Source: Clostridiales bacterium Firm_14 (lineage in GTDB: Bacteria; Bacillota; Clostridia; Saccharofermentanales; Saccharofermentanaceae). Taken from it: 64,000 nucleotides of DNA. The stretch spans positions 1 through 64,000 of the forward strand of contig LVAT01000005.1 in NCBI GenBank assembly GCA_001604135.1, in the 5' to 3' direction. Shown one piece after another: positions 1 through 64,000 of this stretch. How positions within the stretch are numbered: the first letter of the stretch is position 1; each line of letters begins with the position of its first letter. The notes under the pieces are model-generated. The model saw nothing but the letters and a program-made list of their open reading frames with translations. It had not been told where the DNA came from and did no database searches. The position numbers were made by a program, and so were the translations under genes.

Positions 1-3000
1 TTATCCTACTCAGATGCAGTAACGACAGATAAATGGATATTAAGAGCATATTTGAATGAAAATGAAGATTCTCCTTTTGCTGATTCAAAGCCTTTCACTA
101 TTATCAAGGCTGTTTATTCCGGTACATGTGGAAACAATCTTAATTGGTCTTATGAAGACGGAGTGCTCACGATCGATGGTACCGGCGTTATGTATAATTA
201 TGATGATACAGTAGCTGGTTCAGCACCTTGGCATTGGCTTGCAGCAAATATCACTTCTGTTGAATTAGGCCCGGATGTTACCACTATAGGTAATTATGCT
301 TTCAAAGATTGTAAATTGCTTAAGACGATGGTAATTCCGGAAAGCATAAGACAGATAGGCGATTATTCTTTCTATAAAGCAGGTCTTCAGAGTGTAACGA
401 TCAGTTCGAAGCTATTGCTAATTCCGACTGGTGCTTTTGCTGAAAATGATCTCAGGAATGTAACTGTTCCCAGTGGTATAGTTCAGATCAACAGTAATGC
501 ATTTGCTTCAAATCCGAATCTATGGAAAGTTACGTTCCCGTCTTCATTGGGTTCTATTGGAGATTGTGCATTTGCGAATTGCAGGATTAATGAGATTGTT
601 CTTCCTGAAGGGTTAACAAGTATTGGAGAAGGCGCTTTCAGTAATAACAAAACTGTATGGGGAATTAAGTTCCCTGACAGCGTTACTAATATTGGTGCCA
701 GAGCTTTTGCAGATTGCTCGGCCCTCCAAAAACTTGAGTTCGTAGGTGGTGCTCCTACTATTGGTTCAAATGCTTTCAGCAATGTTACTGCGAAGGCATA
801 TTATGTGATCGGGTTGAATGGATGGGATTCTTCCACACTTAAGAATTACGGAGGAACAATAACGTGGGTAGGCTTGCAGACATGCAGCGAAGACGGAAAG
901 CTTACCTGGTCACTTAAGGACGGCGTTTTAACAATTTCCGGGACGGGTTATATGACCCAATATATTAGTGGTAACAAACCGGGTTGGTATGAAGATAGAG
1001 ATAAAATCAAGTCCATCATAATAATGCCCGGTGTAGCCCGAATCGGCTCACATGCTTTTGATGATTGTACAAATGTGAATACGATAATCTTCTATGGAAG
1101 CAAACCGTCGTTTGGATTCACTCCTTTTACGGGAGTTACAGCTAATGCATATTACACACCTGATGAAACATGGACGAATCTTCCTAATTACAGTGATGCG
1201 ACTATTACCTGGATCGAATCAAATGGTCAGTGCGGTGATAACTTGTTCTGGAGAATCGATGAGAATAAGATACTTCACATTACCGGAACAGGAGATATGT
1301 ATGATTATCCCGGTAATTTCTCTCTCCCTTGGTATAAGTGGGCGGAAGAGATAGTTGGTGTCGAGATTGCTTCAGGTTGTACAAGCATTGGTGAAGGAGC
1401 TTTCTACAGTTGTTCGAAGATAGAGAGCGTTACTATGTCTTCAACTGTGAAGACAATAGGAAAGAATGCTTTTTACAGATGCTCGAGACTTAGCAGCATC
1501 AATTTGTCATCAGCTTTGACGACCATCGGTGAAAGTGCTTTCTACTATTGTTATGCTTTGTCAGAGATAACTATCCCTGATAAGGTTACTGTTATTGATG
1601 AAACGGCATTTATGGGATGCAGTTCATTGAAATCTGTGGTAATTCCTGACAGTGTAGTTACATTGGGATTGCGTGCATTTGCTCAATGCTCTTCGTTGGA
1701 ATATGTTGAGATAGGCAAGGGTGTTACAGTAATTCCTGGAAGCGCATTCAGTTCATGTAAGAATCTGGCATCTGTTGAGTTTTCAGGTGATGTCACGGCA
1801 ATTTATAATTATGCTTTTATGGGCTGCTCATCGCTTGATTATATTGAATTGCCGGCATCACTCAAAGAACTTGGCATGAGTGCTTTTTCTGGTTGCACAT
1901 CACTGTCGAGGATAAAGATCCATGATAAGCTCGAATCCCTTGACTACGGAGTCTTCTCAGGCTGTTCTGCTCTGAGTGAAGCATTCTTCTATGGAACACC
2001 TGAGCAGTGGGATGCTGTTACGAAAGGATCGTCTAATACTGCCTTGATCAATATAGTCCGTTGCGTACGCGCTGAAGGTGACTGCAGTAAGAATGACAGC
2101 ACTGAGTACAGTGATGTTATGTGGAGACTTTTCTGGGACGGAGAATTACGTATCTTTGGTTTCGGAAAGATGAATTCATATGAAAATCCGAATTTCGCAA
2201 GTGATAGTAACAAAATAGCTCCTTGGAATGAATTTAAAGACGATATTACATGTGTAATTATTGAAGAAGGTGTAACTAATGTGGGAAGTTTTGCTTTCTA
2301 CAGTTTTACTAATGTGAAATCTGCTATTCTTCCGGAAGGAATAACTTCTATTGAAAAGTTTGCATTTGCATTCTGTGCTTTTACGACATTGGAACTTCCG
2401 GATACGATAACTGAGATACAGAACAATGCATTTGTTAATTGTAACAACCTGGTAAGTATTGTTATTCCTGATGGTGTGCAGGAAATAAGTAATGATACAT
2501 TCTTCCGTTGCAAAGCTCTTACTACTGTTACTATTCCGGAAAGTGTAACCAAAATCGGAAAGGAAGCTTTCAGAGAATGCGTGGCACTTACTGAAATAAC
2601 TATACCTTCTACTGTTACGATTATAGACAACTATGCATTTGATGGCTGTACAGGACTTGAGAAAGTTGAGCTTAATGAAGGCCTTAAAACTATAAATACC
2701 AACGCTTTCAGTAATTGCAGCAGCTTGAAAGAAATAGTGATACCTTCAACAGTTACCTATATAGGCAACAAGGGTTTTTCAAAGTGTACTTCTCTTAAGA
2801 CGGTTATTTTTACAGGAAATGCTCCATTGATCAGTACAAACCGTTCTTTCGAAAACGTAAGTACATACGCATACTATCCGGCAACTGATTCCACATGGAC
2901 TGAATCTGTGCGTCAGGATTACGGCGGAACGATCAAGTGGGTACCGTATGGAGAAGGTGACATAATCGTCAAGTTCTCGCACAGCTGTTCTTTCAGTAAC

Positions 3001-3933
3001 AACCTGTCTGTTAACTTCTACATTCCTGCTGATGAGGTCTCTGATTATGAGAACTACAGGCTTGTTGTTAAGAAGCAGGTATTCAACGGTTCTTCTTATA
3101 CATGGAAGGAGACAACTCTTACGGACTATACGACCAGTGTTCAGAGCGGTGTTACCTATCTGCGTTTTGTATATACCGGAGTAGCTGCAAAAGAGATGGG
3201 CGATGAATTAGAAGCAACGCTTTATATGGACCGTTATGGCATGACATTCAATACGACTGTGGACAGCTACAGCGTTAAGGAATATGCATATAACCGCCTT
3301 AAGTATTCTGACGATGATATATTTAAGACATTGCTTGTTGATATGCTGAATTACGGCGCTGCTTCACAGACATACTTTAAGTATAATACCGGTCACCTCG
3401 TAACTGCGGAACTGACAAGCGCTCAGAGAGCACTTGCTTCTGAGATGCCGGAGTTAAAGAGTGTCGAAGATTATATGCCTATCTTTACCGCTGATGAACC
3501 ATCTGCATATTTCTACGGGAAGAGCGTTGTAATGGGCAATAATGTCGAATTAAAGTATTACATGAGATTTGATTCGGGTGCCCCTGCCGATAGTGTTGTT
3601 TTGCATATTGAATACAAGACAGTAAGCGGAACATTGGTAAGCAAGAATTTCCACGCTTCCGAATTTGTTTACGATGCAAAGAATGATGCCTATACAGTTA
3701 AGATATCTGATATTTCCGCAAAGGATATGTGCTGTGCTATCGATGCAGCTCTATACGATGGCGAATATTCAAAAGATAATGATGATAACAGGATCAGCGA
3801 AATAATGACTTACAGTATAGAATCATATGTTTACAACCGACTTCAGAAATCTACTGATGAAAACTTCAAAGATTTAGTAAGAGCCATGATCAAGTATGGC
3901 AAATCGGCAGAAAAATATTTTAAAACACATTAA
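1..3933 (+). CDS. BspA-like leucine-rich repeat surface protein (5' end outside window)
   Basis: The reading frame is open from base 1, so the N-terminus lies upstream; the TTG at 52 is only an internal codon. The visible part (over 1,300 residues) is built of BspA/LRR_5 repeats with the recurring pattern I..IG..AF..C..L..V.IP..V. Four blocks are each introduced by a W-x(n)-G-x-L-x-I-x-G-T/F-G-x-M module. The last ~300 residues are not LRR: they hold two copies of another module, each ending in a pattern like Y-x-YNRL-x(n)-FK-x-L...YG..A..YF. No LPXTG motif or C-terminal membrane anchor is visible, so the attachment mode is unknown. Such proteins are usually surface-exposed and bind host or fibre ligands; that role is inferred. 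A short peptide gene follows 17 bases downstream. Confidence 0.9.
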   Translation, partial: LSYSDAVTTDKWILRAYLNENEDSPFADSKPFTIIKAVYSGTCGNNLNWSYEDGVLTIDGTGVMYNYDDTVAGSAPWHWLAANITSVELGPDVTTIGNYAFKDCKLLKTMVIPESIRQIGDYSFYKAGLQSVTISSKLLLIPTGAFAENDLRNVTVPSGIVQINSNAFASNPNLWKVTFPSSLGSIGDCAFANCRINEIVLPEGLTSIGEGAFSNNKTVWGIKFPDSVTNIGARAFADCSALQKLEFVGGAPTIGSNAFSNVTAKAYYVIGLNGWDSSTLKNYGGTITWVGLQTCSEDGKLTWSLKDGVLTISGTGYMTQYISGNKPGWYEDRDKIKSIIIMPGVARIGSHAFDDCTNVNTIIFYGSKPSFGFTPFTGVTANAYYTPDETWTNLPNYSDATITWIESNGQCGDNLFWRIDENKILHITGTGDMYDYPGNFSLPWYKWAEEIVGVEIASGCTSIGEGAFYSCSKIESVTMSSTVKTIGKNAFYRCSRLSSINLSSALTTIGESAFYYCYALSEITIPDKVTVIDETAFMGCSSLKSVVIPDSVVTLGLRAFAQCSSLEYVEIGKGVTVIPGSAFSSCKNLASVEFSGDVTAIYNYAFMGCSSLDYIELPASLKELGMSAFSGCTSLSRIKIHDKLESLDYGVFSGCSALSEAFFYGTPEQWDAVTKGSSNTALINIVRCVRAEGDCSKNDSTEYSDVMWRLFWDGELRIFGFGKMNSYENPNFASDSNKIAPWNEFKDDITCVIIEEGVTNVGSFAFYSFTNVKSAILPEGITSIEKFAFAFCAFTTLELPDTITEIQNNAFVNCNNLVSIVIPDGVQEISNDTFFRCKALTTVTIPESVTKIGKEAFRECVALTEITIPSTVTIIDNYAFDGCTGLEKVELNEGLKTINTNAFSNCSSLKEIVIPSTVTYIGNKGFSKCTSLKTVIFTGNAPLISTNRSFENVSTYAYYPATDSTWTESVRQDYGGTIKWVPYGEGDIIVKFSHSCSFSNNLSVNFYIPADEVSDYENYRLVVKKQVFNGSSYTWKETTLTDYTTSVQSGVTYLRFVYTGVAAKEMGDELEATLYMDRYGMTFNTTVDSYSVKEYAYNRLKYSDDDIFKTLLVDMLNYGAASQTYFKYNTGHLVTAELTSAQRALASEMPELKSVEDYMPIFTADEPSAYFYGKSVVMGNNVELKYYMRFDSGAPADSVVLHIEYKTVSGTLVSKNFHASEFVYDAKNDAYTVKISDISAKDMCCAIDAALYDGEYSKDNDDNRISEIMTYSIESYVYNRLQKSTDENFKDLVRAMIKYGKSAEKYFKTH

Positions 3934-3950
3934 TTAGGAGGAGACATATA

Positions 3951-4052
3951 ATGAAAGATACGTATGAGGAAATTGAAATCCAAGTTATAACATTCGATGC
4001 AAGAGATGTGATCGTTACATCGGATGAAGATGAGGGAGAAATAGATTTTTAA
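3951..4052 (+). CDS. 33-residue acidic peptide downstream of BspA-like gene
   Basis: The ATG is preceded by a strong AGGAGG site (3937-3942) with 8-base spacing. The 33-codon frame ends in TAA just before a terminator. The peptide starts MKDTYEEIEIQVITF, has a hydrophobic middle ending DVIVTSDED, and is very acidic at its C-terminus. It has no Cys, no signal peptide and no membrane segment. From memory, short clostridial peptides with a Y-E-x-P-x-I-E-V-I-x-F-x-x-x-D-V-I-x-T-S pattern are common and unassigned; I cannot verify the match here. It lies 17 bases after the surface protein stop and is probably co-transcribed with it. A RiPP-like precursor or a small regulatory peptide is possible, but no modification enzyme is adjacent. 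Function unknown. Confidence 0.7.
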   Translation: MKDTYEEIEIQVITFDARDVIVTSDEDEGEIDF

Positions 4053-4079
4053 CATTCATCCCATTCATCAATGAATCAA

Positions 4080-4116
4080 AAAGCGCTGTCGTTACTTCGG
4101 CAGCGCTTTCAACATT
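4080..4116. terminator. Bidirectional terminator hairpin
   Basis: Arms AAAGCGCTG (4080-4088) and CAGCGCTTT (4101-4109) are perfect complements around a 12-base loop. A T-rich run follows on the plus strand and an A-rich run precedes it, so it can end both the peptide gene and the convergent PAP2 gene. Confidence 0.8.
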
Positions 4117-4118
4117 TT

Positions 4119-4727
4119 TTATACAGCAGTTTTTCTTTCGTGGATCTTCTTTATCGCCACCTGATATATCAGGTAGGCAACAGCGCTTGTTCCAAGACCC
4201 AGCAAGAGGCCGCAGAGAACGTCTGTGGGGTAGTGGACGCCGACGTACATTCTGGAGAATGCGAGGAGCGTGGCGTACATGATGAGGATCACAGAAATAA
4301 GCTTGAAGGTGAGAGAAGGATCTTCGCGTTTAAACTCGCCGGTCTTTTCGATCATGGGAAGGCCGAACAATGCGACTACGAGCATTGCGCCTGCAACTGC
4401 GAATGCAGCGCCTGTGTGGCCTGAAGGGAAGGAGTAATCACTCTGCTTGCCGACAAGATTTACAAGTCCTTCGATCTCGTCATAAGGTCTTGTTCTTGCG
4501 ATGAGATTCTTCAGGAGAACATTATTGAGGAGAGCTTCGATCACGATGCTTATCGTGGACATGATGCCGATGGCTCTTGTTCGCGGAATGATGAGAAAAG
4601 CCAGGATAAGGACGATCAGCAGAATGCCCTTATCACCGGAATGGGTCAAGACCTTCATGATCGGGTTTAGAAAATCCGACCTGATATATTCCTGAATGTA
4701 AAGCAGAAAGCCTGCATCCCAGCTCAT
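4119..4727 (-). CDS. PAP2-family membrane phosphatase
   Basis: Small integral membrane phosphatase of about 202 residues. It carries the three-part acid phosphatase/vanadium-haloperoxidase signature: K-x6-RP (KNLIARTRP), PSGH (PSGHTGAAF) and SR-x5-H-x3-D (SRMYVGVHYPTD). About five or six hydrophobic segments surround these motifs, as in undecaprenyl-diphosphate or phosphatidate phosphatases of the PAP2 family. A role in lipid-carrier recycling is plausible, but the exact substrate cannot be read from sequence. I chose the ATG at 4727, six bases after GAGAGG; a TTG two codons upstream sits too close to that site. The gene is convergent with the BspA/peptide unit and shares its terminator. Confidence 0.85.
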   Translation of the reverse strand: MSWDAGFLLYIQEYIRSDFLNPIMKVLTHSGDKGILLIVLILAFLIIPRTRAIGIMSTISIVIEALLNNVLLKNLIARTRPYDEIEGLVNLVGKQSDYSFPSGHTGAAFAVAGAMLVVALFGLPMIEKTGEFKREDPSLTFKLISVILIMYATLLAFSRMYVGVHYPTDVLCGLLLGLGTSAVAYLIYQVAIKKIHERKTAV

Positions 4728-4809
4728 ATCCAACCTCTCAAATTAGTTTTACCTGATTATTGTAATACTAATTCTGTTACAAACCCGTGAAAATTGAGGG
4801 AACAGGTCT

Positions 4810-6063
4810 TTACTCTTCGGGAGGCATCGGAAGCGTCGCACCGCCGAAAGGCATGCAGATGACAGAGCAGTCTTCTCCGTATCTTGCATATGCTTCATCG
4901 AATGCTTCCTGAGCAGAATGCATCGGTTCAAGGAAGATGGACCTTACGAAGTCGTCGTCCATCTCGGAGATGAGAACTATCTTGGCGTGCTTTAATACCA
5001 TGGCAATGGCAGCTGCCTTGTGACCGCCTAACTGGAAGTCTTTTCCGACTCTCTCGATAAGCTCATCCGGTGTGTTTGCGGTCGTGAGCCACTCTTCGAA
5101 CTTGGCGCTACCAAGACCTTCATTACATGCGCCGACAACAATGATCGTGCCGCCGTCAGCTACGGCATACTTTGAGTTATCAAGGGCCTTCTGTGTCTGG
5201 TAGAGGTTGGCGTCCTTAGGTGCGCCTCCCTGTGAGACGATAACGATGTCGGCTCTTCTCTTAAGGGGCTTTCTGTACATCTTATCTAAGTATTTGCAGC
5301 CTTCCCTGTGAGCCTTGGTAACGTCGCCTGCGACGCAGTAAACGATGTGCTTGTGCTCATCAAGGATAGGGTTAACGATGAAGCTCAAGTGGCAGAATGT
5401 CTCAGACTCTTCGATGTCTGCTCTTATGGGGTTGCCGTTCAAGTTGCCTGCGCAGGCCTTCTCGTCGACCATCATGCGGTGGTTGGCCTGGATTGCAGAA
5501 GGCGTGGAGACGCCGGGCATAAGGGCCTTTGCGCCGCCGGAATATCCTGCGAAATAGTGGAACTCGATATTGCCTACGCCGATCCTGAAATCAGCCTCAG
5601 CAACGCTCCTTGTGATATCAACGGGTGTCCCTCTTGATGTATCGCCCATGTGGATGCAGTCTGCAGGATCAGAGTCGATGCATCTTACTTCGCTGTAAAC
5701 GCGCTCTCCGACGAGCTTTTTCTTCTCTTCCTCGGTGTGAGGTCTGTGTGAGCCGAGCGCGAAAACGACATAGATGTCTTCCTTTTTGCAGCCTGCGAGA
5801 TAGAGCTCATCCAAGATAGAAGGGATTACGTCAAAGCTCGGGATCGGTCTGGAGATGTCGCTCGTGATGATGCAGATCTTCTGACCGGGCTTTACGAGGT
5901 CTTTGAGACGGGGGGAGCCGATAGGGTTTTCGAGAGCATAGACAACGGCATCAGGGCCGCGCCTTACGTGCTCAATGTTATTTGCAACAAGGATCTGATC
6001 GAGATTCTTGTCAGGGATATCTACTGTCTGTACACCTTTGCCGTAACCGAATTCAACCTTCAT
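4810..6063 (-). CDS. larA: LarA-family nickel-pincer racemase/epimerase
   Basis: 417-residue member of the LarA (lactate racemase) family. The residues known from Lactobacillus plantarum LarA are all present with matching spacing: H106 in GSHRPH, H169 in EFHYF, K179 in GGAKALMPG (the lysine that tethers the pyridinium-thioamide nickel cofactor) and H195 in NHRMM. The protein should racemise or epimerise a 2-hydroxy acid; family members act on several substrates, so lactate is not certain. The cofactor-making genes larB, larC and larE are not in the window. Divergent from glnA across 166 bases, with GGGAG before the ATG. Confidence 0.85.
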   Translation of the reverse strand: MKVEFGYGKGVQTVDIPDKNLDQILVANNIEHVRRGPDAVVYALENPIGSPRLKDLVKPGQKICIITSDISRPIPSFDVIPSILDELYLAGCKKEDIYVVFALGSHRPHTEEEKKKLVGERVYSEVRCIDSDPADCIHMGDTSRGTPVDITRSVAEADFRIGVGNIEFHYFAGYSGGAKALMPGVSTPSAIQANHRMMVDEKACAGNLNGNPIRADIEESETFCHLSFIVNPILDEHKHIVYCVAGDVTKAHREGCKYLDKMYRKPLKRRADIVIVSQGGAPKDANLYQTQKALDNSKYAVADGGTIIVVGACNEGLGSAKFEEWLTTANTPDELIERVGKDFQLGGHKAAAIAMVLKHAKIVLISEMDDDFVRSIFLEPMHSAQEAFDEAYARYGEDCSVICMPFGGATLPMPPEE

Positions 6064-6093
6064 ATGCCGCTCCCATGTGAAAAAGATTCTTCT

Positions 6094-6121
6094 ATTTTAC
6101 ATATTGGGTGAGGTTTCTCAA
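6094..6121 (-). promoter_or_regulatory. Putative sigma-A promoter of larA
   Basis: Read on the minus strand: TTGAGA (6121-6116), 16-base spacer, TAAAAT (6099-6094). It lies about 30 bases upstream of the larA start. Confidence 0.5.
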
Positions 6122-6176
6122 CAAACATATTGACCAAAGACTGAAAACGTTAATTTTCTATATTAAGACAGGTTTT

Positions 6177-6199
6177 TATACGCGCGCGCATGTTAAGAT
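6177..6199 (+). promoter_or_regulatory. Putative extended -10 of glnA with alternating pyrimidine-purine tract
   Basis: TG-T-TAAGAT (6191-6199) fits an extended -10 and no convincing -35 is present. Just upstream, 6177-6192 is a 16-base strictly alternating pyrimidine-purine run containing a (CG)4 core, a classic Z-DNA-prone sequence. Confidence 0.4.
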
Positions 6200-6229
6200 T
6201 AAATCAATACTTTAGCGGAGGTGGAATAT

Positions 6230-7654
6230 ATGCTAAGTAACTTTGAGGAAGCGAAGAACTTCATTCAGGAAAACGACATCAAGATGATCGACTTCCGAAT
6301 GATCGACTTGAATGGCAGATGGCATCATCTGACGATCCCTGCCGACAGATTCTCCGAATCTACAATGACAGCAGGCATAGGATTTGACGGCAGCAACTAC
6401 GGTTTTGCGCCTGTCGAGAAGAGTGACATGGTATTTATTCCTGATCTCTCAAGTGCTGCCATCGACGATTTCTGCGAGATCAAGACTCTCTCCATGATCG
6501 GCGACGTAAGGATCATCGGCAAAGACGAGAACATCCCATTCAACCAGGAACCCAGAAACGTCAGTAAGCGTGCGGAAGAATACATGAGGGAATTAGGCGT
6601 CGCAGACCAATTCCTGCTTGGACCCGAATTTGAGTTCTATGTTTTCGATGAAGTAACTTATGCCAACAAACCCAACAGTTCCGGCTTCACGATCGACGGC
6701 GAGGAAGCTTTCTGGAATTCCGGTGAGCCGGGCAGCTTAGGCTTCCAGACACCGCACCAGGGCGGCTATCACGCAGCGCCACCGCAGGATATCGCATACG
6801 ACTACAGAAGCCGCGTTACGATGCTCATGGAGAACCAGGGCATCAAGGTCAAGTATCACCATCACGAAGTCGGCTCTGCCCAGATGGAGATCGAGGTCGA
6901 GTTCGGCGGAATGACCGAGATGGCCGACAAGACGATGCTCACCAAGTATATCGTTAAGAATGAAGCAGTCGCAGAAGGCAAGACCGCAACGTTCATGCCC
7001 AAGCCCCTCTATGGCGAAGCCGGTTCAGGTATGCATGTTCACATGCTGATGTTCAAGGACGGAAAGCCCATCTTCTACGATGAGAACGGATATTCAGGCC
7101 TGTCCCAGACAGCACTTCACTTCATCGGCGGCGTGCTCCGTCACGTTCCTGCGATCTGCGCATTCTCGAATCCTTCAACGAACTCTTACAAGAGACTTCT
7201 TCCGGGCTTCGAAGCTCCCGTTACGATCGGCTATGCTACCGCCAACAGAAGTGCGGTAATCCGTATCCCTGCATATGCTAAGACCCCTGACAAGAAGAGA
7301 TTCGAGCTCCGTAACCCTGATGCTACCTGCAATCCTTACTATTGCTATGCTGCGATCCTTATGGCAGGTTTGGACGGCATCAAGAACAAGATCGATCCTG
7401 AAGCAGAAGGCTACGGTCCTTATGACTTCAACCTCTTCAATCTTTCCGAAGAAGACAAGAAAAAGATCAAGGGCCTGCCGAAGTCATTAGGTTCAGCTCT
7501 CAAAGCTCTCGAAAGGGACCACGACTTCCTCACCGCAGGCGGCGTTTTCCCGATCGAACTGATCAATCTCTGGATCGCCAACCGCAGAAAGGATCTTGGC
7601 CGCCACATCTCCATGCCCACACCGATGGAGTACGAGATGTATTACGATCTCTGA
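6230..7654 (+). CDS. glnA: Type I glutamine synthetase
   Basis: Makes glutamine from glutamate, ammonium and ATP in the cytoplasm; the main ammonium-assimilation step. The 474-residue length fits the GS-I family. Diagnostic stretches are the N-terminal beta-grasp region (FRMIDLNGRWHH, GFDGSNYG), the metal/glutamate site GPEFEFYVFDE, the catalytic GSGMHVHM, and NPSTNSYKRLLPGFEAP with the following NRSA-VIRIP. I set the start at the ATG at 6230, eight bases after GGAGG; a GTG nine bases upstream overlaps the ribosome site. Transcribed alone, ending in a strong terminator. No GlnR or GlnK gene is adjacent. Confidence 0.95.
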   Translation: MLSNFEEAKNFIQENDIKMIDFRMIDLNGRWHHLTIPADRFSESTMTAGIGFDGSNYGFAPVEKSDMVFIPDLSSAAIDDFCEIKTLSMIGDVRIIGKDENIPFNQEPRNVSKRAEEYMRELGVADQFLLGPEFEFYVFDEVTYANKPNSSGFTIDGEEAFWNSGEPGSLGFQTPHQGGYHAAPPQDIAYDYRSRVTMLMENQGIKVKYHHHEVGSAQMEIEVEFGGMTEMADKTMLTKYIVKNEAVAEGKTATFMPKPLYGEAGSGMHVHMLMFKDGKPIFYDENGYSGLSQTALHFIGGVLRHVPAICAFSNPSTNSYKRLLPGFEAPVTIGYATANRSAVIRIPAYAKTPDKKRFELRNPDATCNPYYCYAAILMAGLDGIKNKIDPEAEGYGPYDFNLFNLSEEDKKKIKGLPKSLGSALKALERDHDFLTAGGVFPIELINLWIANRRKDLGRHISMPTPMEYEMYYDL

Positions 7655-7678
7655 TTTTAGTTATTTACTTCTGAAATT

Positions 7679-7710
7679 AAGCCGCAGACATGTAAATGCC
7701 TGCGGCTTTT
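7679..7710 (+). terminator. Rho-independent terminator of glnA
   Basis: Perfect arms AAGCCGCAG (7679-7687) and CTGCGGCTT (7700-7708) with a 12-base loop, followed by TTTTAT. Confidence 0.85.
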
Positions 7711-7780
7711 ATATTGATAATATTCTCACTTCAAGAAAAGCTCCGTCCTCGTGCTAGATTATAAGAAATAGTAAAAACAC

Positions 7781-7809
7781 TTGACCTGTGCCAAAAATGG
7801 CACTAATAT
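7781..7809 (+). promoter_or_regulatory. Sigma-A promoter with palindromic operator in the spacer
   Basis: TTGACC (7781-7786), 17-base spacer, TAATAT (7804-7809). The spacer contains the inverted repeat GTGCC-N6-GGCAC (7788-7803), which fills the space between the -35 and -10 boxes and would block RNA polymerase when bound. The next gene encodes a winged-helix protein, so autorepression is the simplest reading. Confidence 0.75.
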
Positions 7810-7839
7810 AAAAACAGCATTTCCAAAGGGGAGAAATAT

Positions 7840-8364
7840 ATGAATTACACTGAGATCCTTTCCAATCCTGCAAGGATGAGAATAATGCAGTATATGGCTA
7901 TCAACGGTGAAGCAACTGTAAAAGAACTGGCTGATTATTTTCCGGATATTCCCAGAAGGACTTTGTACAGACATGTCGATTTCCTGATCGATGCAGGAAC
8001 TATCGTTGTAAAAGAAGAACGGAAGGTCAGAGGAGCTTTTGAACGCATTCTTAAAGATAACTCTGAGGCATTTGTGGATAGCTGTGATCTCTCTGAGTCA
8101 GCATACAGTTTCTTTATGAACCTGTATTCACAGTTTGACAGCTTTAATAAGAAACCGCATAAGAATTTTAAAGAAGAATTCATGAAGGAATACTTGTGCT
8201 TTGGAACTTCTTTTTTGTATCTCAATGATGATGAGATGAACGCCATGATGGAAGAGCTTTATGAGATCCCTATTAAATATGAGAAGGCTCATAACGAGAA
8301 ATATGGCGAAGGTGCCACCGGTAAACTCAGAAGTATTTCATTTGTCTCCGCACCTGTTGAGTGA
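7840..8364 (+). CDS. Winged-helix (ArsR-like) transcriptional regulator
   Basis: 174-residue DNA-binding protein. Residues 1-70 form an ArsR/MarR-like winged helix: NPARMRIMQYMA, then the turn EATVKELADYF and the recognition helix PRRTLYRHVDFLIDAG, then a wing ending VVKEERKVRG. The C-terminal 100 residues are helical and carry no recognisable ligand-binding signature and no Cys pair, so metal sensing is not indicated. The ATG at 7840 follows GGGGAG. The gene sits directly behind a promoter whose spacer is a palindrome, pointing to autoregulation. It is followed 24 bases later by a single ABC permease, probably its regulated partner. Confidence 0.75.
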   Translation: MNYTEILSNPARMRIMQYMAINGEATVKELADYFPDIPRRTLYRHVDFLIDAGTIVVKEERKVRGAFERILKDNSEAFVDSCDLSESAYSFFMNLYSQFDSFNKKPHKNFKEEFMKEYLCFGTSFLYLNDDEMNAMMEELYEIPIKYEKAHNEKYGEGATGKLRSISFVSAPVE

Positions 8365-8388
8365 TGAGCTGTTTTTGGGGAAATAGTT

Positions 8389-9375
8389 ATGGCTAGATCT
8401 AATCTTAAGAAGAAATATGCAAAATACGGATATCTGTACTCGCTGCCTTTTATCATTGCTTTCAGCGTGTTCTTTTTGTATCCGACGGTATTGACTTTTA
8501 TCCTGGGCTTTACGGATCTTAAGGGTGCCGGCAATACGGAGTGGCATTTTCTTACCACAGTCGGAAAACCCTGGTATCAGAACTTTGAAGATGTAATAAA
8601 GTCAAAGACGTTCTGGAAAGCATTTGCCAATTCATGGCTGTTTTGGATAATGGGCTTTGTGCCTGAACTGTTCTTAGCGTTTCTTTTCAGCGTCTGGTAT
8701 TCCGACAGAAGACTGAAGATAAAAGGTACGCTGATATTCAAGATCATTTACTACATGCCTCACCTTGTTGCAGGTTCTGTTACGGCCACACTGTTTATAA
8801 AATTATTCGGTTATCCGGTCGGAGCCGTAAACCAGGCAATGGGTAAACTGTACGGGCTTTTCGGTGCGACATGGGAAAACCGTAACTTCCTGATCAACGG
8901 AGGGGACCTGAAAAAGCTGGTCGTTCTGATCAACGTATATATGTTTTATGGTTATACGCTGCTTATCATATATTCCGGCATCATCGGGATCAATCCTGAG
9001 ATATTCGAATCGGCCGAGATGGACGGATGCAACAGGATACAGACATTCTTTAAGATCACTCTTCCGTGCATGCGCGAGATGCTTATCTTTGTTCTTGTCA
9101 CGAGCATCATCGGCGGACTCGGCATGTTCGATGTTCCGCAAATGTTCGGAGTTGTAGCCAATAACGCAGTAATTACGAATATGACTTATCTTAATAATCT
9201 GGCCTTCCGCAACGGATATATCTATAACAGGGCAGCTGCATTAAGTATCATGCTGCTTATATTGAATTCGATCTGTTCGGGAATAATCTTCTATCTCATG
9301 CGCGATAAGGATGAGGAGAAGCTCAAAAAGATCGTAAAGCGCGAGAGAAGGGAAGCAAGAGGAAGGTACCGATAG
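8389..9375 (+). CDS. Orphan ABC sugar-type permease (MalF/UgpA-like)
   Basis: 328-residue integral membrane permease with about six transmembrane segments. The EAA loop reads ESAEMDGCNRIQTFFKITLP, the interaction site for the ATPase subunit. Overall it resembles MalF/UgpA-type subunits of carbohydrate ABC importers (N-terminal YLYSLPFIIAFSVFFLYPT). Such permeases normally come with a MalG-type partner and a solute-binding protein. Neither follows here: the next gene is on the opposite strand. The partners must be elsewhere or lost. It is likely co-transcribed with the upstream regulator. Substrate unknown. Confidence 0.8.
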   Translation: MARSNLKKKYAKYGYLYSLPFIIAFSVFFLYPTVLTFILGFTDLKGAGNTEWHFLTTVGKPWYQNFEDVIKSKTFWKAFANSWLFWIMGFVPELFLAFLFSVWYSDRRLKIKGTLIFKIIYYMPHLVAGSVTATLFIKLFGYPVGAVNQAMGKLYGLFGATWENRNFLINGGDLKKLVVLINVYMFYGYTLLIIYSGIIGINPEIFESAEMDGCNRIQTFFKITLPCMREMLIFVLVTSIIGGLGMFDVPQMFGVVANNAVITNMTYLNNLAFRNGYIYNRAAALSIMLLILNSICSGIIFYLMRDKDEEKLKKIVKRERREARGRYR

Positions 9376-9422
9376 TTTATTTTCTGGTGAGGCTTCTATA
9401 AAAACGGTAATCTATAGGCGAC

Positions 9423-9635
9423 TTAATAGATCGTCTTTACCTCATCGACGCCATAGAGCCTCTTGAACTCTATAAGGTCAGCGTCTGACTTGATTAGCAT
9501 TACATCGTGGTACTTGCCGGTCTTATTGTCAATGAAGCCGGCAGTCTTCTCGCCCGTGCAGATGCTGGACTTTACTGCGGGCGTCTCATTGTCCTTATCG
9601 TAGGATAATTGTGCGGATTTCTTTTTGCCGAACAT
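9423..9635 (-). CDS. Small conserved-looking protein of unknown function (70 aa)
   Basis: About 70 residues, charged, without signal peptide or membrane segment. It has one Cys in a SSICTGEKTAGF stretch and a C-terminal half rich in charged residues (DLIEFKRLYGVDE). I recall similar short clostridial proteins starting MFGKK/MFGRK but know no function. The ATG at 9635 overlaps the stop of the upstream HAD gene by one base (TGATG), with AAGGAG eight bases before it; a GTG one codon upstream is an alternative. It is translationally coupled to the HAD phosphatase. Confidence 0.65.
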   Translation of the reverse strand: MFGKKKSAQLSYDKDNETPAVKSSICTGEKTAGFIDNKTGKYHDVMLIKSDADLIEFKRLYGVDEVKTIY

Positions 9636-10333
9636 CACAAGAACTCCTTTGCCAGAGCTTCAACAAATTCGCCGTCATCAAGTACCGATATGTCGGGAAG
9701 GACTTCAGGTGCAGGAAGCCTGCGGCGGTTGATCCAGAGGGAATGCCAGCCGGCTTTTATAGCGCCTGCGATGTCCTTATCGTAATTGTCGCCGACCATC
9801 CAGAGGTCAGAAGGGGAGAGCCCAAGGTGTTCTTCCATCATGCGGAACAGTTCGACATCAGGCTTGGTATACGGTGTGTCTCCGGTAACGATAACAGAGG
9901 AACGGTCGAACCAGCGGCCCAGGTCCAGCATATCGACCTTGTTCCACTGGTGCTTGGATTCGCCGGCGGTAAGGATCGCAAGCTTTATCTCCGGATCCCG
10001 GGCAAGCTTATCCAGTACTGAAGCCAGCTCATCGCTTATGAACATGTGACTCTGGAGTTCCAGATAAGCGTCGGCAGCGCGTCCGCCGTCCTCAGGCTTA
10101 TAGGGAAGGCCTAACAGTCTGAACGTCTCGTTGTAGCGCCAGCCGTTGATATCGCGGGTTGAGACTTCACCGGATTCCAGCTGCGCCATGTTGATGTCGC
10201 TCTTCTCGTAGAAGATGCTGATGAACAGCGGCCAGTCGGGGACCTTGACGCCAAGCACAGTCTCTGCGGCCCGGACCAGCATGTCCTGTCTGCAGTATAG
10301 TGTGTCGTCGATGTCGAAAACGATTCCTCTCAT
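9635..10333 (-). CDS. HAD-superfamily phosphohydrolase
   Basis: 232-residue haloacid-dehalogenase-type phosphatase. Motif I is VFDIDDTLY with the nucleophile and acid Asp pair near residues 7 and 9, motif II is the Thr in AILTAGES, the conserved Lys is in TKPDVELF, and motif III is GDNYDKDIAGA. A helical cap lies between motifs I and II (subfamily IA layout). Likely a soluble phosphatase for a small phosphorylated metabolite; the substrate cannot be predicted. GGAGG precedes the ATG. It forms a two-gene unit with the downstream 70-residue protein. Confidence 0.8.
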   Translation of the reverse strand: MRGIVFDIDDTLYCRQDMLVRAAETVLGVKVPDWPLFISIFYEKSDINMAQLESGEVSTRDINGWRYNETFRLLGLPYKPEDGGRAADAYLELQSHMFISDELASVLDKLARDPEIKLAILTAGESKHQWNKVDMLDLGRWFDRSSVIVTGDTPYTKPDVELFRMMEEHLGLSPSDLWMVGDNYDKDIAGAIKAGWHSLWINRRRLPAPEVLPDISVLDDGEFVEALAKEFL

Positions 10334-10415
10334 GGATCCTCCGATTTAAGGTTAGGTTAAGATTGTTTGTAATATAATAAAGCAGTTTTACAAAAATGGA
10401 ATAAGGGAGAATTTT

Positions 10416-12173
10416 ATGAAAGTACTTAAAAGGAGCCTTGCGCTTATTGCCGCAGCTTTTATGACGTTGCCTTTGCTGGCTTCATGTTCGGCCAAGGCGG
10501 AGAAACCGGAAAAGAAGATCTATGCAGGATCCTACGAAGAGAAGATCAATGCTTTCTACGAAGACCACAAAGACACCACTGCAGGTGCGATGGTCGGAGT
10601 TTTCGATAAAGACGGCGTTGTATTTAAAGGCTATTACGGTTATTCGGACATCGCTAACGGAATAAGGGCCGATGAGAATACCGTTATCGACTGGGGTTCG
10701 ACCACAAAGACGATGGTCTGGGTCAGCGTCATGCAGCTCTGGGAACAGGGAAAGATCGATCTGGAAAAGGACGTAAGGGAATATCTTCCCGATGGTTTCC
10801 TTACTAACTTAAGATACGAGAAGCCCGTCCGCATGATCGACCTCATGAATCACAGGGCAGGCTTCCAGGAATACTATACGGATATGTTCCTTCCTGCAAA
10901 CATGGAAGCTTATACTCTGGAAGAAGCTTTGAAACTGGACCAGCCGGCACAGATATTCGAGCCTGATACGCTCACGGCATATTCCAACTGGGGCGTGGCT
11001 CTGGCAGGCTTTATCGTCGAGCGCGTCTCTGGCGAGAGCTTTGTTGATTATGTTCACCACCATATTTTCGAGCCTTTGGACATGAAGGATTCCGCTCTGG
11101 CACCTGACCTCATGGATAACCCTAGTGTCAGACAAAGGCGCGACAAGCTCATGTGCTATTCCGGCACCACACCTGTCGGCAACGCATTCTATCTGATCAG
11201 CCTCTATCCTGCAGGTACCTGCGTATCCACGCTCGATGACTACATCAAGTACGCATCCTGCTTTGTTAAGGATGAGTTCCCGCTTTTCGAGAACAGGGAA
11301 ACATACGAGGTCATGATGTCTGCGACATCTTACTTCGGTGATACGGGCGTTGCGAAAAATGCGCACGGCTTCTGGGCGCTTCCTTACGGAGACAACACAT
11401 ACGGTCACGGCGGCAATACGCAGGCGTGCTCGTCTTATATCACTTTCGATCCCGAGAAGCAGATCGGCTGCGTCGTAATGACCAACCAGGCAGGCGAGGA
11501 ATATTACAACGACGAATTGTTCAATTCGATCTACGGCAAGTCATCCTGGCTCTCATATACAGCCGCTGACTATGCAAAGGGCATGTACCATCCGTGCAGG
11601 ACTGTGCTCGAGGGCCGCTTTAAGATCATGGGCGCAAGCTATGTGACACCTGATACTTTCAGTGAATTCCTCTGGGCGTATAACGAGAAGGACGGCATTT
11701 CCAAGATCGAGATGCCTTACGGCGATTATTATCTTGCCGACACCGGAGTCATGATCGCAGACTGTATCCTTTTCTACGGATGGATGCTGTTCCTGGCGTT
11801 CGCGCTCGTAAGCCTCATAGTCAAGGGCATAAGAGCCATTGTCCGCAAGGCAAGAAAGAGCACGAAGAAGATCATGCTCGGCAAGACTACGGGCTTCATC
11901 GCTCTCGTTGAGCTCCTGCTCGGTCTGTGCGGCCTTGGCATCATCCTTTCGATTTCCGTATGGCTGCCTCACACCACATATATGTGGTTCTTCTATGCAG
12001 CCGGCGTGCTTACGGTCATCCTCTTGGCACTGACGCTTTACGGTATCTTCAAGTTCATTAAGACGCCGCGCAAGGAATCTTCCGTAATCCGCAAGATCTA
12101 CAACATCATTACTATTCTAGGCGCTGTGCTGACGATAGTATTCGTTGTCTACATGCAGCTCTGGCACTGGTGA
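10416..12173 (+). CDS. Membrane-anchored lipoprotein with serine beta-lactamase/esterase fold
   Basis: 585 residues. The N-terminus is a lipoprotein signal with lipobox LASC (Cys24). Residues ~40-370 are a class C beta-lactamase-fold domain with all three active-site elements: S95-x-x-K98 (STTK), Y189-S-N191 and H331-G-G. The C-terminal part adds four predicted membrane segments (around 450-475, 493-517, 523-545 and 564-583), so the catalytic domain faces outward. Family members include D-Ala-D-Ala peptidases, esterases and true beta-lactamases; a cell-wall or esterase role is likelier than resistance, but this is inference. An intergenic palindromic repeat follows. Confidence 0.8.
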   Translation: MKVLKRSLALIAAAFMTLPLLASCSAKAEKPEKKIYAGSYEEKINAFYEDHKDTTAGAMVGVFDKDGVVFKGYYGYSDIANGIRADENTVIDWGSTTKTMVWVSVMQLWEQGKIDLEKDVREYLPDGFLTNLRYEKPVRMIDLMNHRAGFQEYYTDMFLPANMEAYTLEEALKLDQPAQIFEPDTLTAYSNWGVALAGFIVERVSGESFVDYVHHHIFEPLDMKDSALAPDLMDNPSVRQRRDKLMCYSGTTPVGNAFYLISLYPAGTCVSTLDDYIKYASCFVKDEFPLFENRETYEVMMSATSYFGDTGVAKNAHGFWALPYGDNTYGHGGNTQACSSYITFDPEKQIGCVVMTNQAGEEYYNDELFNSIYGKSSWLSYTAADYAKGMYHPCRTVLEGRFKIMGASYVTPDTFSEFLWAYNEKDGISKIEMPYGDYYLADTGVMIADCILFYGWMLFLAFALVSLIVKGIRAIVRKARKSTKKIMLGKTTGFIALVELLLGLCGLGIILSISVWLPHTTYMWFFYAAGVLTVILLALTLYGIFKFIKTPRKESSVIRKIYNIITILGAVLTIVFVVYMQLWHW

Positions 12174-12191
12174 TCGATTGGTTATAGGCTC

Positions 12192-12307
12192 TGTACCGAC
12201 AAAAATGCGAAAAAACGGTTTTCTGTCGGTACAAATGAGCAGCCAATTGCTTTTTCTGGTACTAAAAGACCGACAGAAAAACGAAAAATCCTGAATTTGT
12301 CGGTACA
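12192..12307. repeat. Two copies of a palindromic TGTCGGTACA intergenic element
   Basis: Copy 1 (12192-12233) has perfect 10-base arms TGTACCGACA and TGTCGGTACA. Copy 2 (about 12269-12307) is degenerate at its left end (ACCGACAG) but ends with an identical TGTCGGTACA at 12298-12307. Both have CGAAAAA in the loop. The two right arms are 74 bases apart. Related CCGACA/TGTCGG sequence recurs near 60.8-61.0 kb. No gene is seen in 12174-12417. Confidence 0.75.
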
Positions 12308-12417
12308 GCACTGCTGATCGCGCCTCAAATGTCAAAATTTCCATTGAGGCCAAACAGCCTGCAAATGCCTGAAAACAAGGCTATTTGTGAAGCCTCAGAT
12401 TTCACTCAAATATTCAT

Positions 12418-12446
12418 TTGACTATTTTTGACTTTAAGAGTATATT
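12418..12446 (+). promoter_or_regulatory. Sigma-A promoter of the hrcA operon
   Basis: TTGACT (12418-12423), 17-base spacer, TATATT (12441-12446). The predicted transcription start falls inside the CIRCE element. Confidence 0.85.
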
Positions 12447-12450
12447 GTTG

Positions 12451-12477
12451 TTGGCACTCATAGAGTGAGAGTGCTAA
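12451..12477 (+). promoter_or_regulatory. CIRCE operator (HrcA binding site)
   Basis: Left arm TTGGCACTC (12451-12459), 9-base spacer, right arm GAGTGCTAA (12469-12477). This matches consensus TTAGCACTC-N9-GAGTGCTAA with one change. HrcA, encoded 24 bases downstream, should repress the operon at normal temperature. Confidence 0.95.
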
Positions 12478-12501
12478 TCGGAAGAAGGGAGAGACAATAA
12501 G

Positions 12502-13554
12502 ATGCAGTTAGATAACCGTAAAAAAGAAGTCTTACACGCAATCGTTGATGACTATGTATCTACTAACGAGCCTGTCGGTTCGAAGAGTCTTATAGAGCGT
12601 CACAGCTTCAATGTCAGCTCCGCTACTCTCCGTAACGACATGGCAGAATTGGAGCATCTGGGACTTATCGAGAAGCCTCATACATCTGCCGGCCGTATTC
12701 CTTCGGATAAGGGCTACCGCGAATATGTAAATTCCCTCATGACGATCGAAGCATTGTCACCCAGGGAGCAGCTCGAGATCGAGAAGAGGATCGATTCCAG
12801 CGTTGACGAGGTCACGGACCTTATCAAGAATGCTACACATACATTATCCGAGACAACGGGATTCGTATCCCTCGCAATGAGCCCCAGGCTTAAGAAGAGC
12901 TTCTTAAAGCAGCTTAAGATCCTGATGATCGAACCGGGCAAGGCACTCGTAGTCATGGTTCTCTCGGCAGGCGTAGTTAAGGATAAGGTTGTAAGAATAC
13001 CTAATTTCTTAAACGATGAGCAGATCATGAAGATCTCCGGCGCGATCGAAAAGCACCTTACCGGAAAGCCTTTGGATGAGATCACACTGGTAACGGTCGA
13101 GAGTGCGGGAAAGAATGCGGATGTACCCGAACCCTTGCTTAAGCAGGTTTTGTACGAAGCATATGCAGCTATTAAGCAGGCTGATGAACTTAATATCTAC
13201 TTGGAAGGCGAGCACAGGATGTTAAGCCTCCCGGACTTCAGTTCATTGGGCAGGGCAAGAGACCTCCTCGGAACATTGTCCGATTCCGGAATGGTTGCAG
13301 GATACGTCAACGAGATGGAGAATGCCGCAAGAGAAGCAGGATCTGATGATTCTTACATGATCAGGATCGGCCAGGAGATAACACTGGAAGGCTTGGATGA
13401 CTGCAGCTTCATAACCGCAACATATAACCTTACGGATTCAGTCTCCGGCAACATCGGAGTCATTGGACCCAAGAGAATGCTTTATTCGAAGGTAATTTCC
13501 CAGATCGACTTCGTTAAGAAAAAGCTTAATGAAGAGATGAGGAGATTTATCTGA
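12502..13554 (+). CDS. hrcA: Heat-inducible transcription repressor HrcA
   Basis: 350 residues. The N-terminal winged helix (DNRKKEVLHAIVDDYV...PVGSKSL..SSATLRNDMAELE) is followed by the typical SAGRIPSDKGYREYV stretch and the GAF-like inducer domain ending in FIGVIGPKRM-type sequence (NIGVIGPKRMLYSKVI). HrcA binds the CIRCE element just upstream and represses the chaperone operon; GroEL normally keeps it active. AAGGGAGAG precedes the ATG. First gene of a six-gene cluster; its stop overlaps the possible grpE start. Confidence 0.97.
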   Translation: MQLDNRKKEVLHAIVDDYVSTNEPVGSKSLIERHSFNVSSATLRNDMAELEHLGLIEKPHTSAGRIPSDKGYREYVNSLMTIEALSPREQLEIEKRIDSSVDEVTDLIKNATHTLSETTGFVSLAMSPRLKKSFLKQLKILMIEPGKALVVMVLSAGVVKDKVVRIPNFLNDEQIMKISGAIEKHLTGKPLDEITLVTVESAGKNADVPEPLLKQVLYEAYAAIKQADELNIYLEGEHRMLSLPDFSSLGRARDLLGTLSDSGMVAGYVNEMENAAREAGSDDSYMIRIGQEITLEGLDDCSFITATYNLTDSVSGNIGVIGPKRMLYSKVISQIDFVKKKLNEEMRRFI

Positions 13555-14267
13555 TGAAGAAAATGAAAAAAATAACAAATAGGGAAAGGATAAAGAGAAT
13601 GAGCAACGATGAAGAGTTGATCTTCGGAGCTGACGAAGAGCCCGTTAACAACGAGACAGAGACCAGCTCCGTAGAAGATGCCGCAGCTTCAGACAAGGCA
13701 TCCGCAGAAGCAGAGGTGGAAAAGGCAGAAGAAGCAAAGGCTGAGGAAGCAAAAGCTGAAGAGGCAGAAGCAAAGGAAGCCGAAGCGGACGAAGACGACG
13801 ATGAAGACGATGAACTGCCTGCCGACAATGCCGAAGCAGTAAGTGATCTCGAAGCAAGATATATGAGCCTCTACGCTGAATACGATAACTACCGTAAGCG
13901 TACGCAGAAGGAAAAGGAAAACCTCTACGCAGATGCGATCGCAAACGTAACAAAGGAATTCTTAACGCTCATTGACAACTTGGACAGAGCAACAGAAGGT
14001 GCAAAGAAGTCCGATGAGAATTCACTCGATAAAGTCATTCAGGGAATGGAACTTGTCGGAAGACAGGCACAGGATACTCTCAAGAAGATCGGTGTCGAAG
14101 AGATACCCGCAGAGAGAGGAACAAAATTCGATCCGAACTTCCACGATGCAATGATGCACGTCGATGATGAGGAGTTGGGTGAGCAGGAGATAGCGATGGT
14201 TTTCGCTAAGGGATATAAGTACAAGGACAGAGTAATCAGACATGCTCAGGTCCAGGTAGCTAACTAA
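13554..14267 (+). CDS. grpE: Nucleotide exchange factor GrpE
   Basis: Cofactor that releases ADP from DnaK. The C-terminal ~150 residues are typical GrpE: a long coiled coil (LEARYMSLYAEYDNYRKRTQKEKE) followed by the beta domain (EIPAERGTKFDPNFHDAMMH...GYKYKDRVIRHAQVQVAN). The N-terminal ~90 residues form a long acidic, Ala/Glu-rich extension with KAEEA repeats, probably disordered. The start is uncertain: the ATG at 13554 overlaps the hrcA stop (TGATG) and has GAGGAG upstream, but the ATG at 13599 (MSNDEELIF) also has an AGGA and looks more like a normal GrpE beginning. Confidence 0.95.
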   Translation: MKKMKKITNRERIKRMSNDEELIFGADEEPVNNETETSSVEDAAASDKASAEAEVEKAEEAKAEEAKAEEAEAKEAEADEDDDEDDELPADNAEAVSDLEARYMSLYAEYDNYRKRTQKEKENLYADAIANVTKEFLTLIDNLDRATEGAKKSDENSLDKVIQGMELVGRQAQDTLKKIGVEEIPAERGTKFDPNFHDAMMHVDDEELGEQEIAMVFAKGYKYKDRVIRHAQVQVAN

Positions 14268-14301
14268 GATAAAAACAAATAACACATAAAGGAGAAAGAC
14301 A

Positions 14302-14904
14302 ATGGATTTAATCAGATCAAGCTTGGTTCCTACGGTTATCGAGACAACCGGCCGCGGCGAACGTGCCTATGACATCTATTCCAGACTTCTCAAAGAGAGA
14401 ATCGTAATCCTCTCCGAAGAAGTAAACGCAGTAACAGCAAGCCTTATTACGGCTCAGCTCCTCTTCCTCGAGGCAGAGGATCCTGATAAGGACATTCAGT
14501 TTTATATCAACAGCCCCGGAGGATCGGTTTCTGACGGTCTCATGATCTTAGACACAATGCGTCTTATCAAGCCTGACATCCAGACGATCTGCATGGGTAT
14601 GGCAGCTTCCATGGGTTCAGTTCTCCTTTCTGCCGGTACAAAGGGCAAGCGCTGCATCCTTCCTAATGCGGAAGTCATGATCCACCAGCCTTTGGGCGGT
14701 GCTCAGGGCCAGGCTACAGAGATCCTGATCGCAGCTGATCACATCAGGGATACGAGAAAGAGACTCAATCAAATCCTCGCAGACAACTGCGGAAAGAGCT
14801 TGGAGACCTTGATGATCGACACTGAGAGAGATCACTGGATGACGGCTGAGGAAGCTTTGAATTACGGTATTGTAGACAAGATCCTTGTCAGCAAGAAATA
14901 TTAA
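14302..14904 (+). CDS. clpP: ATP-dependent Clp protease proteolytic subunit
   Basis: 200-residue serine peptidase subunit that forms tetradecamers and works with ClpX, ClpC or ClpA. The catalytic triad is visible with B. subtilis-like spacing: S103 in MAASMGS, H128 in MIHQPLGG and D177 in DTERDHW. The oxyanion Gly-rich stretch INSPGGSV is intact. AAGGAG precedes the ATG. Its position between grpE and dnaK is unusual: clpP is normally alone or next to clpX, which is absent here. Placement inside a CIRCE-controlled unit couples proteolysis to chaperone induction. Confidence 0.96.
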
Positions 14905-14926
14905 GTAAGTGATAGATATTTTGTAA

Positions 14927-16837
<1,911 letters not shown>

Positions 16838-16861
16838 TCCGGATAAAATCTGATACAATAA

Positions 16862-16890
16862 TCCGGCACTTCCGAAATGGGTGTGCCGGA
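16862..16890 (+). other. Hairpin between dnaK and dnaJ
   Basis: Arms TCCGGCAC (16862-16869) and GTGCCGGA (16883-16890) are perfect complements with a 13-base loop and no U-run after them. It may be a processing or 3'-stabilising stem that lets dnaK exceed dnaJ, as known for other dnaK operons; it could also act as a weak attenuator. Confidence 0.6.
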
Positions 16891-16936
16891 TAAACTTGTA
16901 TAAGGAACATGTATAACAGAACGGAGGGGTTCCTCA

Positions 16937-18070
16937 TTGCCTAGAGATTATTATGACGTCTTGGGAGTAAGCAAAGGTGCTTCCGATGACGAGATAAAGA
17001 AGGCTTTCAGACAGCAGGCCAAGAAATATCACCCTGACTTGCATCCGGGTGACAAAGAGGCTGAGGCTAAATTCAAGGAAGTCAACGAAGCATATTCGAT
17101 CCTGTCTGACCCTGATAAGAAAGCCAAATACGACAGATTCGGTCACGCAGGAGTCGATCCCAACGGATTCGGCGGTGGCGGCGGCGGTGCTTACAGCGCT
17201 TACGACGTTGACCTGGGTGATATCTTCAGTTCATTCTTCGGAGGCGGCTTCGGAGGGAGTTCCAGAAGACGTACTGGTCCCCAGAAGGGTGCCGATCTTA
17301 AATATCACATGGCTCTGGAATTCATGGAGGCTGCATTCGGCTGCACCAAGACTTTCCAGATCACAAAGGAAGATATCTGCAAATCCTGCAACGGTTCAGG
17401 CGCACAGCCAGGAACGACACCGGAGACATGTCCCACATGCAGAGGTGCAGGACGCGTTCAGCAGCAGACTCAGACACTCTTCGGCATGACTATGGTCACC
17501 AAGGCATGCCCCACATGTAACGGCAGAGGAACAGTCATCAAGACACCCTGCAACCAGTGCAGAGGCAAGGGAAGACTTAAGACAGTCAAGAACCTTTCAG
17601 TTCAGATTCCTGCAGGCGTTGACACGGGCGATCTCCTTCCTATCAGAAACGAAGGCGAACCCGGTACGAACGGCGGACCTTACGGTGATCTCTACATCGA
17701 ATTCAAGGTCAAGAAGCATGATGTTTTCGAGAGAAACGGAATCAATACATCCTGCAGCGTACCGATAACATATGCACAGGCAGCTTTGGGTGGTGAGATC
17801 GAAGTTCCCACCATCTACGGCAAGGAAAGATACACTCTTAAGGAAGGAACACAGCCCGGCGACACGATCACGATCAGGAGCAAGGGTATTCCGAACAAGA
17901 GCAACCCGAACATGAAGGGTGATCACGTAGTAAAGTTCGTACTGGAAGTCCCGACGGGCCTTTCGCGCGAACAAAAGCAGCTCTTAAAGCAGTTTAACGA
18001 CACGCTTACAGACCGCAACTACATGAGGTCGAGCCAGTTCTTCCAGAGGATAAAGAACCTGTTTAAATAA
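16937..18070 (+). CDS. dnaJ: Chaperone DnaJ (Hsp40)
   Basis: 377-residue type I Hsp40. The J domain contains the HPD triad ([10 protein letters not shown]), followed by a Gly/Phe-rich linker. Four zinc-binding CxxCxGxG repeats are visible ([32 protein letters not shown]), then the two C-terminal beta domains. It stimulates DnaK ATPase and delivers substrates. I use the TTG at 16937 as start because GGAGG lies nine bases upstream and the next residues ([10 protein letters not shown]) match the conserved N-terminus. Confidence 0.97.
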
Positions 18071-18081
18071 AAACTGAGGTT

Positions 18082-18111
18082 GGGATCCTGATTAAAGGGT
18101 CCCGCCTTTTT
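18082..18111 (+). terminator. Terminator or attenuator after dnaJ
   Basis: Stem GGGATCC (18082-18088) with GGGTCCC (18097-18103), 8-base loop, followed by GCCTTTTT. Since prmA begins 17 bases later, read-through or a separate start for prmA must occur. Confidence 0.7.
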
Positions 18112-18128
18112 CATAAGAGGATAAGACT

Positions 18129-19157
18129 ATGAGATGGGCAGAGATAACGATCAAGACAACTGAAGAAGCTTCCGAAGCAATCTGCGAGATGCTCGCACAG
18201 GTAGGCGCAGACGGCATCGCGTCACAGGACCCCATGGAGTTCCGCAACACCATAGACAACGACCCTTTGAGCTACTGCGATGACGGCACGATCGAGAGCT
18301 ATGGCCAGGACGTTGTCATCAAGGCCTATTTCGCAGAGACCGACGACGGCGTTATCCGCATGGGCGCCAAGAGCGAAGAATTCGCCAATCCCGACGGCGT
18401 CGGCATGATCTACGGCTCCATCACAGACAAAGAGCTTCCAACGGCTGAGGCCATGGACTTCATCAAGCAGCGCATCGCTTCGATCGGCGAGTTCCTTGAT
18501 GTCGGCAAGGGCTTTGAAGGCTTCCGTTATGTTGACGACGAAGACTGGGCCAACAACTGGAAAAAATACTATGAGGAGTTCAAGCTCTCTGACCGTATCG
18601 TCATCTGCCCTTCATGGGAAGAAGGCGACGCAGAGCTCGAAAAGGACGCGGTTAAGGTCATTCTCGATCCAGGTTCCGCATTCGGCACAGGCACCCACGA
18701 GACAACCTCTATGTGCGCTGAGATCCTTGATCAGGTGATCAAGCCCGATACGTCTGTTCTGGACCTTGGCACCGGCTCCGGAATATTGGCGATCATCGCC
18801 AGCAAGCTCGGCGCAGCAAGCGTTGATGCCGTCGACATCGACTCCATGGCAGTCAAGGTTGCAGAAGAGAACTGCGCCATCAATGAGTGCACCAATATCA
18901 ATTGCTACACGGGCGAACTCAAGAGCGTTAAGAATGCGCCCTATGACCTCATCGTCGCAAACATCATTGCTGACGTAATCGCCGAGATCGCATGCGATAT
19001 TCCCGCAGACCTTGCGGATGACGGAATCTTCGTATGCTCCGGCATCATCAACAATAAGAAGGACCGCGTCATTGAAGCTTTGAAGGCCGCCGGCATGGAG
19101 ATAATCGAAGAACGCTCCAAGAACGACTGGATGGCGTATATAGCTAAACGCAAATAA
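18129..19157 (+). CDS. prmA: Ribosomal protein L11 methyltransferase PrmA
   Basis: 342-residue SAM-dependent methyltransferase that trimethylates ribosomal protein L11. The N-terminal L11-recognition domain starts MRWAEITIKT. The signature DPGSAFGTGTHETT precedes SAM motif I (LDLGTGSGILAI), and the C-terminus carries the DLIVANIIADV motif and ends near ERSKNDWMAYIAKR. prmA downstream of dnaJ is the standard Firmicute arrangement. It lies behind the dnaJ terminator-like hairpin, so expression may be partly uncoupled from heat shock. Confidence 0.95.
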   Translation: MRWAEITIKTTEEASEAICEMLAQVGADGIASQDPMEFRNTIDNDPLSYCDDGTIESYGQDVVIKAYFAETDDGVIRMGAKSEEFANPDGVGMIYGSITDKELPTAEAMDFIKQRIASIGEFLDVGKGFEGFRYVDDEDWANNWKKYYEEFKLSDRIVICPSWEEGDAELEKDAVKVILDPGSAFGTGTHETTSMCAEILDQVIKPDTSVLDLGTGSGILAIIASKLGAASVDAVDIDSMAVKVAEENCAINECTNINCYTGELKSVKNAPYDLIVANIIADVIAEIACDIPADLADDGIFVCSGIINNKKDRVIEALKAAGMEIIEERSKNDWMAYIAKRK

Positions 19158-19300
19158 TATCTCGCTTGCTTAGGGCTTCCGCGCTCACTCCGTTCGCTTG
19201 TGCAGAAACGCAAGCTCGATCTATTGCGTTTTGCGCGGACAGGGATAATTACAGTCGCAAGCATAAATGTTATGCATGTTTTTAACATCGGATTCCCAAA

Positions 19301-19331
19301 TGAACGGCAAAACGGGCGGCAGTGCCGTTCA
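19301..19331. repeat. Palindromic element in the prmA-hisS gap
   Basis: Arms TGAACGGCA (19301-19309) and TGCCGTTCA (19323-19331) are perfect complements. The left half, GAACGGCAAAACGG (19302-19315), is the exact reverse complement of CCGTTTTGCCGTTC at 46394-46407, linking this gap to the ferredoxin-kinase gap. No gene or T-box signature (AGGGTGG core) is seen in 19158-19471. Confidence 0.6.
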
Positions 19332-19411
19332 TTCCGCCGTTCATACACAAAATGCAACACAAAAAATACACGGCTCCGTGAAGACTGCCGCTCAAAACCA
19401 CGTCTTTCAGG

Positions 19412-19440
19412 TTGTTTATTGCCCCTTTTAATATTATAAT
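19412..19440 (+). promoter_or_regulatory. Sigma-A promoter of hisS-aspS-lepB-lepA
   Basis: TTGTTT (19412-19417), 17-base spacer, perfect TATAAT (19435-19440), 34 bases before the hisS start. Confidence 0.7.
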
Positions 19441-19474
19441 AGCGCGTGTTATTTATTAGACTAGGAGAACTATG

Positions 19475-20731
19475 ATGAGATACGCAGCACAGAAGGGAAC
19501 GAAGGACATACTGCCTTCAGAGATACACAATTGGCAGCGCGCAGAGAAGACTTTTGCCGATGTATGCCATTCCTTCGGCTATGAGGAGATAAGGATCCCG
19601 ACATTCGAGCAGACAGATCTGTTCCAGAGAGGCGTTGGCGATACCACAGACGTCGTAACCAAAGAGATGTACACCTTTGAGGACAAGGGTGGAAGAAGCA
19701 TCACGCTGAGACCTGAGGGTACGGCAGGCGTTGTAAGAAGCTATATCGAGAACGGCATGTCGAGCCTCGCAACTCCGGTAAGGATGTTCTACAACATTAC
19801 GGCTTTCCGTTATGAGAAGATGCAGAAGGGCAGAATGCGTGAGTTCCACCAGTTCGGCCTTGAGTCTTTCGGCGCACAGGGTCCTGATATCGATGCTGAG
19901 ATCATCTCCGTAGTTGATGTCTTCTTCAGGAAGATGGGACTTAAGAACATTGCGCTCCATATCAATTCGATCGGCTGCCCCAACTGCCGTGGCGAGTACA
20001 ATAAGCTTCTTAAGGATTATTTCAGACCTCACGTATCTACTATGTGTGAGGACTGCCAGGCAAGATTCGAGAAGAATCCTTTGCGCATGATCGACTGCAA
20101 GGTCGATGGCGGCAAGGATATCGTTAAGAATGCGCCGAGACTCATCGACCACCTTTGCGATGACTGCAAGGCTCACTTTGAAGGCCTTAAGGCAAGGCTT
20201 GATGCTATTGGCATCGCATATACTATCGACCCTAACATCGTAAGAGGTCTGGATTACTATACGAGAACGGTTTTCGAGTTCGTATCAGAGAACGTCGGAA
20301 CGCAGGGAACTATCTGCGGCGGCGGAAGATATGACGGACTTGTTGAAGACTGCGGCGGCACGGCTACACCGGGCATCGGCTTTGCCATGGGTGTCGAGAG
20401 ACTCCTTCTGGAGGCTGAGGCGCAGGGCGTGCTCACAGATGCACCTTCTTACGTAAAGCTCTACATCGCATCAATGTCTGAAGCAGCTAAGATCGAAGCA
20501 TTAAAGCTCTGCTACGAGTTAAGAAATGCAGGCATCGGCTGCGAGACAGACATGGCAGGCAGATCCTTCAAAGCACAGATGAAATATGCCGGCAAGAAGG
20601 GGATCCCTTACCTTGCAGTAATCGGCGACGACGAGCTCAGCTCGGGCGAGGTTAAGGTAAAGTGCATGGCTGACGGTACGGAGACGCCCGTAAAGCTTAA
20701 TGAACTTACAGCGTATCTCGCAGATAAATAA
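19475..20731 (+). CDS. hisS: Histidyl-tRNA synthetase
   Basis: Class II aminoacyl-tRNA synthetase of 418 residues charging tRNA-His. Visible landmarks are motif 2 (TLRPEGTAGVVRSYIENGM and FRYEKMQKGRMREFHQFG), the histidine A motif VRGLDYYTRTVFEF, motif 3 near GGGRYDGLVEDCGG and GFAMGVERLLL, and a C-terminal anticodon-binding domain. Two ATGs lie in tandem at 19472 and 19475; AGGAG is seven bases from the second, which I prefer. It begins the operon with aspS, as in Bacillus. Confidence 0.96.
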   Translation: MRYAAQKGTKDILPSEIHNWQRAEKTFADVCHSFGYEEIRIPTFEQTDLFQRGVGDTTDVVTKEMYTFEDKGGRSITLRPEGTAGVVRSYIENGMSSLATPVRMFYNITAFRYEKMQKGRMREFHQFGLESFGAQGPDIDAEIISVVDVFFRKMGLKNIALHINSIGCPNCRGEYNKLLKDYFRPHVSTMCEDCQARFEKNPLRMIDCKVDGGKDIVKNAPRLIDHLCDDCKAHFEGLKARLDAIGIAYTIDPNIVRGLDYYTRTVFEFVSENVGTQGTICGGGRYDGLVEDCGGTATPGIGFAMGVERLLLEAEAQGVLTDAPSYVKLYIASMSEAAKIEALKLCYELRNAGIGCETDMAGRSFKAQMKYAGKKGIPYLAVIGDDELSSGEVKVKCMADGTETPVKLNELTAYLADK

Positions 20732-20755
20732 GCAAACAATTTTGGAGGAATATAT

Positions 20756-22537
20756 ATGCAGTCACGTACTCATACATGCGGAGAATTAAGGATCACGGAT
20801 GCCGGCAAGAAAGTTCAGCTCTCAGGCTGGATGGAGAACTTCCGTGAAGTAGGCGCAGAGCTCGGATTCGTAGTTATCCGCGATTTTTACGGAACAACAC
20901 AGGTAGTAATCGAGACAGCCGAGATGATGAAGACTTTCAAGGCCATCACAAAGGAATCCACGATCTCAGTTGAGGGAACAGTAAGAGAAAGAAGCTCTAA
21001 GAACCCCAAGCTCGAGACAGGCGACATCGAAGTCGTTCCCGAGAAGGTTACAGTGCTTGGAAGATGCCGTTATAACGAACTTCCTTTCGAGATCAACCAT
21101 AGCAGGGAAGCTGATGAGGCAGCAAGACTTAAGTACAGATATCTCGATATCCGTAATCCTGAGGTAAAGAAGAATCTCATCCTCAGAAGCAATGTTATCG
21201 CTGCACTCAGAAACGCCATGATCGACCACAACTTCATGGAGATCACGACACCTATCCTTACGGTATCTTCACCTGAGGGCGCAAGAGACTATCTCGTTCC
21301 CGCAAGAAAGCATCCCGGCAAGTTCTATGCTTTGCCGCAGGCACCCCAGCAGTTTAAGCAGCTCCTGATGGTATCAGGCATCGACAGATATTTCCAGATC
21401 GCACCCTGCTTCAGAGATGAGGACGCAAGAGGCGACAGGTGCCCGGGTGAGTTCTACCAGCTCGACATGGAGATGGCTTTTGCTAGCCAGGAAGATGTTT
21501 TCGCGATCATCGAAGACGTGCTTCCTCCGGTATTTGCTAAGTACGGCAAGTACAACAGAGCATCAGGTTCACCTTTTGTACGCATTCCTTATCTTGAGGC
21601 AATGGAGAAGTACGGTACGGACAAGCCCGACCTTCGTATCGACCTGACTGTTACTGACGTAACGGATCTCTTAAGAACTGAAGAGTTCGCACCTTTCGCA
21701 GAGGGCGAGATCAAGGCAGTTGTTATCTCTGACTTCCACGAGAGCCGCAAGTTCATCGATAAGACAATGGCTGACTGCGAGATCCAGTCCGGCAGCAAGG
21801 GCTACTGGTTCAGAATGGATGAGAACGGCGAGATCGTCGGCGGTATCTCCAAGTTCGTAGCTCCCAAGAAGGATGAAGTAATCGCTAAATTAGGCCTTAA
21901 GCCCGATACGCTCGTTGTATTATCAAGCGGCAATAAGGGCCAGGCACAGAAGATGGCAGGTGTTCTCGTTAAGACATTCGGCGCTGCAGTTCCGGGCCAC
22001 ATGGACAAGGAACAGTATGCATTCTGCTGGATCGTTGACTTCCCGATGTATGAGATCGGCGAGGAGTCAGGCGAATTGGAGTTCTGCCACAATCCTTTCT
22101 CAATGCCGTCAGGCGGCCTTGATGTTCTTCTTAAGGCAGAGAAAGGCGAGATCGATCCTCTTACGATCATGGCTGACCAGTATGACCTCGTTGTTAACGG
22201 CATCGAGCTCTCATCAGGCGCTGTAAGAAACCACGATCCTGAGATCATGATCAAGGCATTCGAGCTCGTAAGACTCGGCGAAGAGGACGTTAAGAAGAAG
22301 TTCCCTGCAATGTATAACGCATTCTGCTACGGCGCTCCGCCGCATGCAGGAATTGCTCCCGGCGTTGACCGTATGGTAATGCTCCTCTCAGGCGAAGAGA
22401 CGATCCGTGAGGTAATCCCTTTCCCGATGAACAAGAACGCACAGGACATCATGATGGATGCACCGGGATACGTTACGGACAAGCAGCTTGAAGAGCTGCA
22501 TATCAGCATCACAAAGACAGAAGCAACTGAAGAATAA
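20756..22537 (+). CDS. aspS: Aspartyl-tRNA synthetase
   Basis: 593-residue class II synthetase with the bacterial layout: an N-terminal OB-fold (residues ~1-110, VQLSGWMENFRE), catalytic motif 2 with QAPQQFKQLLMVSGIDRYFQI and CFRDEDARGDR, the bacterial GAD insertion domain (~290-420), and motif 3 (APGVDRMVML). Length is normal for bacterial AspRS. GGAGG lies before the ATG, 24 bases after hisS. Whether it also charges tRNA-Asn cannot be judged from this window. Confidence 0.96.
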   Translation: MQSRTHTCGELRITDAGKKVQLSGWMENFREVGAELGFVVIRDFYGTTQVVIETAEMMKTFKAITKESTISVEGTVRERSSKNPKLETGDIEVVPEKVTVLGRCRYNELPFEINHSREADEAARLKYRYLDIRNPEVKKNLILRSNVIAALRNAMIDHNFMEITTPILTVSSPEGARDYLVPARKHPGKFYALPQAPQQFKQLLMVSGIDRYFQIAPCFRDEDARGDRCPGEFYQLDMEMAFASQEDVFAIIEDVLPPVFAKYGKYNRASGSPFVRIPYLEAMEKYGTDKPDLRIDLTVTDVTDLLRTEEFAPFAEGEIKAVVISDFHESRKFIDKTMADCEIQSGSKGYWFRMDENGEIVGGISKFVAPKKDEVIAKLGLKPDTLVVLSSGNKGQAQKMAGVLVKTFGAAVPGHMDKEQYAFCWIVDFPMYEIGEESGELEFCHNPFSMPSGGLDVLLKAEKGEIDPLTIMADQYDLVVNGIELSSGAVRNHDPEIMIKAFELVRLGEEDVKKKFPAMYNAFCYGAPPHAGIAPGVDRMVMLLSGEETIREVIPFPMNKNAQDIMMDAPGYVTDKQLEELHISITKTEATEE

Positions 22538-22558
22538 AAAGCGGAGATAATAGAATAG

Positions 22559-23362
22559 ATGAATGGCAAATTGAACAACAATAACGAGGGCTTCGTATTC
22601 GGCGATGAACCCGCAAAAAAGGAAATCGCGGTTGCTGGTGAGACGGCTGTCTCCGGCGCAGAAACTGAAGAAAGAGCACTCGCAGAAGCAGATGAATCTT
22701 CCGGTAAGGAATTGTCTGCTGAAGAAGCAGTAAGCGGCGAAAGATCACTCTCGACCGAGAAGGCTTTCGCGAAGAGCAAGAAACTCGAAAAGGGCACTGT
22801 GGCATACGAAGTCTTTGACTGGCTCCGTACGATCTGCATCGGTATTCTCGCAGGCATCTTCATCGTTGTATTCCTTGTCCAGAGAGACAACGTTTACGGC
22901 GATTCGATGAATCCTACGCTGAGCAACGGAGATGTCATCTTCACACAGAAGATCTCCACGTATTTCAAGTCATTCAAGAGAGGCGACATCGTTATCCTTG
23001 ACGGCAGCAACATGGAAGGCTATTACGGAAAGGAATTCCTCGTTAAGAGAGTCGTAGCACTTCCCGGAGAGACCATAAGGATCGCTGACGGAAACGTATA
23101 CATCAAGCCTGCTGACGGCACTGATTTCTATCAGCTCGTAGAGAACTATCTGCCTGCCGGCACCAAGACCACAATGATGGATGACGGAATAAGGAAGGGC
23201 TATAACGAGATCACGCTCGCCGATAATGAGTATTTCTGCTTGGGTGATAACAGACCGGTAAGCAACGATTCACGTAACTTAGGGCCTTTCACGGCCGACA
23301 GGATCAAGGCAGTTGGCGTTATCAGAGTGTTCCCGCTTAACGAGATAAAAATCATCACATAG
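22559..23362 (+). CDS. lepB: Type I signal peptidase
   Basis: 267-residue membrane protease that removes signal peptides on the outer membrane face. The single membrane segment is near residues 90-107. Catalytic Ser116 lies in YGDSMNPTL and the general-base Lys163 in FLVKRVVALPGE; the GDNRPVSNDSRNLG box is intact. An unusual ~75-residue acidic, Ala/Glu/Ser-rich N-terminal extension precedes the membrane segment on the cytoplasmic side. The ribosome site GGAG is about 12 bases from the ATG, longer than usual. lepA follows after 11 bases. Confidence 0.93.
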   Translation: MNGKLNNNNEGFVFGDEPAKKEIAVAGETAVSGAETEERALAEADESSGKELSAEEAVSGERSLSTEKAFAKSKKLEKGTVAYEVFDWLRTICIGILAGIFIVVFLVQRDNVYGDSMNPTLSNGDVIFTQKISTYFKSFKRGDIVILDGSNMEGYYGKEFLVKRVVALPGETIRIADGNVYIKPADGTDFYQLVENYLPAGTKTTMMDDGIRKGYNEITLADNEYFCLGDNRPVSNDSRNLGPFTADRIKAVGVIRVFPLNEIKIIT

Positions 23363-23373
23363 GATCAACTTAA

Positions 23374-25188
23374 ATGAGCGACAACTATCGTAAATACATC
23401 AGAAACTTCTGCATCATCGCACACATCGACCACGGCAAGTCCACTTTGGCTGACCGCCTGATCGAGCACACCCACGTAAGGGAGAAGCGCGAGATGCAGG
23501 ACCAGATCCTCGATAACATGGATATCGAGCGTGAGCGCGGAATTACGATCAAATCACAGGCCGTAAGACTTCCTTACGAAGCTTCTGACGGCAACACATA
23601 TCTTCTTAACCTCATCGACACTCCGGGCCACGTAGACTTTAACTACGAGGTCTCAAGGTCCCTTGCCGCATGCGACGGCGCGATCCTTGTCGTTGACAGT
23701 TCACAGGGCGTTGAGGCGCAGACACTCGCAAACGTTTATCTTGCTGTTGATGCAGACCTCGAAGTCCTTCCGGTAATCAACAAGATCGATCTTCCTTCCG
23801 CAAGGCCTGAAGAGGTCCGTCAGGAGATCGAAGACGATATCGGAATCGACGCATCCTATGCGCCTTTGATCTCTGCAAAGAGCGATATCAATATCGACGA
23901 AGTGCTCGAAAAGGTAGTCGAGTACCTGCCTGCTCCCGAAGGCGATGAGACGTTGCCTTTGCAGGCTCTTGTTTTCGACTCCAAGTACGATTCATATAAG
24001 GGCGTTATCGTCAGCGTAAGAGTTAAGAACGGCACTGTTAAGACAGGTGACCGCATCAGGATGATGCACTCCGGCAAAGAGTTCACGGTAACGGAACTCG
24101 GCATGTTCCATCCGGGCGAGCTCGTTCCCACCGAGAGCCTTAAGGCAGGCGAGGTAGGATATATCTGCGCTTCGATCAAGAACGTAAGAGATACGGCTCC
24201 GGGCGATACGGTAACACTTGCTGATAACGCGGCAGACGAGCCCCTCATCGGCTACAAGGGAATCCAGCAGATGGTATTCTGCGGCATCTATCCCGTTGAC
24301 GGCGCGAGATACGGCGATCTCAAGGATGCATTGGAGAAGTTAAGACTTAACGATGCGGCGCTCTCTTTCGACGCTGAGACATCGGCAGCTCTGGGCTTCG
24401 GCTTCAGATGCGGCTTCTTAGGACTCCTTCATTACGAAGTTATCCAGGAAAGACTCGAAAGAGAATTCAATCTTGACCTCATCAGCACGGCGCCTTCAGT
24501 TATCTATAAGATCTATCTGACGGACGGTTCTGTCGTCGACTGTTCGAATCCTACGAACATGCCTGATCCGGCTTCGATCGATTACATGGAAGAGCCCATC
24601 GTAAAGGCTACGATCATGCTCCCCAAGGAATATGTCGGCAACATCATGGAGCTCTGCCAGGAGAGAAGAGGCGAATATACTGACATGAAGTATCTTGATG
24701 AGAAGCGCGTAATGCTTCACTACAAGATGCCTTTAAATGAGATAATCTATGACTTCTTCGACGCTCTTAAGTCGCGCACGAGAGGTTATGCTTCATTGGA
24801 CTACGAGCCTGCAGGATACCAGAGATCCAAGCTCGTTAAGCTCGACATTCTCCTTAACGGCGATGCCGTTGACGCATTGTCCTTTATCGTTCATGCTGAC
24901 AAGGCATATGCTAGGGGCAGAAGAATGTGCGAGAAGCTCAAGGAGAACATCCCGAGGCAGCAGTTCGAGATTCCCGTACAGGCTGCGATCGGCGGCAAGA
25001 TCATCGCCAGAGAGACGATCAAGGCTTACCGCAAGGACGTTACTTCCAAGTGCTACGGCGGTGATATCTCGCGTAAAAAGAAGCTCCTCGAGAAGCAGAA
25101 GGAAGGTAAGAAGAGAATGAGACAGGTAGGTTCCGTCGAAGTTCCCCAGGAAGCCTTCATGAGCGTTTTGAAGCTTGATGACGAGTAA
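23374..25188 (+). CDS. lepA: Elongation factor 4 (LepA), ribosomal back-translocase GTPase
   Basis: 604 residues, the standard LepA length. The GTPase motifs are [14 protein letters not shown] (G1), RGITIKS (G2), [11 protein letters not shown] (G3) and NKIDLPSA (G4). Domains II, III and V follow, then the LepA-specific C-terminus with [16 protein letters not shown] and [21 protein letters not shown]. It acts on stalled or mistranslocated ribosomes. Last gene of the hisS operon, ending at a bidirectional terminator shared with the convergent zinc-ribbon gene. Confidence 0.97.
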
Positions 25189-25196
25189 AAACAAAC

Positions 25197-25227
25197 GGCT
25201 GTCTCAATCTGAGGCAGCCGGTTTTCT
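25197..25227. terminator. Bidirectional terminator between lepA and zinc-ribbon gene
   Basis: 11-base stem, CGGCTGTCTCA (25197-25207) with TGAGGCAGCCG (25210-25220) and one wobble pair, followed by GTTTTCTTT. The A-rich sequence on the other side serves the minus strand. Confidence 0.75.
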
Positions 25228-26181
25228 TTATATGACCTTGCTTGATGACGGGAAATCCGAAGACGTCCTTGACGGGCGCGCGGGCTTTCCGGTCGGTTCC
25301 TTATTCTCAGGCGGTTCTTCCATCCGGTAAGTGGTTACGACGGTAGCAGACATTGTCTTATAAGTGCGCAGTAATTCTACACATTCCGCGTTCTTTGCTT
25401 CGACCTGCTTTTCCAATTCGTCGAGCTTTGCCTTAACAGGGACTTTGGCAGCCTCAAGGCTCTTGTTAGTAACGAATTTGATTATGTTGTAGATCGAGAC
25501 GAAGAACAGGATAAAGCCGGCTAATAAGATCGGTATCCAGTACTGACGATGGGCGATCGTGGCATAACCCAATCCGACCAGGATGACAATTCCGATCTCG
25601 ATAATAGCTGTCGCCACTTTATAGTTGTCTACCATAAATGAAGCGGCATCGCTCATGGCGGTACTGAACTGGCTGTTGTTTACCGTCTGTGCGCGGATCA
25701 GATCCCTGAGCTTTTTCTGAACTGCCATTCTGTCGTTCTCGAGATTTGCGAGTTCAGCTCTGCTCTTTCTGTAATCCTTTAGGACTTCCAGAGTCTTTTT
25801 GATCGTGCCGAAATACTCCTTGTGCTCAGGCATGCAGTTTTCTAACGCCCTTATGAGTTCAGGATCATCCGGATGCAGATGAACTTCTTCATTTTGCTGT
25901 ATCGGTGCCATTGTGGTCCATTTGCACTTGCAAAGGATCAGGCCCCTTAACGCTTCGAAATTGTGAGGGTCTTTCTTGAGCATGTACTCATAAGCGTCCC
26001 TGGCCGCACCGAATTCGTGTCTGGTGATGGACTTTTTGGCGAGCTCCAGAACATTGTCCTTACGGAAGTATTCATAGTCGAAGGTGACTCCGCAGAAAGG
26101 GCAGATATAGACCTGACGGTCGACATCGATGTCGAGAAGACCGCCGCACATCTTACATATGTTGCTCTTGATAACTGCCAT
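25228..26181 (-). CDS. Zinc-ribbon/TPR-like membrane protein, single-module paralogue
   Basis: 317 residues. The N-terminus (MAVIKSNICKMCGG) begins a zinc ribbon with C9, C12, C27 and C30, positions identical to those in the three tandem proteins at 54-59 kb. A TPR-like helical pair follows (AARDAYEYMLKKDPHNFEALRGLILC, residues ~58-85), then a coiled coil, two membrane segments (~190-235), a second coiled coil and a Pro/Ser-rich tail. It lacks the second zinc-ribbon module of its paralogues. Function unknown; a cytoplasmic zinc head tethered to the membrane is what the sequence shows. Divergent from the HerA-like ATPase gene. Confidence 0.8.
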   Translation of the reverse strand: MAVIKSNICKMCGGLLDIDVDRQVYICPFCGVTFDYEYFRKDNVLELAKKSITRHEFGAARDAYEYMLKKDPHNFEALRGLILCKCKWTTMAPIQQNEEVHLHPDDPELIRALENCMPEHKEYFGTIKKTLEVLKDYRKSRAELANLENDRMAVQKKLRDLIRAQTVNNSQFSTAMSDAASFMVDNYKVATAIIEIGIVILVGLGYATIAHRQYWIPILLAGFILFFVSIYNIIKFVTNKSLEAAKVPVKAKLDELEKQVEAKNAECVELLRTYKTMSATVVTTYRMEEPPENKEPTGKPARPSRTSSDFPSSSKVI

Positions 26182-26327
26182 GCTGTTCTCCGTACCTGCA
26201 CAAAATCTGCTATATTATAATATCAGATTTAAAAGAAAAATTTACCAATTTTGCTTTAGGGGATATATAATATATTAAATGCTTTGTGGACACCAGTCCA
26301 TTCACATAACAATTCAGGAGGCTTTAT

Positions 26328-27944
26328 ATGACCATTGAAGCTCTTTATGCAGGCAAGAACCCCCAAGACTTTTACATCGGCAAAGTAACCCAGGTTTACA
26401 GAAGCAACTGCGTTGCACAGGTTGAGAACTTTGACCTGATGTCCGACAGAACGAGATTCAACAAATCTTTTCTTCCTAACACGATCAACAACTTTGTAAT
26501 CATTGACTCGGTAGTTGGTCTGTTCCTTGGTGAGATCTTCGAGAACAAGGCTTCCAGAAAGAATATCTATGAAATGAAGACCGGTGACGTTAAGCCCAAC
26601 GATTACCAGGAAGTCTGCATCGACACTATCTCGTTGATGCCAACGGATTCCGATAAGTTCCAGCTCGCAGGTTTTAACACTCTCGGTATCACCGATAAGG
26701 TTTACCTCGCAACTGACGACGTTTATAAGCTCTTCTTAGCATCACTCGAGTTCACGGGCGAGAATGAGGAACCGCTTCCTTCTTTCGCTACATACCTCAA
26801 CAAGTCACAGGCTGAGGTATGCCTTAAGCCCAGTACGCTCTTCAACCGTCACCTTATGTGCATCGGCGCTACGAACAGCGGTAAGTCAACAACAGCTCTT
26901 GCTATCCTCGATAAGGTTGTTTCCACAAGAAGAAAGGCTCTTATCATTGACCCTACGGGCGAGTACAGAAACGCATTCACCAACGAAGAGATCACAAAGC
27001 TTACACTTGGTGTTGATACTACAGTATCTCCCGGCAAGATCTCCATGGAGCAGTGGGAGAAGCTCTTCGAGACAGAGAACAGCTCACAGGGCGCTGTCCT
27101 TTCCGAGGCTATCACATCACTCCGTTATATGAAGAAGATAGGATCGAATACTTACTATCCTAAGGTAGGTGAGGATATCGAAGAGGTTCAGGAGAACATC
27201 GCATCCGTAGGCAAGGACGACGTTGATTTCAACATTGAGCTCCTTCCTGAGCAGATCCAGGCTGAGTCCGTCTGCGAACCTGACAGAGACAGCGATTACA
27301 ACTTCAAGTACCGTTACGATACATTGAGAGCCAACCTCAATTCTTCACTCGTTCAGAAGATCCAGTATCAGATGACGAACACGAAGTTCCTCTCATTCTT
27401 CTCTAACGATCCCAGCATGTATAACCTCCTGGACGTTATCGAAGACTTCATTCATCTTCCTGAAGAGAGCCTTTACATCGATACATCACAACTCGGTGCA
27501 TCCGAAGGTATCGGCGGCATGATCATCGACCTCGTAAGCACATTCGTTATGTCCAGAGATGAGGTCTGCCCGTTTGTATTCTTCATTGATGAGGTACACA
27601 GATATGCTAAGTCCAGATACTCCGACAAGGAATATCACGGCGGTCTTACACTCCTCGCAAGAGAAGGCCGTAAGAAGGGTATCTTCCTTTACCTCACAAC
27701 ACAGAACCCGAAGGACGTATCTCCGATCCTCTTCGGTCAGATCGGTACGATGCTCATCCACAGACTCATGCTTAACGATGAGATCCGTGCTGTAGAGAGC
27801 CACCTTGACGATTACGCCATCAAGCACGTCAGAAAGCTCAATCAGGGTGAAGTTATCCTTACGAGCGTTAACCTCCTGCATAACATGTTCATCCATGTTA
27901 ACAAGAGCCCGAGAACGCAGCACAACGATACACCTCAGCTCTGA
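26328..27944 (+). CDS. HerA-like/DUF87 ATPase
   Basis: 538-residue P-loop ATPase of the HerA-FtsK superfamily. The N-terminal ~130 residues look like the HerA beta-barrel (IGKVTQVYRSNCVAQVEN...VVGLFLGEI). Walker A is GATNSGKST (180-188), Walker B is FVFFIDEVHRY (Asp421-Glu422), and the arginine-rich sensor is LLAREGRKKGIFLYLTTQNP. HerA proteins form hexameric DNA translocases and usually pair with NurA nuclease, or in phage defence with SIR2 or other effectors. No such partner is adjacent. AGGAGG precedes the ATG. Ends at a strong terminator, so it is monocistronic. Confidence 0.85.
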   Translation: MTIEALYAGKNPQDFYIGKVTQVYRSNCVAQVENFDLMSDRTRFNKSFLPNTINNFVIIDSVVGLFLGEIFENKASRKNIYEMKTGDVKPNDYQEVCIDTISLMPTDSDKFQLAGFNTLGITDKVYLATDDVYKLFLASLEFTGENEEPLPSFATYLNKSQAEVCLKPSTLFNRHLMCIGATNSGKSTTALAILDKVVSTRRKALIIDPTGEYRNAFTNEEITKLTLGVDTTVSPGKISMEQWEKLFETENSSQGAVLSEAITSLRYMKKIGSNTYYPKVGEDIEEVQENIASVGKDDVDFNIELLPEQIQAESVCEPDRDSDYNFKYRYDTLRANLNSSLVQKIQYQMTNTKFLSFFSNDPSMYNLLDVIEDFIHLPEESLYIDTSQLGASEGIGGMIIDLVSTFVMSRDEVCPFVFFIDEVHRYAKSRYSDKEYHGGLTLLAREGRKKGIFLYLTTQNPKDVSPILFGQIGTMLIHRLMLNDEIRAVESHLDDYAIKHVRKLNQGEVILTSVNLLHNMFIHVNKSPRTQHNDTPQL

Positions 27945-27969
27945 TACGGAACTTAACAAAGATAATATC

Positions 27970-27998
27970 TGCCCCGGAACTTCCGGGGCATTATTTTT
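27970..27998 (+). terminator. Terminator of the HerA-like gene
   Basis: Perfect arms TGCCCCGGA (27970-27978) and TCCGGGGCA (27982-27990), 3-base loop, then TTATTTTT. Confidence 0.85.
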
Positions 27999-28045
27999 GG
28001 GTTTGTAGTACAATTGTTGTCACTTGCATTATGGGGGCAATGATC

Positions 28046-28792
28046 ATGGCAAAGCAGAATATCTTCGACAACGAGATCTTTTTCGAGAACTATCAGAAGT
28101 TAAGAGAGAGGGAAGTAAACGCGAATAATCTCTTCGAGATCCCGGAGCGTCTTAAGCTTATGCCTGACCTTAAGGGCTTAAGGATATTGGATCTCGGATG
28201 CGGCGCGGGTGATGAGTGCAGCGAGTATATCAGGATGGGCGCTAAAGAAGTCGTCGGCGTCGACATCTCAGAGAAGATGCTTGAGGTTGCCAGAGAGAGG
28301 AACAGCGATCCTGACATCACATATCTTTGCATGCCCATGGAAGACATCGGCAATATCGAAGGCGGATTTGATCTTGTGGTAAGTTCATTGGCTCTTCATT
28401 ATATCGAGGATTTTAAGGGCGTGGTAAAAAACGTTAACAGGCTCCTTAACGAAGGCGGCATGTTCATTTTCTCGCAGGAACACCCGGTCGTCACATGTCA
28501 TGAAGACAGTTACGGCAGCAGATGGACCAAGGATGAGAACGGAAAAAAGATCCATTGTAATCTCGCGAACTACGGCAAAGAAGGCGAGCGCAATACAGTG
28601 TGGTTCGTCGATAACGTGAAGATATATCACAGGATGTTTTCCACGGTCATAAACGACCTTGTGGACGGCGGTTTTGCGATAGAAAGATTAGTCGAACCCG
28701 AGCCCTCGGAAGAGCTTCTGGAGAAGTACCCTGAGTACTATGATCTGTTCCACAAACCGGATTTCCTGTTGGTGAAGGCTCGAAAAGTATAA
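28046..28792 (+). CDS. Class I SAM-dependent methyltransferase
   Basis: About 248 residues with a Rossmann-type methyltransferase core. Motif I is RILDLGCGAGDE, motif II is VVGVDISEKMLEVA, and LVVSSLALHYIEDF corresponds to motif IV/post-IV (Methyltransf_11 type). The C-terminal lid region contains EHPVVT and GFAIERLVEPEPSEE, typical of small-molecule methyltransferases. Three ATGs are close together; the one at 28046 has GGGGG eight bases upstream. Substrate unknown. Convergent with the zinc-ribbon gene, separated by 11 bases with a small TGCAC/GTGCA hairpin. Confidence 0.85.
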   Translation: MAKQNIFDNEIFFENYQKLREREVNANNLFEIPERLKLMPDLKGLRILDLGCGAGDECSEYIRMGAKEVVGVDISEKMLEVARERNSDPDITYLCMPMEDIGNIEGGFDLVVSSLALHYIEDFKGVVKNVNRLLNEGGMFIFSQEHPVVTCHEDSYGSRWTKDENGKKIHCNLANYGKEGERNTVWFVDNVKIYHRMFSTVINDLVDGGFAIERLVEPEPSEELLEKYPEYYDLFHKPDFLLVKARKV

Positions 28793-28803
28793 CCCTGCAC
28801 TTA

Positions 28804-30384
28804 TCAGTGCATCATGCGCCTGCCGTGGCCCTGTTTCTCGAACTCAGTAGCATTCTCGTCGTAAGTCTGCTCCTTTGCTTCAGGGCGGGCTGAAATGAAG
28901 TCGTACTCTTTCTCGTCTCCGTATTTCCAGCCTTTTTCCAAAGATACGAAGTCTTGTGTCGTCTCATATGCTACAACAGGGAAGGTCGTATCGAAATAGA
29001 CTTCAACGCCCTGTTCTTCGGCCAGGTCATGGCTGCTTGTCTTAGAAAGCGAAGCCAGGTCTTTTTGTTCCTTGCTGTGGAGGATCTTGGGCAGGATCTC
29101 TGCAAGGAAATATGTGAGAAGTCCCATTACGACAAGAACCAGGATTATCTCAACCGGATTGTTATAAACAAACTTCATCCACTTGAATGTGTCGCCGAAG
29201 CGGAATAAGCGGACGCATGCGAGTGCCAGTGCTGGAAGCAGATAGAGACCTGCACGCAGACCGGTATTGATGCTTACGGAATTCATCTTCGCTCTTTTGC
29301 CGGTCCTCTCGATGGTCTCCCAGCCTCTCGCATAAGGAAAATCTCCGGCAACTTTTCCTGTCTGGCCGTTTACGATGTACTGATAGCTCTTGCCGTCGAA
29401 TTCGATTGATAGGAACCAGCAGGGAAGAAGCGCATACTTGATGTTCTGATTGTTATAGCTTGTATAGCTTGCATTAGTGTCAGGAACGAATCTGTCGAAT
29501 CCGAATGTGATCTGCTCGCAGACAGCGAATGCATATCTGTCCAGGCGCCGGTAGATCCTGTCGGTCATGTCCAGAGGCTGCTCATCGTATTTCTCGGCAA
29601 AGAAGCCCTGAAGGTATTCAGGCCTGAATTTGATAAGTTCGGAATAATCGAAAGGCTCACAGGCAGCCATAAGGCGGTTGGGAATCTTGATCTCGCCGTC
29701 GAACGGCACATCCTTCAGTCTGAATTTGACCTTGCCGAATGTGAGCATGGAGTAGTTGTTGATCGTAGACGCATGGTTATCGGAATAAGCTTCATCGACC
29801 ATCTTACCCTTGCTGCCATGGCCTACGACATTTACTTCGACCTCTGTAGATATGATCCATGTAGGCACATAAAGGCCTGTCATCTTTTCAAGGATCTTCT
29901 TCGATCTGAAGCTCTTGGGAAGGTGGCTTACCGTAGCACAATAATCTTCGAAGATCTTGATGGCCTGCTCCTTGTCGAACTTGAAAGGAATGATGTAATC
30001 AGGCTTGAATTCTCTGGTAAGTCTTCTCGTGACCAGGGCAGGGGAACCGCAGAAGGCACAGAAAGTGGATGCCGTATTCTTGTCGGTTACGATCTGTGCG
30101 CCGCATGAATTGCAGACGATCTCGACGCGGTCAGCGTCATCACCGCTTATTTCGATCGTTCCGTCGTAATCCTTCTCGGGATTAACAAAGCCGAATGCGC
30201 CGACTTTATCGAGTGTGGCCGGGTCAAAGCATCCGCCGCAGTTGTTACATATTAATTCGCCGCGGAGCGAATCGTAGGTCACATTGGAACCGCAGTTGGG
30301 ACATTTGGCTGCATTAGCCGAGAATGTCTGTGTGTCTGAACTGCCGGGCCCGCTGCCCTTAGCAGGTTTATCCCAGATTGCCAT
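28804..30384 (-). CDS. Double zinc-ribbon membrane protein (YdjG/TFIIB-ribbon-like)
   Basis: 526 residues. Two zinc ribbons lie at the N-terminus: C28, C31, C46, C49 and C91, C94, C109, C112. A ~200-residue soluble domain follows (YIIPFKFDKEQAIKIFEDYC...GLYVPTWIIS...LPCWFLSIEF), then two membrane segments around residues 375-430 and a charged tail. The layout resembles B. subtilis YdjG-type proteins, which are linked to the PspA/YdjGHI envelope-stress set; many database entries call such proteins 'TFIIB-type zinc ribbon'. No PspA gene is nearby. Transcribed from a consensus promoter, alone. Confidence 0.75.
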   Translation of the reverse strand: MAIWDKPAKGSGPGSSDTQTFSANAAKCPNCGSNVTYDSLRGELICNNCGGCFDPATLDKVGAFGFVNPEKDYDGTIEISGDDADRVEIVCNSCGAQIVTDKNTASTFCAFCGSPALVTRRLTREFKPDYIIPFKFDKEQAIKIFEDYCATVSHLPKSFRSKKILEKMTGLYVPTWIISTEVEVNVVGHGSKGKMVDEAYSDNHASTINNYSMLTFGKVKFRLKDVPFDGEIKIPNRLMAACEPFDYSELIKFRPEYLQGFFAEKYDEQPLDMTDRIYRRLDRYAFAVCEQITFGFDRFVPDTNASYTSYNNQNIKYALLPCWFLSIEFDGKSYQYIVNGQTGKVAGDFPYARGWETIERTGKRAKMNSVSINTGLRAGLYLLPALALACVRLFRFGDTFKWMKFVYNNPVEIILVLVVMGLLTYFLAEILPKILHSKEQKDLASLSKTSSHDLAEEQGVEVYFDTTFPVVAYETTQDFVSLEKGWKYGDEKEYDFISARPEAKEQTYDENATEFEKQGHGRRMMH

Positions 30385-30418
30385 ATAAAACTACCCCTCT
30401 TATCTGTTATCCGTTTTT

Positions 30419-30447
30419 AATATACAAAAGGCAAAAATTGATGTCAA
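30419..30447 (-). promoter_or_regulatory. Consensus sigma-A promoter of the YdjG-like gene
   Basis: On the minus strand: perfect TTGACA (30447-30442), 17-base spacer, TATATT (30424-30419), 35 bases before the ATG. Confidence 0.85.
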
Positions 30448-30480
30448 TGAGAGCTGATTTTTGACTTTTCGCAGTGTGAA

Positions 30481-30509
30481 TTGAAAAGCAAGTAAACCGC
30501 GGTTAATAT
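30481..30509 (+). promoter_or_regulatory. Promoter of the GGDEF gene with palindrome in spacer
   Basis: TTGAAA (30481-30486), 17-base spacer, TAATAT (30504-30509). The palindrome AACCGCGGTT (30495-30504) abuts and overlaps the -10 box, a possible operator. A second, weaker box pair (TTTACA 30519, TATCTT 30541) lies downstream. Confidence 0.6.
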
Positions 30510-30596
30510 AAAGATTTCTTTACAGAGTTCAATAATACTTTATCTTATCCGTTTTAATGGTATGCTTAAACTAACATTAATTCGAGGAGATACGGC

Positions 30597-31985
30597 ATGG
30601 ATTTTGAAAGTTTGCTTTTAGGATTTAAGTCTAAGGCCTGTATTATTTCTGTTGATGTTCTCCCGGATGATCACTACGGGAATATCCGTATAATGGCAGG
30701 CAACAAGCCTCACTGCGATGACATGCTCGCAACCATGCATAAGGAATTCGTTCCCGGCTCTTCTTATCAGGAATACTTCCCGGAGGACAAGAATTTCGAG
30801 GACTTCTGCTACAGGAGCGCTGTCCTGGGACAGCCCCTCCATACATATGTAAATCTTCCTTTCATGAACCTGTGGCTCAATATGTTCCTGCTTCCTTTGG
30901 ATTCAGACAAAGAGGGCACAGGTTACTGCTTATATTCTTACGAAGTAACACCTCATGTTGATGCTTCGCAGAGAGCGAGCCTTTCTGCCGATACTTCAAA
31001 CCAGGTCCTTGAGACATGCATCAAGCTCCGCGGATCAGGCAATATCCGGGAGAAGGTCCAGGGCGTAATAGATGACATCAGAAATATCTGCGAATCCGAT
31101 CACTGCTGTATCCTGCTCGTTGATAAAGAGAACCGCGAATGTAAGACTTTCTGCGAATCCATTAATCCCGGAAGTACAGTTCTTCCCATGGATACATTCA
31201 TTGATGAAGGCTTTTTCGACATCACCCAGACATGGGATGACACTATTGGCGGAAGCACCTGCGTAATCGTTAAGAACCAGCAGGACAGGGAGTGGCTTGA
31301 GTCCGTAAATCCCCTGTGGTTCAGGTCGCTTACGGATGCTCATGTAGACAACATCGTATTGTACCCGCTCAACTATAATGAAAATACTTTGGGCTATATG
31401 TGGGCTCTCAATTTTAATGAAGAGAGTACCGTAAGGATCAAGGAGACACTCGAGCTTACGACTTTCTTTATTGCGTCTGAGATCGCCAACTATCAGCTTC
31501 TCCAGAGGCTCGAAAAGTTAAGCACCATGGATATGCTGACAGGTGCCAAGAATCGTAACGCCATGAACAACGTGATCAGCGACATCATTGACGGAAAGAT
31601 GCAGGTCAGGTATCCGTATTCCGTTATCTTCTCTGATCTTAACGGCCTTAAGCGTGTAAACGATGAGAGCGGCCACACAGAGGGCGACCATCTCTTAAAG
31701 ACCACTGCAAGCACTCTGGCAGGCGTTTTCTTCGAAGGCGAAGTGTACCGTGCAGGCGGCGATGAGTTCATGATCTTAGCTTTCGACATGGATGAGAAGA
31801 CCCTTGCAGCGAGGATCGAGAGACTTGAGAAACAGGCTGACAAAGAGAATATCAGCTTATCCGTCGGCACATATGTCGTTCACGAAGGCGAAGATATCCG
31901 TAATGCGATGCGTATCGCAGATGAGAGGATGTATAACGACAAGAAGGAATACTACGAAAAGAACCCTGAGAGAAAATACAGGTAA
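30597..31985 (+). CDS. GAF-GGDEF protein, probable diguanylate cyclase
   Basis: 462 residues, soluble. The N-terminal ~120 residues are a sensory region without clear family, residues ~135-300 resemble a GAF domain (VIDDIRNICESDHCCILLV...), and residues ~300-455 are a GGDEF domain. The active-site loop is intact (RAGGDEFMI, GGDEF at 387-391), as is the metal/substrate Asp in IFSDLNGLKRVND. There is no RxxD inhibitory site five residues before GGDEF, so feedback control by c-di-GMP is unlikely. The start follows GAGGAG. Its stop is only two bases from the convergent GNAT gene stop, leaving no room for a terminator. Confidence 0.87.
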   Translation: MDFESLLLGFKSKACIISVDVLPDDHYGNIRIMAGNKPHCDDMLATMHKEFVPGSSYQEYFPEDKNFEDFCYRSAVLGQPLHTYVNLPFMNLWLNMFLLPLDSDKEGTGYCLYSYEVTPHVDASQRASLSADTSNQVLETCIKLRGSGNIREKVQGVIDDIRNICESDHCCILLVDKENRECKTFCESINPGSTVLPMDTFIDEGFFDITQTWDDTIGGSTCVIVKNQQDREWLESVNPLWFRSLTDAHVDNIVLYPLNYNENTLGYMWALNFNEESTVRIKETLELTTFFIASEIANYQLLQRLEKLSTMDMLTGAKNRNAMNNVISDIIDGKMQVRYPYSVIFSDLNGLKRVNDESGHTEGDHLLKTTASTLAGVFFEGEVYRAGGDEFMILAFDMDEKTLAARIERLEKQADKENISLSVGTYVVHEGEDIRNAMRIADERMYNDKKEYYEKNPERKYR

Positions 31986-31987
31986 GC

Positions 31988-32458
31988 TTAAAGTATTACT
32001 TCCATTCCGATCTTCTGCGGCTTGAACCCCAGTGATTCATAGAACTTTCTGGCGCTCGGATTGCACTCCCAGACGTTTAATGTGATGTTGTAAAAGCCGT
32101 TGACTTTTGCATATTCTCTGACGTGTTCATAGAGCATCGTTCCTATATGTTTTCCTCTGTTTTCCTCATCAACGCAGATGTCATCGACATAGAGAGTCTT
32201 AATGTCTGTAAGGACTGAGTCGTTAAGGACCTGCTTGCCTATGCAGAATGCGTGTCCTGCGACAAAATCATTCTCATTCACGCATACGAAGACCGGCGTG
32301 TCATCGCACGCGATTATCTTCTCCAATTCTTCTGCGTTGTACTTGGTCGCAGGACCTTTGAAGAGGTCTGGCCGGCCTATATGATGGACCATATCGACCT
32401 GGATAAGGAGCTTAAGGATTCCCGGAATATCTTTTATTTCTGCACGTCTTACTATCAT
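31988..32458 (-). CDS. GNAT-family N-acetyltransferase
   Basis: 156 residues with a complete GNAT fold: the N-terminal VRRAEIKDIPGILKLL, the acetyl-CoA binding signature VDEENRGKHIGTMLYEHV (Q/R-x-x-G-x-G/A variant) and the C-terminal beta6-7 region NPSARKFYESLGF. The substrate is not predictable. The start at 32458 is chosen because GAGGTG lies six bases before it and it follows the upstream stop by two bases; an ATG 24 bases further upstream would overlap the preceding gene. Last gene of a three-gene minus-strand operon. Confidence 0.85.
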   Translation of the reverse strand: MIVRRAEIKDIPGILKLLIQVDMVHHIGRPDLFKGPATKYNAEELEKIIACDDTPVFVCVNENDFVAGHAFCIGKQVLNDSVLTDIKTLYVDDICVDEENRGKHIGTMLYEHVREYAKVNGFYNITLNVWECNPSARKFYESLGFKPQKIGMEVIL

Positions 32459-32460
32459 TT

Positions 32461-33627
32461 TCAGCACCTCGGATTTCCGCATTCAGGACAGAATTTGCCG
32501 GTAAGTCCTGTCTGACCGCATGAGCAGTTCCACGGCCCGTTTGATTGAGCCTTAGCAGGGGATGTATTGGATTCTGCTCTCATGGCATCCATAGTCTGCT
32601 GCATTTGTAAAGCTGCCATCTGATTCGTGCCGATTCCCATAAAAGGAATGGATTCCGGCTGGTTATTTGCCTGATCGACTGTATAAAGATACGGATTTGC
32701 GGTGGATACTTCGATCTCCGCGCCGGAAACTTCCACGCATTCACAGATCAGGCGGGAGATCTCCTTATCAACTTCCTTGCCGCCCATCTTGCATGCTGCT
32801 TCACCAATAGTGCGCATAACGCGGGGAGCTCCTGTGATGAGCGAATCGTCATAGTAGATGTTGATGTTGGCGTTGAATGTGTAATCGAAAACGATCTCGC
32901 GCGGAATAGAAGGGTCAATGGCCGCATAATTCCAGCAAGGAAGATTCTCTCTGTCAGAGATCTCCTGGATCTTTGTAAAGATATCCGATTCAACTTCCTT
33001 TATATCAGTCTGCTCCGGCAGATCGCCCTGTTTTCTGTATAAAGTAACGCGTACGATGCCTTCCTTATCAGGGATCTTCTCGATCGTCTGCCTGCGCCAG
33101 ATATTGCTGTTATACATCATTCCGCTTTCGAAAGTACTTGTCTCAACGGCAATTACCGGTCCGTGCTCTTCTTTGAGTTTGCGGCAGTCTTCCAATGTAG
33201 GGTAGATATTCTCTTCAGAGATCTTCTTATCATCTTTGAACGTCTCGAAAAAAAGCTTCCTGAACTTCTCAGCGGCTTCATTTCCGATCTCTTCAGATAC
33301 TTCTCTGAATGTGATCTTTGAGGTCGTACCGTCATCAAATTTAAGCGTCAGCAGCTGTGAGATAACCGAACCGCCTTCTTCCGGGATCTTCGGTGCTGCA
33401 GGCGTCTTGCCGGTCCAGTCAAGGATCTTATAGGAATCGATCAGGCTCTTATACTGATCGATGGTTTCCTGACTTAACCGGAACTTTATTATCTCCGTAT
33501 AAATGGTTTCTCTTCTGTACTGGGTAGCAACAAGATCCTCGCCGGTGAAAGGAATATCTGCTTCCATCAAATGTTCAGATGTAGTGTAGATAAATGTGAT
33601 CTTGTGATTTATGCCTGTAATGGTCAT
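32461..33627 (-). CDS. Unknown protein with C-terminal zinc ribbon
   Basis: 388 residues. I do not recognise the main body: a beta-rich N-terminal half with charged stretches and no membrane segment or signal. Residues ~315-365 are Gln/Met/Ala-rich, and the last ~25 residues are a rubredoxin-like zinc ribbon with two Cys pairs (CSCGQTGLTGKFCPECGNP). Such ribbon tails are common on SPFH/virion-core-like and envelope-stress proteins of Clostridia, but the SPFH domain is not evident here. It lies between an acyltransferase and a GNAT gene in one operon. Confidence 0.65.
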   Translation of the reverse strand: MTITGINHKITFIYTTSEHLMEADIPFTGEDLVATQYRRETIYTEIIKFRLSQETIDQYKSLIDSYKILDWTGKTPAAPKIPEEGGSVISQLLTLKFDDGTTSKITFREVSEEIGNEAAEKFRKLFFETFKDDKKISEENIYPTLEDCRKLKEEHGPVIAVETSTFESGMMYNSNIWRRQTIEKIPDKEGIVRVTLYRKQGDLPEQTDIKEVESDIFTKIQEISDRENLPCWNYAAIDPSIPREIVFDYTFNANINIYYDDSLITGAPRVMRTIGEAACKMGGKEVDKEISRLICECVEVSGAEIEVSTANPYLYTVDQANNQPESIPFMGIGTNQMAALQMQQTMDAMRAESNTSPAKAQSNGPWNCSCGQTGLTGKFCPECGNPRC

Positions 33628-33637
33628 AGCGTTTACC

Positions 33638-34699
33638 TCACGGAACTATTTTCCTTATAACCGGAATCTTCCGAAGAACCCAGGTGACAGCAATAGTGAC
33701 TGCGTATATCACCAGCGGGAACAGAAGACGGTATGCCAGATTCTTCACGTCGATCGTGAAGATCAACTCTGCGGTGTTGATTATAAACCAATGAAGCAGG
33801 AAAACTTCAAATGTATATTTTCCAAGCATTTCGAAGAACTTTTTAAGATGGCCGTTTTTCTCGATCCTTATGGCGATGTCTCTGAGCAAAACGAATACTC
33901 CGAGTGCGTAAAAAATGCCCGGGAAATTTGCATATCCTTTAAGCATCTCATCGATCTTTCCGGCTCTGACCGAGAGCATATATGTGCCGATCATTTGTGT
34001 CAGCAATCCGCAAACGGCGAGGCTGTAGATGATGATCTTCGCTGCGCGCTCCGGCGGCTTTTTGTACACGTAATAGCCGATGAAAATATATATCAGGTTA
34101 CCCAGTCCGATGCCGCTCGTATCAATGACTTCGGGATACTTGCCGATCAGTTTGAGAACGAAAAATATTGTAACGTCACATATGAAAATGATGATGATAA
34201 ACCACTTGAAAACCTTAAGCTTTTCCTCTTTCTTTATCGAAGCGATGACCGGCATCAGCAAATAGAAAACGAACAGAGCTCCGAAGAACCAGTAGAAAGC
34301 GATTATGTTGCTCGTCCATATCACGGATGTGATGATCCACGCAGGCGTTATATCGGATGGCAGCATTTTCCCCGTTGCAAGAAGGAATGCGACTGCCAGA
34401 AGTGACCAGACAATGTAGGGAATAAGGGTCTTTTCAATGCGCTTTTTGAAAAACGTCTTTGTGGAATACCTGTCCAGATAATCTGCCAGAGTAATGCCGG
34501 TGATCATGAAAAATACCGGTACTGCAAAATAGCCTATGCTATCAATGATGTTAGCGGTAAACCAGTAATCTTCAGTTGCCGAGAAATCCCAGAAACAGCC
34601 GTTTGTGTGAATCATCACAACAGCCAGCGCAGAAATGACCTGACAGAACGTAAGGGAGAAATCCTTCTTAGTCATAGCGGGTTCCTGATTACCGGTCAT
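33638..34699 (-). CDS. Acyltransferase-3 family membrane protein
   Basis: 353 residues with about ten hydrophobic segments, matching the acyltransferase 3 (OatA/WecH-like) family: an early conserved His (VVMIHTNG), the GYFAVPVFFMITGI stretch (normally F-F-V/I-SG) and the RIEKTLIPYIVWS helix. Such enzymes O-acylate cell-surface glycans, using acyl-CoA from the cytoplasm. No SGNH extracellular domain is attached. AGGAG lies before the ATG. First gene of the three-gene operon with the zinc-ribbon protein and the GNAT. Confidence 0.8.
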   Translation of the reverse strand: MTGNQEPAMTKKDFSLTFCQVISALAVVMIHTNGCFWDFSATEDYWFTANIIDSIGYFAVPVFFMITGITLADYLDRYSTKTFFKKRIEKTLIPYIVWSLLAVAFLLATGKMLPSDITPAWIITSVIWTSNIIAFYWFFGALFVFYLLMPVIASIKKEEKLKVFKWFIIIIFICDVTIFFVLKLIGKYPEVIDTSGIGLGNLIYIFIGYYVYKKPPERAAKIIIYSLAVCGLLTQMIGTYMLSVRAGKIDEMLKGYANFPGIFYALGVFVLLRDIAIRIEKNGHLKKFFEMLGKYTFEVFLLHWFIINTAELIFTIDVKNLAYRLLFPLVIYAVTIAVTWVLRKIPVIRKIVP

Positions 34700-34732
34700 G
34701 CGGGGCTCCTATAATTTTTTTGATACATAGCG

Positions 34733-34762
34733 ATTATACGCCTAAGCCAAATCGAAAAGCAA
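34733..34762 (-). promoter_or_regulatory. Promoter of the acyltransferase operon
   Basis: On the minus strand: TTGCTT (34762-34757), 18-base spacer, perfect TATAAT (34738-34733). Confidence 0.6.
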
Positions 34763-34861
34763 AAAAAACGCGCACGCGAGTAAGTTCTAAACATTCATAA
34801 AGTAAAAACATATACCCCGTACGAGCATATGGCACTCGTTTATGGTTCTTTGTTTCAGTAA

Positions 34862-34935
34862 GCAAAAAATAAACACCCACGCACGAGTTAATTGCGCCAG
34901 CAATTACTGTTCGAAGTGCGGGTGTTATTTTTTGC
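34862..34935. terminator. Large nested bidirectional terminator beside tRNA-Leu
   Basis: The outer arms run from GCAAAAAATAAACACCC (34862-34878) to GGGTGTTATTTTTTGC (34920-34935), almost perfectly complementary. Inside lie CGCAC/GTGCG and a second hairpin TAATTGC/GCAATTA (34889-34907). It is downstream of the tRNA on the minus strand and has T-runs both ways. Confidence 0.8.
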
Positions 34936-34941
34936 GATACT

Positions 34942-35026
<85 letters not shown>

Positions 35027-35069
35027 ATTTCGCCGAACATTATAACACTTCGGTTACTAAATATCATAA

Positions 35070-35124
35070 TTGAGTTGAAAAAGATAATCTGTGATAAGAT
35101 TGTCGGAGGACGGAAAACCCGTCC
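35070..35124 (+). promoter_or_regulatory. Putative promoter and leader hairpin of the M15 peptidase gene
   Basis: TTGAGT (35070-35075) and an extended -10 TG-A-TAAGAT (35092-35100) with a long 19-base spacer. In the leader, GGACGG (35108-35113) pairs with CCGTCC (35119-35124). Confidence 0.35.
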
Positions 35125-35153
35125 CCTAAGTTAAGGTAAGAGGAGTTTTACAG

Positions 35154-36239
35154 TTGTCTGAGAGAAGAAAGCGCAGAGAGAACCTTATTACGGCACTCCT
35201 TATTGCGGGAATGTGCATAATAATTGCCGGCACTATTATTTTCGCCGCCAAGTACGTTAAGGACAGCGGGGAATCACAGGTCAGCGTAACTGAGGTTTCA
35301 ACTGAAACAACTTTGTTTTCGGAATCTGTTCCGACTGAAATAACGGCTTTGAGCACGACGGAGAGCTCAACTGAAGCTACATCTGAGAGTACATCAGAGT
35401 CTGCATCCGAGAGCCCTTCAGAGAGTACGACTGAAAGCGGATCGGAGAGTTCAACTGACAAAGCGACCGTTACGGCTACGCCTACTCCTGCAAATCCGGA
35501 ATCTTCGACATCATCAGAAGAAACAACGGGTGAAGAATACTTTTTTGCGCTCTCATCTGAGCCTGACGTCCTTACGAGCATATCAGATCTTAAGGCAGGA
35601 ACGCTCTTAAGCACTGCCCAGATCGACAAGAATAACCTCTCGCAGTATTTCACCTCGGTTAAGATCGAAGAGGGAGACAGCGTTTACGAGAGGATAAACG
35701 GCAAGTCCTACCAGAAGAATAATGACATCAAGTTAAGCGACTTAAGATACCTTAAGATGCTCCATATGAATTTCAATAATGATATTCAGGTCGGCGAAAT
35801 GATAGTAAATAAAAGCGTTTCGGACGAAGTGCTGTCGATTTTCAAGCAGCTCTTTTCAGATGGTTATCAGATCTATTCGATGTATCTGATCGATAATTTC
35901 TGGGAAAAGAACGCCGGTACCGCTGACTGGAATTCGATCGAAGCCAATAACACGTCCTGTTTCTGCTACCGTGCCGCTACCGGCGGAAGCAAGCTCTCGA
36001 AGCACGCTCTGGGCAGGGCGATAGACATCAACCCCATGCAGAATCCTTATGTTACTTACAAAAACGGCAAGCCGCAGTATTCCCACAGCAATGCGGCGGA
36101 TTACGTAAGCAACAGGTCTTCCAAGAAGGCGCACGTCATTACGACATCCGACAAGGCCTACAAGCTCTTTACCAAGAAGGGCTGGACATGGGGCGGAAAC
36201 TGGTCGAGCCCTAAGGATTATCAGCATTTTCAGAAATAA
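35154..36239 (+). CDS. Membrane-anchored M15-family peptidoglycan peptidase (VanY-like)
   Basis: 361 residues. A basic N-terminus and one membrane segment (~11-33) are followed by a Ser/Thr/Glu-rich linker (~36-125) with repeated SES/TES units, likely crossing the wall. The C-terminal domain (~145-361) has the M15 metal ligands: H284 and D291 in SKHALGRAID and H358 in DYQHF, plus the GWTWGGNW stretch. It should cut the peptidoglycan stem peptide (D,D-carboxypeptidase or L,D-endopeptidase). The start is a TTG at 35154, eight bases after AGAGGAG; no ATG fits. Confidence 0.85.
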   Translation: MSERRKRRENLITALLIAGMCIIIAGTIIFAAKYVKDSGESQVSVTEVSTETTLFSESVPTEITALSTTESSTEATSESTSESASESPSESTTESGSESSTDKATVTATPTPANPESSTSSEETTGEEYFFALSSEPDVLTSISDLKAGTLLSTAQIDKNNLSQYFTSVKIEEGDSVYERINGKSYQKNNDIKLSDLRYLKMLHMNFNNDIQVGEMIVNKSVSDEVLSIFKQLFSDGYQIYSMYLIDNFWEKNAGTADWNSIEANNTSCFCYRAATGGSKLSKHALGRAIDINPMQNPYVTYKNGKPQYSHSNAADYVSNRSSKKAHVITTSDKAYKLFTKKGWTWGGNWSSPKDYQHFQK

Positions 36240-36255
36240 GGCAAATGAAAGAGAT

Positions 36256-36284
36256 TTGACTATCTGATTTTCACTTGATAATAT
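36256..36284 (+). promoter_or_regulatory. Promoter placing transcription start on the DeoR start codon
   Basis: TTGACT (36256-36261), 17-base spacer, TAATAT (36279-36284). Six bases separate the -10 box from the ATG at 36291, so the mRNA would start at or next to the start codon. Confidence 0.7.
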
Positions 36285-36290
36285 CTTTGC

Positions 36291-37067
36291 ATGAATAATC
36301 CGGACAGAAGAAAACAGATTTTGGACATCCTTGAGGCAGAGGGCGAGATCAATACGACCGTTCTCTCGTCCAGGCTTGGCGTAACGGGCGCCACGATCAG
36401 AACAGATATCAGAGCTCTCGAGAGAGAGGGCGCGATCGTCAGATTCCACGGCGGGATCAAGCTTCCTCACAAGATGTCATCTTACAGCGGCGAGAACTAT
36501 ATGGTCAGAGCCGTTACCCATGTCGATCTCAAAAATGCCATTGGCGCAAAGGCTGCGAGCCTCGTTGCAAATGGAAATACCATTTTCATGGACGCGAGCT
36601 CGACGACCTTTCATATGATTCCTTACCTCAAGAAGGCCAAGGACGTTACCGTCATTACCAACGGAATCCATACGGCCATGGAGCTTCAGAGGAATTCCAA
36701 CTTCAAGTCGATCATTATCCTGGGCGGTATGTTAAGGCCCCATTCAGGTGCCATCGAAGGACTTTCATCTAAGGAAATGATAGGCAGGCTTTCAGCTGAG
36801 TTTTATTTCGTGTCCGGAAACGGCTTTTCCGCTGATGCCGGGCTTTCAGGTGATAATTTCTTCGAATTGGAGCTTAAGAGGCTTTGCGCAGACAGGGCTA
36901 AGAAGATCGTTGCCCTGATCGACTCCACAAAGCTCGGTGCCGATTCCGCATCGTCCTTTATCCCTGCCGACAGGATCGATTATCTCGTAACGGATTCAGG
37001 CGCTTCGCCCGAGAGCGTTGCCCTGTGCCGCGCCAAGGGTATCGAAGTCCTGATAGCCGAAGTCTGA
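36291..37067 (+). CDS. DeoR-family transcriptional regulator
   Basis: 258 residues. The N-terminal DeoR winged helix (RRKQILDILEAEGEINTTVLSSRLGVTGATIRTDIRALE...VRFHGG) is joined to a sugar-phosphate-sensing domain with the DASSTTFHMIPYL and VITNGIHTAMEL motifs typical of the family. It probably represses a carbohydrate pathway and responds to a phosphorylated sugar. No Shine-Dalgarno sequence is visible before the ATG, and the promoter spacing indicates a leaderless transcript. A possible target is the esterase-like gene that follows, but that gene appears to have its own promoter. Confidence 0.87.
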   Translation: MNNPDRRKQILDILEAEGEINTTVLSSRLGVTGATIRTDIRALEREGAIVRFHGGIKLPHKMSSYSGENYMVRAVTHVDLKNAIGAKAASLVANGNTIFMDASSTTFHMIPYLKKAKDVTVITNGIHTAMELQRNSNFKSIIILGGMLRPHSGAIEGLSSKEMIGRLSAEFYFVSGNGFSADAGLSGDNFFELELKRLCADRAKKIVALIDSTKLGADSASSFIPADRIDYLVTDSGASPESVALCRAKGIEVLIAEV

Positions 37068-37095
37068 TTGCCTGATACACGCCTAAATTACAAAT

Positions 37096-37158
37096 TTCTT
37101 TTTATTAAATTTTTAATGTATAATACTCGGATGAGAATAATTTTACTTTTCCGAGGTT
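37096..37158 (+). promoter_or_regulatory. Promoter and ribosome-site hairpin before the esterase-like gene
   Basis: TTCTTT (37096-37101), 17-base spacer, TATAAT (37119-37124). In the leader, CTCGG (37126-37130) can pair with CCGAG (37151-37155), overlapping the ribosome-binding GAGG (37153-37156); the stem is only five pairs. Confidence 0.45.
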
Positions 37159-37164
37159 AAGTAG

Positions 37165-39420
37165 ATGCAGATAAATCCTATAATTTTGCCCAGCTGGCTC
37201 TCGAGCAAGTGCGTTTTCCAGCAGGGAGTAGAGCATAAGATCGAAGGCATAGCGGCACCCTCTGCAACGGTTACGTTGGAGATCGTCAAGGACCCTACGG
37301 ACGGCAGAAAAGTCAGTAAGCTCGATACCGACTACGGTGTCATCTTAAGCCGTGAGGCAACGACCAATGCCAAGGGCCGCTTCAGCTTCACCATTCCGCC
37401 TTACAAGGCATCTTCAGACGCTTACACATTCACTTTCAAGTGTCTTACTGACCAGACCACCCTTACTGACATGCGATGCGGCGACGTCTGGGTGTTCCTG
37501 GGCTCTGATTTTCTCTCGATCCCCATGAAGGAAGCAAATGCCACGAAGGCACCCCTGAAGCGCAAGGTCATGAACTACTTGAGATTCTTCATGCCTTCCC
37601 GTTCAGGCCTCGAAAAGGGTGAGGAGATCTACAAGTACGAAGAGAAGACCCACTATAAGAATTCCGAGTGGATCAAGGTCACTGATACTGCAAAGCTTGC
37701 TGAGATCTCATCTTCAGCATTCGCTTTTGCTTACCGTCTGAGTGACCAGATCTCATATCCTGTTGGCATCGTCGACCTCTCTTATAACGATTCGACGATC
37801 CTTAACTGGATCGCGCCTTTCGCGCTCGACAGAGTGGAAGCGCTTAAGGATGTCGTCAAGAAGATGGGCCTTTATCTCGATGAAGAAGCATATCAGAAGC
37901 TCTTAAGGATCGACGAGAAAAAGAAGAAGGCCGAAGAGCTCAAGGAAGAATACAAGGAGACCATAGAATCCGGAGATATCGATATCTCGATGCAGGATGA
38001 GATAAAGAGACTGGAAGGCCATGATCCTGATGACATCAAGCCTCTCGACATCGACTTCCCGACAACGGACGACAGCTCTCTTAACACGGCCAAGGGTCAC
38101 AAGGAGAATATCTCTTTCTCTTCTGCAAGCCAGCTTGATTTCAACATGGTCCAGGAGAAGAAGGATGACGACAAGCTCAGCAGGGCTGACATGAGGAAGT
38201 TCATAAAGCTCAAGTACAGAATGTCCATCCTCTACAGAACGAAGCTCGTTCCTCTGAGGAACCTTGCAGTAAGAGGTTTCTGCTTCTCACCTGACAAGGG
38301 TGAGCTCATGTATGAGAGATACGATCTCTTCCTCATGGGACTTCTTACGACGCTTGCTGATGTTTTCGAACCCAAGGAAGTATTTGACGAGACAGTAATG
38401 CCGTCGATCCTCTTTGTTACGATGCATCCTAATGACGTTGATTTCGAGAATCCTTACAGCGTTCTCGAGTTCAATGAGAACTTTACAGCATTTACGAAGA
38501 TGCTCAGCATGCCTTCCGGAATCGTAAGCATGCACGACATGCTCCTTCCTGATAAGACGATCAGCTTCATTCTCGGCATGCGTCTTGCGACCATTGCTCT
38601 GGGAACGCACTTCTCGCCCAAGATGAGCAAGTCTTCACCTGAGCCCAACGATATCGAGATCGCGGGAAATAAGCGCATCATCAAGTTCAGCAATCTTAAT
38701 TCCGGTCTTAACAGCCAGGACGCTTCAGGCGAGATCACGGGATTTGCCGTAGCAGGCGAAGACCGCATCTTCTATCCTGCGCACGCAAAGAGCCTCTACG
38801 GCATGTGCGTAATGGTATGGAGAGATGATATCGAAGAGCCGCAGTCGATCACTTACGGCTTTACGCCTTTCCCGCACGATGCAACGCTTAAGAACGGCGA
38901 GGATCTCCCGATCCTTCCTTTCAGATTCGACAGGGATCCCGCGTATTTCGCACCCGACTTGAGCTTCACGCACTGCGACAAGCTCGAATTTGTCGGCAAG
39001 AGAACGCCCGAATCCGATTTCGAGAACTTGGAGATATACAGAACATTCAAGGGCAAGGGAATCATTTCCCAGGATAACATCCACAAGCTTACGGGAAGCG
39101 CTTCTTTGAGGATCCGTTATGAGACAGACAAGTCGCTTTACGGCTTCGAACCGTGCCTTGAATATGCTTCGCTTTTCTCGCCGATCGAGATCTACGGAAG
39201 ATCAAGGATCCAGCTGTCGGTATTTAATCCCGACCAGAAGAAAAAGAAGCTCATCGTTGAAGACTTCGGCGAGGCCGAGATCCGCCAGCAGCTAACATGG
39301 CAGACGATCACGCTGGATTATTCGGAAGACGGACCGATCAGACTTAACAGCCTGAGGATATATATTGAGGACAAAGACCGTAACGGCGAGATTTACATCG
39401 ACGCTATCAACTTTATCTAA
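37165..39420 (+). CDS. Degenerate sialate O-acetylesterase-like protein with C-terminal beta-sandwich
   Basis: 751 residues, no signal peptide. The N-terminal ~120 residues align by eye with sialate O-acetylesterases: LPSWLSSKCVFQQGVEHKIEG, then GRFSFTIPPYKAS and TLTDMRCGDVWVFLGSDF. In active enzymes the last stretch reads GDVWLCSGQSNM with the nucleophile Ser; here it is L-G-S-D-F (112-116), so the catalytic Ser is not in place. YPVGIVDLSYNDSTILNWI matches the next conserved block. A Lys/Glu-rich coiled segment (~245-350) is inserted. The last ~130 residues resemble a carbohydrate-binding beta-sandwich. Probably non-catalytic and cytoplasmic; function unknown. araC follows after 15 bases. 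Confidence 0.6.
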   Translation: MQINPIILPSWLSSKCVFQQGVEHKIEGIAAPSATVTLEIVKDPTDGRKVSKLDTDYGVILSREATTNAKGRFSFTIPPYKASSDAYTFTFKCLTDQTTLTDMRCGDVWVFLGSDFLSIPMKEANATKAPLKRKVMNYLRFFMPSRSGLEKGEEIYKYEEKTHYKNSEWIKVTDTAKLAEISSSAFAFAYRLSDQISYPVGIVDLSYNDSTILNWIAPFALDRVEALKDVVKKMGLYLDEEAYQKLLRIDEKKKKAEELKEEYKETIESGDIDISMQDEIKRLEGHDPDDIKPLDIDFPTTDDSSLNTAKGHKENISFSSASQLDFNMVQEKKDDDKLSRADMRKFIKLKYRMSILYRTKLVPLRNLAVRGFCFSPDKGELMYERYDLFLMGLLTTLADVFEPKEVFDETVMPSILFVTMHPNDVDFENPYSVLEFNENFTAFTKMLSMPSGIVSMHDMLLPDKTISFILGMRLATIALGTHFSPKMSKSSPEPNDIEIAGNKRIIKFSNLNSGLNSQDASGEITGFAVAGEDRIFYPAHAKSLYGMCVMVWRDDIEEPQSITYGFTPFPHDATLKNGEDLPILPFRFDRDPAYFAPDLSFTHCDKLEFVGKRTPESDFENLEIYRTFKGKGIISQDNIHKLTGSASLRIRYETDKSLYGFEPCLEYASLFSPIEIYGRSRIQLSVFNPDQKKKKLIVEDFGEAEIRQQLTWQTITLDYSEDGPIRLNSLRIYIEDKDRNGEIYIDAINFI

Positions 39421-39435
39421 AGAGAGGAGCCCTAC

Positions 39436-40431
39436 ATGGCAAACAAGCTTTTATCTGCTATTGAAGACGACGTTTTCTTGTCAGAAGGTTCGGTACCGAT
39501 AGTTATCGAAGGTCTTGAACACTCCTACGATAAGGAAGACTTTCTGCCTGATGAGAGCATGCATAATTCACACGAACTGCTCTGCCTCCGCGAAGGTAAG
39601 ATCGAGGCAGTGATCGGCGGTGAGACTATCCAGCTCACAAAGGGTTCTGTTGTCGTCATAAGACCTCTAGTAAGGCACAAGCTCATGATCAAGAGCGAGA
39701 AGGCCGATATGCTCAATCTCTATTTCGGTTTCGTTCACGATACGTCAGATCTTAAGCTCACCAAGGAATCGGGCAGCAATGCCGCAAGCAAAGAGAATAA
39801 GAACAAGAATGCGGGCCCCAGCGTCAACATTCCGGGTTCGCTCGCGAAAATTACACTCGAGAGCTTTTTGAAGTTCGCAGACTTAGGCATCACCGAAGAT
39901 AACGAGATGATCAGACTTCCGTTCTTTGTCATCAAGGGACACGAGAAGAAAGAGATCAACGAACTCGCAGAAAGGATCGTTACAGAGCATTCAGACAACC
40001 GCTATGCAAAGGATCTCATGGTTCATACGCTCACGGTCGAGCTCATGATCATCCTCTCCAGAGCTTTGAGAAGCGAATGGGAAGAGAGCTTAAGCGTTAA
40101 GAACGGCAAGGCAAAAGAGCTCGTATCGATCGCAAAGCAGTATATGGACGAGAACTTCGATCAGGGAATCACCGTATCGGAGGCTGCTGCATATGTTTAT
40201 TTAAGCCAGGGTTATTTTACCCGTGCTTTCAGGGATGAGACCGGCATAAGCCCGATGAACTATCTCATGAAGAAGAGGATCGAGAAGTCCTGCAAGCTCC
40301 TGCAGAACAACGAGATCAAGGTCTCCGCGATCTCGCTGCAGTCAGGTTTCTCTTCACCACAGAGATTCAATGTCGCATTCAGAAAGCAGATGGGCATGAC
40401 ACCCATGGAATATCGCAAAAAGTATTTGTAA
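39436..40431 (+). CDS. AraC-family transcriptional regulator
   Basis: 331 residues. The N-terminal half has a cupin-like ligand-binding fold (LLCLREGKIEAVIGGETIQL...VVVIRPLVRHKL). The C-terminal ~100 residues are the double helix-turn-helix of AraC/XylS proteins: GITVSEAAAYVYLSQGYFTRAFRDETGISPMNYL and IKVSAISLQSGFSSPQRFNVAFRKQMGMTPMEYR. Regulators of this build usually control sugar use. GAGAGGAG precedes the ATG. Sits 15 bases after the esterase-like gene and 13 before folE, so it is apparently co-transcribed with folate genes, an odd grouping. Confidence 0.88.
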   Translation: MANKLLSAIEDDVFLSEGSVPIVIEGLEHSYDKEDFLPDESMHNSHELLCLREGKIEAVIGGETIQLTKGSVVVIRPLVRHKLMIKSEKADMLNLYFGFVHDTSDLKLTKESGSNAASKENKNKNAGPSVNIPGSLAKITLESFLKFADLGITEDNEMIRLPFFVIKGHEKKEINELAERIVTEHSDNRYAKDLMVHTLTVELMIILSRALRSEWEESLSVKNGKAKELVSIAKQYMDENFDQGITVSEAAAYVYLSQGYFTRAFRDETGISPMNYLMKKRIEKSCKLLQNNEIKVSAISLQSGFSSPQRFNVAFRKQMGMTPMEYRKKYL

Positions 40432-40444
40432 GAAGGTGAGATAA

Positions 40445-41068
40445 ATGTACGATTACGCAAATGACAATTCGATCCCTGAGGAGAGCCGTCAGAATATGGA
40501 TCTCCCGAAGATCGAGAATGCCGTAAGAGATATCCTCGAAGCTATCGGTGAAGATCCGAACAGGGAAGGCCTCATTGAGACTCCGCAGAGAGTTGCGAGA
40601 ATGTATGCTGAAGTATTTGCAGGACTTCACAGGGACATCAACAAGGACATCAAGACTTTCCACGGTGAAGGCAATGACGAGATGATCCTGATCGGCGACA
40701 TCCCGTTCTATTCAATGTGCGAACACCACCTTCTTCCTTTTCACGGAAAGGCTCACGTGGTCTATATCCCTAAGGATGGCAAGATCTTCGGCCTTTCTAA
40801 GGTTGCAAGGATCGTAGATACGCTGTCGAGAAAGCCCCAGCTTCAGGAAAAGCTCACATCAGAGATTGCAGATGCGATCGAGAAGGCTGTCGACGCGAGA
40901 TCCGTATGCGTCGTACTGGAAGCTGAGCACCTCTGCATGACCATGAGAGGCATCAGAAAGCCCGGTTCCAAGACAGTCACATCCGCGATGAGAGGCGGAT
41001 GCAGATCCGATATAAGGACCAGGAACGAAGCACTCGCACTGATCAACAGGCAGCGTTCGGGCGTATAA
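40445..41068 (+). CDS. folE: GTP cyclohydrolase I
   Basis: 207 residues; converts GTP to dihydroneopterin triphosphate, the first folate step. Diagnostic sequences are [21 protein letters not shown], the zinc/active-site [19 protein letters not shown], the [20 protein letters not shown] helix and the [15 protein letters not shown] loop. The length is typical of homodecameric type IA enzymes. AAGGTGAG precedes the ATG. First of three consecutive folate genes. Confidence 0.96.
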
Positions 41069-41083
41069 GGGAGTCAGCTCTTA

Positions 41084-41962
41084 ATGAATTCAACAGACGG
41101 CAGATTTTCAGGGATATATAAGTGCGGCAACAGAACGCTCGAGTTCGGCAGGAAGACGCTCATAATGGGTATCTTGAACCTCACTCCGGATTCATTTTCC
41201 GACGGCGGCAGATATACGGATGTAGACGCTGCAGTCGACCAGTGCGCACGCTTGGTAAATGAAGGCGCTGACTGCATCGACATCGGTGCAGAATCCACAG
41301 GCCCCAAGGCTGTTCCGATCTCAGCTGAAGAAGAGCTCGAGAGGCTCATTCCTTCACTTACGGCTATCAGGAGCAGGTTTGATATCCCTCTGTCTGTTGA
41401 TACTTACAAGTCTGAGACAGCAGCTCAGGCGATCACCGCAGGTGCTGACATCATCAATGACGTTAACGGGTTCCTTGCAGATCCCGACATGGCAAAGGTC
41501 GTGGCAGACAATGGCGCCGGCTGTATCCTCATGTTCAACAGAAGGACCAGAGGCGATGATTACCCGGCTTTCGAGCCCATCAGCAGAAGATGCGTAAGAG
41601 AACTTACTGAAAGCATTGAGATCGCTAAGAAAGCAGGCTTGTCAGACAATATGATCATGACTGATCCGGGCATCGGATTCGGTACGACCAGGATCGAGGA
41701 TGCCGAGCTTACGGCATCACTGCTCTCACTTGGCATGCAGGGCAGACACCCTGTTCTCTATGCGGCTTCCAGAAAGCGCTTCGCAAGGATCTTTGCGGGT
41801 GGCGACCAGGCAACGGAAGCCCAGCTCGACTATGCGACGGCAGGCCTCTCATTTACGGCCGCATCCGTCGGCGCATCGATCGTCAGGGTTCATAACGTCG
41901 CGGCTTCCAAGCTCGCCCTAAAGAGCTTTGACGAGACGTTCTATGCATTCGCGAATATGTGA
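41084..41962 (+). CDS. folP: Dihydropteroate synthase
   Basis: 292 residues; joins the pterin diphosphate to p-aminobenzoate and is the sulfonamide target. Visible motifs: MGILNLTPDSFSDGGRY, DIGAESTGPKA, SVDTYKSETA, INDVNGF, and DPGIGFG near the end of the TIM barrel. In the middle, ILMFNRRTRG occupies the loop usually reading ILMHMxGxP, a mild divergence. The C-terminus has SIVRVHNV (R-x-H). An AAGGGAG is ten bases from the ATG. Gap to folE is 15 bases. Confidence 0.94.
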   Translation: MNSTDGRFSGIYKCGNRTLEFGRKTLIMGILNLTPDSFSDGGRYTDVDAAVDQCARLVNEGADCIDIGAESTGPKAVPISAEEELERLIPSLTAIRSRFDIPLSVDTYKSETAAQAITAGADIINDVNGFLADPDMAKVVADNGAGCILMFNRRTRGDDYPAFEPISRRCVRELTESIEIAKKAGLSDNMIMTDPGIGFGTTRIEDAELTASLLSLGMQGRHPVLYAASRKRFARIFAGGDQATEAQLDYATAGLSFTAASVGASIVRVHNVAASKLALKSFDETFYAFANM

Positions 41963-41983
41963 TCTTCGAAAGGAAAACGGCAT

Positions 41984-42796
41984 TTGGATAAGATAAAGCT
42001 CTCGAAAATGGAATTTGAAGGACATACCGGCTGCCTCGACTTCGAAAAGAAGGACGGCCAGAAGTTCATAGTATCCCTGGATCTCTTCATGGACAGGATC
42101 AGGGGATGCTACACAGACGAGCTTTCCGATACTGTCGACTATTCGAAGATATATGAAGTCACAAAGGAGATCGTAACTTCTGACTCCGGAAATCTCATTG
42201 AGAGTCTGGCCCAGAAGATCTCCGATGCAGTATTGAAGGCTGACAGCCGCATCGAAAAGGTCATCGTTAACGTGTCCAAGCCCGATGCGCCTATTATGGG
42301 CATCTTCGATACCATGGAGGTTACGATCGAGAGACGCCGCAAGGAGTTTGTGATCCTCTCACTGGGAAGCAATCTCGGTGACAGGGAAGCAAATATAAAT
42401 GCCGCAGAGGAAGCTTTGAAAGCTCTCCCGGGCGTTGAAGGATTTAAGACCGCTTCGATCTATGAGACAGAACCCGTAGGACTTGAAGACCAGCCTTATT
42501 TCCTTAACACATGCGTCGGTTTTTATACCGACATCGAACCTTTCGAGCTGCTCGACAAGATACATGTCATCGAGAATGAGCTCTTAAGGACAAGAGAGGT
42601 GCACTGGGGTCCCAGAACGATCGACATAGACATCATATTCTATGGAGATCAGGTAATTATGAAGCCTGAGCTCACGGTCCCGCATCCCAGATGGTATCTC
42701 AGGTCATTTGTAACGGTCCCCTTAAGAGAACTTAAGGATGTGGGACAGGATCACCCTGACGATAAAGAAGTGTCCCTTTATCGGAAGCGCGGATAA
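41984..42796 (+). CDS. folBK: Bifunctional dihydroneopterin aldolase / HPPK
   Basis: 270-residue fusion of two consecutive folate enzymes. Residues ~1-118 are FolB (DKIKLSKMEFEGHTGCLDFEKKDGQ..., with DTVDYSKIYEVTKEI and NLIESLAQKI), which cleaves dihydroneopterin. Residues ~119-270 are FolK (VILSLGSNLGDREANI, SIYETEPVGLEDQPYFLN, GPRTIDIDIIFYG, VPHPRWYLRSFVTVPL), which diphosphorylates the product used by FolP. The start is a TTG at 41984, nine bases after AAAGGA. It completes folE-folP-folBK. Confidence 0.94.
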   Translation: MDKIKLSKMEFEGHTGCLDFEKKDGQKFIVSLDLFMDRIRGCYTDELSDTVDYSKIYEVTKEIVTSDSGNLIESLAQKISDAVLKADSRIEKVIVNVSKPDAPIMGIFDTMEVTIERRRKEFVILSLGSNLGDREANINAAEEALKALPGVEGFKTASIYETEPVGLEDQPYFLNTCVGFYTDIEPFELLDKIHVIENELLRTREVHWGPRTIDIDIIFYGDQVIMKPELTVPHPRWYLRSFVTVPLRELKDVGQDHPDDKEVSLYRKRG

Positions 42797-42825
42797 TTGA
42801 GTTATCAGGTATCAAAGTTTATAAT
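42797..42825 (+). promoter_or_regulatory. Sigma-A promoter of the tmk-holB-ricT operon
   Basis: TTGAGT (42797-42802), 17-base spacer, perfect TATAAT (42820-42825). It starts directly at the end of folBK. Confidence 0.8.
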
Positions 42826-42857
42826 TAGGCACGTCATTTACAAAGATGGAGGAAATT

Positions 42858-43376
42858 ATGTCAGAAAACAATTCGGGCGCAGTTGTTCCGCAGTCAGACA
42901 ACCGTGGCAATGAGAATAAGGATAAGCGCCAGAGATTTGATCCTGCCAAGCAGGACGGACGTAAGAACAACTACAACCGTAACCGCAGAAGAAGGAATAA
43001 CGGACCCAGACAGGGCGGATATGACAATAAGAAGGGCGAGAACTCTGAGGGCCAGGCAGAAGCTAAGGGCCAGAACAGAGAGCGCAATTTCGACAGACAG
43101 AATAACCGCGACAAGAACAACAATAATAAGCAGTTCAGCAAGCGTGAGCAGCGCGAGCCCCGTGAACCGCGCGAACAGAACCAGAACTCTGAGAAGAGAC
43201 AGCAGTTCAGCGGAGAGCGCAAGCCCAAGAATAAGCGTTCAAGAGAATTGGATGCTGAGGTCGCAAAGAACGTCAAGAAGGTTGAGACCATCGAAGATAT
43301 CAGAAGCGATAACGCCAGAATAACCAAGGAAATATATCTTGAGATCGCATCCCTCAAGAATATCAATCTCAACTGA
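42858..43376 (+). CDS. Disordered Asn/Arg/Lys/Gln-rich basic protein
   Basis: 172 residues, almost wholly low complexity: runs such as NYNRNRRRRNN, NNRDKNNNNKQ and REPREPREQN, with RGG/RG-like and Gln/Glu patches. Only the last ~45 residues look folded (ELDAEVAKNVKKVETIEDIRSDNARITKEIYLEIASL), probably helical. The composition suggests an RNA- or nucleic-acid-binding disordered protein; this is inference. The ATG at 42858 is five bases after GGAGG; an ATG 12 bases upstream overlaps that site. It takes the place next to tmk that other Firmicutes give to yaaQ/yaaR-like genes, but is not similar to them. Confidence 0.7.
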   Translation: MSENNSGAVVPQSDNRGNENKDKRQRFDPAKQDGRKNNYNRNRRRRNNGPRQGGYDNKKGENSEGQAEAKGQNRERNFDRQNNRDKNNNNKQFSKREQREPREPREQNQNSEKRQQFSGERKPKNKRSRELDAEVAKNVKKVETIEDIRSDNARITKEIYLEIASLKNINLN

Positions 43377-43378
43377 TC

Positions 43379-43999
43379 ATGAAGGGTATATTTATAACTT
43401 TTGAAGGCATTGACGGCTGCGGCAAGAGCACGCAATGCGAGCTCCTTAAGGACTATCTTAAGGCTAATAACAAGGATTTCATCTTCGTCAGGGAACCCGG
43501 CGGAACTGTAATCGGCGAGCGCATCAGGGAGATCCTTCTCGATAAGAAGAATTCCCAGATGACAGCAAGGACCGAACTCCTCTTATTTGAGGCTGCAAGA
43601 GCCCAGATCACCGATGAGGTCATAAAGCCTGCACTTGAAGAGGGCAAGATCGTTCTCTGCGACAGGTTCTTCGATTCGTCTTCCGCATATCAGGGAATGG
43701 CTAGAGGAATGGGCATGGAATTCGTTTCCGGCCTTAACATGGCTGCTACGGGCGGTCTTAAGCCTGACGTCACTTTCTTCTTTGATATCAGTGCCGAAGA
43801 GGCCTTGGAGAGAAGAGGCAAGAGAGGCGAAGCTTCAGACAGAATAGAGCTTGCCGGCCTTAAGTTCCAAGAGGACGTCAGGCGTGGATACATAGAGCTC
43901 GCCAAGTCATCTGAAGGCCGCGTGATCACTGTTGATGCGACGAAGGGAATAGATGAGATTTTCGAAGTGGTAAAGAGTTCGTTGGAAGGGAAGATCTGA
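43379..43999 (+). CDS. tmk: Thymidylate kinase
   Basis: 206 residues; phosphorylates dTMP to dTDP. P-loop FEGIDGCGKSTQ, the DR(F/Y) motif LCDRFFDSSSAYQG, REPGGT (substrate base binding) and the lid region EERRGKRGEASDRIE-like stretch are all present. It begins two bases after the previous stop, and its stop overlaps the holB start by one base, giving tight coupling. Confidence 0.96.
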   Translation: MKGIFITFEGIDGCGKSTQCELLKDYLKANNKDFIFVREPGGTVIGERIREILLDKKNSQMTARTELLLFEAARAQITDEVIKPALEEGKIVLCDRFFDSSSAYQGMARGMGMEFVSGLNMAATGGLKPDVTFFFDISAEEALERRGKRGEASDRIELAGLKFQEDVRRGYIELAKSSEGRVITVDATKGIDEIFEVVKSSLEGKI

Positions 44000-45009
44000 T
44001 GTCTTTTTCGAAAATAACAGGACAGAAGCAGATAAAGCTCAGATTAGCTGCCGAAGCTCAGAGAAGAGGCAGCGGAGCCTATATGCTCTCAGGCCCTGTC
44101 GGAATGGGGAAAAGACTCATCGCAGAAGAGTTCGCCAAGGCACTCATGTGCTCTGACGCAGGGAGCAACGGTGCCTGCGATTCATGCACCAACTGCAAGT
44201 ATTTCGATAACTTCACGACTCCTGACATCACCAGAGTCTATGAACCCGCTGAGACAAAGAACGTTAAGGTCGATTTCATTAAGGACAATGTCGTTGCGGA
44301 GTCCTATCTGAAGCCCCAGTTCGCGAGGACCAAGACATTCATTATCGATTTCGATTATCTTGGCGTCGAGAGCCAGAATGCGCTCCTTAAGTCTCTGGAA
44401 GAGCCCAAGAAGGATGTCGTGTTCATCCTTACCAGTTCCAATACCGATGCCGTATTAGATACGGTTATGTCCAGAGTAACGGAGATCAAGTTAGATCCCT
44501 ATTCTGAGGAAGAGTTGGAACAGATTGTAAAGGCCAATTGCCCTGACCTGGAGGATTCCAAGGTCAAGGCGGCAGTATATAACAGCGGCAGGATCCCCGG
44601 AAAGGCAATAAGCCTTGCAATGGAGGATTCCGGCGTAAGCATCAGGCATGAGATCAACAGCATCATGATCGGAATGCCCACGAGCTCATATATCGATGTG
44701 CTCGAAGATTATGTGGAGGTCTTAACAGGCTTTAAGGATGACGCGAAGATCGTTGCCTCATCGATTCTGTTGTTCCTCGACGACGCGGCAAGGCTCATCA
44801 ATTATCCTGACTGCCGCAAGATCAATAACGAAGCAGACAGAGAGGCAATCGAGACATTCGTTGCCGCTAACAAGCATATAACAACACTTAAACTGGGAAG
44901 ATGCACTGAGGCGGTCAATACCTTCTTAAGGGCCCTGGAAGTAAATTCGAATTTCGATTCTTCCGCATCCGCCATGCTTCTTCGAATACATGAGGAGCTT
45001 AAAAAATGA
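43999..45009 (+). CDS. holB: DNA polymerase III delta-prime subunit
   Basis: 336 residues, clamp-loader subunit. The AAA+ fold begins FSKITGQKQIK; the P-loop is GPVGMGKR, ending in Arg rather than Thr/Ser, consistent with delta-prime not hydrolysing ATP. A zinc module follows (ACDSCTNCKYF), then DYLGVESQNALLKSLEEP (Walker B/sensor region) and TVMSRVTEIKL at the usual SRC position (Cys replaced by Val). It loads the beta clamp with DnaX and HolA. Overlaps ricT by four bases. Confidence 0.92.
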   Translation: MSFSKITGQKQIKLRLAAEAQRRGSGAYMLSGPVGMGKRLIAEEFAKALMCSDAGSNGACDSCTNCKYFDNFTTPDITRVYEPAETKNVKVDFIKDNVVAESYLKPQFARTKTFIIDFDYLGVESQNALLKSLEEPKKDVVFILTSSNTDAVLDTVMSRVTEIKLDPYSEEELEQIVKANCPDLEDSKVKAAVYNSGRIPGKAISLAMEDSGVSIRHEINSIMIGMPTSSYIDVLEDYVEVLTGFKDDAKIVASSILLFLDDAARLINYPDCRKINNEADREAIETFVAANKHITTLKLGRCTEAVNTFLRALEVNSNFDSSASAMLLRIHEELKK

Positions 45010-45896
45010 AGATCGTAAACTTAAGAACCAGAGATGCCGGCGTCACGCTGAGATTCCGCTGTGACGGCTATTCGCTCGCATTGGGCGACGCAGTCATGGT
45101 AGAGCTCGAGACAGGCGAAGAGATCGCATTTGTCGCGCAGGAGCCTTACGTCGAGGAGACATCTGAGGAGATCCCTTATATCAAGCGCATCGCCAGCGAG
45201 AAGGAACTAGAGAAGTATTACGATATCTGCGCCAAGGAAAAGGAAGCTTTCTTCAAGTGCAAGGAGCTCATAGCAGCCAGATCGATCGAGATGAACCTTG
45301 TCGACTGTGAATATACTTTCGACATGAAAAAGCTCACTTTCTACTTCACGGCAGACGGCCGAGTAGACTTCAGAGAGCTCGTTAAGGACCTGGCATACAC
45401 ATTCCGCACCAGGATCGAACTCCGTCAGATCGGTTCGAGAGACCAGGCAAAGCTCGTCGGCGGAATCGGCATGTGCGGCAGAGAGCTTTGCTGCTGCTCA
45501 TTCCTCAACCGCTTTGCTCCCGTTAACTTAAAGCTCGCCAGATCACAGGGATTGTCCCTCAATCCCGGCAAGTTAAACGGCGCCTGCGGAAGACTCATGT
45601 GCTGCCTTCAGTTCGAGAAAGAAGCCTATGACGACGCTCACAGAAGGCTCCCCGAGCCCGGCGCCAGAGTAAGGACACCCCGCGGAATGGGACAGGTCAC
45701 CGATGTTAACTATATCGAAGAGACGCTGAGCATCAAGTTCGTATCTGAGGCCGAGACTGAGATCGAGAAGTTCTCATGGGCAGATATTGAAGACCTTAAC
45801 GGCGACATGGTAAAGCGCAACGCCGCAAAGAGTGATTTCATCGATTATCCCGACATGAACGGAGCCTACAGCGATTCTGACGGTGAAGAAGTCTAA
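45006..45896 (+). CDS. ricT: PSP1-domain protein RicT (YaaT)
   Basis: 296 residues, part of the RicA-RicF-RicT complex that carries Fe-S clusters and promotes RNase Y-dependent mRNA processing in B. subtilis. The signature GGIGMCGRELCCCSFLNRF and the second Cys cluster NGACGRLMCCLQFE are both intact. The order holB-ricT is conserved across Firmicutes. The ATG overlaps the end of holB (ATGA-type). A terminator hairpin follows. The next conserved gene of the block (trmN6) is displaced to 58,989. Confidence 0.94.
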   Translation: MKIVNLRTRDAGVTLRFRCDGYSLALGDAVMVELETGEEIAFVAQEPYVEETSEEIPYIKRIASEKELEKYYDICAKEKEAFFKCKELIAARSIEMNLVDCEYTFDMKKLTFYFTADGRVDFRELVKDLAYTFRTRIELRQIGSRDQAKLVGGIGMCGRELCCCSFLNRFAPVNLKLARSQGLSLNPGKLNGACGRLMCCLQFEKEAYDDAHRRLPEPGARVRTPRGMGQVTDVNYIEETLSIKFVSEAETEIEKFSWADIEDLNGDMVKRNAAKSDFIDYPDMNGAYSDSDGEEV

Positions 45897-45940
45897 GGTT
45901 TCCGACCGATGTCGATTTTTCGGACATAAAAAGTGGCAGA

Positions 45941-45968
45941 AAAGGGTGTTTTTTGACAAACACCCTTT
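45941..45968 (+). terminator. Terminator of the tmk-holB-ricT operon
   Basis: Perfect 11-base arms AAAGGGTGTTT (45941-45951) and AAACACCCTTT (45958-45968), 6-base loop, followed by CTTATACTT. Confidence 0.75.
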
Positions 45969-45975
45969 CTTATAC

Positions 45976-46004
45976 TTGTTGAATTTTTCTTTTTATGGAA
46001 TAAT
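45976..46004 (+). promoter_or_regulatory. Promoter of the ferredoxin gene
   Basis: TTGTTG (45976-45981), 17-base spacer ending in TGG, AATAAT (45999-46004): an extended -10 promoter, 31 bases before the ATG. Confidence 0.6.
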
Positions 46005-46035
46005 CATCTCATTATCTGAATAGGAGGATATTTTT

Positions 46036-46206
46036 ATGGCATATGTAATTTCTGACGCTTGCGTTTCTTGCGGTACTTGCGCTGATGGCTGCCCCGTTGG
46101 AGCTATTTCTCAGGGCGATACACAGTACAACATCGATGCTGATGTTTGCGTATCCTGCGGTGCTTGCGAAGCTTCCTGCCCTACAGGCGCTATCTCTGAA
46201 GGCTAA
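46036..46206 (+). CDS. 2[4Fe-4S] clostridial-type ferredoxin
   Basis: 56-residue electron carrier. Two CxxCxxCxxxCP-type motifs are complete: C9, C12, C15, C19 (CVSCGTCADGCPVGAI) and C38, C41, C44, C48 (CVSCGACEASCPTGAI). The halves are near repeats, as in Clostridium pasteurianum ferredoxin. TAGGAGGATA lies eight bases before the ATG. It has its own promoter and terminator, so it is monocistronic and probably abundant. It likely serves hydrogenase, pyruvate:ferredoxin oxidoreductase or similar enzymes not in this window. Confidence 0.97.
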   Translation: MAYVISDACVSCGTCADGCPVGAISQGDTQYNIDADVCVSCGACEASCPTGAISEG

Positions 46207-46238
46207 TATCGTAAGTTATTAATCGATAAGCAGATTAC

Positions 46239-46269
46239 AGAGGTCATCCTTCGGGGTGACCTCTTTTTT
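46239..46269 (+). terminator. Ferredoxin terminator
   Basis: Arms GAGGTCA (46240-46246) and TGACCTC (46257-46263), followed by TTTTTTG. Confidence 0.85.
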
Positions 46270-46296
46270 GTTGATTGTTTTCGGGGGAGGTTCGGT

Positions 46297-46404
46297 TGTT
46301 TGGGCGGTATTTTGTGCGGCTATAGCCGTCCGTTTTACCGCACTTTTCGCTGCTTTAGGCTGTTTGGACGGTATTTTGTGCGGCTATAGCCGTCCGTTTT
46401 GCCG
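46297..46404. repeat. Two 44-base direct repeats with a CGGCTATAGCCG palindrome
   Basis: Copies at 46297-46340 and 46361-46404 differ at only two positions. Each contains the perfect 12-base palindrome CGGCTATAGCCG; copy 2 also has flanking GGACGG/CCGTCC arms. They are separated by 20 unrelated bases. Downstream (46405-46520) lies GC-rich, CCAGGC/GCCTGG- and GGCGCC-containing sequence without a gene. The end of copy 2 shares 14 bases with the element at 19302. Confidence 0.85.
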
Positions 46405-46526
46405 TTCAAATACAGCTTGGTCAAAATCCAGGCCAAAATCCAGGCGCCGCCTGAAATTCCGCCTGGAATTTGCTAAAACCCTTGGCGCCGCCCGGCGCCC
46501 CCCAATACACCCCGCGCGATTCATGG

Positions 46527-46556
46527 ATGACACTATATCCTTATAGATAGTATAAT
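46527..46556 (+). promoter_or_regulatory. Promoter of the hybrid histidine kinase gene
   Basis: ATGACA (46527-46532), 18-base spacer, perfect TATAAT (46551-46556). The predicted start near 46563 lies after the ATG at 46560, excluding that codon as translation start. Confidence 0.65.
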
Positions 46557-46592
46557 TTAATGATAAGAATGCATGATTGGAGGGAGCGCTTC

Positions 46593-49001
46593 GTGTTTTC
46601 CAAGAACAGTTTGTCGACGAAGATTATCCTAATGGTAGAGTGCATTCTGCTCATCTCCAGTATTCTTTTCTGCGCGGTCTCCATCTACAGGTCAAGAGTC
46701 GGTATCCGTAAGGCCATACAGCAGCGTATGCTCGATATTGCCAATTGCGCGGCGGGTTCCGTCAGCGGCGAGGATATGAAGTATCTGACCGAAGATGCGA
46801 TCGGCGATGACAATTACAACAAGATTTATGACACACTTGCTGTCTTCAGAGACAACGTTGAGCTTGAATATGTTTACTGCATCAAGGAAGCAGGGCAGGA
46901 TAACTTCATCTTCACGATGGACTTGGACCTTGTTGATCCTGCGGCCTATGGTGACAGCGTTGAATATACGGTTGCTCTTGCGAGCGCAGCGAAAGGCCGT
47001 GCCGCGGTGGATGAGACGCCTTATACCGATAAGTGGGGCGAGTTTTACAGTGCGTACAGCCCTGTTTTTGACAGCGAAGGCAATGTTTCCGGTATCGTTG
47101 CGGTAGACTTTTCTGTCGGCTGGTTCGAAGACCAGCTCTCGGCACAGACAAGATCGACAGTTATTGGTTATTTGATAATCCTCATCGTATCGCTTTTGGT
47201 GGGTGCTGTTCTGGCACTCCTTACAGTAAGGCCTTATGTGAAGGCACAGGGTGAGCTTTTCGAGGAGAAGGTAAGGGCAGAGAGCGCGAATAACGCGAAA
47301 AGTGACTTCCTTGCAAACATGTCGCATGAGATCAGAACGCCGATCAATGCGGTTCTTGGCATGAACGAGATGATCATACGTGAGAACCACAGGGCGATGG
47401 AGCTTACGGCAAGCGATCCGCTTCTGGTTCAGGAATCTCTGGAAAACATCAGCGTATATGCAGGAGACGTTAAGAAGGCGGGGCATAATCTGCTTGCGAT
47501 CGTCAACGATATCCTGGATTTCTCGAAAATCGAAGCCGGACGAATGGACCTTCTGGAAGCACCTTATCAGCTGAGCTCACTTCTTAACGATATCAATAAC
47601 ATGATCCTATTCAAGGCGCAGGATAAAGGCCTTAAGTTTACCGTTGAAGTAGATCCGGCGATTCCGGATGAGCTGTCAGGCGATGAGGTCAGGATCCGTC
47701 AGATCTTTACAAACCTTCTTAACAATGCAGTCAAGTTTACGGATAAGGGCTCAGTCAGCCTTAAGATCCGCAGCAAGAAGATCGAAGACGGCAAGATCAA
47801 TCTCGTCATCACCGTCTGGGATACCGGTATCGGCATTAAGCCGGAAGACAGGGAAGTCCTGTTCAACAAGTTCGAGCGTCTGGAGATGGAGCGCAACAAC
47901 ACGATCGAAGGCACCGGCTTAGGCCTTGCGATCACAAAGCGCCTCGTTGACCTCATGAACGGTACGATCGAAGTCGAGAGTGAATACGGCAAGGGGTCCA
48001 TCTTTACGGTTACGATCCCGCAGACAGTCTCGGCAGAGGAACCAATCGGCGATTTTCAGGCACGCCTTAAGGAGCATCTGCCCGGCGACAGGCCGTATAA
48101 GGAGTCATTCAGGGCGCCTGATGCCACAATCCTTATCGTTGACGACACGAGGATCAATCTCACCGTTGCGGTAAACCTCCTGAAGAATACCAAGATCAAG
48201 ATAGATACTGCAACATCCGGTGCGGATGCTGTCGTTATGGCCGCTAATACCAGATATGACATGATCTTCATGGACCAGCGCATGCCTGAGATGGACGGAA
48301 CCGAGGCCTTCCACAAGATCCGTGACGATGAGAACAGCTTGAGCCACGATGTGCCTGTCGTCTGCCTTACGGCTGATGCCGTTATCGGAGCGAAAGAAAG
48401 ATATCTCGCAGAGGGCTTTTCCGATTATCTTACAAAGCCTATCGACAACTATGCGCTGGAAAAGATGATAATGAAGTATCTGCCTGAAGATAAGGTGGAG
48501 CGCGTTGCCGATGAGCCTGTGATGACCACGATCGAAGAAGGTACGTCTGAGGATGCATTTACGATCCTGCGTTCTGTTGGCATTGAGCCTAAGGCCGGAC
48601 TTAAGTACTGCCAGGATGATGAGGCTTTGTACCGTACGCTTCTGGCTGAATATGCTTACGGCGAGCTCGAGAAGTCCAATAACCTGCAGAAGAGCTATGA
48701 TGCCGAGAACTGGCATGACTATTCCATTTACGTTCATGCGCTCAAGAGTTCTTCGAAGATGATCGGCGCGTCAGCACTTTCGATGCGTGCGGCAAAGCTC
48801 GAAGCTGCTGCAAATGCATCTGACAGCGGAACGATCAGGACCGAGCACAATACATTGATGGAAGAATATGAAGTCGTTACGGCAGTCATCCGTTCTGTCA
48901 TTCCCAAGAGTGAACTTACTCCGGAAGACAGCAGCGTGACCGAATTCTCGCCCAACGACGAAGTTATGGAATTCCTGCCGAGCGATTTTAACGAGGACTA
49001 A
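46593..49001 (+). CDS. Tripartite hybrid sensor histidine kinase (Cache-like, HisKA, REC, HPt)
   Basis: About 802 residues. Two membrane segments (~10-30 and ~190-212) bracket a ~160-residue outer sensor with Cache-like features. Inside are HisKA with H245 (ANMSHEIRTPINAVLG), the ATPase boxes NLLNNAVKFTD, WDTGIGI and GTGLGLAI, a receiver with D561 (IFMDQRMPEMDG), and a C-terminal HPt with H715 (YVHALKSSSKMIGA). This is the BarA-type phosphorelay layout; a separate output regulator must be encoded elsewhere. I place the start at GTG 46593, eight bases after GGAGGG. A short Cys-containing gene follows two bases later. Confidence 0.92.
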   Translation: MFSKNSLSTKIILMVECILLISSILFCAVSIYRSRVGIRKAIQQRMLDIANCAAGSVSGEDMKYLTEDAIGDDNYNKIYDTLAVFRDNVELEYVYCIKEAGQDNFIFTMDLDLVDPAAYGDSVEYTVALASAAKGRAAVDETPYTDKWGEFYSAYSPVFDSEGNVSGIVAVDFSVGWFEDQLSAQTRSTVIGYLIILIVSLLVGAVLALLTVRPYVKAQGELFEEKVRAESANNAKSDFLANMSHEIRTPINAVLGMNEMIIRENHRAMELTASDPLLVQESLENISVYAGDVKKAGHNLLAIVNDILDFSKIEAGRMDLLEAPYQLSSLLNDINNMILFKAQDKGLKFTVEVDPAIPDELSGDEVRIRQIFTNLLNNAVKFTDKGSVSLKIRSKKIEDGKINLVITVWDTGIGIKPEDREVLFNKFERLEMERNNTIEGTGLGLAITKRLVDLMNGTIEVESEYGKGSIFTVTIPQTVSAEEPIGDFQARLKEHLPGDRPYKESFRAPDATILIVDDTRINLTVAVNLLKNTKIKIDTATSGADAVVMAANTRYDMIFMDQRMPEMDGTEAFHKIRDDENSLSHDVPVVCLTADAVIGAKERYLAEGFSDYLTKPIDNYALEKMIMKYLPEDKVERVADEPVMTTIEEGTSEDAFTILRSVGIEPKAGLKYCQDDEALYRTLLAEYAYGELEKSNNLQKSYDAENWHDYSIYVHALKSSSKMIGASALSMRAAKLEAAANASDSGTIRTEHNTLMEEYEVVTAVIRSVIPKSELTPEDSSVTEFSPNDEVMEFLPSDFNED

Positions 49002-49003
49002 AT

Positions 49004-49177
49004 ATGGCAAGCTGTGAAACATGTCAATACGCATACATCGATGAAGAGACAGGCGAAGCTTTATGCGATCTTAATCTTGATGAAGACGAAGTAATCAGAT
49101 TCTCTCAGAGCAGAAGCAAAGAATGCCCTTTCTATAAGGACGGAGACGAATATAAGACCGTAAGACATCAGATGTGA
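49004..49177 (+). CDS. 57-residue four-cysteine protein (DUF6472-like)
   Basis: Starts two bases after the kinase stop, with GAGGA six bases before the ATG. The 57-residue product has C4-x2-C7, C21 and C41 (MASCETC, ALCDLNLDEDEV, KECPFYKDGDEYKTVRHQM). It is highly acidic in the middle and lacks membrane segments. The pattern matches what I remember of the small clostridial family DUF6472, probably a structural zinc or Fe-S site; not verified. Likely co-transcribed with the kinase. Function unknown. Confidence 0.75.
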   Translation: MASCETCQYAYIDEETGEALCDLNLDEDEVIRFSQSRSKECPFYKDGDEYKTVRHQM

Positions 49178-49208
49178 TCGAGAACCTTATACCGGAGGTA
49201 TTCCCCCT

Positions 49209-49937
49209 ATGATCGAAGCCAGAAATCTAACCATGGTCTACGGAAACGGCAAGAAGGCCACAGACGACGTTTCCTTTACCGTTAAAGCAGGCGAGATAGT
49301 CGGATTTGCAGGGCCTAACGGTGCGGGCAAGACCACTGTGATCAAGATGCTCACGGGTATTTTAAAGCCGACATCTGGCACGGCTGTGATCAACGGGTTT
49401 GACATAAATAAGGATCCGATTAAGGCAAAGATGTCTTTTGCCTATATCGCAGATAATCCGGACATTCTGATCCAGCTTACGGGACTGGAATATCTGAACT
49501 TCATAGCCGACATGTATGAGATCCCGGAAGATGCCAGGAAAGATAAGATAGAAGAGCTTTCAGAGAGATTCGGAATGAAAGACGTTCTTAATACCCAGAT
49601 GCGTGAATATTCGCACGGCATGAGACAGAAGCTCATGGTCATATCGGCGCTGATCCATAACCCGCCTGCGTGGATCCTGGATGAGCCTATGACGGGATTA
49701 GACCCGTCTGCAGCTTTCGAATTAAAGCAGATGATGAGAGAACACGCAAAAGCGGGGAATGCCGTTTTATTCTCCACGCATGTTCTGGAAGTAGCAGAGC
49801 AGTTGTGCGACAGGATCTTGATCATCAACAACGGAAAGATATTAAAGGAAGGTACTCTGGATTTCTTAACGCTCGATAATCCCGGAATGTCATTGGAAGA
49901 GATATTTGTAAAGCTTACGGGCAAAGCGGAGTCGTGA
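49209..49937 (+). CDS. ABC transporter ATP-binding protein (exporter type)
   Basis: 242 residues. Walker A GPNGAGKTTVIKML, Q-loop region near FAYIADNPDIL, signature YSHGMRQKL (SHGMRQK in place of LSGGQ), Walker B AWILDEPMTGLDP and the H-loop FSTHVLEVAE are complete. It is most like the CcmA/DrrA/BcrA class that powers two-component ABC-2 exporters. It pairs with the large membrane protein that begins two bases after its stop. Substrate unknown. GGAGG lies about ten bases before the ATG. Confidence 0.9.
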   Translation: MIEARNLTMVYGNGKKATDDVSFTVKAGEIVGFAGPNGAGKTTVIKMLTGILKPTSGTAVINGFDINKDPIKAKMSFAYIADNPDILIQLTGLEYLNFIADMYEIPEDARKDKIEELSERFGMKDVLNTQMREYSHGMRQKLMVISALIHNPPAWILDEPMTGLDPSAAFELKQMMREHAKAGNAVLFSTHVLEVAEQLCDRILIINNGKILKEGTLDFLTLDNPGMSLEEIFVKLTGKAES

Positions 49938-49938
49938 C

Positions 49939-51609
49939 ATGAACAAGACAAGAAGCTTATATAAAGCTTTCAGTTCTAATCTGGAGATGCCGAAGCCTAA
50001 CGGCGAGAAGAAGGTAAAGATCTATAACCGCTTCGGCATGATCGCTTTTATCGGGATAATGCTGCCGATATCAATACTGGTCGGCTATATCACGTTTGTC
50101 CTGACGGATCTCCTTTTCGCCTTTAACGGCAATGCGTACGGGCTTTTATCGGAATTGGATCTGATCTCGGCATTCGCAATGATCTTCGGAATCCCGCTGA
50201 TGTTCAGCGTGCTGTTTTTCTCGTCGGACCTTAATTTCCTGACTGCGCTTCCGGTAACGCCCAGATCGCTTTATGTAGCGAGATTCTGGCACACATTCAG
50301 AGCCGAGAATGTCATGACATCCAATGTCTTATATGCGATTTACATCGGCTATTTCGTTGCAGCGGTGAAGAATACGGGATTTGCCTTCGCACTTAATCCT
50401 GTAGCGATCCTCGCATCAATCGCGGGGCTTTACGGAGCGCTCATCCTGCCCCTTATCTATTGCTCGATATTAGCGCTCCTCCTTATGCTCATATTAAGGA
50501 AGATAAACCGCACGGATATCTACTATCACACGTCACTTGTCATGTTCGTGATCTTTGCTCTGATGTTCCTGTTATCCTTCAGAGGTTACGGCAGGATAAG
50601 CGTCATGGATTACATTGATACGATGGTGCTGAGCAATAACGATTTCACCAATATCTGCAATTTTCTGTTCCCGACAAATTACCTTACGACGCTGGCTTTG
50701 ACGACGCATAATGTTCTGCCGCTGATCTGCTCAGTGCTCATTGTCGCAGCGCTTTATGCCTTATCCGTTCTCGTGGCTCATCTGACATATCGAAAAGGAC
50801 TTTTCGCGGCTGCCGTCATCGGCAATAAGAAGGCATCGCGCAAGACTGTTTCCGTAAAAGGCGGTCACAAGGTTCTCGCATCCCTGGTGATCAAAGAATT
50901 CAAGGTCTTAACGAGGACGATGACATACAGGATGAACTGCGTTTACGCTAATCTCCTGTGGCCGATCGCTGCGGTGATATTCATTGCGGAAGCGCCCAAA
51001 TTCGAGTTCTTCAAGGTATTCGCTTATAAGCTTAAAAACGGCGATCCGTTAAGCCACGTGATCCTCTTTGCGGTGATAATTGCAATGGCCTTTATTGCGT
51101 CCGGCCTTAACTCGATCGCATCGACTTCATTTACCAGGGAAGGCGTGCATCTCGACATGCTTAAATACCTTCCGGCACCACTCGAAAAGCAGATCAGAGC
51201 GAAGATCATCATAGCGGTGCTGTTTACGTTCATTCCGGAAGTTTTATCTGTAGCCGTGATCACGCTGCGGTTCGGTATAGCATACATGCTGCCGCTCTAT
51301 ATACTGATTACTTTCTTATGTGTTCTGATCGCGACGATAATAGGAACGCTGATGGATTCGATCTCGCCTTATACGGTATGGTCTGATGAACTGAGCGCTC
51401 TTAGAGGGAATCTTAACTGCTTCTTCAATCTTGCCGCAGAGATGGTATTCGCGCTTATTGTCGGCGGTATCTCTTATGGTATCTATCTGTTATCTTCCAA
51501 CGCGGTTATAACCATTGCCGCGGTATCTGTGCTTCTTGTCATAGCGGGGACCGCAGGCGTTCTGGCCGGTCTGCCGCACGTAAAGAAGAACATTGAACTT
51601 CTGAAATAA
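49939..51609 (+). CDS. Large ABC-2-type permease
   Basis: 556 residues with about twelve predicted membrane segments in two sets, separated by a cytoplasmic region (~295-330, KKASRKTVSVKGGHKVLASLVIKEFKVL). This fits the 12-helix fused permeases that act with a single CcmA-type ATPase. No substrate motif is visible. It is coupled to the upstream ATPase gene (gap of one base). No terminator is obvious after it; the next unit starts with the LytTR-site promoter region. Confidence 0.8.
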   Translation: MNKTRSLYKAFSSNLEMPKPNGEKKVKIYNRFGMIAFIGIMLPISILVGYITFVLTDLLFAFNGNAYGLLSELDLISAFAMIFGIPLMFSVLFFSSDLNFLTALPVTPRSLYVARFWHTFRAENVMTSNVLYAIYIGYFVAAVKNTGFAFALNPVAILASIAGLYGALILPLIYCSILALLLMLILRKINRTDIYYHTSLVMFVIFALMFLLSFRGYGRISVMDYIDTMVLSNNDFTNICNFLFPTNYLTTLALTTHNVLPLICSVLIVAALYALSVLVAHLTYRKGLFAAAVIGNKKASRKTVSVKGGHKVLASLVIKEFKVLTRTMTYRMNCVYANLLWPIAAVIFIAEAPKFEFFKVFAYKLKNGDPLSHVILFAVIIAMAFIASGLNSIASTSFTREGVHLDMLKYLPAPLEKQIRAKIIIAVLFTFIPEVLSVAVITLRFGIAYMLPLYILITFLCVLIATIIGTLMDSISPYTVWSDELSALRGNLNCFFNLAAEMVFALIVGGISYGIYLLSSNAVITIAAVSVLLVIAGTAGVLAGLPHVKKNIELLK

Positions 51610-51620
51610 CACTGAGTTTT

Positions 51621-51672
51621 TGCAACTCATGTTCCCGTAATGGCAACTTACGTTCTTAGCCATTGAACGTTC
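51621..51672 (+). promoter_or_regulatory. Putative LytTR direct-repeat operator
   Basis: GCAACTCATGTTC (51622-51634) and GCAACTTACGTTC (51643-51655) match at 11 of 13 positions and are exactly 21 bases apart, two helical turns. A third ACGTTC lies at 51667-51672 in GAACGTTC, overlapping the -35. LytTR proteins such as AgrA bind pairs of 9-base repeats with about 12-base spacers. A LytTR protein is encoded in this same operon. Confidence 0.6.
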
Positions 51673-51691
51673 CTTCAGGCTTTGTTAGTTT
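51663..51691 (+). promoter_or_regulatory. Weak extended -10 promoter of the ABC-LytTR operon
   Basis: TTGAAC (51663-51668), 17-base spacer ending in TGT, TAGTTT (51686-51691). The poor -10 with TG extension, right behind the direct repeats, fits an activator-dependent promoter. Confidence 0.5.
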
Positions 51692-51722
51692 TGTGCCAAC
51701 AAAGACTAAAGGAGCTATAGAC

Positions 51723-52586
51723 ATGATAAAGGCATCAGGCATTACGAAAAGCTTTGCCGGCAAGCAGGTCCTCTCGGGGATAGATCTTGATATAAAGGCC
51801 GGCAGGATATTCGGGCTTTTGGGTCCTTCAGGCGCGGGCAAGACTACGCTTATCAAGATAATCACTGGACAGATGGGTTTTGACGATGGCGAAGTCAGAG
51901 TGTTCGGAAAGAACGTAAAGGAACTTAACGGTGACGACAAAAAGCAGATCGGCATCATGATGGATAATCACGGCATCTACGAGAGGTTCTCGTGCGCTGA
52001 CAATCTTAAGATATTTGCTGATATCTACGGCGTTGACCATTCGAAGATAGGTGAGACGCTGGCTAAGGTCGGCTTGTCTGAAAGCAGAAGAAAGCCTGCG
52101 ATGAAATTATCCAAGGGAATGCGCGCAAGACTCCAGCTCGCGAGGGTCCTCATGATATCTCCGAAGATCTTATTTCTCGACGAACCTACGAGCGGACTTG
52201 ATCCGATGACAATGAAATACATCCATAAGCTCATCACGGACCAGAGAGACATGGGTTGCACGATCTTCCTTACGACTCACAATATGGAAGAGGCGGCTTC
52301 TCTATGCGATGAGGTCGCGCTTCTTAATGAGGGAAAGATCATAGAGCGCGGCGCTCCTGAAGAGATCTGCAGAAGATATAACCATCAGAAGACGATCAAT
52401 CTGCATCTGTCATCAGGAGAAGATATCGAGGTTATCCACGGCATGGATTCAGCAAAGATCATAAGCACTCTTATGGAACAGGGGAAAGTCGAGACGATCC
52501 ATTCGTCCGAGCCGACATTAGAGACTGTATTCATCGAACTTACCGGAAGAAAGATAGAAAGTGACGAGGAGGCAAAGTATGCGTAA
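51723..52586 (+). CDS. ABC transporter ATP-binding protein of the LytTR operon
   Basis: 287 residues. Walker A LGPSGAGKTTLIKI, signature LSKGMRARLQLA, Walker B ILFLDEPTSGLDP and H-loop LTTHNMEEA are present, with a ~75-residue C-terminal extension as in DrrA/CcmA-type exporters. The start is the ATG at 51723, eight bases after AAAGGAG; upstream in-frame codons lie in the operator/promoter region. It overlaps the permease gene by eight bases. Together they form a two-gene exporter controlled by the LytTR module that follows. Confidence 0.92.
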   Translation: MIKASGITKSFAGKQVLSGIDLDIKAGRIFGLLGPSGAGKTTLIKIITGQMGFDDGEVRVFGKNVKELNGDDKKQIGIMMDNHGIYERFSCADNLKIFADIYGVDHSKIGETLAKVGLSESRRKPAMKLSKGMRARLQLARVLMISPKILFLDEPTSGLDPMTMKYIHKLITDQRDMGCTIFLTTHNMEEAASLCDEVALLNEGKIIERGAPEEICRRYNHQKTINLHLSSGEDIEVIHGMDSAKIISTLMEQGKVETIHSSEPTLETVFIELTGRKIESDEEAKYA

Positions 52587-53265
52587 TGTTGGGATAGTTT
52601 TTAAGAAGGAACTGATGGATACGCTGAAGAATAAGACGGTGCTTATCCAGTTCATTATGTTTCCTTTAATGACGCTCGTTATGGAGAACGCGATCAGCAT
52701 TCCGGACATGCCGGAATATTTCTTCACCAAGCTTTTCGCCGTCATGTACATGGGAATGGCGCCTCTTACTTCGGCTGCATCGATAATCGCTGAAGAAAAG
52801 GAGAAGAATACATTAAGAGTCCTCATGATGGCAAACGTAAAGCCATGGGAATACCTCTTAGGCGTGGGATCATATGTCTGGGCGCTCTGCATGGCGGGCG
52901 CAGGATTGATGTCGACAGGACTTCCTGCTGAGAACATTCCGTTCTTCCTTGGCATAATGGCTGTCGGATTCATTATCTCCATCGCTGCAGGTGCGTGCGT
53001 CGGCGTTTTCTCGTCAAACCAGATGGTCGCGACATCACTTTTCATGCCTGTCATGCTGGTGTTCTCTTTCGCGCCCATGCTCGCGCTCTTCAATGATAAA
53101 ATAGAGAAAATAGCCAGGATATTCTACACGCAGCAGCTGCGCGTCCTGCTTAACCAAATGAGCTTTGACGGCATGAAGGCCGAGACGGTATTAGTCATAG
53201 CGGTAAACGCGCTTATTGCGGTCTGTCTCTTCTTCGTTGCCTTTAAAAGAAAAGGACTTGAGTGA
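52579..53265 (+). CDS. ABC-2-type permease of the LytTR operon
   Basis: 228 residues with six predicted membrane segments. An N-terminal VFKKELMDTLKNKTVL helix is typical of ABC-2/NatB-like exporters, and EEKEKNTLRVLMMANVKPWEYLLG is the characteristic cytoplasmic loop. The ATG at 52579 has GAGGAGG six bases upstream and lies inside the end of the ATPase gene. The stop overlaps the LytTR start by one base (TGATG). Substrate unknown; antimicrobial peptide or lipid-active compounds are common for such pairs. Confidence 0.87.
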   Translation: MRNVGIVFKKELMDTLKNKTVLIQFIMFPLMTLVMENAISIPDMPEYFFTKLFAVMYMGMAPLTSAASIIAEEKEKNTLRVLMMANVKPWEYLLGVGSYVWALCMAGAGLMSTGLPAENIPFFLGIMAVGFIISIAAGACVGVFSSNQMVATSLFMPVMLVFSFAPMLALFNDKIEKIARIFYTQQLRVLLNQMSFDGMKAETVLVIAVNALIAVCLFFVAFKRKGLE

Positions 53266-53705
53266 TGAAGATCAATCTGGACATTGACGGCAAATATGAC
53301 GATATAGAAGTCATAATCAGAGCGCCGCATCTGAACAACGACATCGAGCGGATGGTCGCAATGATGCGCATGATCGACATGCAGATCGCTGTCCGCCGCG
53401 ACAATGAAACGGTCTTGCTCGATACGGATAAGATACTTTATGTCGAAGCCGTCGACCGTAAGACTTTCGTATACACAAACACAGAAACCTATGAGTCTGA
53501 GCTTAAGCTCTATGAGCTTGAGCAGGAACTCGTTGAGCGTGATTTCTTAAGGATCAGCAAGCAGAGCATCGTGAACCTTCGTAAGATCAAGAGCTTAAAG
53601 ACTGACGTTAACCGCAAGATCAGGATCACGCTGCAGAATGGCGAACAGATCGTCGTATCGCGCATGTATTCAGATGAACTCAGAAGAAAGCTGGGGTTAA
53701 GATAA
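53265..53705 (+). CDS. LytTR-domain transcriptional regulator
   Basis: 146 residues: an N-terminal ~45-residue segment of unclear fold, then a LytTR DNA-binding domain (ILYVEAVDRKTFVYTNTETYESELKLYELEQEL...FLRISKQSIVNLRKIKSL...NGEQIVVSRMYSDELRRKL). There is no receiver domain, so it is not a classical two-component regulator. The next gene is a small four-helix membrane protein, the arrangement of LytTR regulatory systems such as HdrRM/BrsRM, in which the membrane protein restrains the regulator. AAAGGA lies eight bases before the ATG. Confidence 0.92.
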   Translation: MKINLDIDGKYDDIEVIIRAPHLNNDIERMVAMMRMIDMQIAVRRDNETVLLDTDKILYVEAVDRKTFVYTNTETYESELKLYELEQELVERDFLRISKQSIVNLRKIKSLKTDVNRKIRITLQNGEQIVVSRMYSDELRRKLGLR

Positions 53706-54169
53706 TGGAAGAGAAGAAAAATATTTTCGATTATATAAGGCAGTTATTTACTATCTTCGGAGTAATGGTCCTGATATTTGTCATATTTAATCTGATCGTA
53801 GGTGATGAAGCGAAAAGCATCTCCACGCTTTTCACGCTCGGCTCACAGGGACTTTTATCTGCAACATTGCTCCAGCTTCTGCTCATGGCATTGATAATCA
53901 CGGTGGCGCAGAATATATTCCTCACGGATATCCTTATTAAAAATCTTGCATTGATTGTCCGCAACATCTTATTCTTTGTGACCATCATGATCGCCATCAC
54001 CGCATTCGTTATCATCTTCGGGTGGTTCCCGATCGATAATGCTGCTGCCTGGATAGGGTTCTTTATCTCTTTTGCAGTCTGCACCGGAGTCAGCGCATGG
54101 CTCATGCACCTTGAGGAGAAGGCTGAGAACAAGAAGATGCAGGAAGCATTAAACAGACTGAAGAAATAG
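53705..54169 (+). CDS. DUF3021-like membrane protein, putative LytTR antagonist
   Basis: 154 residues with four predicted membrane segments (about 15-35, 45-70, 80-105 and 112-135) and a charged cytoplasmic tail (LEEKAENKKMQEALNRLKK). The start overlaps the LytTR stop by one base (TAATG). By position and topology it is a DUF3021-type partner of LytTR regulators, expected to hold the regulator inactive at the membrane. What signal releases it is not known. Confidence 0.8.
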   Translation: MEEKKNIFDYIRQLFTIFGVMVLIFVIFNLIVGDEAKSISTLFTLGSQGLLSATLLQLLLMALIITVAQNIFLTDILIKNLALIVRNILFFVTIMIAITAFVIIFGWFPIDNAAAWIGFFISFAVCTGVSAWLMHLEEKAENKKMQEALNRLKK

Positions 54170-54201
54170 GAATAACCAAGATCTTGCCCTTTTCGAAAAT
54201 G

Positions 54202-54230
54202 TCTCCACAAATCTGAAAAATCTGTATAAT
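54202..54230 (+). promoter_or_regulatory. Putative promoter of the zinc-ribbon triplet
   Basis: Perfect TATAAT (54225-54230) preceded by TG; 17 bases upstream is a poor -35 (TCTCCA, 54202-54207). It lies 63 bases before the first ATG. Confidence 0.5.
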
Positions 54231-54293
54231 TAAGTTGGTGGGCTTGGTTTTGCCGGTATGGATTCCAGGTTTAAGGGATTAGGGTAGATCTAA

Positions 54294-55811
54294 ATGGCAG
54301 TACTTAAGAGTTATACGTGTTCCAAGTGCGGCGGCATCCTGAATTTCGATTCCGATCAGGAGTTTTTCGATTGTCCTTTCTGCGGCAATAAATTCGACAT
54401 CGTTGATTTCCACGAAGACGAGATAATGGCCCAGGCAGAAGAGAGCCTTAAGCAGAAAGCTTTTTCTTCTGCAAGGGAAAAGTTCAGTTCCGTATTGGAC
54501 AAAGATCCCACTGATTTTGAGGCTCTTAAGGGTCTGGTCTTATGTGAACTGAAAACAGTAAAATTGGAAGATTTAGTTTCTCCGCGCATATTTGATTCTG
54601 TTGACGATGCCGCTTTGAAAAATCTTATTGCGAGGGTGAATAAATATTCTCCCGATGATGCGGAACTTTTTAATAAGATCCTGATCCTGCAAGAACTCAG
54701 TACCAAATTGAAATCGTATCAGGGCAGAAGCAAAGCCCTGACTTCTGACCAAACAAGAGCGAAAGTAGATGAGGGTTTAGCCAGAGCAAGGGCCAGAAGG
54801 ATAGAAGCAGCAAATGAAGATTTTCACGCCGGATACGTTTTTGTTGTAATAGGCGTCATAATAGGCACGCTGATATTTGTTTTTGCCGAAGAATGGAACG
54901 GCTTAGGTATCTTGATCCTGGGAATATCAGTTGTTGCTGCCATGGTTGCAGAATCATCCCATAAAGAGTCTGTTCTTCAGGCTAATCCGACGCGTAATTC
55001 CAGGCAAATGAAGACTCAGATGGACAGCCAGTTCAACCGCTTAATCAAAATGTACGCCACGGAGTATAAAAAGATCCTGGAGCTCAGCAGCACTGCAACA
55101 GCAAGAATTCCGGTTGAGAAAGATCCTTCGGAGGCTAAAGAAACGTTCAACGAGATTGATCCGGATCATCAGGAGACCGTCATCTGTTCCAAGTGCGCTG
55201 CACAGCTCATTCTCGATAAGAAAAAGAGAGTCTACCAGTGTGATCACTGCGGCGTGGCCTATGGAATCTCACTGTTCTTCGGAATGCCCATGGAAAAAGC
55301 CTTAAATTCCATGAATACCGGCCGCTACAGCGAGGCAGAAAAAAGATTTGAGAATATCCTCATGGTAGAGCCGGAAAGCTTTGAAGCTTTTCTCGGACAG
55401 ATCCTTTGCGTAGGCAGATGGTCCAAGGTAAGTAATATCAGCGCAACTGACGATTTAAGCAAAGAGGATCTAAGCAGGCTCAACGAACTTTTTAGCGCTG
55501 CAAAGGAACGTGCTTTAGAAGCTGACAGGGCTTTTTTCGAGGAATTGGAAAAACTGACAGAAATGCTCGGCAAGATAAGCTTTAACAGGGGCAAACTTGA
55601 TGAACTGAACAAAGAAGTCGAGAGGCTTGAATCAGAGGCGCGCGTTTATTCCATGGCAGAAACCGCTTCTTTCGGCAATCATTTGCAAAAGAGAAGCAGA
55701 TACGATGATATAGAACGTTTCGAGAAAGAAAACAGGTATCTGACTCATGATTTCCATGCGCTTAAGAGGAAAATCGTAACAATGAAGACCGACAGCGTAC
55801 TCGTAAAATAA
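54294..55811 (+). CDS. Double zinc-ribbon/TPR-like membrane protein, copy 1
   Basis: 505 residues in two similar modules. Module 1: zinc ribbon C9, C12, C27, C30 (TCSKCGG...FDCPFCG), then a TPR-like pair (SAREKFSSVLDKDPTDFEALKG). Two membrane segments follow (~180-198 and ~203-220) after a basic coiled segment. Module 2: zinc ribbon C298, C301, C316, C319 (CSKCAAQ...YQCDHCGVAYG), a second TPR-like pair (AEKRFENILMVEPESFEAFLG) and a C-terminal coiled coil. Both modules should face the cytoplasm. I know no named family; function unknown. First of three tandem paralogues. Confidence 0.8.
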   Translation: MAVLKSYTCSKCGGILNFDSDQEFFDCPFCGNKFDIVDFHEDEIMAQAEESLKQKAFSSAREKFSSVLDKDPTDFEALKGLVLCELKTVKLEDLVSPRIFDSVDDAALKNLIARVNKYSPDDAELFNKILILQELSTKLKSYQGRSKALTSDQTRAKVDEGLARARARRIEAANEDFHAGYVFVVIGVIIGTLIFVFAEEWNGLGILILGISVVAAMVAESSHKESVLQANPTRNSRQMKTQMDSQFNRLIKMYATEYKKILELSSTATARIPVEKDPSEAKETFNEIDPDHQETVICSKCAAQLILDKKKRVYQCDHCGVAYGISLFFGMPMEKALNSMNTGRYSEAEKRFENILMVEPESFEAFLGQILCVGRWSKVSNISATDDLSKEDLSRLNELFSAAKERALEADRAFFEELEKLTEMLGKISFNRGKLDELNKEVERLESEARVYSMAETASFGNHLQKRSRYDDIERFEKENRYLTHDFHALKRKIVTMKTDSVLVK

Positions 55812-55840
55812 AGTGTTTGATTAAAGGGAGAGGGAGAAAA

Positions 55841-57379
55841 ATGGCTGTATTAAAGAGTTATACATGTTCAAAATGCGCAGGCGTCCTGATGTTCGATTCC
55901 GATCAGGAGTTTTTCGACTGCCCTTTCTGCGGCAACAAATTCAATGTAGTCGATTTTCACGGCGATGAGATCCTGGAACAGGCTAAGGAGAGTCTAAAGA
56001 AAAAGTCTTTCGATGCCGCAAAAGAGAAGTTCAAATCCGTATTGGAAAATGATCCGGAAAATTTCGAAGCTCTTCTTGGAGCAGTTCTTTGTGAGCTCCA
56101 CATTAAATCTATCGATGATCTGCTTGACCGCAAAGTGTTTGAAGGAAGAGACATTAAGCAGACAAGGAAGCTTCTTTTCAATGCCCAAAAGCAGGCTCCC
56201 AGGGACGGCGCAAAGTTCTTCGGCAAGATGTTGGAGATAGTTGGTCTTCATGAGAAACTGACCAAGCTCGAGAAGGCGAGCAAGGAGCTCTCAACCGGAG
56301 ACACCAGCTATACGATCAACCGTAAGATGGTCGATGCTTTCAAGGAAGAACAGGCGCAAAAGCAAAAAGACAGTGTCTGGATCATCCATGTTGTTTTCGG
56401 CGGGCTTTCCTTGCTTATGATTCCTCTTGCTTTTGTTGTGACGGATTTGATTTACGTAAGGATCTTTTTCTGTACCCTGTGTGCCGTTTTTGTCATCTGG
56501 GCGTTCATGCATGCGGCTAACATGAAGAAGATCGAAGAATCCTATACGCCTGCTAAATTCATCGCAAGATCATATAACACGTCGATCACAATGAGTGATT
56601 CGGATTATAAGAAAGCCTGCCGTGAGCTTAATACAATGTATCCTTCGTCAATGAGAGCGAAAACTAAACAGCGCGAATTAAATGAAGCAGCTAACCTGAA
56701 TAAGAGCTCTGAAACCGTCATCGATCCTGAAGAGACGATCATCTGTTCAAAGTGCGCCGCAAGACTCATTCTGGATAAGGATAAGAGAGTTTACCAGTGC
56801 AATCACTGCGGCGTGGCTTACGGCGTCTCATTGTTCTTTGGTCTTCCTATGGAAAAGGCCCTCAATTCAATGAATACCGGGCACTTCGGCGATGCAGAAC
56901 AGAGATACGGGAACATTCTCATGATCCATCCTTCGGATTTCGAAGCTCTCTTGGGACGCATCCTTTGCGCAGGCAAGTGGACTAAGATCAGCGATATCGA
57001 TCTTACCGATGACGTAAGTTCTACAAGAGAAGAAGACGTCAAGAAAATGATCGGTGAGGCTTTGCAGCATTCGTCTGCTGAAGACCGCCCGTATTTCGAG
57101 AATGTCGAAAAGCTCATTTCGCTCTTTGGAATTTATAACGAGAACAATAACAAGTTAGATGAGATCAACACTGAGCTTTCTGATTTTGATGCAAAAGCCG
57201 AAGTATATTCTTATGCTTATGATGAACCTAAATACAAGAAAAGACGCGCAGAAGAAAGATCTGACATCTTAAAAAAGTCATATCCGTACCGTATTGAGAA
57301 CAAGAAGATCGAAGATGAGTTCAGGGAATTGCGCAATTCGATTGTGGAATCACATGATGACAGTGTTCTTTGCAAATAG
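55841..57379 (+). CDS. Double zinc-ribbon/TPR-like membrane protein, copy 2
   Basis: 512 residues, same plan as the preceding protein: N-terminal ribbon C9/C12/C27/C30, TPR-like AAKEKFKSVLENDPENFEALLG, two membrane segments (~183-222), then a ribbon (CSKCAARLILDKDKRVYQC, CNHCGVAYG) and a TPR-like AEQRYGNILMIHPSDFEALLGR. The second module is the best conserved part between copies (FFGLPMEKALNSMNTG is nearly identical to copy 1). The start is the ATG at 55841 after AGGGAGAGGGAG; an ATG 24 bases upstream has no ribosome site. Gap from copy 1 is 29 bases. Confidence 0.8.
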   Translation: MAVLKSYTCSKCAGVLMFDSDQEFFDCPFCGNKFNVVDFHGDEILEQAKESLKKKSFDAAKEKFKSVLENDPENFEALLGAVLCELHIKSIDDLLDRKVFEGRDIKQTRKLLFNAQKQAPRDGAKFFGKMLEIVGLHEKLTKLEKASKELSTGDTSYTINRKMVDAFKEEQAQKQKDSVWIIHVVFGGLSLLMIPLAFVVTDLIYVRIFFCTLCAVFVIWAFMHAANMKKIEESYTPAKFIARSYNTSITMSDSDYKKACRELNTMYPSSMRAKTKQRELNEAANLNKSSETVIDPEETIICSKCAARLILDKDKRVYQCNHCGVAYGVSLFFGLPMEKALNSMNTGHFGDAEQRYGNILMIHPSDFEALLGRILCAGKWTKISDIDLTDDVSSTREEDVKKMIGEALQHSSAEDRPYFENVEKLISLFGIYNENNNKLDEINTELSDFDAKAEVYSYAYDEPKYKKRRAEERSDILKKSYPYRIENKKIEDEFRELRNSIVESHDDSVLCK

Positions 57380-57396
57380 CAAAGGAGGATAGTGTA

Positions 57397-58944
57397 ATGT
57401 CGGTGGTTAAAAGCTATACATGTTCCAAGTGCGGCGCAGTTCTGAACTTTGATTCCGACCGGGAATTCTTCGATTGCCCGTTCTGCGGAAGCAAGTTCAA
57501 CAGCGGTGCTTTCCACAGCGATGAGCTTTTCTCACAGGCAAAAGCAGGCCTCGAACAAAAAGCATATGAACTTGCCAAAGAAAAGTATCAGCTGATCCTT
57601 GCCGATGACCCTCATAACTTCGATGCTCTTTTGGGCATTGTGCTTTGTGAGGCAGGTGTTGCATCTGTTGACGGGATGGAAGATCCTGACAACTTGCAGA
57701 AGGCTGATCTTGATAAAGTCAGAGAAGCTGCCGGCAGAGCAATGAATAACAGCACTGTTTCCGAAGCGCGGTTCTTTGAGCTTCTTTCGGAACTTGCCGG
57801 TAAAGCGGATGAGATCAAGAAGGTCAAAAATGTTGAACGTGAGATCGATTCGGGAACGACGGGAAAGAGATTCGAGGCGTCAGCACAAGTTGTTAAGGTA
57901 TCAAATGATCAAATAGACAGTCACAATACATTTTTCGGAATCTTAGCGGCAATTTTGCTTATCGGCGGAGTGTTTTCGGGCATAATAGGAATATTGTCCG
58001 ATAACGATCTTCTAAAAGTTATAGCTGCTTTTATGCTCGTAGGTTTAGTGTTTGTGGTGTCCCGTCTGATCTTATGGAACAAGGCTGTCGGTGACCTTGT
58101 AACTCCGATACGCATGGTGGATGAAGTGGGAAGAAACGCAAAAAGAAATGCTTCAAGGGAAGCAGAGCGCGAAATGGAGAACTACAAAAAGATCTATTCG
58201 CAATTAACTCATTCTTATCCCGAACGGAAAGAACCGTCCGGACCTGCTGCGGAGCCTGTGAAGGCTGAAGACGAAGACTTGGTTCATTCCGTTGATCCCG
58301 GAAAGAAGATTGTCTGCGACAAGTGCGGAGCCGAACTGTTTCTTGATAAGTCCGGGCGCGTCTACAGGTGTGATCACTGCGGCGTGGCGTACGGAGTCTC
58401 TCTGTTCTTCGGGCTTTCGCTCGAGAAAGCCTTAAGTACGTTAAATGCCGGTTATTTTGCGGAAGCTGACAGCCGCCTTTCTCACGTCCTGATGCAGACG
58501 CCGTCTGATTTTGATGCCTGCCTCGGAAGGATCCTTTGCTGCGGCCGCTGGACGAAGATAAGCGATATCGATTATACGCGAAATGTCACGATCGATCTGA
58601 TCAGAAAGCTCGAGAGCCTGACAAAAGATGCGCAGGAGCGTGTCAGCGAATCCGACCGGGAATTCTTCTTTAAGATGAAAGAACTGATCAACATCCTTTC
58701 CACGCTCATGATCAACAAGAACAAACAAAACAAGCTCACAGTCCAAATGGATGAGCATGAGGCTGTCAGGAAAGCATATTCGTATTCATATCAATATGTG
58801 AAAACCAATATTGAAAATGCGAAAAGACAGACCGACTATGATCTCAGAACGCTTAAGCTCAGCGAAGAAAAGATATATAGAAGATTTGAAACATTGAAGA
58901 ACGAATTGATCGGCATGAGAAGTGACAGCGTATTCTGCAAATAA
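57397..58944 (+). CDS. Double zinc-ribbon/TPR-like membrane protein, copy 3
   Basis: 515 residues, the most diverged of the three. N-terminal ribbon C9/C12/C27/C30 (MSVVKSYTCSKCGAVLNF), TPR-like LAKEKYQLILADDPHNFDALLG, two membrane segments (~182-225), second ribbon (CDKCGAELFLDKSGRVYRC, CDHCGVAYG) and TPR-like ADSRLSHVLMQTPSDFDACLGR, ending in a coiled coil. AAAGGAGG lies eight bases before the ATG at 57397. All three end in a similar short motif (SDSVxxK / DDSVLCK / TDSVLVK). Co-transcribed with copies 1 and 2. Confidence 0.8.
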   Translation: MSVVKSYTCSKCGAVLNFDSDREFFDCPFCGSKFNSGAFHSDELFSQAKAGLEQKAYELAKEKYQLILADDPHNFDALLGIVLCEAGVASVDGMEDPDNLQKADLDKVREAAGRAMNNSTVSEARFFELLSELAGKADEIKKVKNVEREIDSGTTGKRFEASAQVVKVSNDQIDSHNTFFGILAAILLIGGVFSGIIGILSDNDLLKVIAAFMLVGLVFVVSRLILWNKAVGDLVTPIRMVDEVGRNAKRNASREAEREMENYKKIYSQLTHSYPERKEPSGPAAEPVKAEDEDLVHSVDPGKKIVCDKCGAELFLDKSGRVYRCDHCGVAYGVSLFFGLSLEKALSTLNAGYFAEADSRLSHVLMQTPSDFDACLGRILCCGRWTKISDIDYTRNVTIDLIRKLESLTKDAQERVSESDREFFFKMKELINILSTLMINKNKQNKLTVQMDEHEAVRKAYSYSYQYVKTNIENAKRQTDYDLRTLKLSEEKIYRRFETLKNELIGMRSDSVFCK

Positions 58945-58988
58945 TTGTATAATATCTTGTGATTCTTAATGAACGGCGGTAAGAACAG

Positions 58989-59795
58989 TTGTCTGATTCT
59001 TTAGTAATTAATATCGAAGGCTGTGATGTCGAGCCCGAATCTCTTGGACGCGACGGGCTTATGCTGCTGCAACACAAAGACTGCTATAAGCTTGATACTG
59101 CAAGTGTGCTTTTGGCATGGTTTGCTGCTTCCTTTGCGCGACTTGGAAAACCCAGCGAGATGTTAGAACTGGGAAGCGGCACGGGCGGAGTTTCCTTGCT
59201 TACTTCGGCGCGCTGTAAGAATGCGCATATAGACGGCGTTGAGCTTGTTGAGCTTGCTTACAAAGTCTTCTGTGAGAACATAAAACTCAATAACTTGTCA
59301 GACCGTATAACTGCTTATAATTGCGACCTGCGCGATCTTCCTGCCTCGGTAAAGGAAAAGGCCTACGACGTGGTCTTCATGAACCCGCCGTTTTACGACG
59401 GAACCAAAGGTTCGGTAACTGATTCATCTGTCAAGCCTGAGCACGAGAAGTCGGCCCGCTTTGCAGACTGCGGTGTGCTCGAGGACTTTGTGCGCGTTCA
59501 GTCTTTGCGTACCAGGACCAGCGGCGGATTTGCCGTAATGTGCATCAATCCCGAGCGCGTGCCCGAATGTTTTGCTTTATACTCGAAATATAAGATCACA
59601 CCTGTTAGACTTCTTACTGTTCATGCAAATGCTTCAAAGCCTGCTTTTCTGGCTTTGATCGCAGGAAAGAAGGGCGCGCCGAACGCTGAGTTTAAGGCTC
59701 TCCCGCCTTTGTTTATAAACGAAGAAGGATCATCGGCCCTCACAAAGAGAGCTGTACGCATATACGAGGAGGAACATACGGATTGCTTTATCTAG
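58989..59795 (+). CDS. trmN6: tRNA1(Val) A37 N6-methyltransferase-like protein (TrmN6/YabB)
   Basis: 268-residue SAM methyltransferase. It starts with the substrate-side DGLMLLQHKDCYKLDTASVLLAWF, then motif I MLELGSGTGGVSLL and the N6-adenine signature MNPPFYDG. This family modifies A37 of tRNA-Val in E. coli; the B. subtilis orthologue is YabB. Start is a TTG at 58989; the ribosome site is weak, so the start is moderately certain. It overlaps rsmI by 13 bases, as in the conserved yabB-yabC arrangement. Confidence 0.85.
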   Translation: MSDSLVINIEGCDVEPESLGRDGLMLLQHKDCYKLDTASVLLAWFAASFARLGKPSEMLELGSGTGGVSLLTSARCKNAHIDGVELVELAYKVFCENIKLNNLSDRITAYNCDLRDLPASVKEKAYDVVFMNPPFYDGTKGSVTDSSVKPEHEKSARFADCGVLEDFVRVQSLRTRTSGGFAVMCINPERVPECFALYSKYKITPVRLLTVHANASKPAFLALIAGKKGAPNAEFKALPPLFINEEGSSALTKRAVRIYEEEHTDCFI

Positions 59796-60601
59796 TAGGC
59801 ACACCAATAGGAAACCTTGATGATATGTCGCCCAGAGCATGCGAAGTGCTTAAGAGCGTTGATGTTATAGCCTGTGAGGATACGAGAGTAACGGGCATTC
59901 TTTTATCCCAGCTCGGCATAACGGGTAAGCGCCTTATCGCTTACCATGAGCACAACAAGGCCGCGAGCGGCAACGGGATAATCGATCTTCTGAAGCAGGG
60001 ATTGAATGTCGCTGAAGTATCCGATGCCGGTATGCCCGCCATAAGCGATCCGGGTGCTGATCTGGCGTTGCTCGCTGCCGAGAATGGTATAGAGATCTCT
60101 GTCATACCCGGACCTTCTGCAGTTACAGCTGCTTTGAGCATTTCAGGACTTGATACCAGATATTTCCATTTTGAAGGATTCCTTCCTTCGGAGGGATCAA
60201 AAAGACGCGAGAGATTAAAGGCCCTGACCCTGATCGGTGAGACCATCGTTCTTTATGAAGCGCCTCACCGCCTGAAGAAGCTTCTTGATGAGCTTGCCGG
60301 GGCCGGATTCGGCAGTAACAAGATCGCTCTGTGCCGCGAACTTACAAAAAAGTACGAAGAAGTACTGCGCATGACGGTTGCTGAATCGGTCGAATACTAT
60401 AAGAGTAACGAGCCGCGCGGCGAATTCTGCATTTGTTTAGAGCCTATGGAGCAGCAGACGATGGCCGCTGCAGGCGATGGAACCAAGCTTATTGCTCTGC
60501 TTAAAGAAAAGGGCATGTCTTCAAAGGATATTTCTTCTGTTGTGTCTGAATATACGGGCATGAACAAGAAGGAAGCCTATAAGATAGCGAGCGAATCCTG
60601 A
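59783..60601 (+). CDS. rsmI: 16S rRNA C1402 2'-O-methyltransferase RsmI
   Basis: 272 residues of the tetrapyrrole-methylase superfamily. Diagnostic sequences: LYLVGTPIGNLDDMSPRA, VIACEDTRVTGILL, EVSDAGMPAISDPG, VIPGPSAVTAALS and YEAPHRLKKLLDEL. It methylates the ribose of C1402 in the decoding centre. The start is a TTG at 59783, ten bases after GAGGAGG. The C-terminal ~45 residues form the short helical domain (LLKEKGMSSKDISSVVSEYTGMNKKEAYKIA). Confidence 0.95.
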   Translation: MLYLVGTPIGNLDDMSPRACEVLKSVDVIACEDTRVTGILLSQLGITGKRLIAYHEHNKAASGNGIIDLLKQGLNVAEVSDAGMPAISDPGADLALLAAENGIEISVIPGPSAVTAALSISGLDTRYFHFEGFLPSEGSKRRERLKALTLIGETIVLYEAPHRLKKLLDELAGAGFGSNKIALCRELTKKYEEVLRMTVAESVEYYKSNEPRGEFCICLEPMEQQTMAAAGDGTKLIALLKEKGMSSKDISSVVSEYTGMNKKEAYKIASES

Positions 60602-60611
60602 AAAATTTAAT

Positions 60612-60697
60612 AGCACCTGCTCCGCACTTTGCCGTCAAGGCACCGGCTCCGCCTTGCCTTAAGGCAGCCTTGACCGCGTGCTCGCAGGTGCTTTTTT
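60612..60697 (+). terminator. Long multi-stem terminator after rsmI
   Basis: Outer arms AGCACCTGC (60612-60620) and GCAGGTGCT (60684-60692) followed by TTTTT. Inside are GCAC/GTGC, GTCAAGGC (60634-60641) with GCCTTGAC (60667-60674), and the 12-base palindrome TGCCTTAAGGCA (60655-60666). It is far larger than a normal terminator. Confidence 0.75.
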
Positions 60698-60781
60698 GTG
60701 CTTAAGATGCGGAGATTCGATTTTCTGAGATTTTGAGCGGTTGCAGGTACTATCAGGAAACTATAATTTGATGTCGGCTGC

Positions 60782-61040
60782 TTGTCGGTTTTTCAGGGCT
60801 CTTTTTGATGCTTTCTGCAGGTTGTTGTCGGCTCAGGTCCTGTTTTGTCGGTTTTTCAGGGATAATTTGCCGGAAACTCTTTAGAGATTTGTTATGTTTT
60901 GTCGGGAGCGGGTGTTTCTGCTGCTGCCGACAAAACCTCTGAAAGCCCCAAAGGAATTCTTACAGGTTTTCATACAAAAGCCTGCAAAGGCGTGAGATTG
61001 CCGACAAAAACCAACAAAACCCCGGTAAAAAATCTCTGAA
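60782..61040. repeat. Intergenic cluster of TTGTCGG/CCGACAA repeats
   Basis: The 17-mer TTGTCGGTTTTTCAGGG occurs twice (60782-60798 and 60845-60861), 63 bases apart. Inverted counterparts CCGACAAAACC (~60929) and CCGACAAAAACC (~60994) lie downstream next to CTCTGAAA and CTGAAAAG, so the region can fold into long hairpins. No convincing gene lies in 60698-61318. Confidence 0.75.
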
Positions 61041-61102
61041 AAGCCGGCAAAGAATCTGCACTGAACTATATGTTTTGGGCATTAAAGCCGGCGGACTCTG
61101 CG

Positions 61103-61145
61103 GGGAGGCAGCATGGCAGCGGGAGGCAGCAGGGCAGCGGGAGGC
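61103..61145. repeat. 18-base tandem repeat
   Basis: GGGAGGCAGCATGGCAGC (61103-61120) is followed by a copy with one change (61121-61138) and a partial third copy (61139-61145). Purine-rich sequence continues to about 61210. Confidence 0.8.
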
Positions 61146-61240
61146 TGACAGAACGAACGGCTTGGAGGTTGGAAGGAAGACTGATTAATCTGGAGGAAGC
61201 TGGGAGGAACGGCCGGATTTATGGAGCGGGCGGCTCCGTC

Positions 61241-61269
61241 TTGAAAACAATCGGATAAATAACTATAAT
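61241..61269 (+). promoter_or_regulatory. Sigma-A promoter of metG
   Basis: TTGAAA (61241-61246), 17-base spacer, perfect TATAAT (61264-61269). The leader ends in an alternating TATATACGCGCG run (~61295-61306) just before the ribosome site. Confidence 0.75.
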
Positions 61270-61318
61270 CTTTTAATTACGCGCAGACTAATAATATATA
61301 CGCGCGAGGAGGAACATC

Positions 61319-63256
61319 ATGGCAGAAAAGAAGACATTCTACATCACGACACCGATCTATTATCCGTCGGGCAATCCGCATATCGGACATTGCTATTCGA
61401 CGCTTGCTTGCGACGCAATCGCCAGGATGAAGCGAATGCAGGGCTATGATGTAATGTTCTCCACAGGTACAGATGAGCACGGCCAGAAGATCGAGAAGAA
61501 GGCACAGGAAATGGGCGTTACGCCTAAGGCCTATGTTGACGATATCGTCGCAAACTTTAAGAAGCTCTGGGCTACACTTGGCATTAAGTACGACAGATTC
61601 GTCAGAACCACTGACGATTACCATATCAAGACCGTTCAGAACATGTTCGAGAAGCTCTACAATGACGGTTATATCTACAAGGGTGCTTACACAGGCAAGT
61701 ACTGCACACCCTGTGAGTCTTTCTGGACAGAGAGCCAGCTCGTTGACGGCAAGTGCCCTGACTGCGGCAGAGAAGTAACAGAGGCTTCCGAGGAGGCTTA
61801 TTTCTTCAAGCTTTCAGAGTTTGGTCCGAGGCTTAAAGAGCTCCTTTTAGACCCTGAGAAGAATTTCCTTGAGCCTAAGTCCAGAGTTAACGAGATGATC
61901 AACAACTTCATCGAGCCCGGTCTGCAGGATCTCTGCGTATCCAGAACAAGCGTTAAGTGGGGCATCCCGGTTACGATCGACGAAGGACACTACATCTATG
62001 TATGGATGGACGCTCTTACGAACTATATCTCGCTCCTGGGCTTCATGAACGATACTTACAACGATTATGAGAAGTACTGGCCCGCTGATGCGCACGTAAT
62101 GGCGAAGGAGATCGTAAGATTCCATTCGCTCATTTGGCCTGCATTCCTCATGGCATTGGGTGAGCCCCTTCCTAAGAAGGTTTACGGCCACGGCTGGATC
62201 ACATTTGACGGCGGCAAGATGAGTAAGTCGAAGGGCAACGTTATCGATCCTTTCGTACTCTGCGAGAGATACGGAGTTGACGCTTTGAGATATCACCTCT
62301 TAAGAGAGATGGTATTCGGTTCTGACTGTCCTTATTCGAATGAGCAGATGTTTGCAAGGATCAACTCTGACCTCGCAAACGACCTGGGCAACCTTGTTTC
62401 GAGAACGGTTGCAATGGCTATCAAGTATTTCGACGGCACACTTCCTGCAAAAAAGGAATTCACGGATGCCGACAACGATCTGCTCGAGCAGTTGGATGCA
62501 CTCCCGGATTTTGTATCCGATACATTTGAGACAATGCGTTTCTCCGAAGGCCTTGCAAAGATCTTCAGCGTAATCGCAAGAGCTAACAAGTATATCGACG
62601 AGAATGAGCCCTGGAAGCTCGCAAAGGATGAGACAGCCAAGCCGAGACTTGCAGCAGTCCTTTACAACCTGCTCGACGCAATCAGACGTGTTGCTATCCT
62701 CTTAGAGCCCGTAATGCCTCATACATCACCTAAGATCTTTGAGCAGATCGGTGCTGACGAGTCCAATACCACATGGGATTCCACCAAGGTAAGACATGCT
62801 CTTGCTGCTGACGTAACAGTCAAGAAGGGAGAAGTCCTATTCCCGAGAATCGACATCGACAAGGAGATCGAGGAACTCAACAAGATGTTCCCGGCAGAAG
62901 AGGAGAAGGGTAAGGACTTAGAGCCATTAAAGCCCCTTACGAAGTTCGACAACTTCGCTGCTTTGGATCTGAGAGCAGTTAAGGTCCTTGAGTGCGAGAA
63001 GGTGCCCAAGTCCGACAAGCTCTTGAAGTTCAAGGTCGATGACGGATTCGGCGAGAGACAGGTCCTCTCCGGAATTGCCAAGTACTATAAGCCGGAAGAT
63101 CTTATCGGCAAGACACTTGCGATGATCGTTAACTTGGAGCCCAGAAAGATGATGGGCTATGAGAGCAACGGCATGATCTTGTCCGTTAAGTACGGTGACG
63201 GTTACCGTGTAGTCGAGTTCGATGACACTGTACTGCCGGGTTCTGATATCTCGTAA
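61319..63256 (+). CDS. metG: Methionyl-tRNA synthetase
   Basis: 645-residue class I synthetase. HIGH-like motif YYPSGNPHIGHCYST, a zinc-binding CTPCESFW...CPDCGRE insertion, WMDALTNYISLLGF and the KMSKS loop GGKMSKSKGNVIDP are intact. The last ~105 residues are the EMAP/Trbp111-type tRNA-binding domain (FDNFAALDLRAVKVLECEKVPKSDKLLKFKV...), giving a dimeric enzyme. AGGAGGA lies before the ATG. tatD follows after six bases, the Bacillus metS-yabD order. Confidence 0.97.
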   Translation: MAEKKTFYITTPIYYPSGNPHIGHCYSTLACDAIARMKRMQGYDVMFSTGTDEHGQKIEKKAQEMGVTPKAYVDDIVANFKKLWATLGIKYDRFVRTTDDYHIKTVQNMFEKLYNDGYIYKGAYTGKYCTPCESFWTESQLVDGKCPDCGREVTEASEEAYFFKLSEFGPRLKELLLDPEKNFLEPKSRVNEMINNFIEPGLQDLCVSRTSVKWGIPVTIDEGHYIYVWMDALTNYISLLGFMNDTYNDYEKYWPADAHVMAKEIVRFHSLIWPAFLMALGEPLPKKVYGHGWITFDGGKMSKSKGNVIDPFVLCERYGVDALRYHLLREMVFGSDCPYSNEQMFARINSDLANDLGNLVSRTVAMAIKYFDGTLPAKKEFTDADNDLLEQLDALPDFVSDTFETMRFSEGLAKIFSVIARANKYIDENEPWKLAKDETAKPRLAAVLYNLLDAIRRVAILLEPVMPHTSPKIFEQIGADESNTTWDSTKVRHALAADVTVKKGEVLFPRIDIDKEIEELNKMFPAEEEKGKDLEPLKPLTKFDNFAALDLRAVKVLECEKVPKSDKLLKFKVDDGFGERQVLSGIAKYYKPEDLIGKTLAMIVNLEPRKMMGYESNGMILSVKYGDGYRVVEFDDTVLPGSDIS

Positions 63257-63262
63257 CAAGCC

Positions 63263-64000
63263 GTGAGAGATCCTGTTTACTACAGCGGCAGTGCCAAGTT
63301 CTTTGATACTCACGCGCATATCTACGACAGAAAATTTGACGCAAATAACGTGACAACGGAAGACATCCTGCAAAGGTGCAGGGCTTCCGGCGTTACGAGC
63401 GTGCTTATTCCTGCTGACTCGGAGGAGACCAGCCGTATCGCTCTTGATATGGCAAATAAGTATGACGGCTTTGCTGAAGTCAGTCTTTACGCCTCGGTGG
63501 GCGTTCATCCGCACGAGGCGAAAACTTACACAGAAGACACCGAGAAATACTTAAGAAGCGTTCTGGAGGCCCGCAGGACGCAAAAGGTAACGGCATTAGG
63601 CGAGATAGGCCTAGATTATTACTATGATCTGTCTGAGAGGAGCGTGCAGAGGGACGTTTTCGAGAAGCAGTTAGAGCTCGCATATGAGTATGACGTGCCG
63701 GTCATCCTTCATGAGAGGGATGCGACAGGTGACTGCCTGGACATCCTGAGGCGCTTTTACAAAGCTGGGAGGATGAGAAGCCTTCCAGGTGTGTGTCATT
63801 GCTGCTCGTGCTCGTTAGAAGCCTCTCAGGAGCTCGTTAAGATGGGCTTTTACATCGGTTTTGACGGTCCCGTTACTTTCAAGAACAATAAGAAAACGCC
63901 TGAAGTGGCTCTTAATACGCCCTGGGACAGGATCGTTATAGAGACGGACAGCCCTTATCTGACGCCTGAGCCCAACAGGGGACTTATTAATGAGCCGTGC
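63263..64000 (+). CDS. tatD: TatD-family metal-dependent DNase (3' end outside window)
   Basis: 246 codons are visible and the frame is open at the window end. It starts with GTG at 63263, six bases after the metG stop and without a clear ribosome site, so translational coupling is likely. Metal-site motifs: FFDTHAHIYD, VGVHPHEAK, GEIGLDYYYD, ILHERDA, CHCCSCS (in place of the usual HCFSGS) and ETDSPYLTPEP. TatD proteins hydrolyse DNA and take part in repair or turnover. Only the C-terminal ~10-25 residues should be missing. Confidence 0.92.
   Translation, partial: MRDPVYYSGSAKFFDTHAHIYDRKFDANNVTTEDILQRCRASGVTSVLIPADSEETSRIALDMANKYDGFAEVSLYASVGVHPHEAKTYTEDTEKYLRSVLEARRTQKVTALGEIGLDYYYDLSERSVQRDVFEKQLELAYEYDVPVILHERDATGDCLDILRRFYKAGRMRSLPGVCHCCSCSLEASQELVKMGFYIGFDGPVTFKNNKKTPEVALNTPWDRIVIETDSPYLTPEPNRGLINEPC

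Follow-up and report, generated by a model that had tools for sequence, protein, structure and literature searches.

The window, meaning the whole 64,000-nucleotide stretch of Clostridiales bacterium Firm_14 DNA that was analysed, holds three successive intact ORFs that encode proteins of one plan (Table 1), as the sequence-only reading had described for a tandem triplet of ~505-515-residue proteins. The ORF translations also confirmed its observation that Cys 9/12/27/30 occupy identical positions in all three proteins, and the same is true of Cys84; the second Cys quartets lie at 298/301/316/319, 302/305/320/323 and 307/310/325/328 in genes 1, 2 and 3, respectively. Relative to gene 1, identity is 43 % for gene 2 and 33 % for gene 3, and the ATG common to all copies is found 24 bases downstream of the mechanically called TTG start in gene 2 and 27 bases downstream of it in gene 3. 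The genome contains 11 intact ORFs of this paralogous family; the triplet is one of its sites, and a fourth member lies in the window at 25228–26181. No RNA element was detected around the triplet at Rfam gathering scores, and the promoter and terminator scans, with 5 promoter-like sites where 10.6 were expected and 14 terminator-like ones where 8.3 were expected, were not used.

Table 1. Triplet genes, their parts and neighbouring genes in the window
Feature	Position	Strand	Basis
Fourth paralogue, single module and TM hairpin, 317 aa, own tail motif	25228..26181	-	ORF, alignment
LytTR DNA-binding regulator, upstream neighbour	53262..53705	+	profile match
Membrane protein, sub-threshold DUF3021 match, neighbour	53705..54169	+	profile match
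Gene 1, 505 aa, ribbon–TPR–2TM–ribbon–TPR–coil	54294..55811	+	ORF, alignment
Gene 1 C-terminal tail	55785-55808	+	same place as gene 2 tail
Gene 2, 512 aa, plan as gene 1	55841..57379	+	ORF, alignment, AlphaFold2
Gene 2 zinc ribbon 1, residues 1-35, Cys 9/12/27/30	55841..55945	+	Cys positions, short ribbon profile matches
Gene 2 module 1 TPR-like helices, residues 36-118	55946..56194	+	profile match, AlphaFold2, structure alignment
Gene 2 hairpin of two hydrophobic TM helices, residues 177-228	56369..56524	+	hydrophobic windows
Gene 2 zinc ribbon 2, residues 299-330, Cys 302/305/320/323	56735..56830	+	Cys positions, module 2 model
Gene 2 module 2 TPR-like helices, residues 331-410	56831..57070	+	full and module 2 models
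Gene 2 two-helix coiled coil, residues 411-504	57071..57352	+	models, structure comparison
Gene 2 conserved C-terminal tail	57353..57376	+	homologue alignment, module 2 model
Gene 3, 515 aa, plan as gene 1	57397..58944	+	ORF, alignment
Gene 3 C-terminal tail	58918-58941	+	same place as gene 2 tail
Small-domain methyltransferase, conserved downstream neighbour	58989..59795	+	locus comparison, profile
RsmI 16S rRNA methyltransferase, conserved downstream neighbour	59783..60601	+	locus comparison, profile

Using AlphaFold2 we modelled the full gene 2 protein with a mean pLDDT of 80.7; the model shows a coiled coil and a helical hairpin besides TPR-like helix pairs, and its ribbon 1 region (first 40 residues) reaches just 48–54. 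Module 2 modelled alone was confident (pLDDT 91.7), with ribbon 2 formed of three strands at the level of secondary structure (pLDDT about 83–91) and the C-terminal tail as its last block (pLDDT 89). A zinc ribbon is recognised by two CxxC knuckles with short β-strands, and these are present as the Cys quartets of all copies and the strands of ribbon 2. For the helices, gene 1 matches PF14559 TPR_19 above the curated cut-off (26.3 vs 25 bits, residues 52-88) and genes 2 and 3 match below it, and solved TPR chains align with module 1 at 2.4–2.9 Å over ~90 residues, with Z <9 in the range where the tool warns of helical repeats. Unlike in these TPR proteins, the repeats of the triplet are short, come after a ribbon and belong to a membrane-anchored protein. 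Foldseek returned no match at E<=0.001 against the PDB, or for the full protein against BFVD; VIA matches to module 2 were mostly coiled coils, such as p85 iSH2, with Z at about 9, the tool's warning level for long helices, and they hardly probe the ribbon and first helices. The CxxC–CxxC ribbons weakly match many short models (A2L, RPB9, Cas12f TNB and others), and such matches are short and, for genes 1-3 in Pfam and NCBIfam, all under the curated cut-offs; they indicate a ribbon and not a family.

Two hydrophobic windows, with threshold and search zone as set in the analysis, are present in 38/38 homologues, and the mean K+R count is 2.9 before TM1, 0.55 between the TMs and 3.1 after TM2, which argues for an N-in/C-in topology. 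Both ribbon and TPR-like modules are thus predicted from sequence and models to flank the membrane hairpin on the cytoplasmic side. The earlier proposal of a membrane-tethered cytoplasmic scaffold or sensor is upheld as far as the tethered two-ribbon/TPR architecture is concerned, from AlphaFold2 and the charge pattern; the scaffold or sensor role itself stays conjectural.

Conservation did not single out module 2 as the best conserved part, contrary to what had been suggested. Among the three copies identity is 83 % in ribbon 1, 73 % in ribbon 2, 48 % in TPR2 and 40 % in TPR1, so that ribbon plus TPR of the two modules are practically tied and ribbon 1 is the best conserved part. In the set of 38 homologues, conservation is higher in TPR2 than in TPR1, but higher in ribbon 1 than in ribbon 2. 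In these homologues the ribbons, TPR2 and, less so, the tail are kept over deep paralogues while the coils drift. The C-terminal tail, by a pattern composed after inspecting the tails, is conserved in 32/38 and often carries a Cys; five of the six homologues that miss the pattern form one subfamily.

A tree of 157 modules separated the module 2 copies from all others with a support of 0.997 and no module 1 copy inside. This clade comprises 52 copies from two-module ORFs and 12 from single-module ORFs (one of them a fused gene with a stop), and fused and split module 1 copies (56 and 12) cluster together with a weak support of 0.435; the trees left out window and mutual duplicate loci, identical sequences, weak module matches and those under about 100 residues. 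In the split form, the gene for a protein with the membrane hairpin adjoins a gene for a soluble protein; this form was found as two adjacent ORFs in 8 of the 11 loci inspected (L022, L171 and L173–L178, with misses at L172, L179 and L180), additionally in L048 and L081 and, among the matches listed, in at least 14 of 98 genomes (8 of the own genus and 6 of the sister genus). The tree topology indicates that both module types predate their fusion or fission, in both genera, and on the tree evidence modules 1 and 2 are old sister lineages. An internal duplication of the ribbon–TPR module, as had been envisaged, is therefore not supported as a recent event. Likewise, genes 1-3 sit in three different supported clades with relatives from other species (L055:3405 and L161:11813 with gene 1; L072 and L166:8114 with gene 3), so that the gene triplication that had been put forward did not, as an event in this lineage, give rise to the triplet; the same site has 1–4 family genes in different species.

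Within the order, profile matches were found in 2 of the 30 genera sampled. In the taxonomic family 31/98 genomes are without a match at E<=1e-10 among the matches listed, as are 18 of the 62 genomes that are >=90 % complete and <=5 % contaminated, which makes these proteins dispensable; the lists scored at most 15 or 8 candidates per genome, depending on the search, and several contigs recur under different handles (e.g. L055, L162), so that genome and locus counts are not independent. Full-length open frames of the family are present in many genomes, again among the matches listed. The judgement that no known system could be assigned has held, as searches of Pfam, NCBIfam, PADLOC, PHROGs and the PDB gave no full-length match to the triplet proteins. 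In PADLOC, which covers known defence proteins, the ribbons matched Cas12f-type models over short stretches, and the longer matches were weak, for instance gene 3 residues 226-473 against a Cas10 model (18.1 bits, E 2.3e-4); PHROGs returned mostly ribbon-only matches plus two weak others. A full-text literature search, whose coverage takes in few subscription papers, found no title or abstract describing the family. Phage and plasmid origins were considered and dropped: 73 IMG/VR contig stretches fit a pattern and 0 encode a relative by tblastn, and PLSDB plasmids gave no match. This is a family without a full-length model in four profile libraries and with many copies in rumen-type Saccharofermentans-like bacteria.

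Using hhalign, a single comparison of the family with ribbon–TPR–TIR proteins gave 97.6 % over 120 columns (E 3.5e-12), with the alignment restricted to ribbon and TPR of module 1; the single-module type gave 98.2 %, and a genome search linked the family to these proteins at E 9.1e-11. In contrast, a ribbon–TM protein of a different kind gave 76.6 % over 37 columns, in the ribbon only. By these profile comparisons, ribbon–TPR–TIR proteins have an N-terminus homologous to ribbon and TPR of module 1, and such immune-type TIR proteins, often encoded beside SPFH genes (Band_7_1, PF13421), are the nearest relatives that the family has outside itself. The TIR proteins, from genomes of the same class, share with module 1 a homologous N-terminal start, Cys4 ribbon and TPR, and at least one (L104) ends in TPR, coil and TM hairpin; they differ by a TIR domain and by C-termini that vary, DUF6273 being one example, and neither module 2 nor the tail was seen in them. 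An SPFH-type gene adjoins the TIR type in 6 of the 7 loci fetched by TIR query, one being a short fragment, with these genes named by eye through their resemblance to L130, for which SPFH identity was tested. Furthermore, in genome G040 (L156) 2.8 kb separate the SPFH gene from a family member of 582 aa, and a single-module relative lies within a TIR/SPFH cluster (L158). No TIR domain was present in the window proteins among the best 25 of 28–34 matches of genes 1–3, and none of the genes beside the triplet is SPFH or TIR. The two TIR_2 matches of this genome are on contigs C12 and C16, and its homologue of the TIR-linked SPFH gene is on C9 with its own ribbon–TM neighbour, which matches the family in the ribbon only. 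PF01145 alone is uninformative on SPFH presence, because 14/14 control genomes match it. Close kinship to the SPFH-operon ribbon–TM protein (L155:10405-11229) was considered and dropped, as that alignment covers the ribbon only.

The neighbourhood could suggest a dedicated partner of adjacent ABC transporters and the LytTR/DUF3021-like pair, which senses or modulates transport or is the regulator's target. In several species ABC–LytTR–DUF3021-like genes do precede the ribbon genes at the triplet site, and methyltransferase–RsmI follow them in 10/38 loci (37 fetched plus the window) and in 8/10 further stretches, some on the same contigs; however, 19 of the 28 fetched named two-module loci are situated elsewhere, in contexts that are scattered, and sites L066, L166 and L170 have the downstream genes with no ABC/LytTR genes directly before the ribbon genes. 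As the block also includes the housekeeping genes RsmI and MetG, plain synteny may explain the association, and we regard such a partnership as quite improbable. We give similarly little credence to a zinc or redox sensor, in which ribbons and Cys84 would answer metal or oxidant and alter the coiled coil or hairpin. Two Cys4 ribbons, a Cys84 invariant in genes 1-3 and the fourth paralogue, and a tail often with Cys would fit, but Cys84 is Ser, Ala or Val in several of the 38 homologues, and stable zinc ribbons are usually structural.

An anti-phage or conflict component, a lineage-specific expansion with a defence role and kinship to the ribbon–TPR–TIR/SPFH clusters, would be in keeping with the homology to TIR proteins, the copy number and paralogue content that vary at one site, and the relative in the TIR/SPFH cluster of L158. 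Nevertheless, the window proteins have no effector domain in Pfam and NCBIfam profile searches and no full-length PADLOC match, no relative was found in IMG/VR viral contigs or PLSDB plasmids, and the chromosomal position is fixed beside housekeeping genes, all of which makes this unlikely. Equally unlikely, in our estimate, is an ordinary tolerated paralogous expansion with a generic structural role only, e.g. as a membrane coat, and no specific clients: the 31/98 genomes without a listed match and the scattered two-module contexts favour it, but the ribbons, TPR2 and, less so, the tail are conserved across deep paralogues with drifting coils, and many genomes keep full-length open frames among the matches listed.

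The reading we prefer, tentatively and at somewhat less than even odds, is that the triplet encodes membrane-tethered adaptors that hold cytoplasmic clients, with modules 1 and 2 working as a pair. By the logic of gene fusion, the split and fused forms suggest that the two modules act on each other, and the hairpin would keep them together on the inner side of the membrane. In a structural role, the ribbons may cap TPR docking surfaces, and the conserved tail may pack onto a TPR groove, either of its own protein or of a sister copy, or be a ligand for it; such contacts would let different paralogues combine and bring cytoplasmic clients to the membrane. Since the ribbon+TPR module is common by descent to SPFH-linked TIR proteins, envelope-stress or conflict signalling would be the likeliest setting, and the link suggests that an immune-type docking module is also used in membrane adaptors. 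In Bacillus subtilis, according to PMC8581546, PspA and the SPFH protein YdjI are kept at the membrane by the membrane proteins YdjG/YdjH; anchoring of a cytoplasmic complex would be the shared feature, at the level of function only, although an SPFH gene is absent next to the triplet. Against adaptors speak this lack of SPFH or TIR neighbours, the scattered contexts, the dispensability and the generic nature of TPR folds and structural matches. The separate ribbon–TM neighbour of the C9 SPFH gene, the restriction of the TIR alignment to ribbon and TPR of module 1, and the subfamily that makes up five of the six tail misses count against them as well. An extended form, to which we assign a low probability, is a combinatorial array of effector-less paralogues with the SPFH-linked TIR docking module, hairpin and paired second module, whose tails would plug each other's TPR sockets, so that the 1–4 genes at this site and others elsewhere would form species-specific mixed complexes. 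The natural split and fused forms yield a clean, testable prediction of an intermodule interface.

The intergenic gaps of the triplet measure 29 and 17 bases, and each of its proteins begins with a four-cysteine (Cys4) zinc ribbon, TPR-like helices, a long helix and two membrane helices, and continues with a coil, a linker, a second Cys4 ribbon, further TPR-like helices, a two-helix coiled coil and a conserved tail. The Cys positions claimed in the sequence-only reading are exact in the triplet proteins; its proposal that conservation peaks in module 2 (the second ribbon with its TPR-like helices) holds only in part, as ribbon 1 surpasses every other element in conservation. A cytoplasmic location is predicted for both ribbon/TPR modules: averaged across 38 homologues, K and R lie on either outer flank of the membrane hairpin, with few between its two helices. 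Module 2 alone gave a confident predicted fold (pLDDT 91.7), in which the tail is likewise confident (last block pLDDT 89).

Features of the window discussed here
Feature	Position	Strand	State
Triplet gene 1	54294–55811	one common strand	intact, tandem
Triplet gene 2	55841–57379	one common strand	intact, tandem
Triplet gene 3	57397–58944	one common strand	intact, tandem
Leucine-rich-repeat gene	52-3933
Single-module paralogue and HerA-like gene	25228-28792
Double-ribbon gene	28804-30384
Gene with C-terminal ribbon tail	32461-33627

At the last residues, 32 of 38 proteins carry the pattern [SC]-x-[LFV]-x-[KR], which was composed after inspecting the tails and has its second place restricted to ten residue kinds. 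Tail entropy was 1.66 bits versus 2.68 bits in the preceding coil, which is among the least conserved parts; the ribbons and TPR2 are conserved above the tail in these 38 proteins. Five of the six misses form one subfamily of the full-length tree (L034, L035, L047, L064 and L055:287, with L047 entered as the identical gene L163:8772), and the remaining one, L075, stops one residue early. A different tail, SSDFPS-like, is common to the single-module paralogue type.

Against Pfam, NCBIfam, PADLOC and PHROGs the triplet gave for the most part short hits to ribbons, low-scoring TPR hits and a small number of longer but weak hits, with no full-length known family in any of the four. For gene 1, TPR_19 and, on the same helices, a TT21 ARM-repeat model scored above the curated Pfam cut-offs, and genes 2 and 3 had no Pfam family above cut-off among the matches listed. 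The best match in a PDB profile search (E 0.0076) was to a TPR segment.

In the Firm_14 genome itself, 23 family matches reached E<=1 and 14 of these lay below 1e-6; we interpret them as 11 intact ORFs plus two short fragments. The intact members in the window are the triplet and a 317-aa single-module paralogue; elsewhere, contig C13 holds two tandem family genes (616–632 aa), C6 a split pair of adjacent single-module genes, and C10, C18 and C19 single genes. A protein search of relatives matched 17 of 40 genomes, comprising 17/24 in the genus (Firm_14 included) and 0/16 elsewhere in the order. With a profile, matches were found in 67/98 genomes of the taxonomic family (2/5 genera) and 80/188 of the order (2/30 genera), both at E<=1e-10, and in 16/391 of the class (9/222 genera) at E<=1e-6; seven of these 16 belong to the same genus and the other nine match only within profile positions 1–264. 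The named contigs carry the labels Saccharofermentans, Ruminococcaceae, Oscillospiraceae, Clostridiales or Clostridia, plus one each of Lachnospiraceae and Mageeibacillus, and nearly all are metagenome assemblies; the YAD3003 genome record carries no such mark. We conclude that the family is real and lineage-restricted, and that it belongs to an already known kind of protein, the zinc-ribbon/TPR membrane proteins, the family itself not being found described in the literature searched. Its interest lies more in module history and relatives than in the triplet itself.

Judged by their sequences, modules 1 and 2 represent distinct, old lineages. A tree built from 157 modules placed no module 1 copies in the module 2 group (support 0.997), whose members came from two-module ORFs in 52 cases and from single-module ORFs in 12; one of these 12 (L046) is a fused gene interrupted by a stop. 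The module 1 group, with 56 and 12 such copies, respectively, had weak support (0.435). Split pairs, in which a membrane gene adjoins a soluble gene, are present in both genera, in 8 of 11 loci inspected plus L048 and L081, and in at least 14 genomes of the taxonomic family by our reading of the matches listed. The 613–630-aa proteins of L025, L049 and L082 arose from a separate duplication, because their own two modules group with each other. Here (L025:7623-9464, L049 and L082:11557) a single-module type duplicated independently into a second two-module kind, convergent with the triplet architecture.

Of 38 loci (the window and 37 that were fetched), 10 have a methyltransferase and RsmI downstream of the ribbon gene(s), with one ribbon gene (e.g. 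L060, L072), two (L067, L166), three (the window, L055) or four (L161) per site. The methyltransferase is a small-domain type that matches TrmN below the cut-off, and RsmI and MetG score above theirs. The remaining 19 of 28 fetched two-module loci are away from this site in varied contexts. When 52 full-length proteins were placed in a tree, gene 1 grouped with L055:3405 and L161:11813 (support 0.99), gene 3 with L166:8114 and L072 (1.00), and gene 2 in another clade (1.00; nearest-neighbour support inside it 0.46). Given these different clades and the variable gene number, the site contains old paralogues in a combination that varies.

Through the class-level matches we reached proteins in which the shared N-terminal ribbon and TPR precede a TIR domain (PF13676; tests covered L104, L128 and L158), beyond which lie more TPR and variable C-termini, one a coil with a transmembrane hairpin. 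Profile comparison supports homology between these and the triplet family over ~120 columns. A search of 291 class genomes with the L104 protein gave matches in 21 at E<=1e-8; 15 of these start at residue 1–3, and six are confined to the TIR or what follows it. An SPFH-type gene adjoins the TIR type in six of seven fetched stretches (in L133 as a short fragment only) and is absent beside it in the seventh, L134. SPFH identity was tested in four proteins (Band_7_1), with others assigned by likeness. The TIR type also occurs in stretches of G083 (same genus) and G042 (sister genus), both selected for their SPFH gene, and the G042 cluster also contains a single-module ribbon–TPR relative. The Firm_14 SPFH gene, on C9, has a different ribbon–membrane neighbour.

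Several ribbon–TPR–TIR genes stand in tandem in L128, L129 and L157; in these and L158 their C-terminal domains differ (DUF6273 in L128 and L158), and they adjoin an SPFH-type gene and a small membrane protein. The four clusters look like a polymorphic immune-type system. Separately, L025:13500-14204 has a helix-turn-helix-like start (by eye), a ribbon and a repeat region, and resembles by eye the ribbon part of the SPFH-operon neighbour.

We favour the triplet proteins being membrane adaptors, in which two docking modules would be held at the membrane and recruit putative cytoplasmic clients to it. Modules 1 and 2 may act as a pair, because fused and split genes both occur. The setting could be envelope stress or conflict, given the descent and the precedent for SPFH anchoring at the membrane in B. 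subtilis (PMC8581546). Two observations count against the adaptor reading: no SPFH or TIR gene adjoins the triplet, and no family member was seen in roughly a third of the related genomes.

Elsewhere in the window, the single-module paralogue is divergent from an adjoining HerA-like ATPase (DUF87; strong PADLOC HerA match); of 8 long-flank loci carrying such a paralogue, 6 retain the pair, which sits inside a longer conserved gene order. The double-ribbon protein is TFIIB-type with a hydrophobic stretch, and the C-terminal ribbon tail at 32461-33627 resembles, by eye, SPFH protein tails at L155 and L156. Near the window edge is the start of a large leucine-rich-repeat protein, which we take to be BspA-like.
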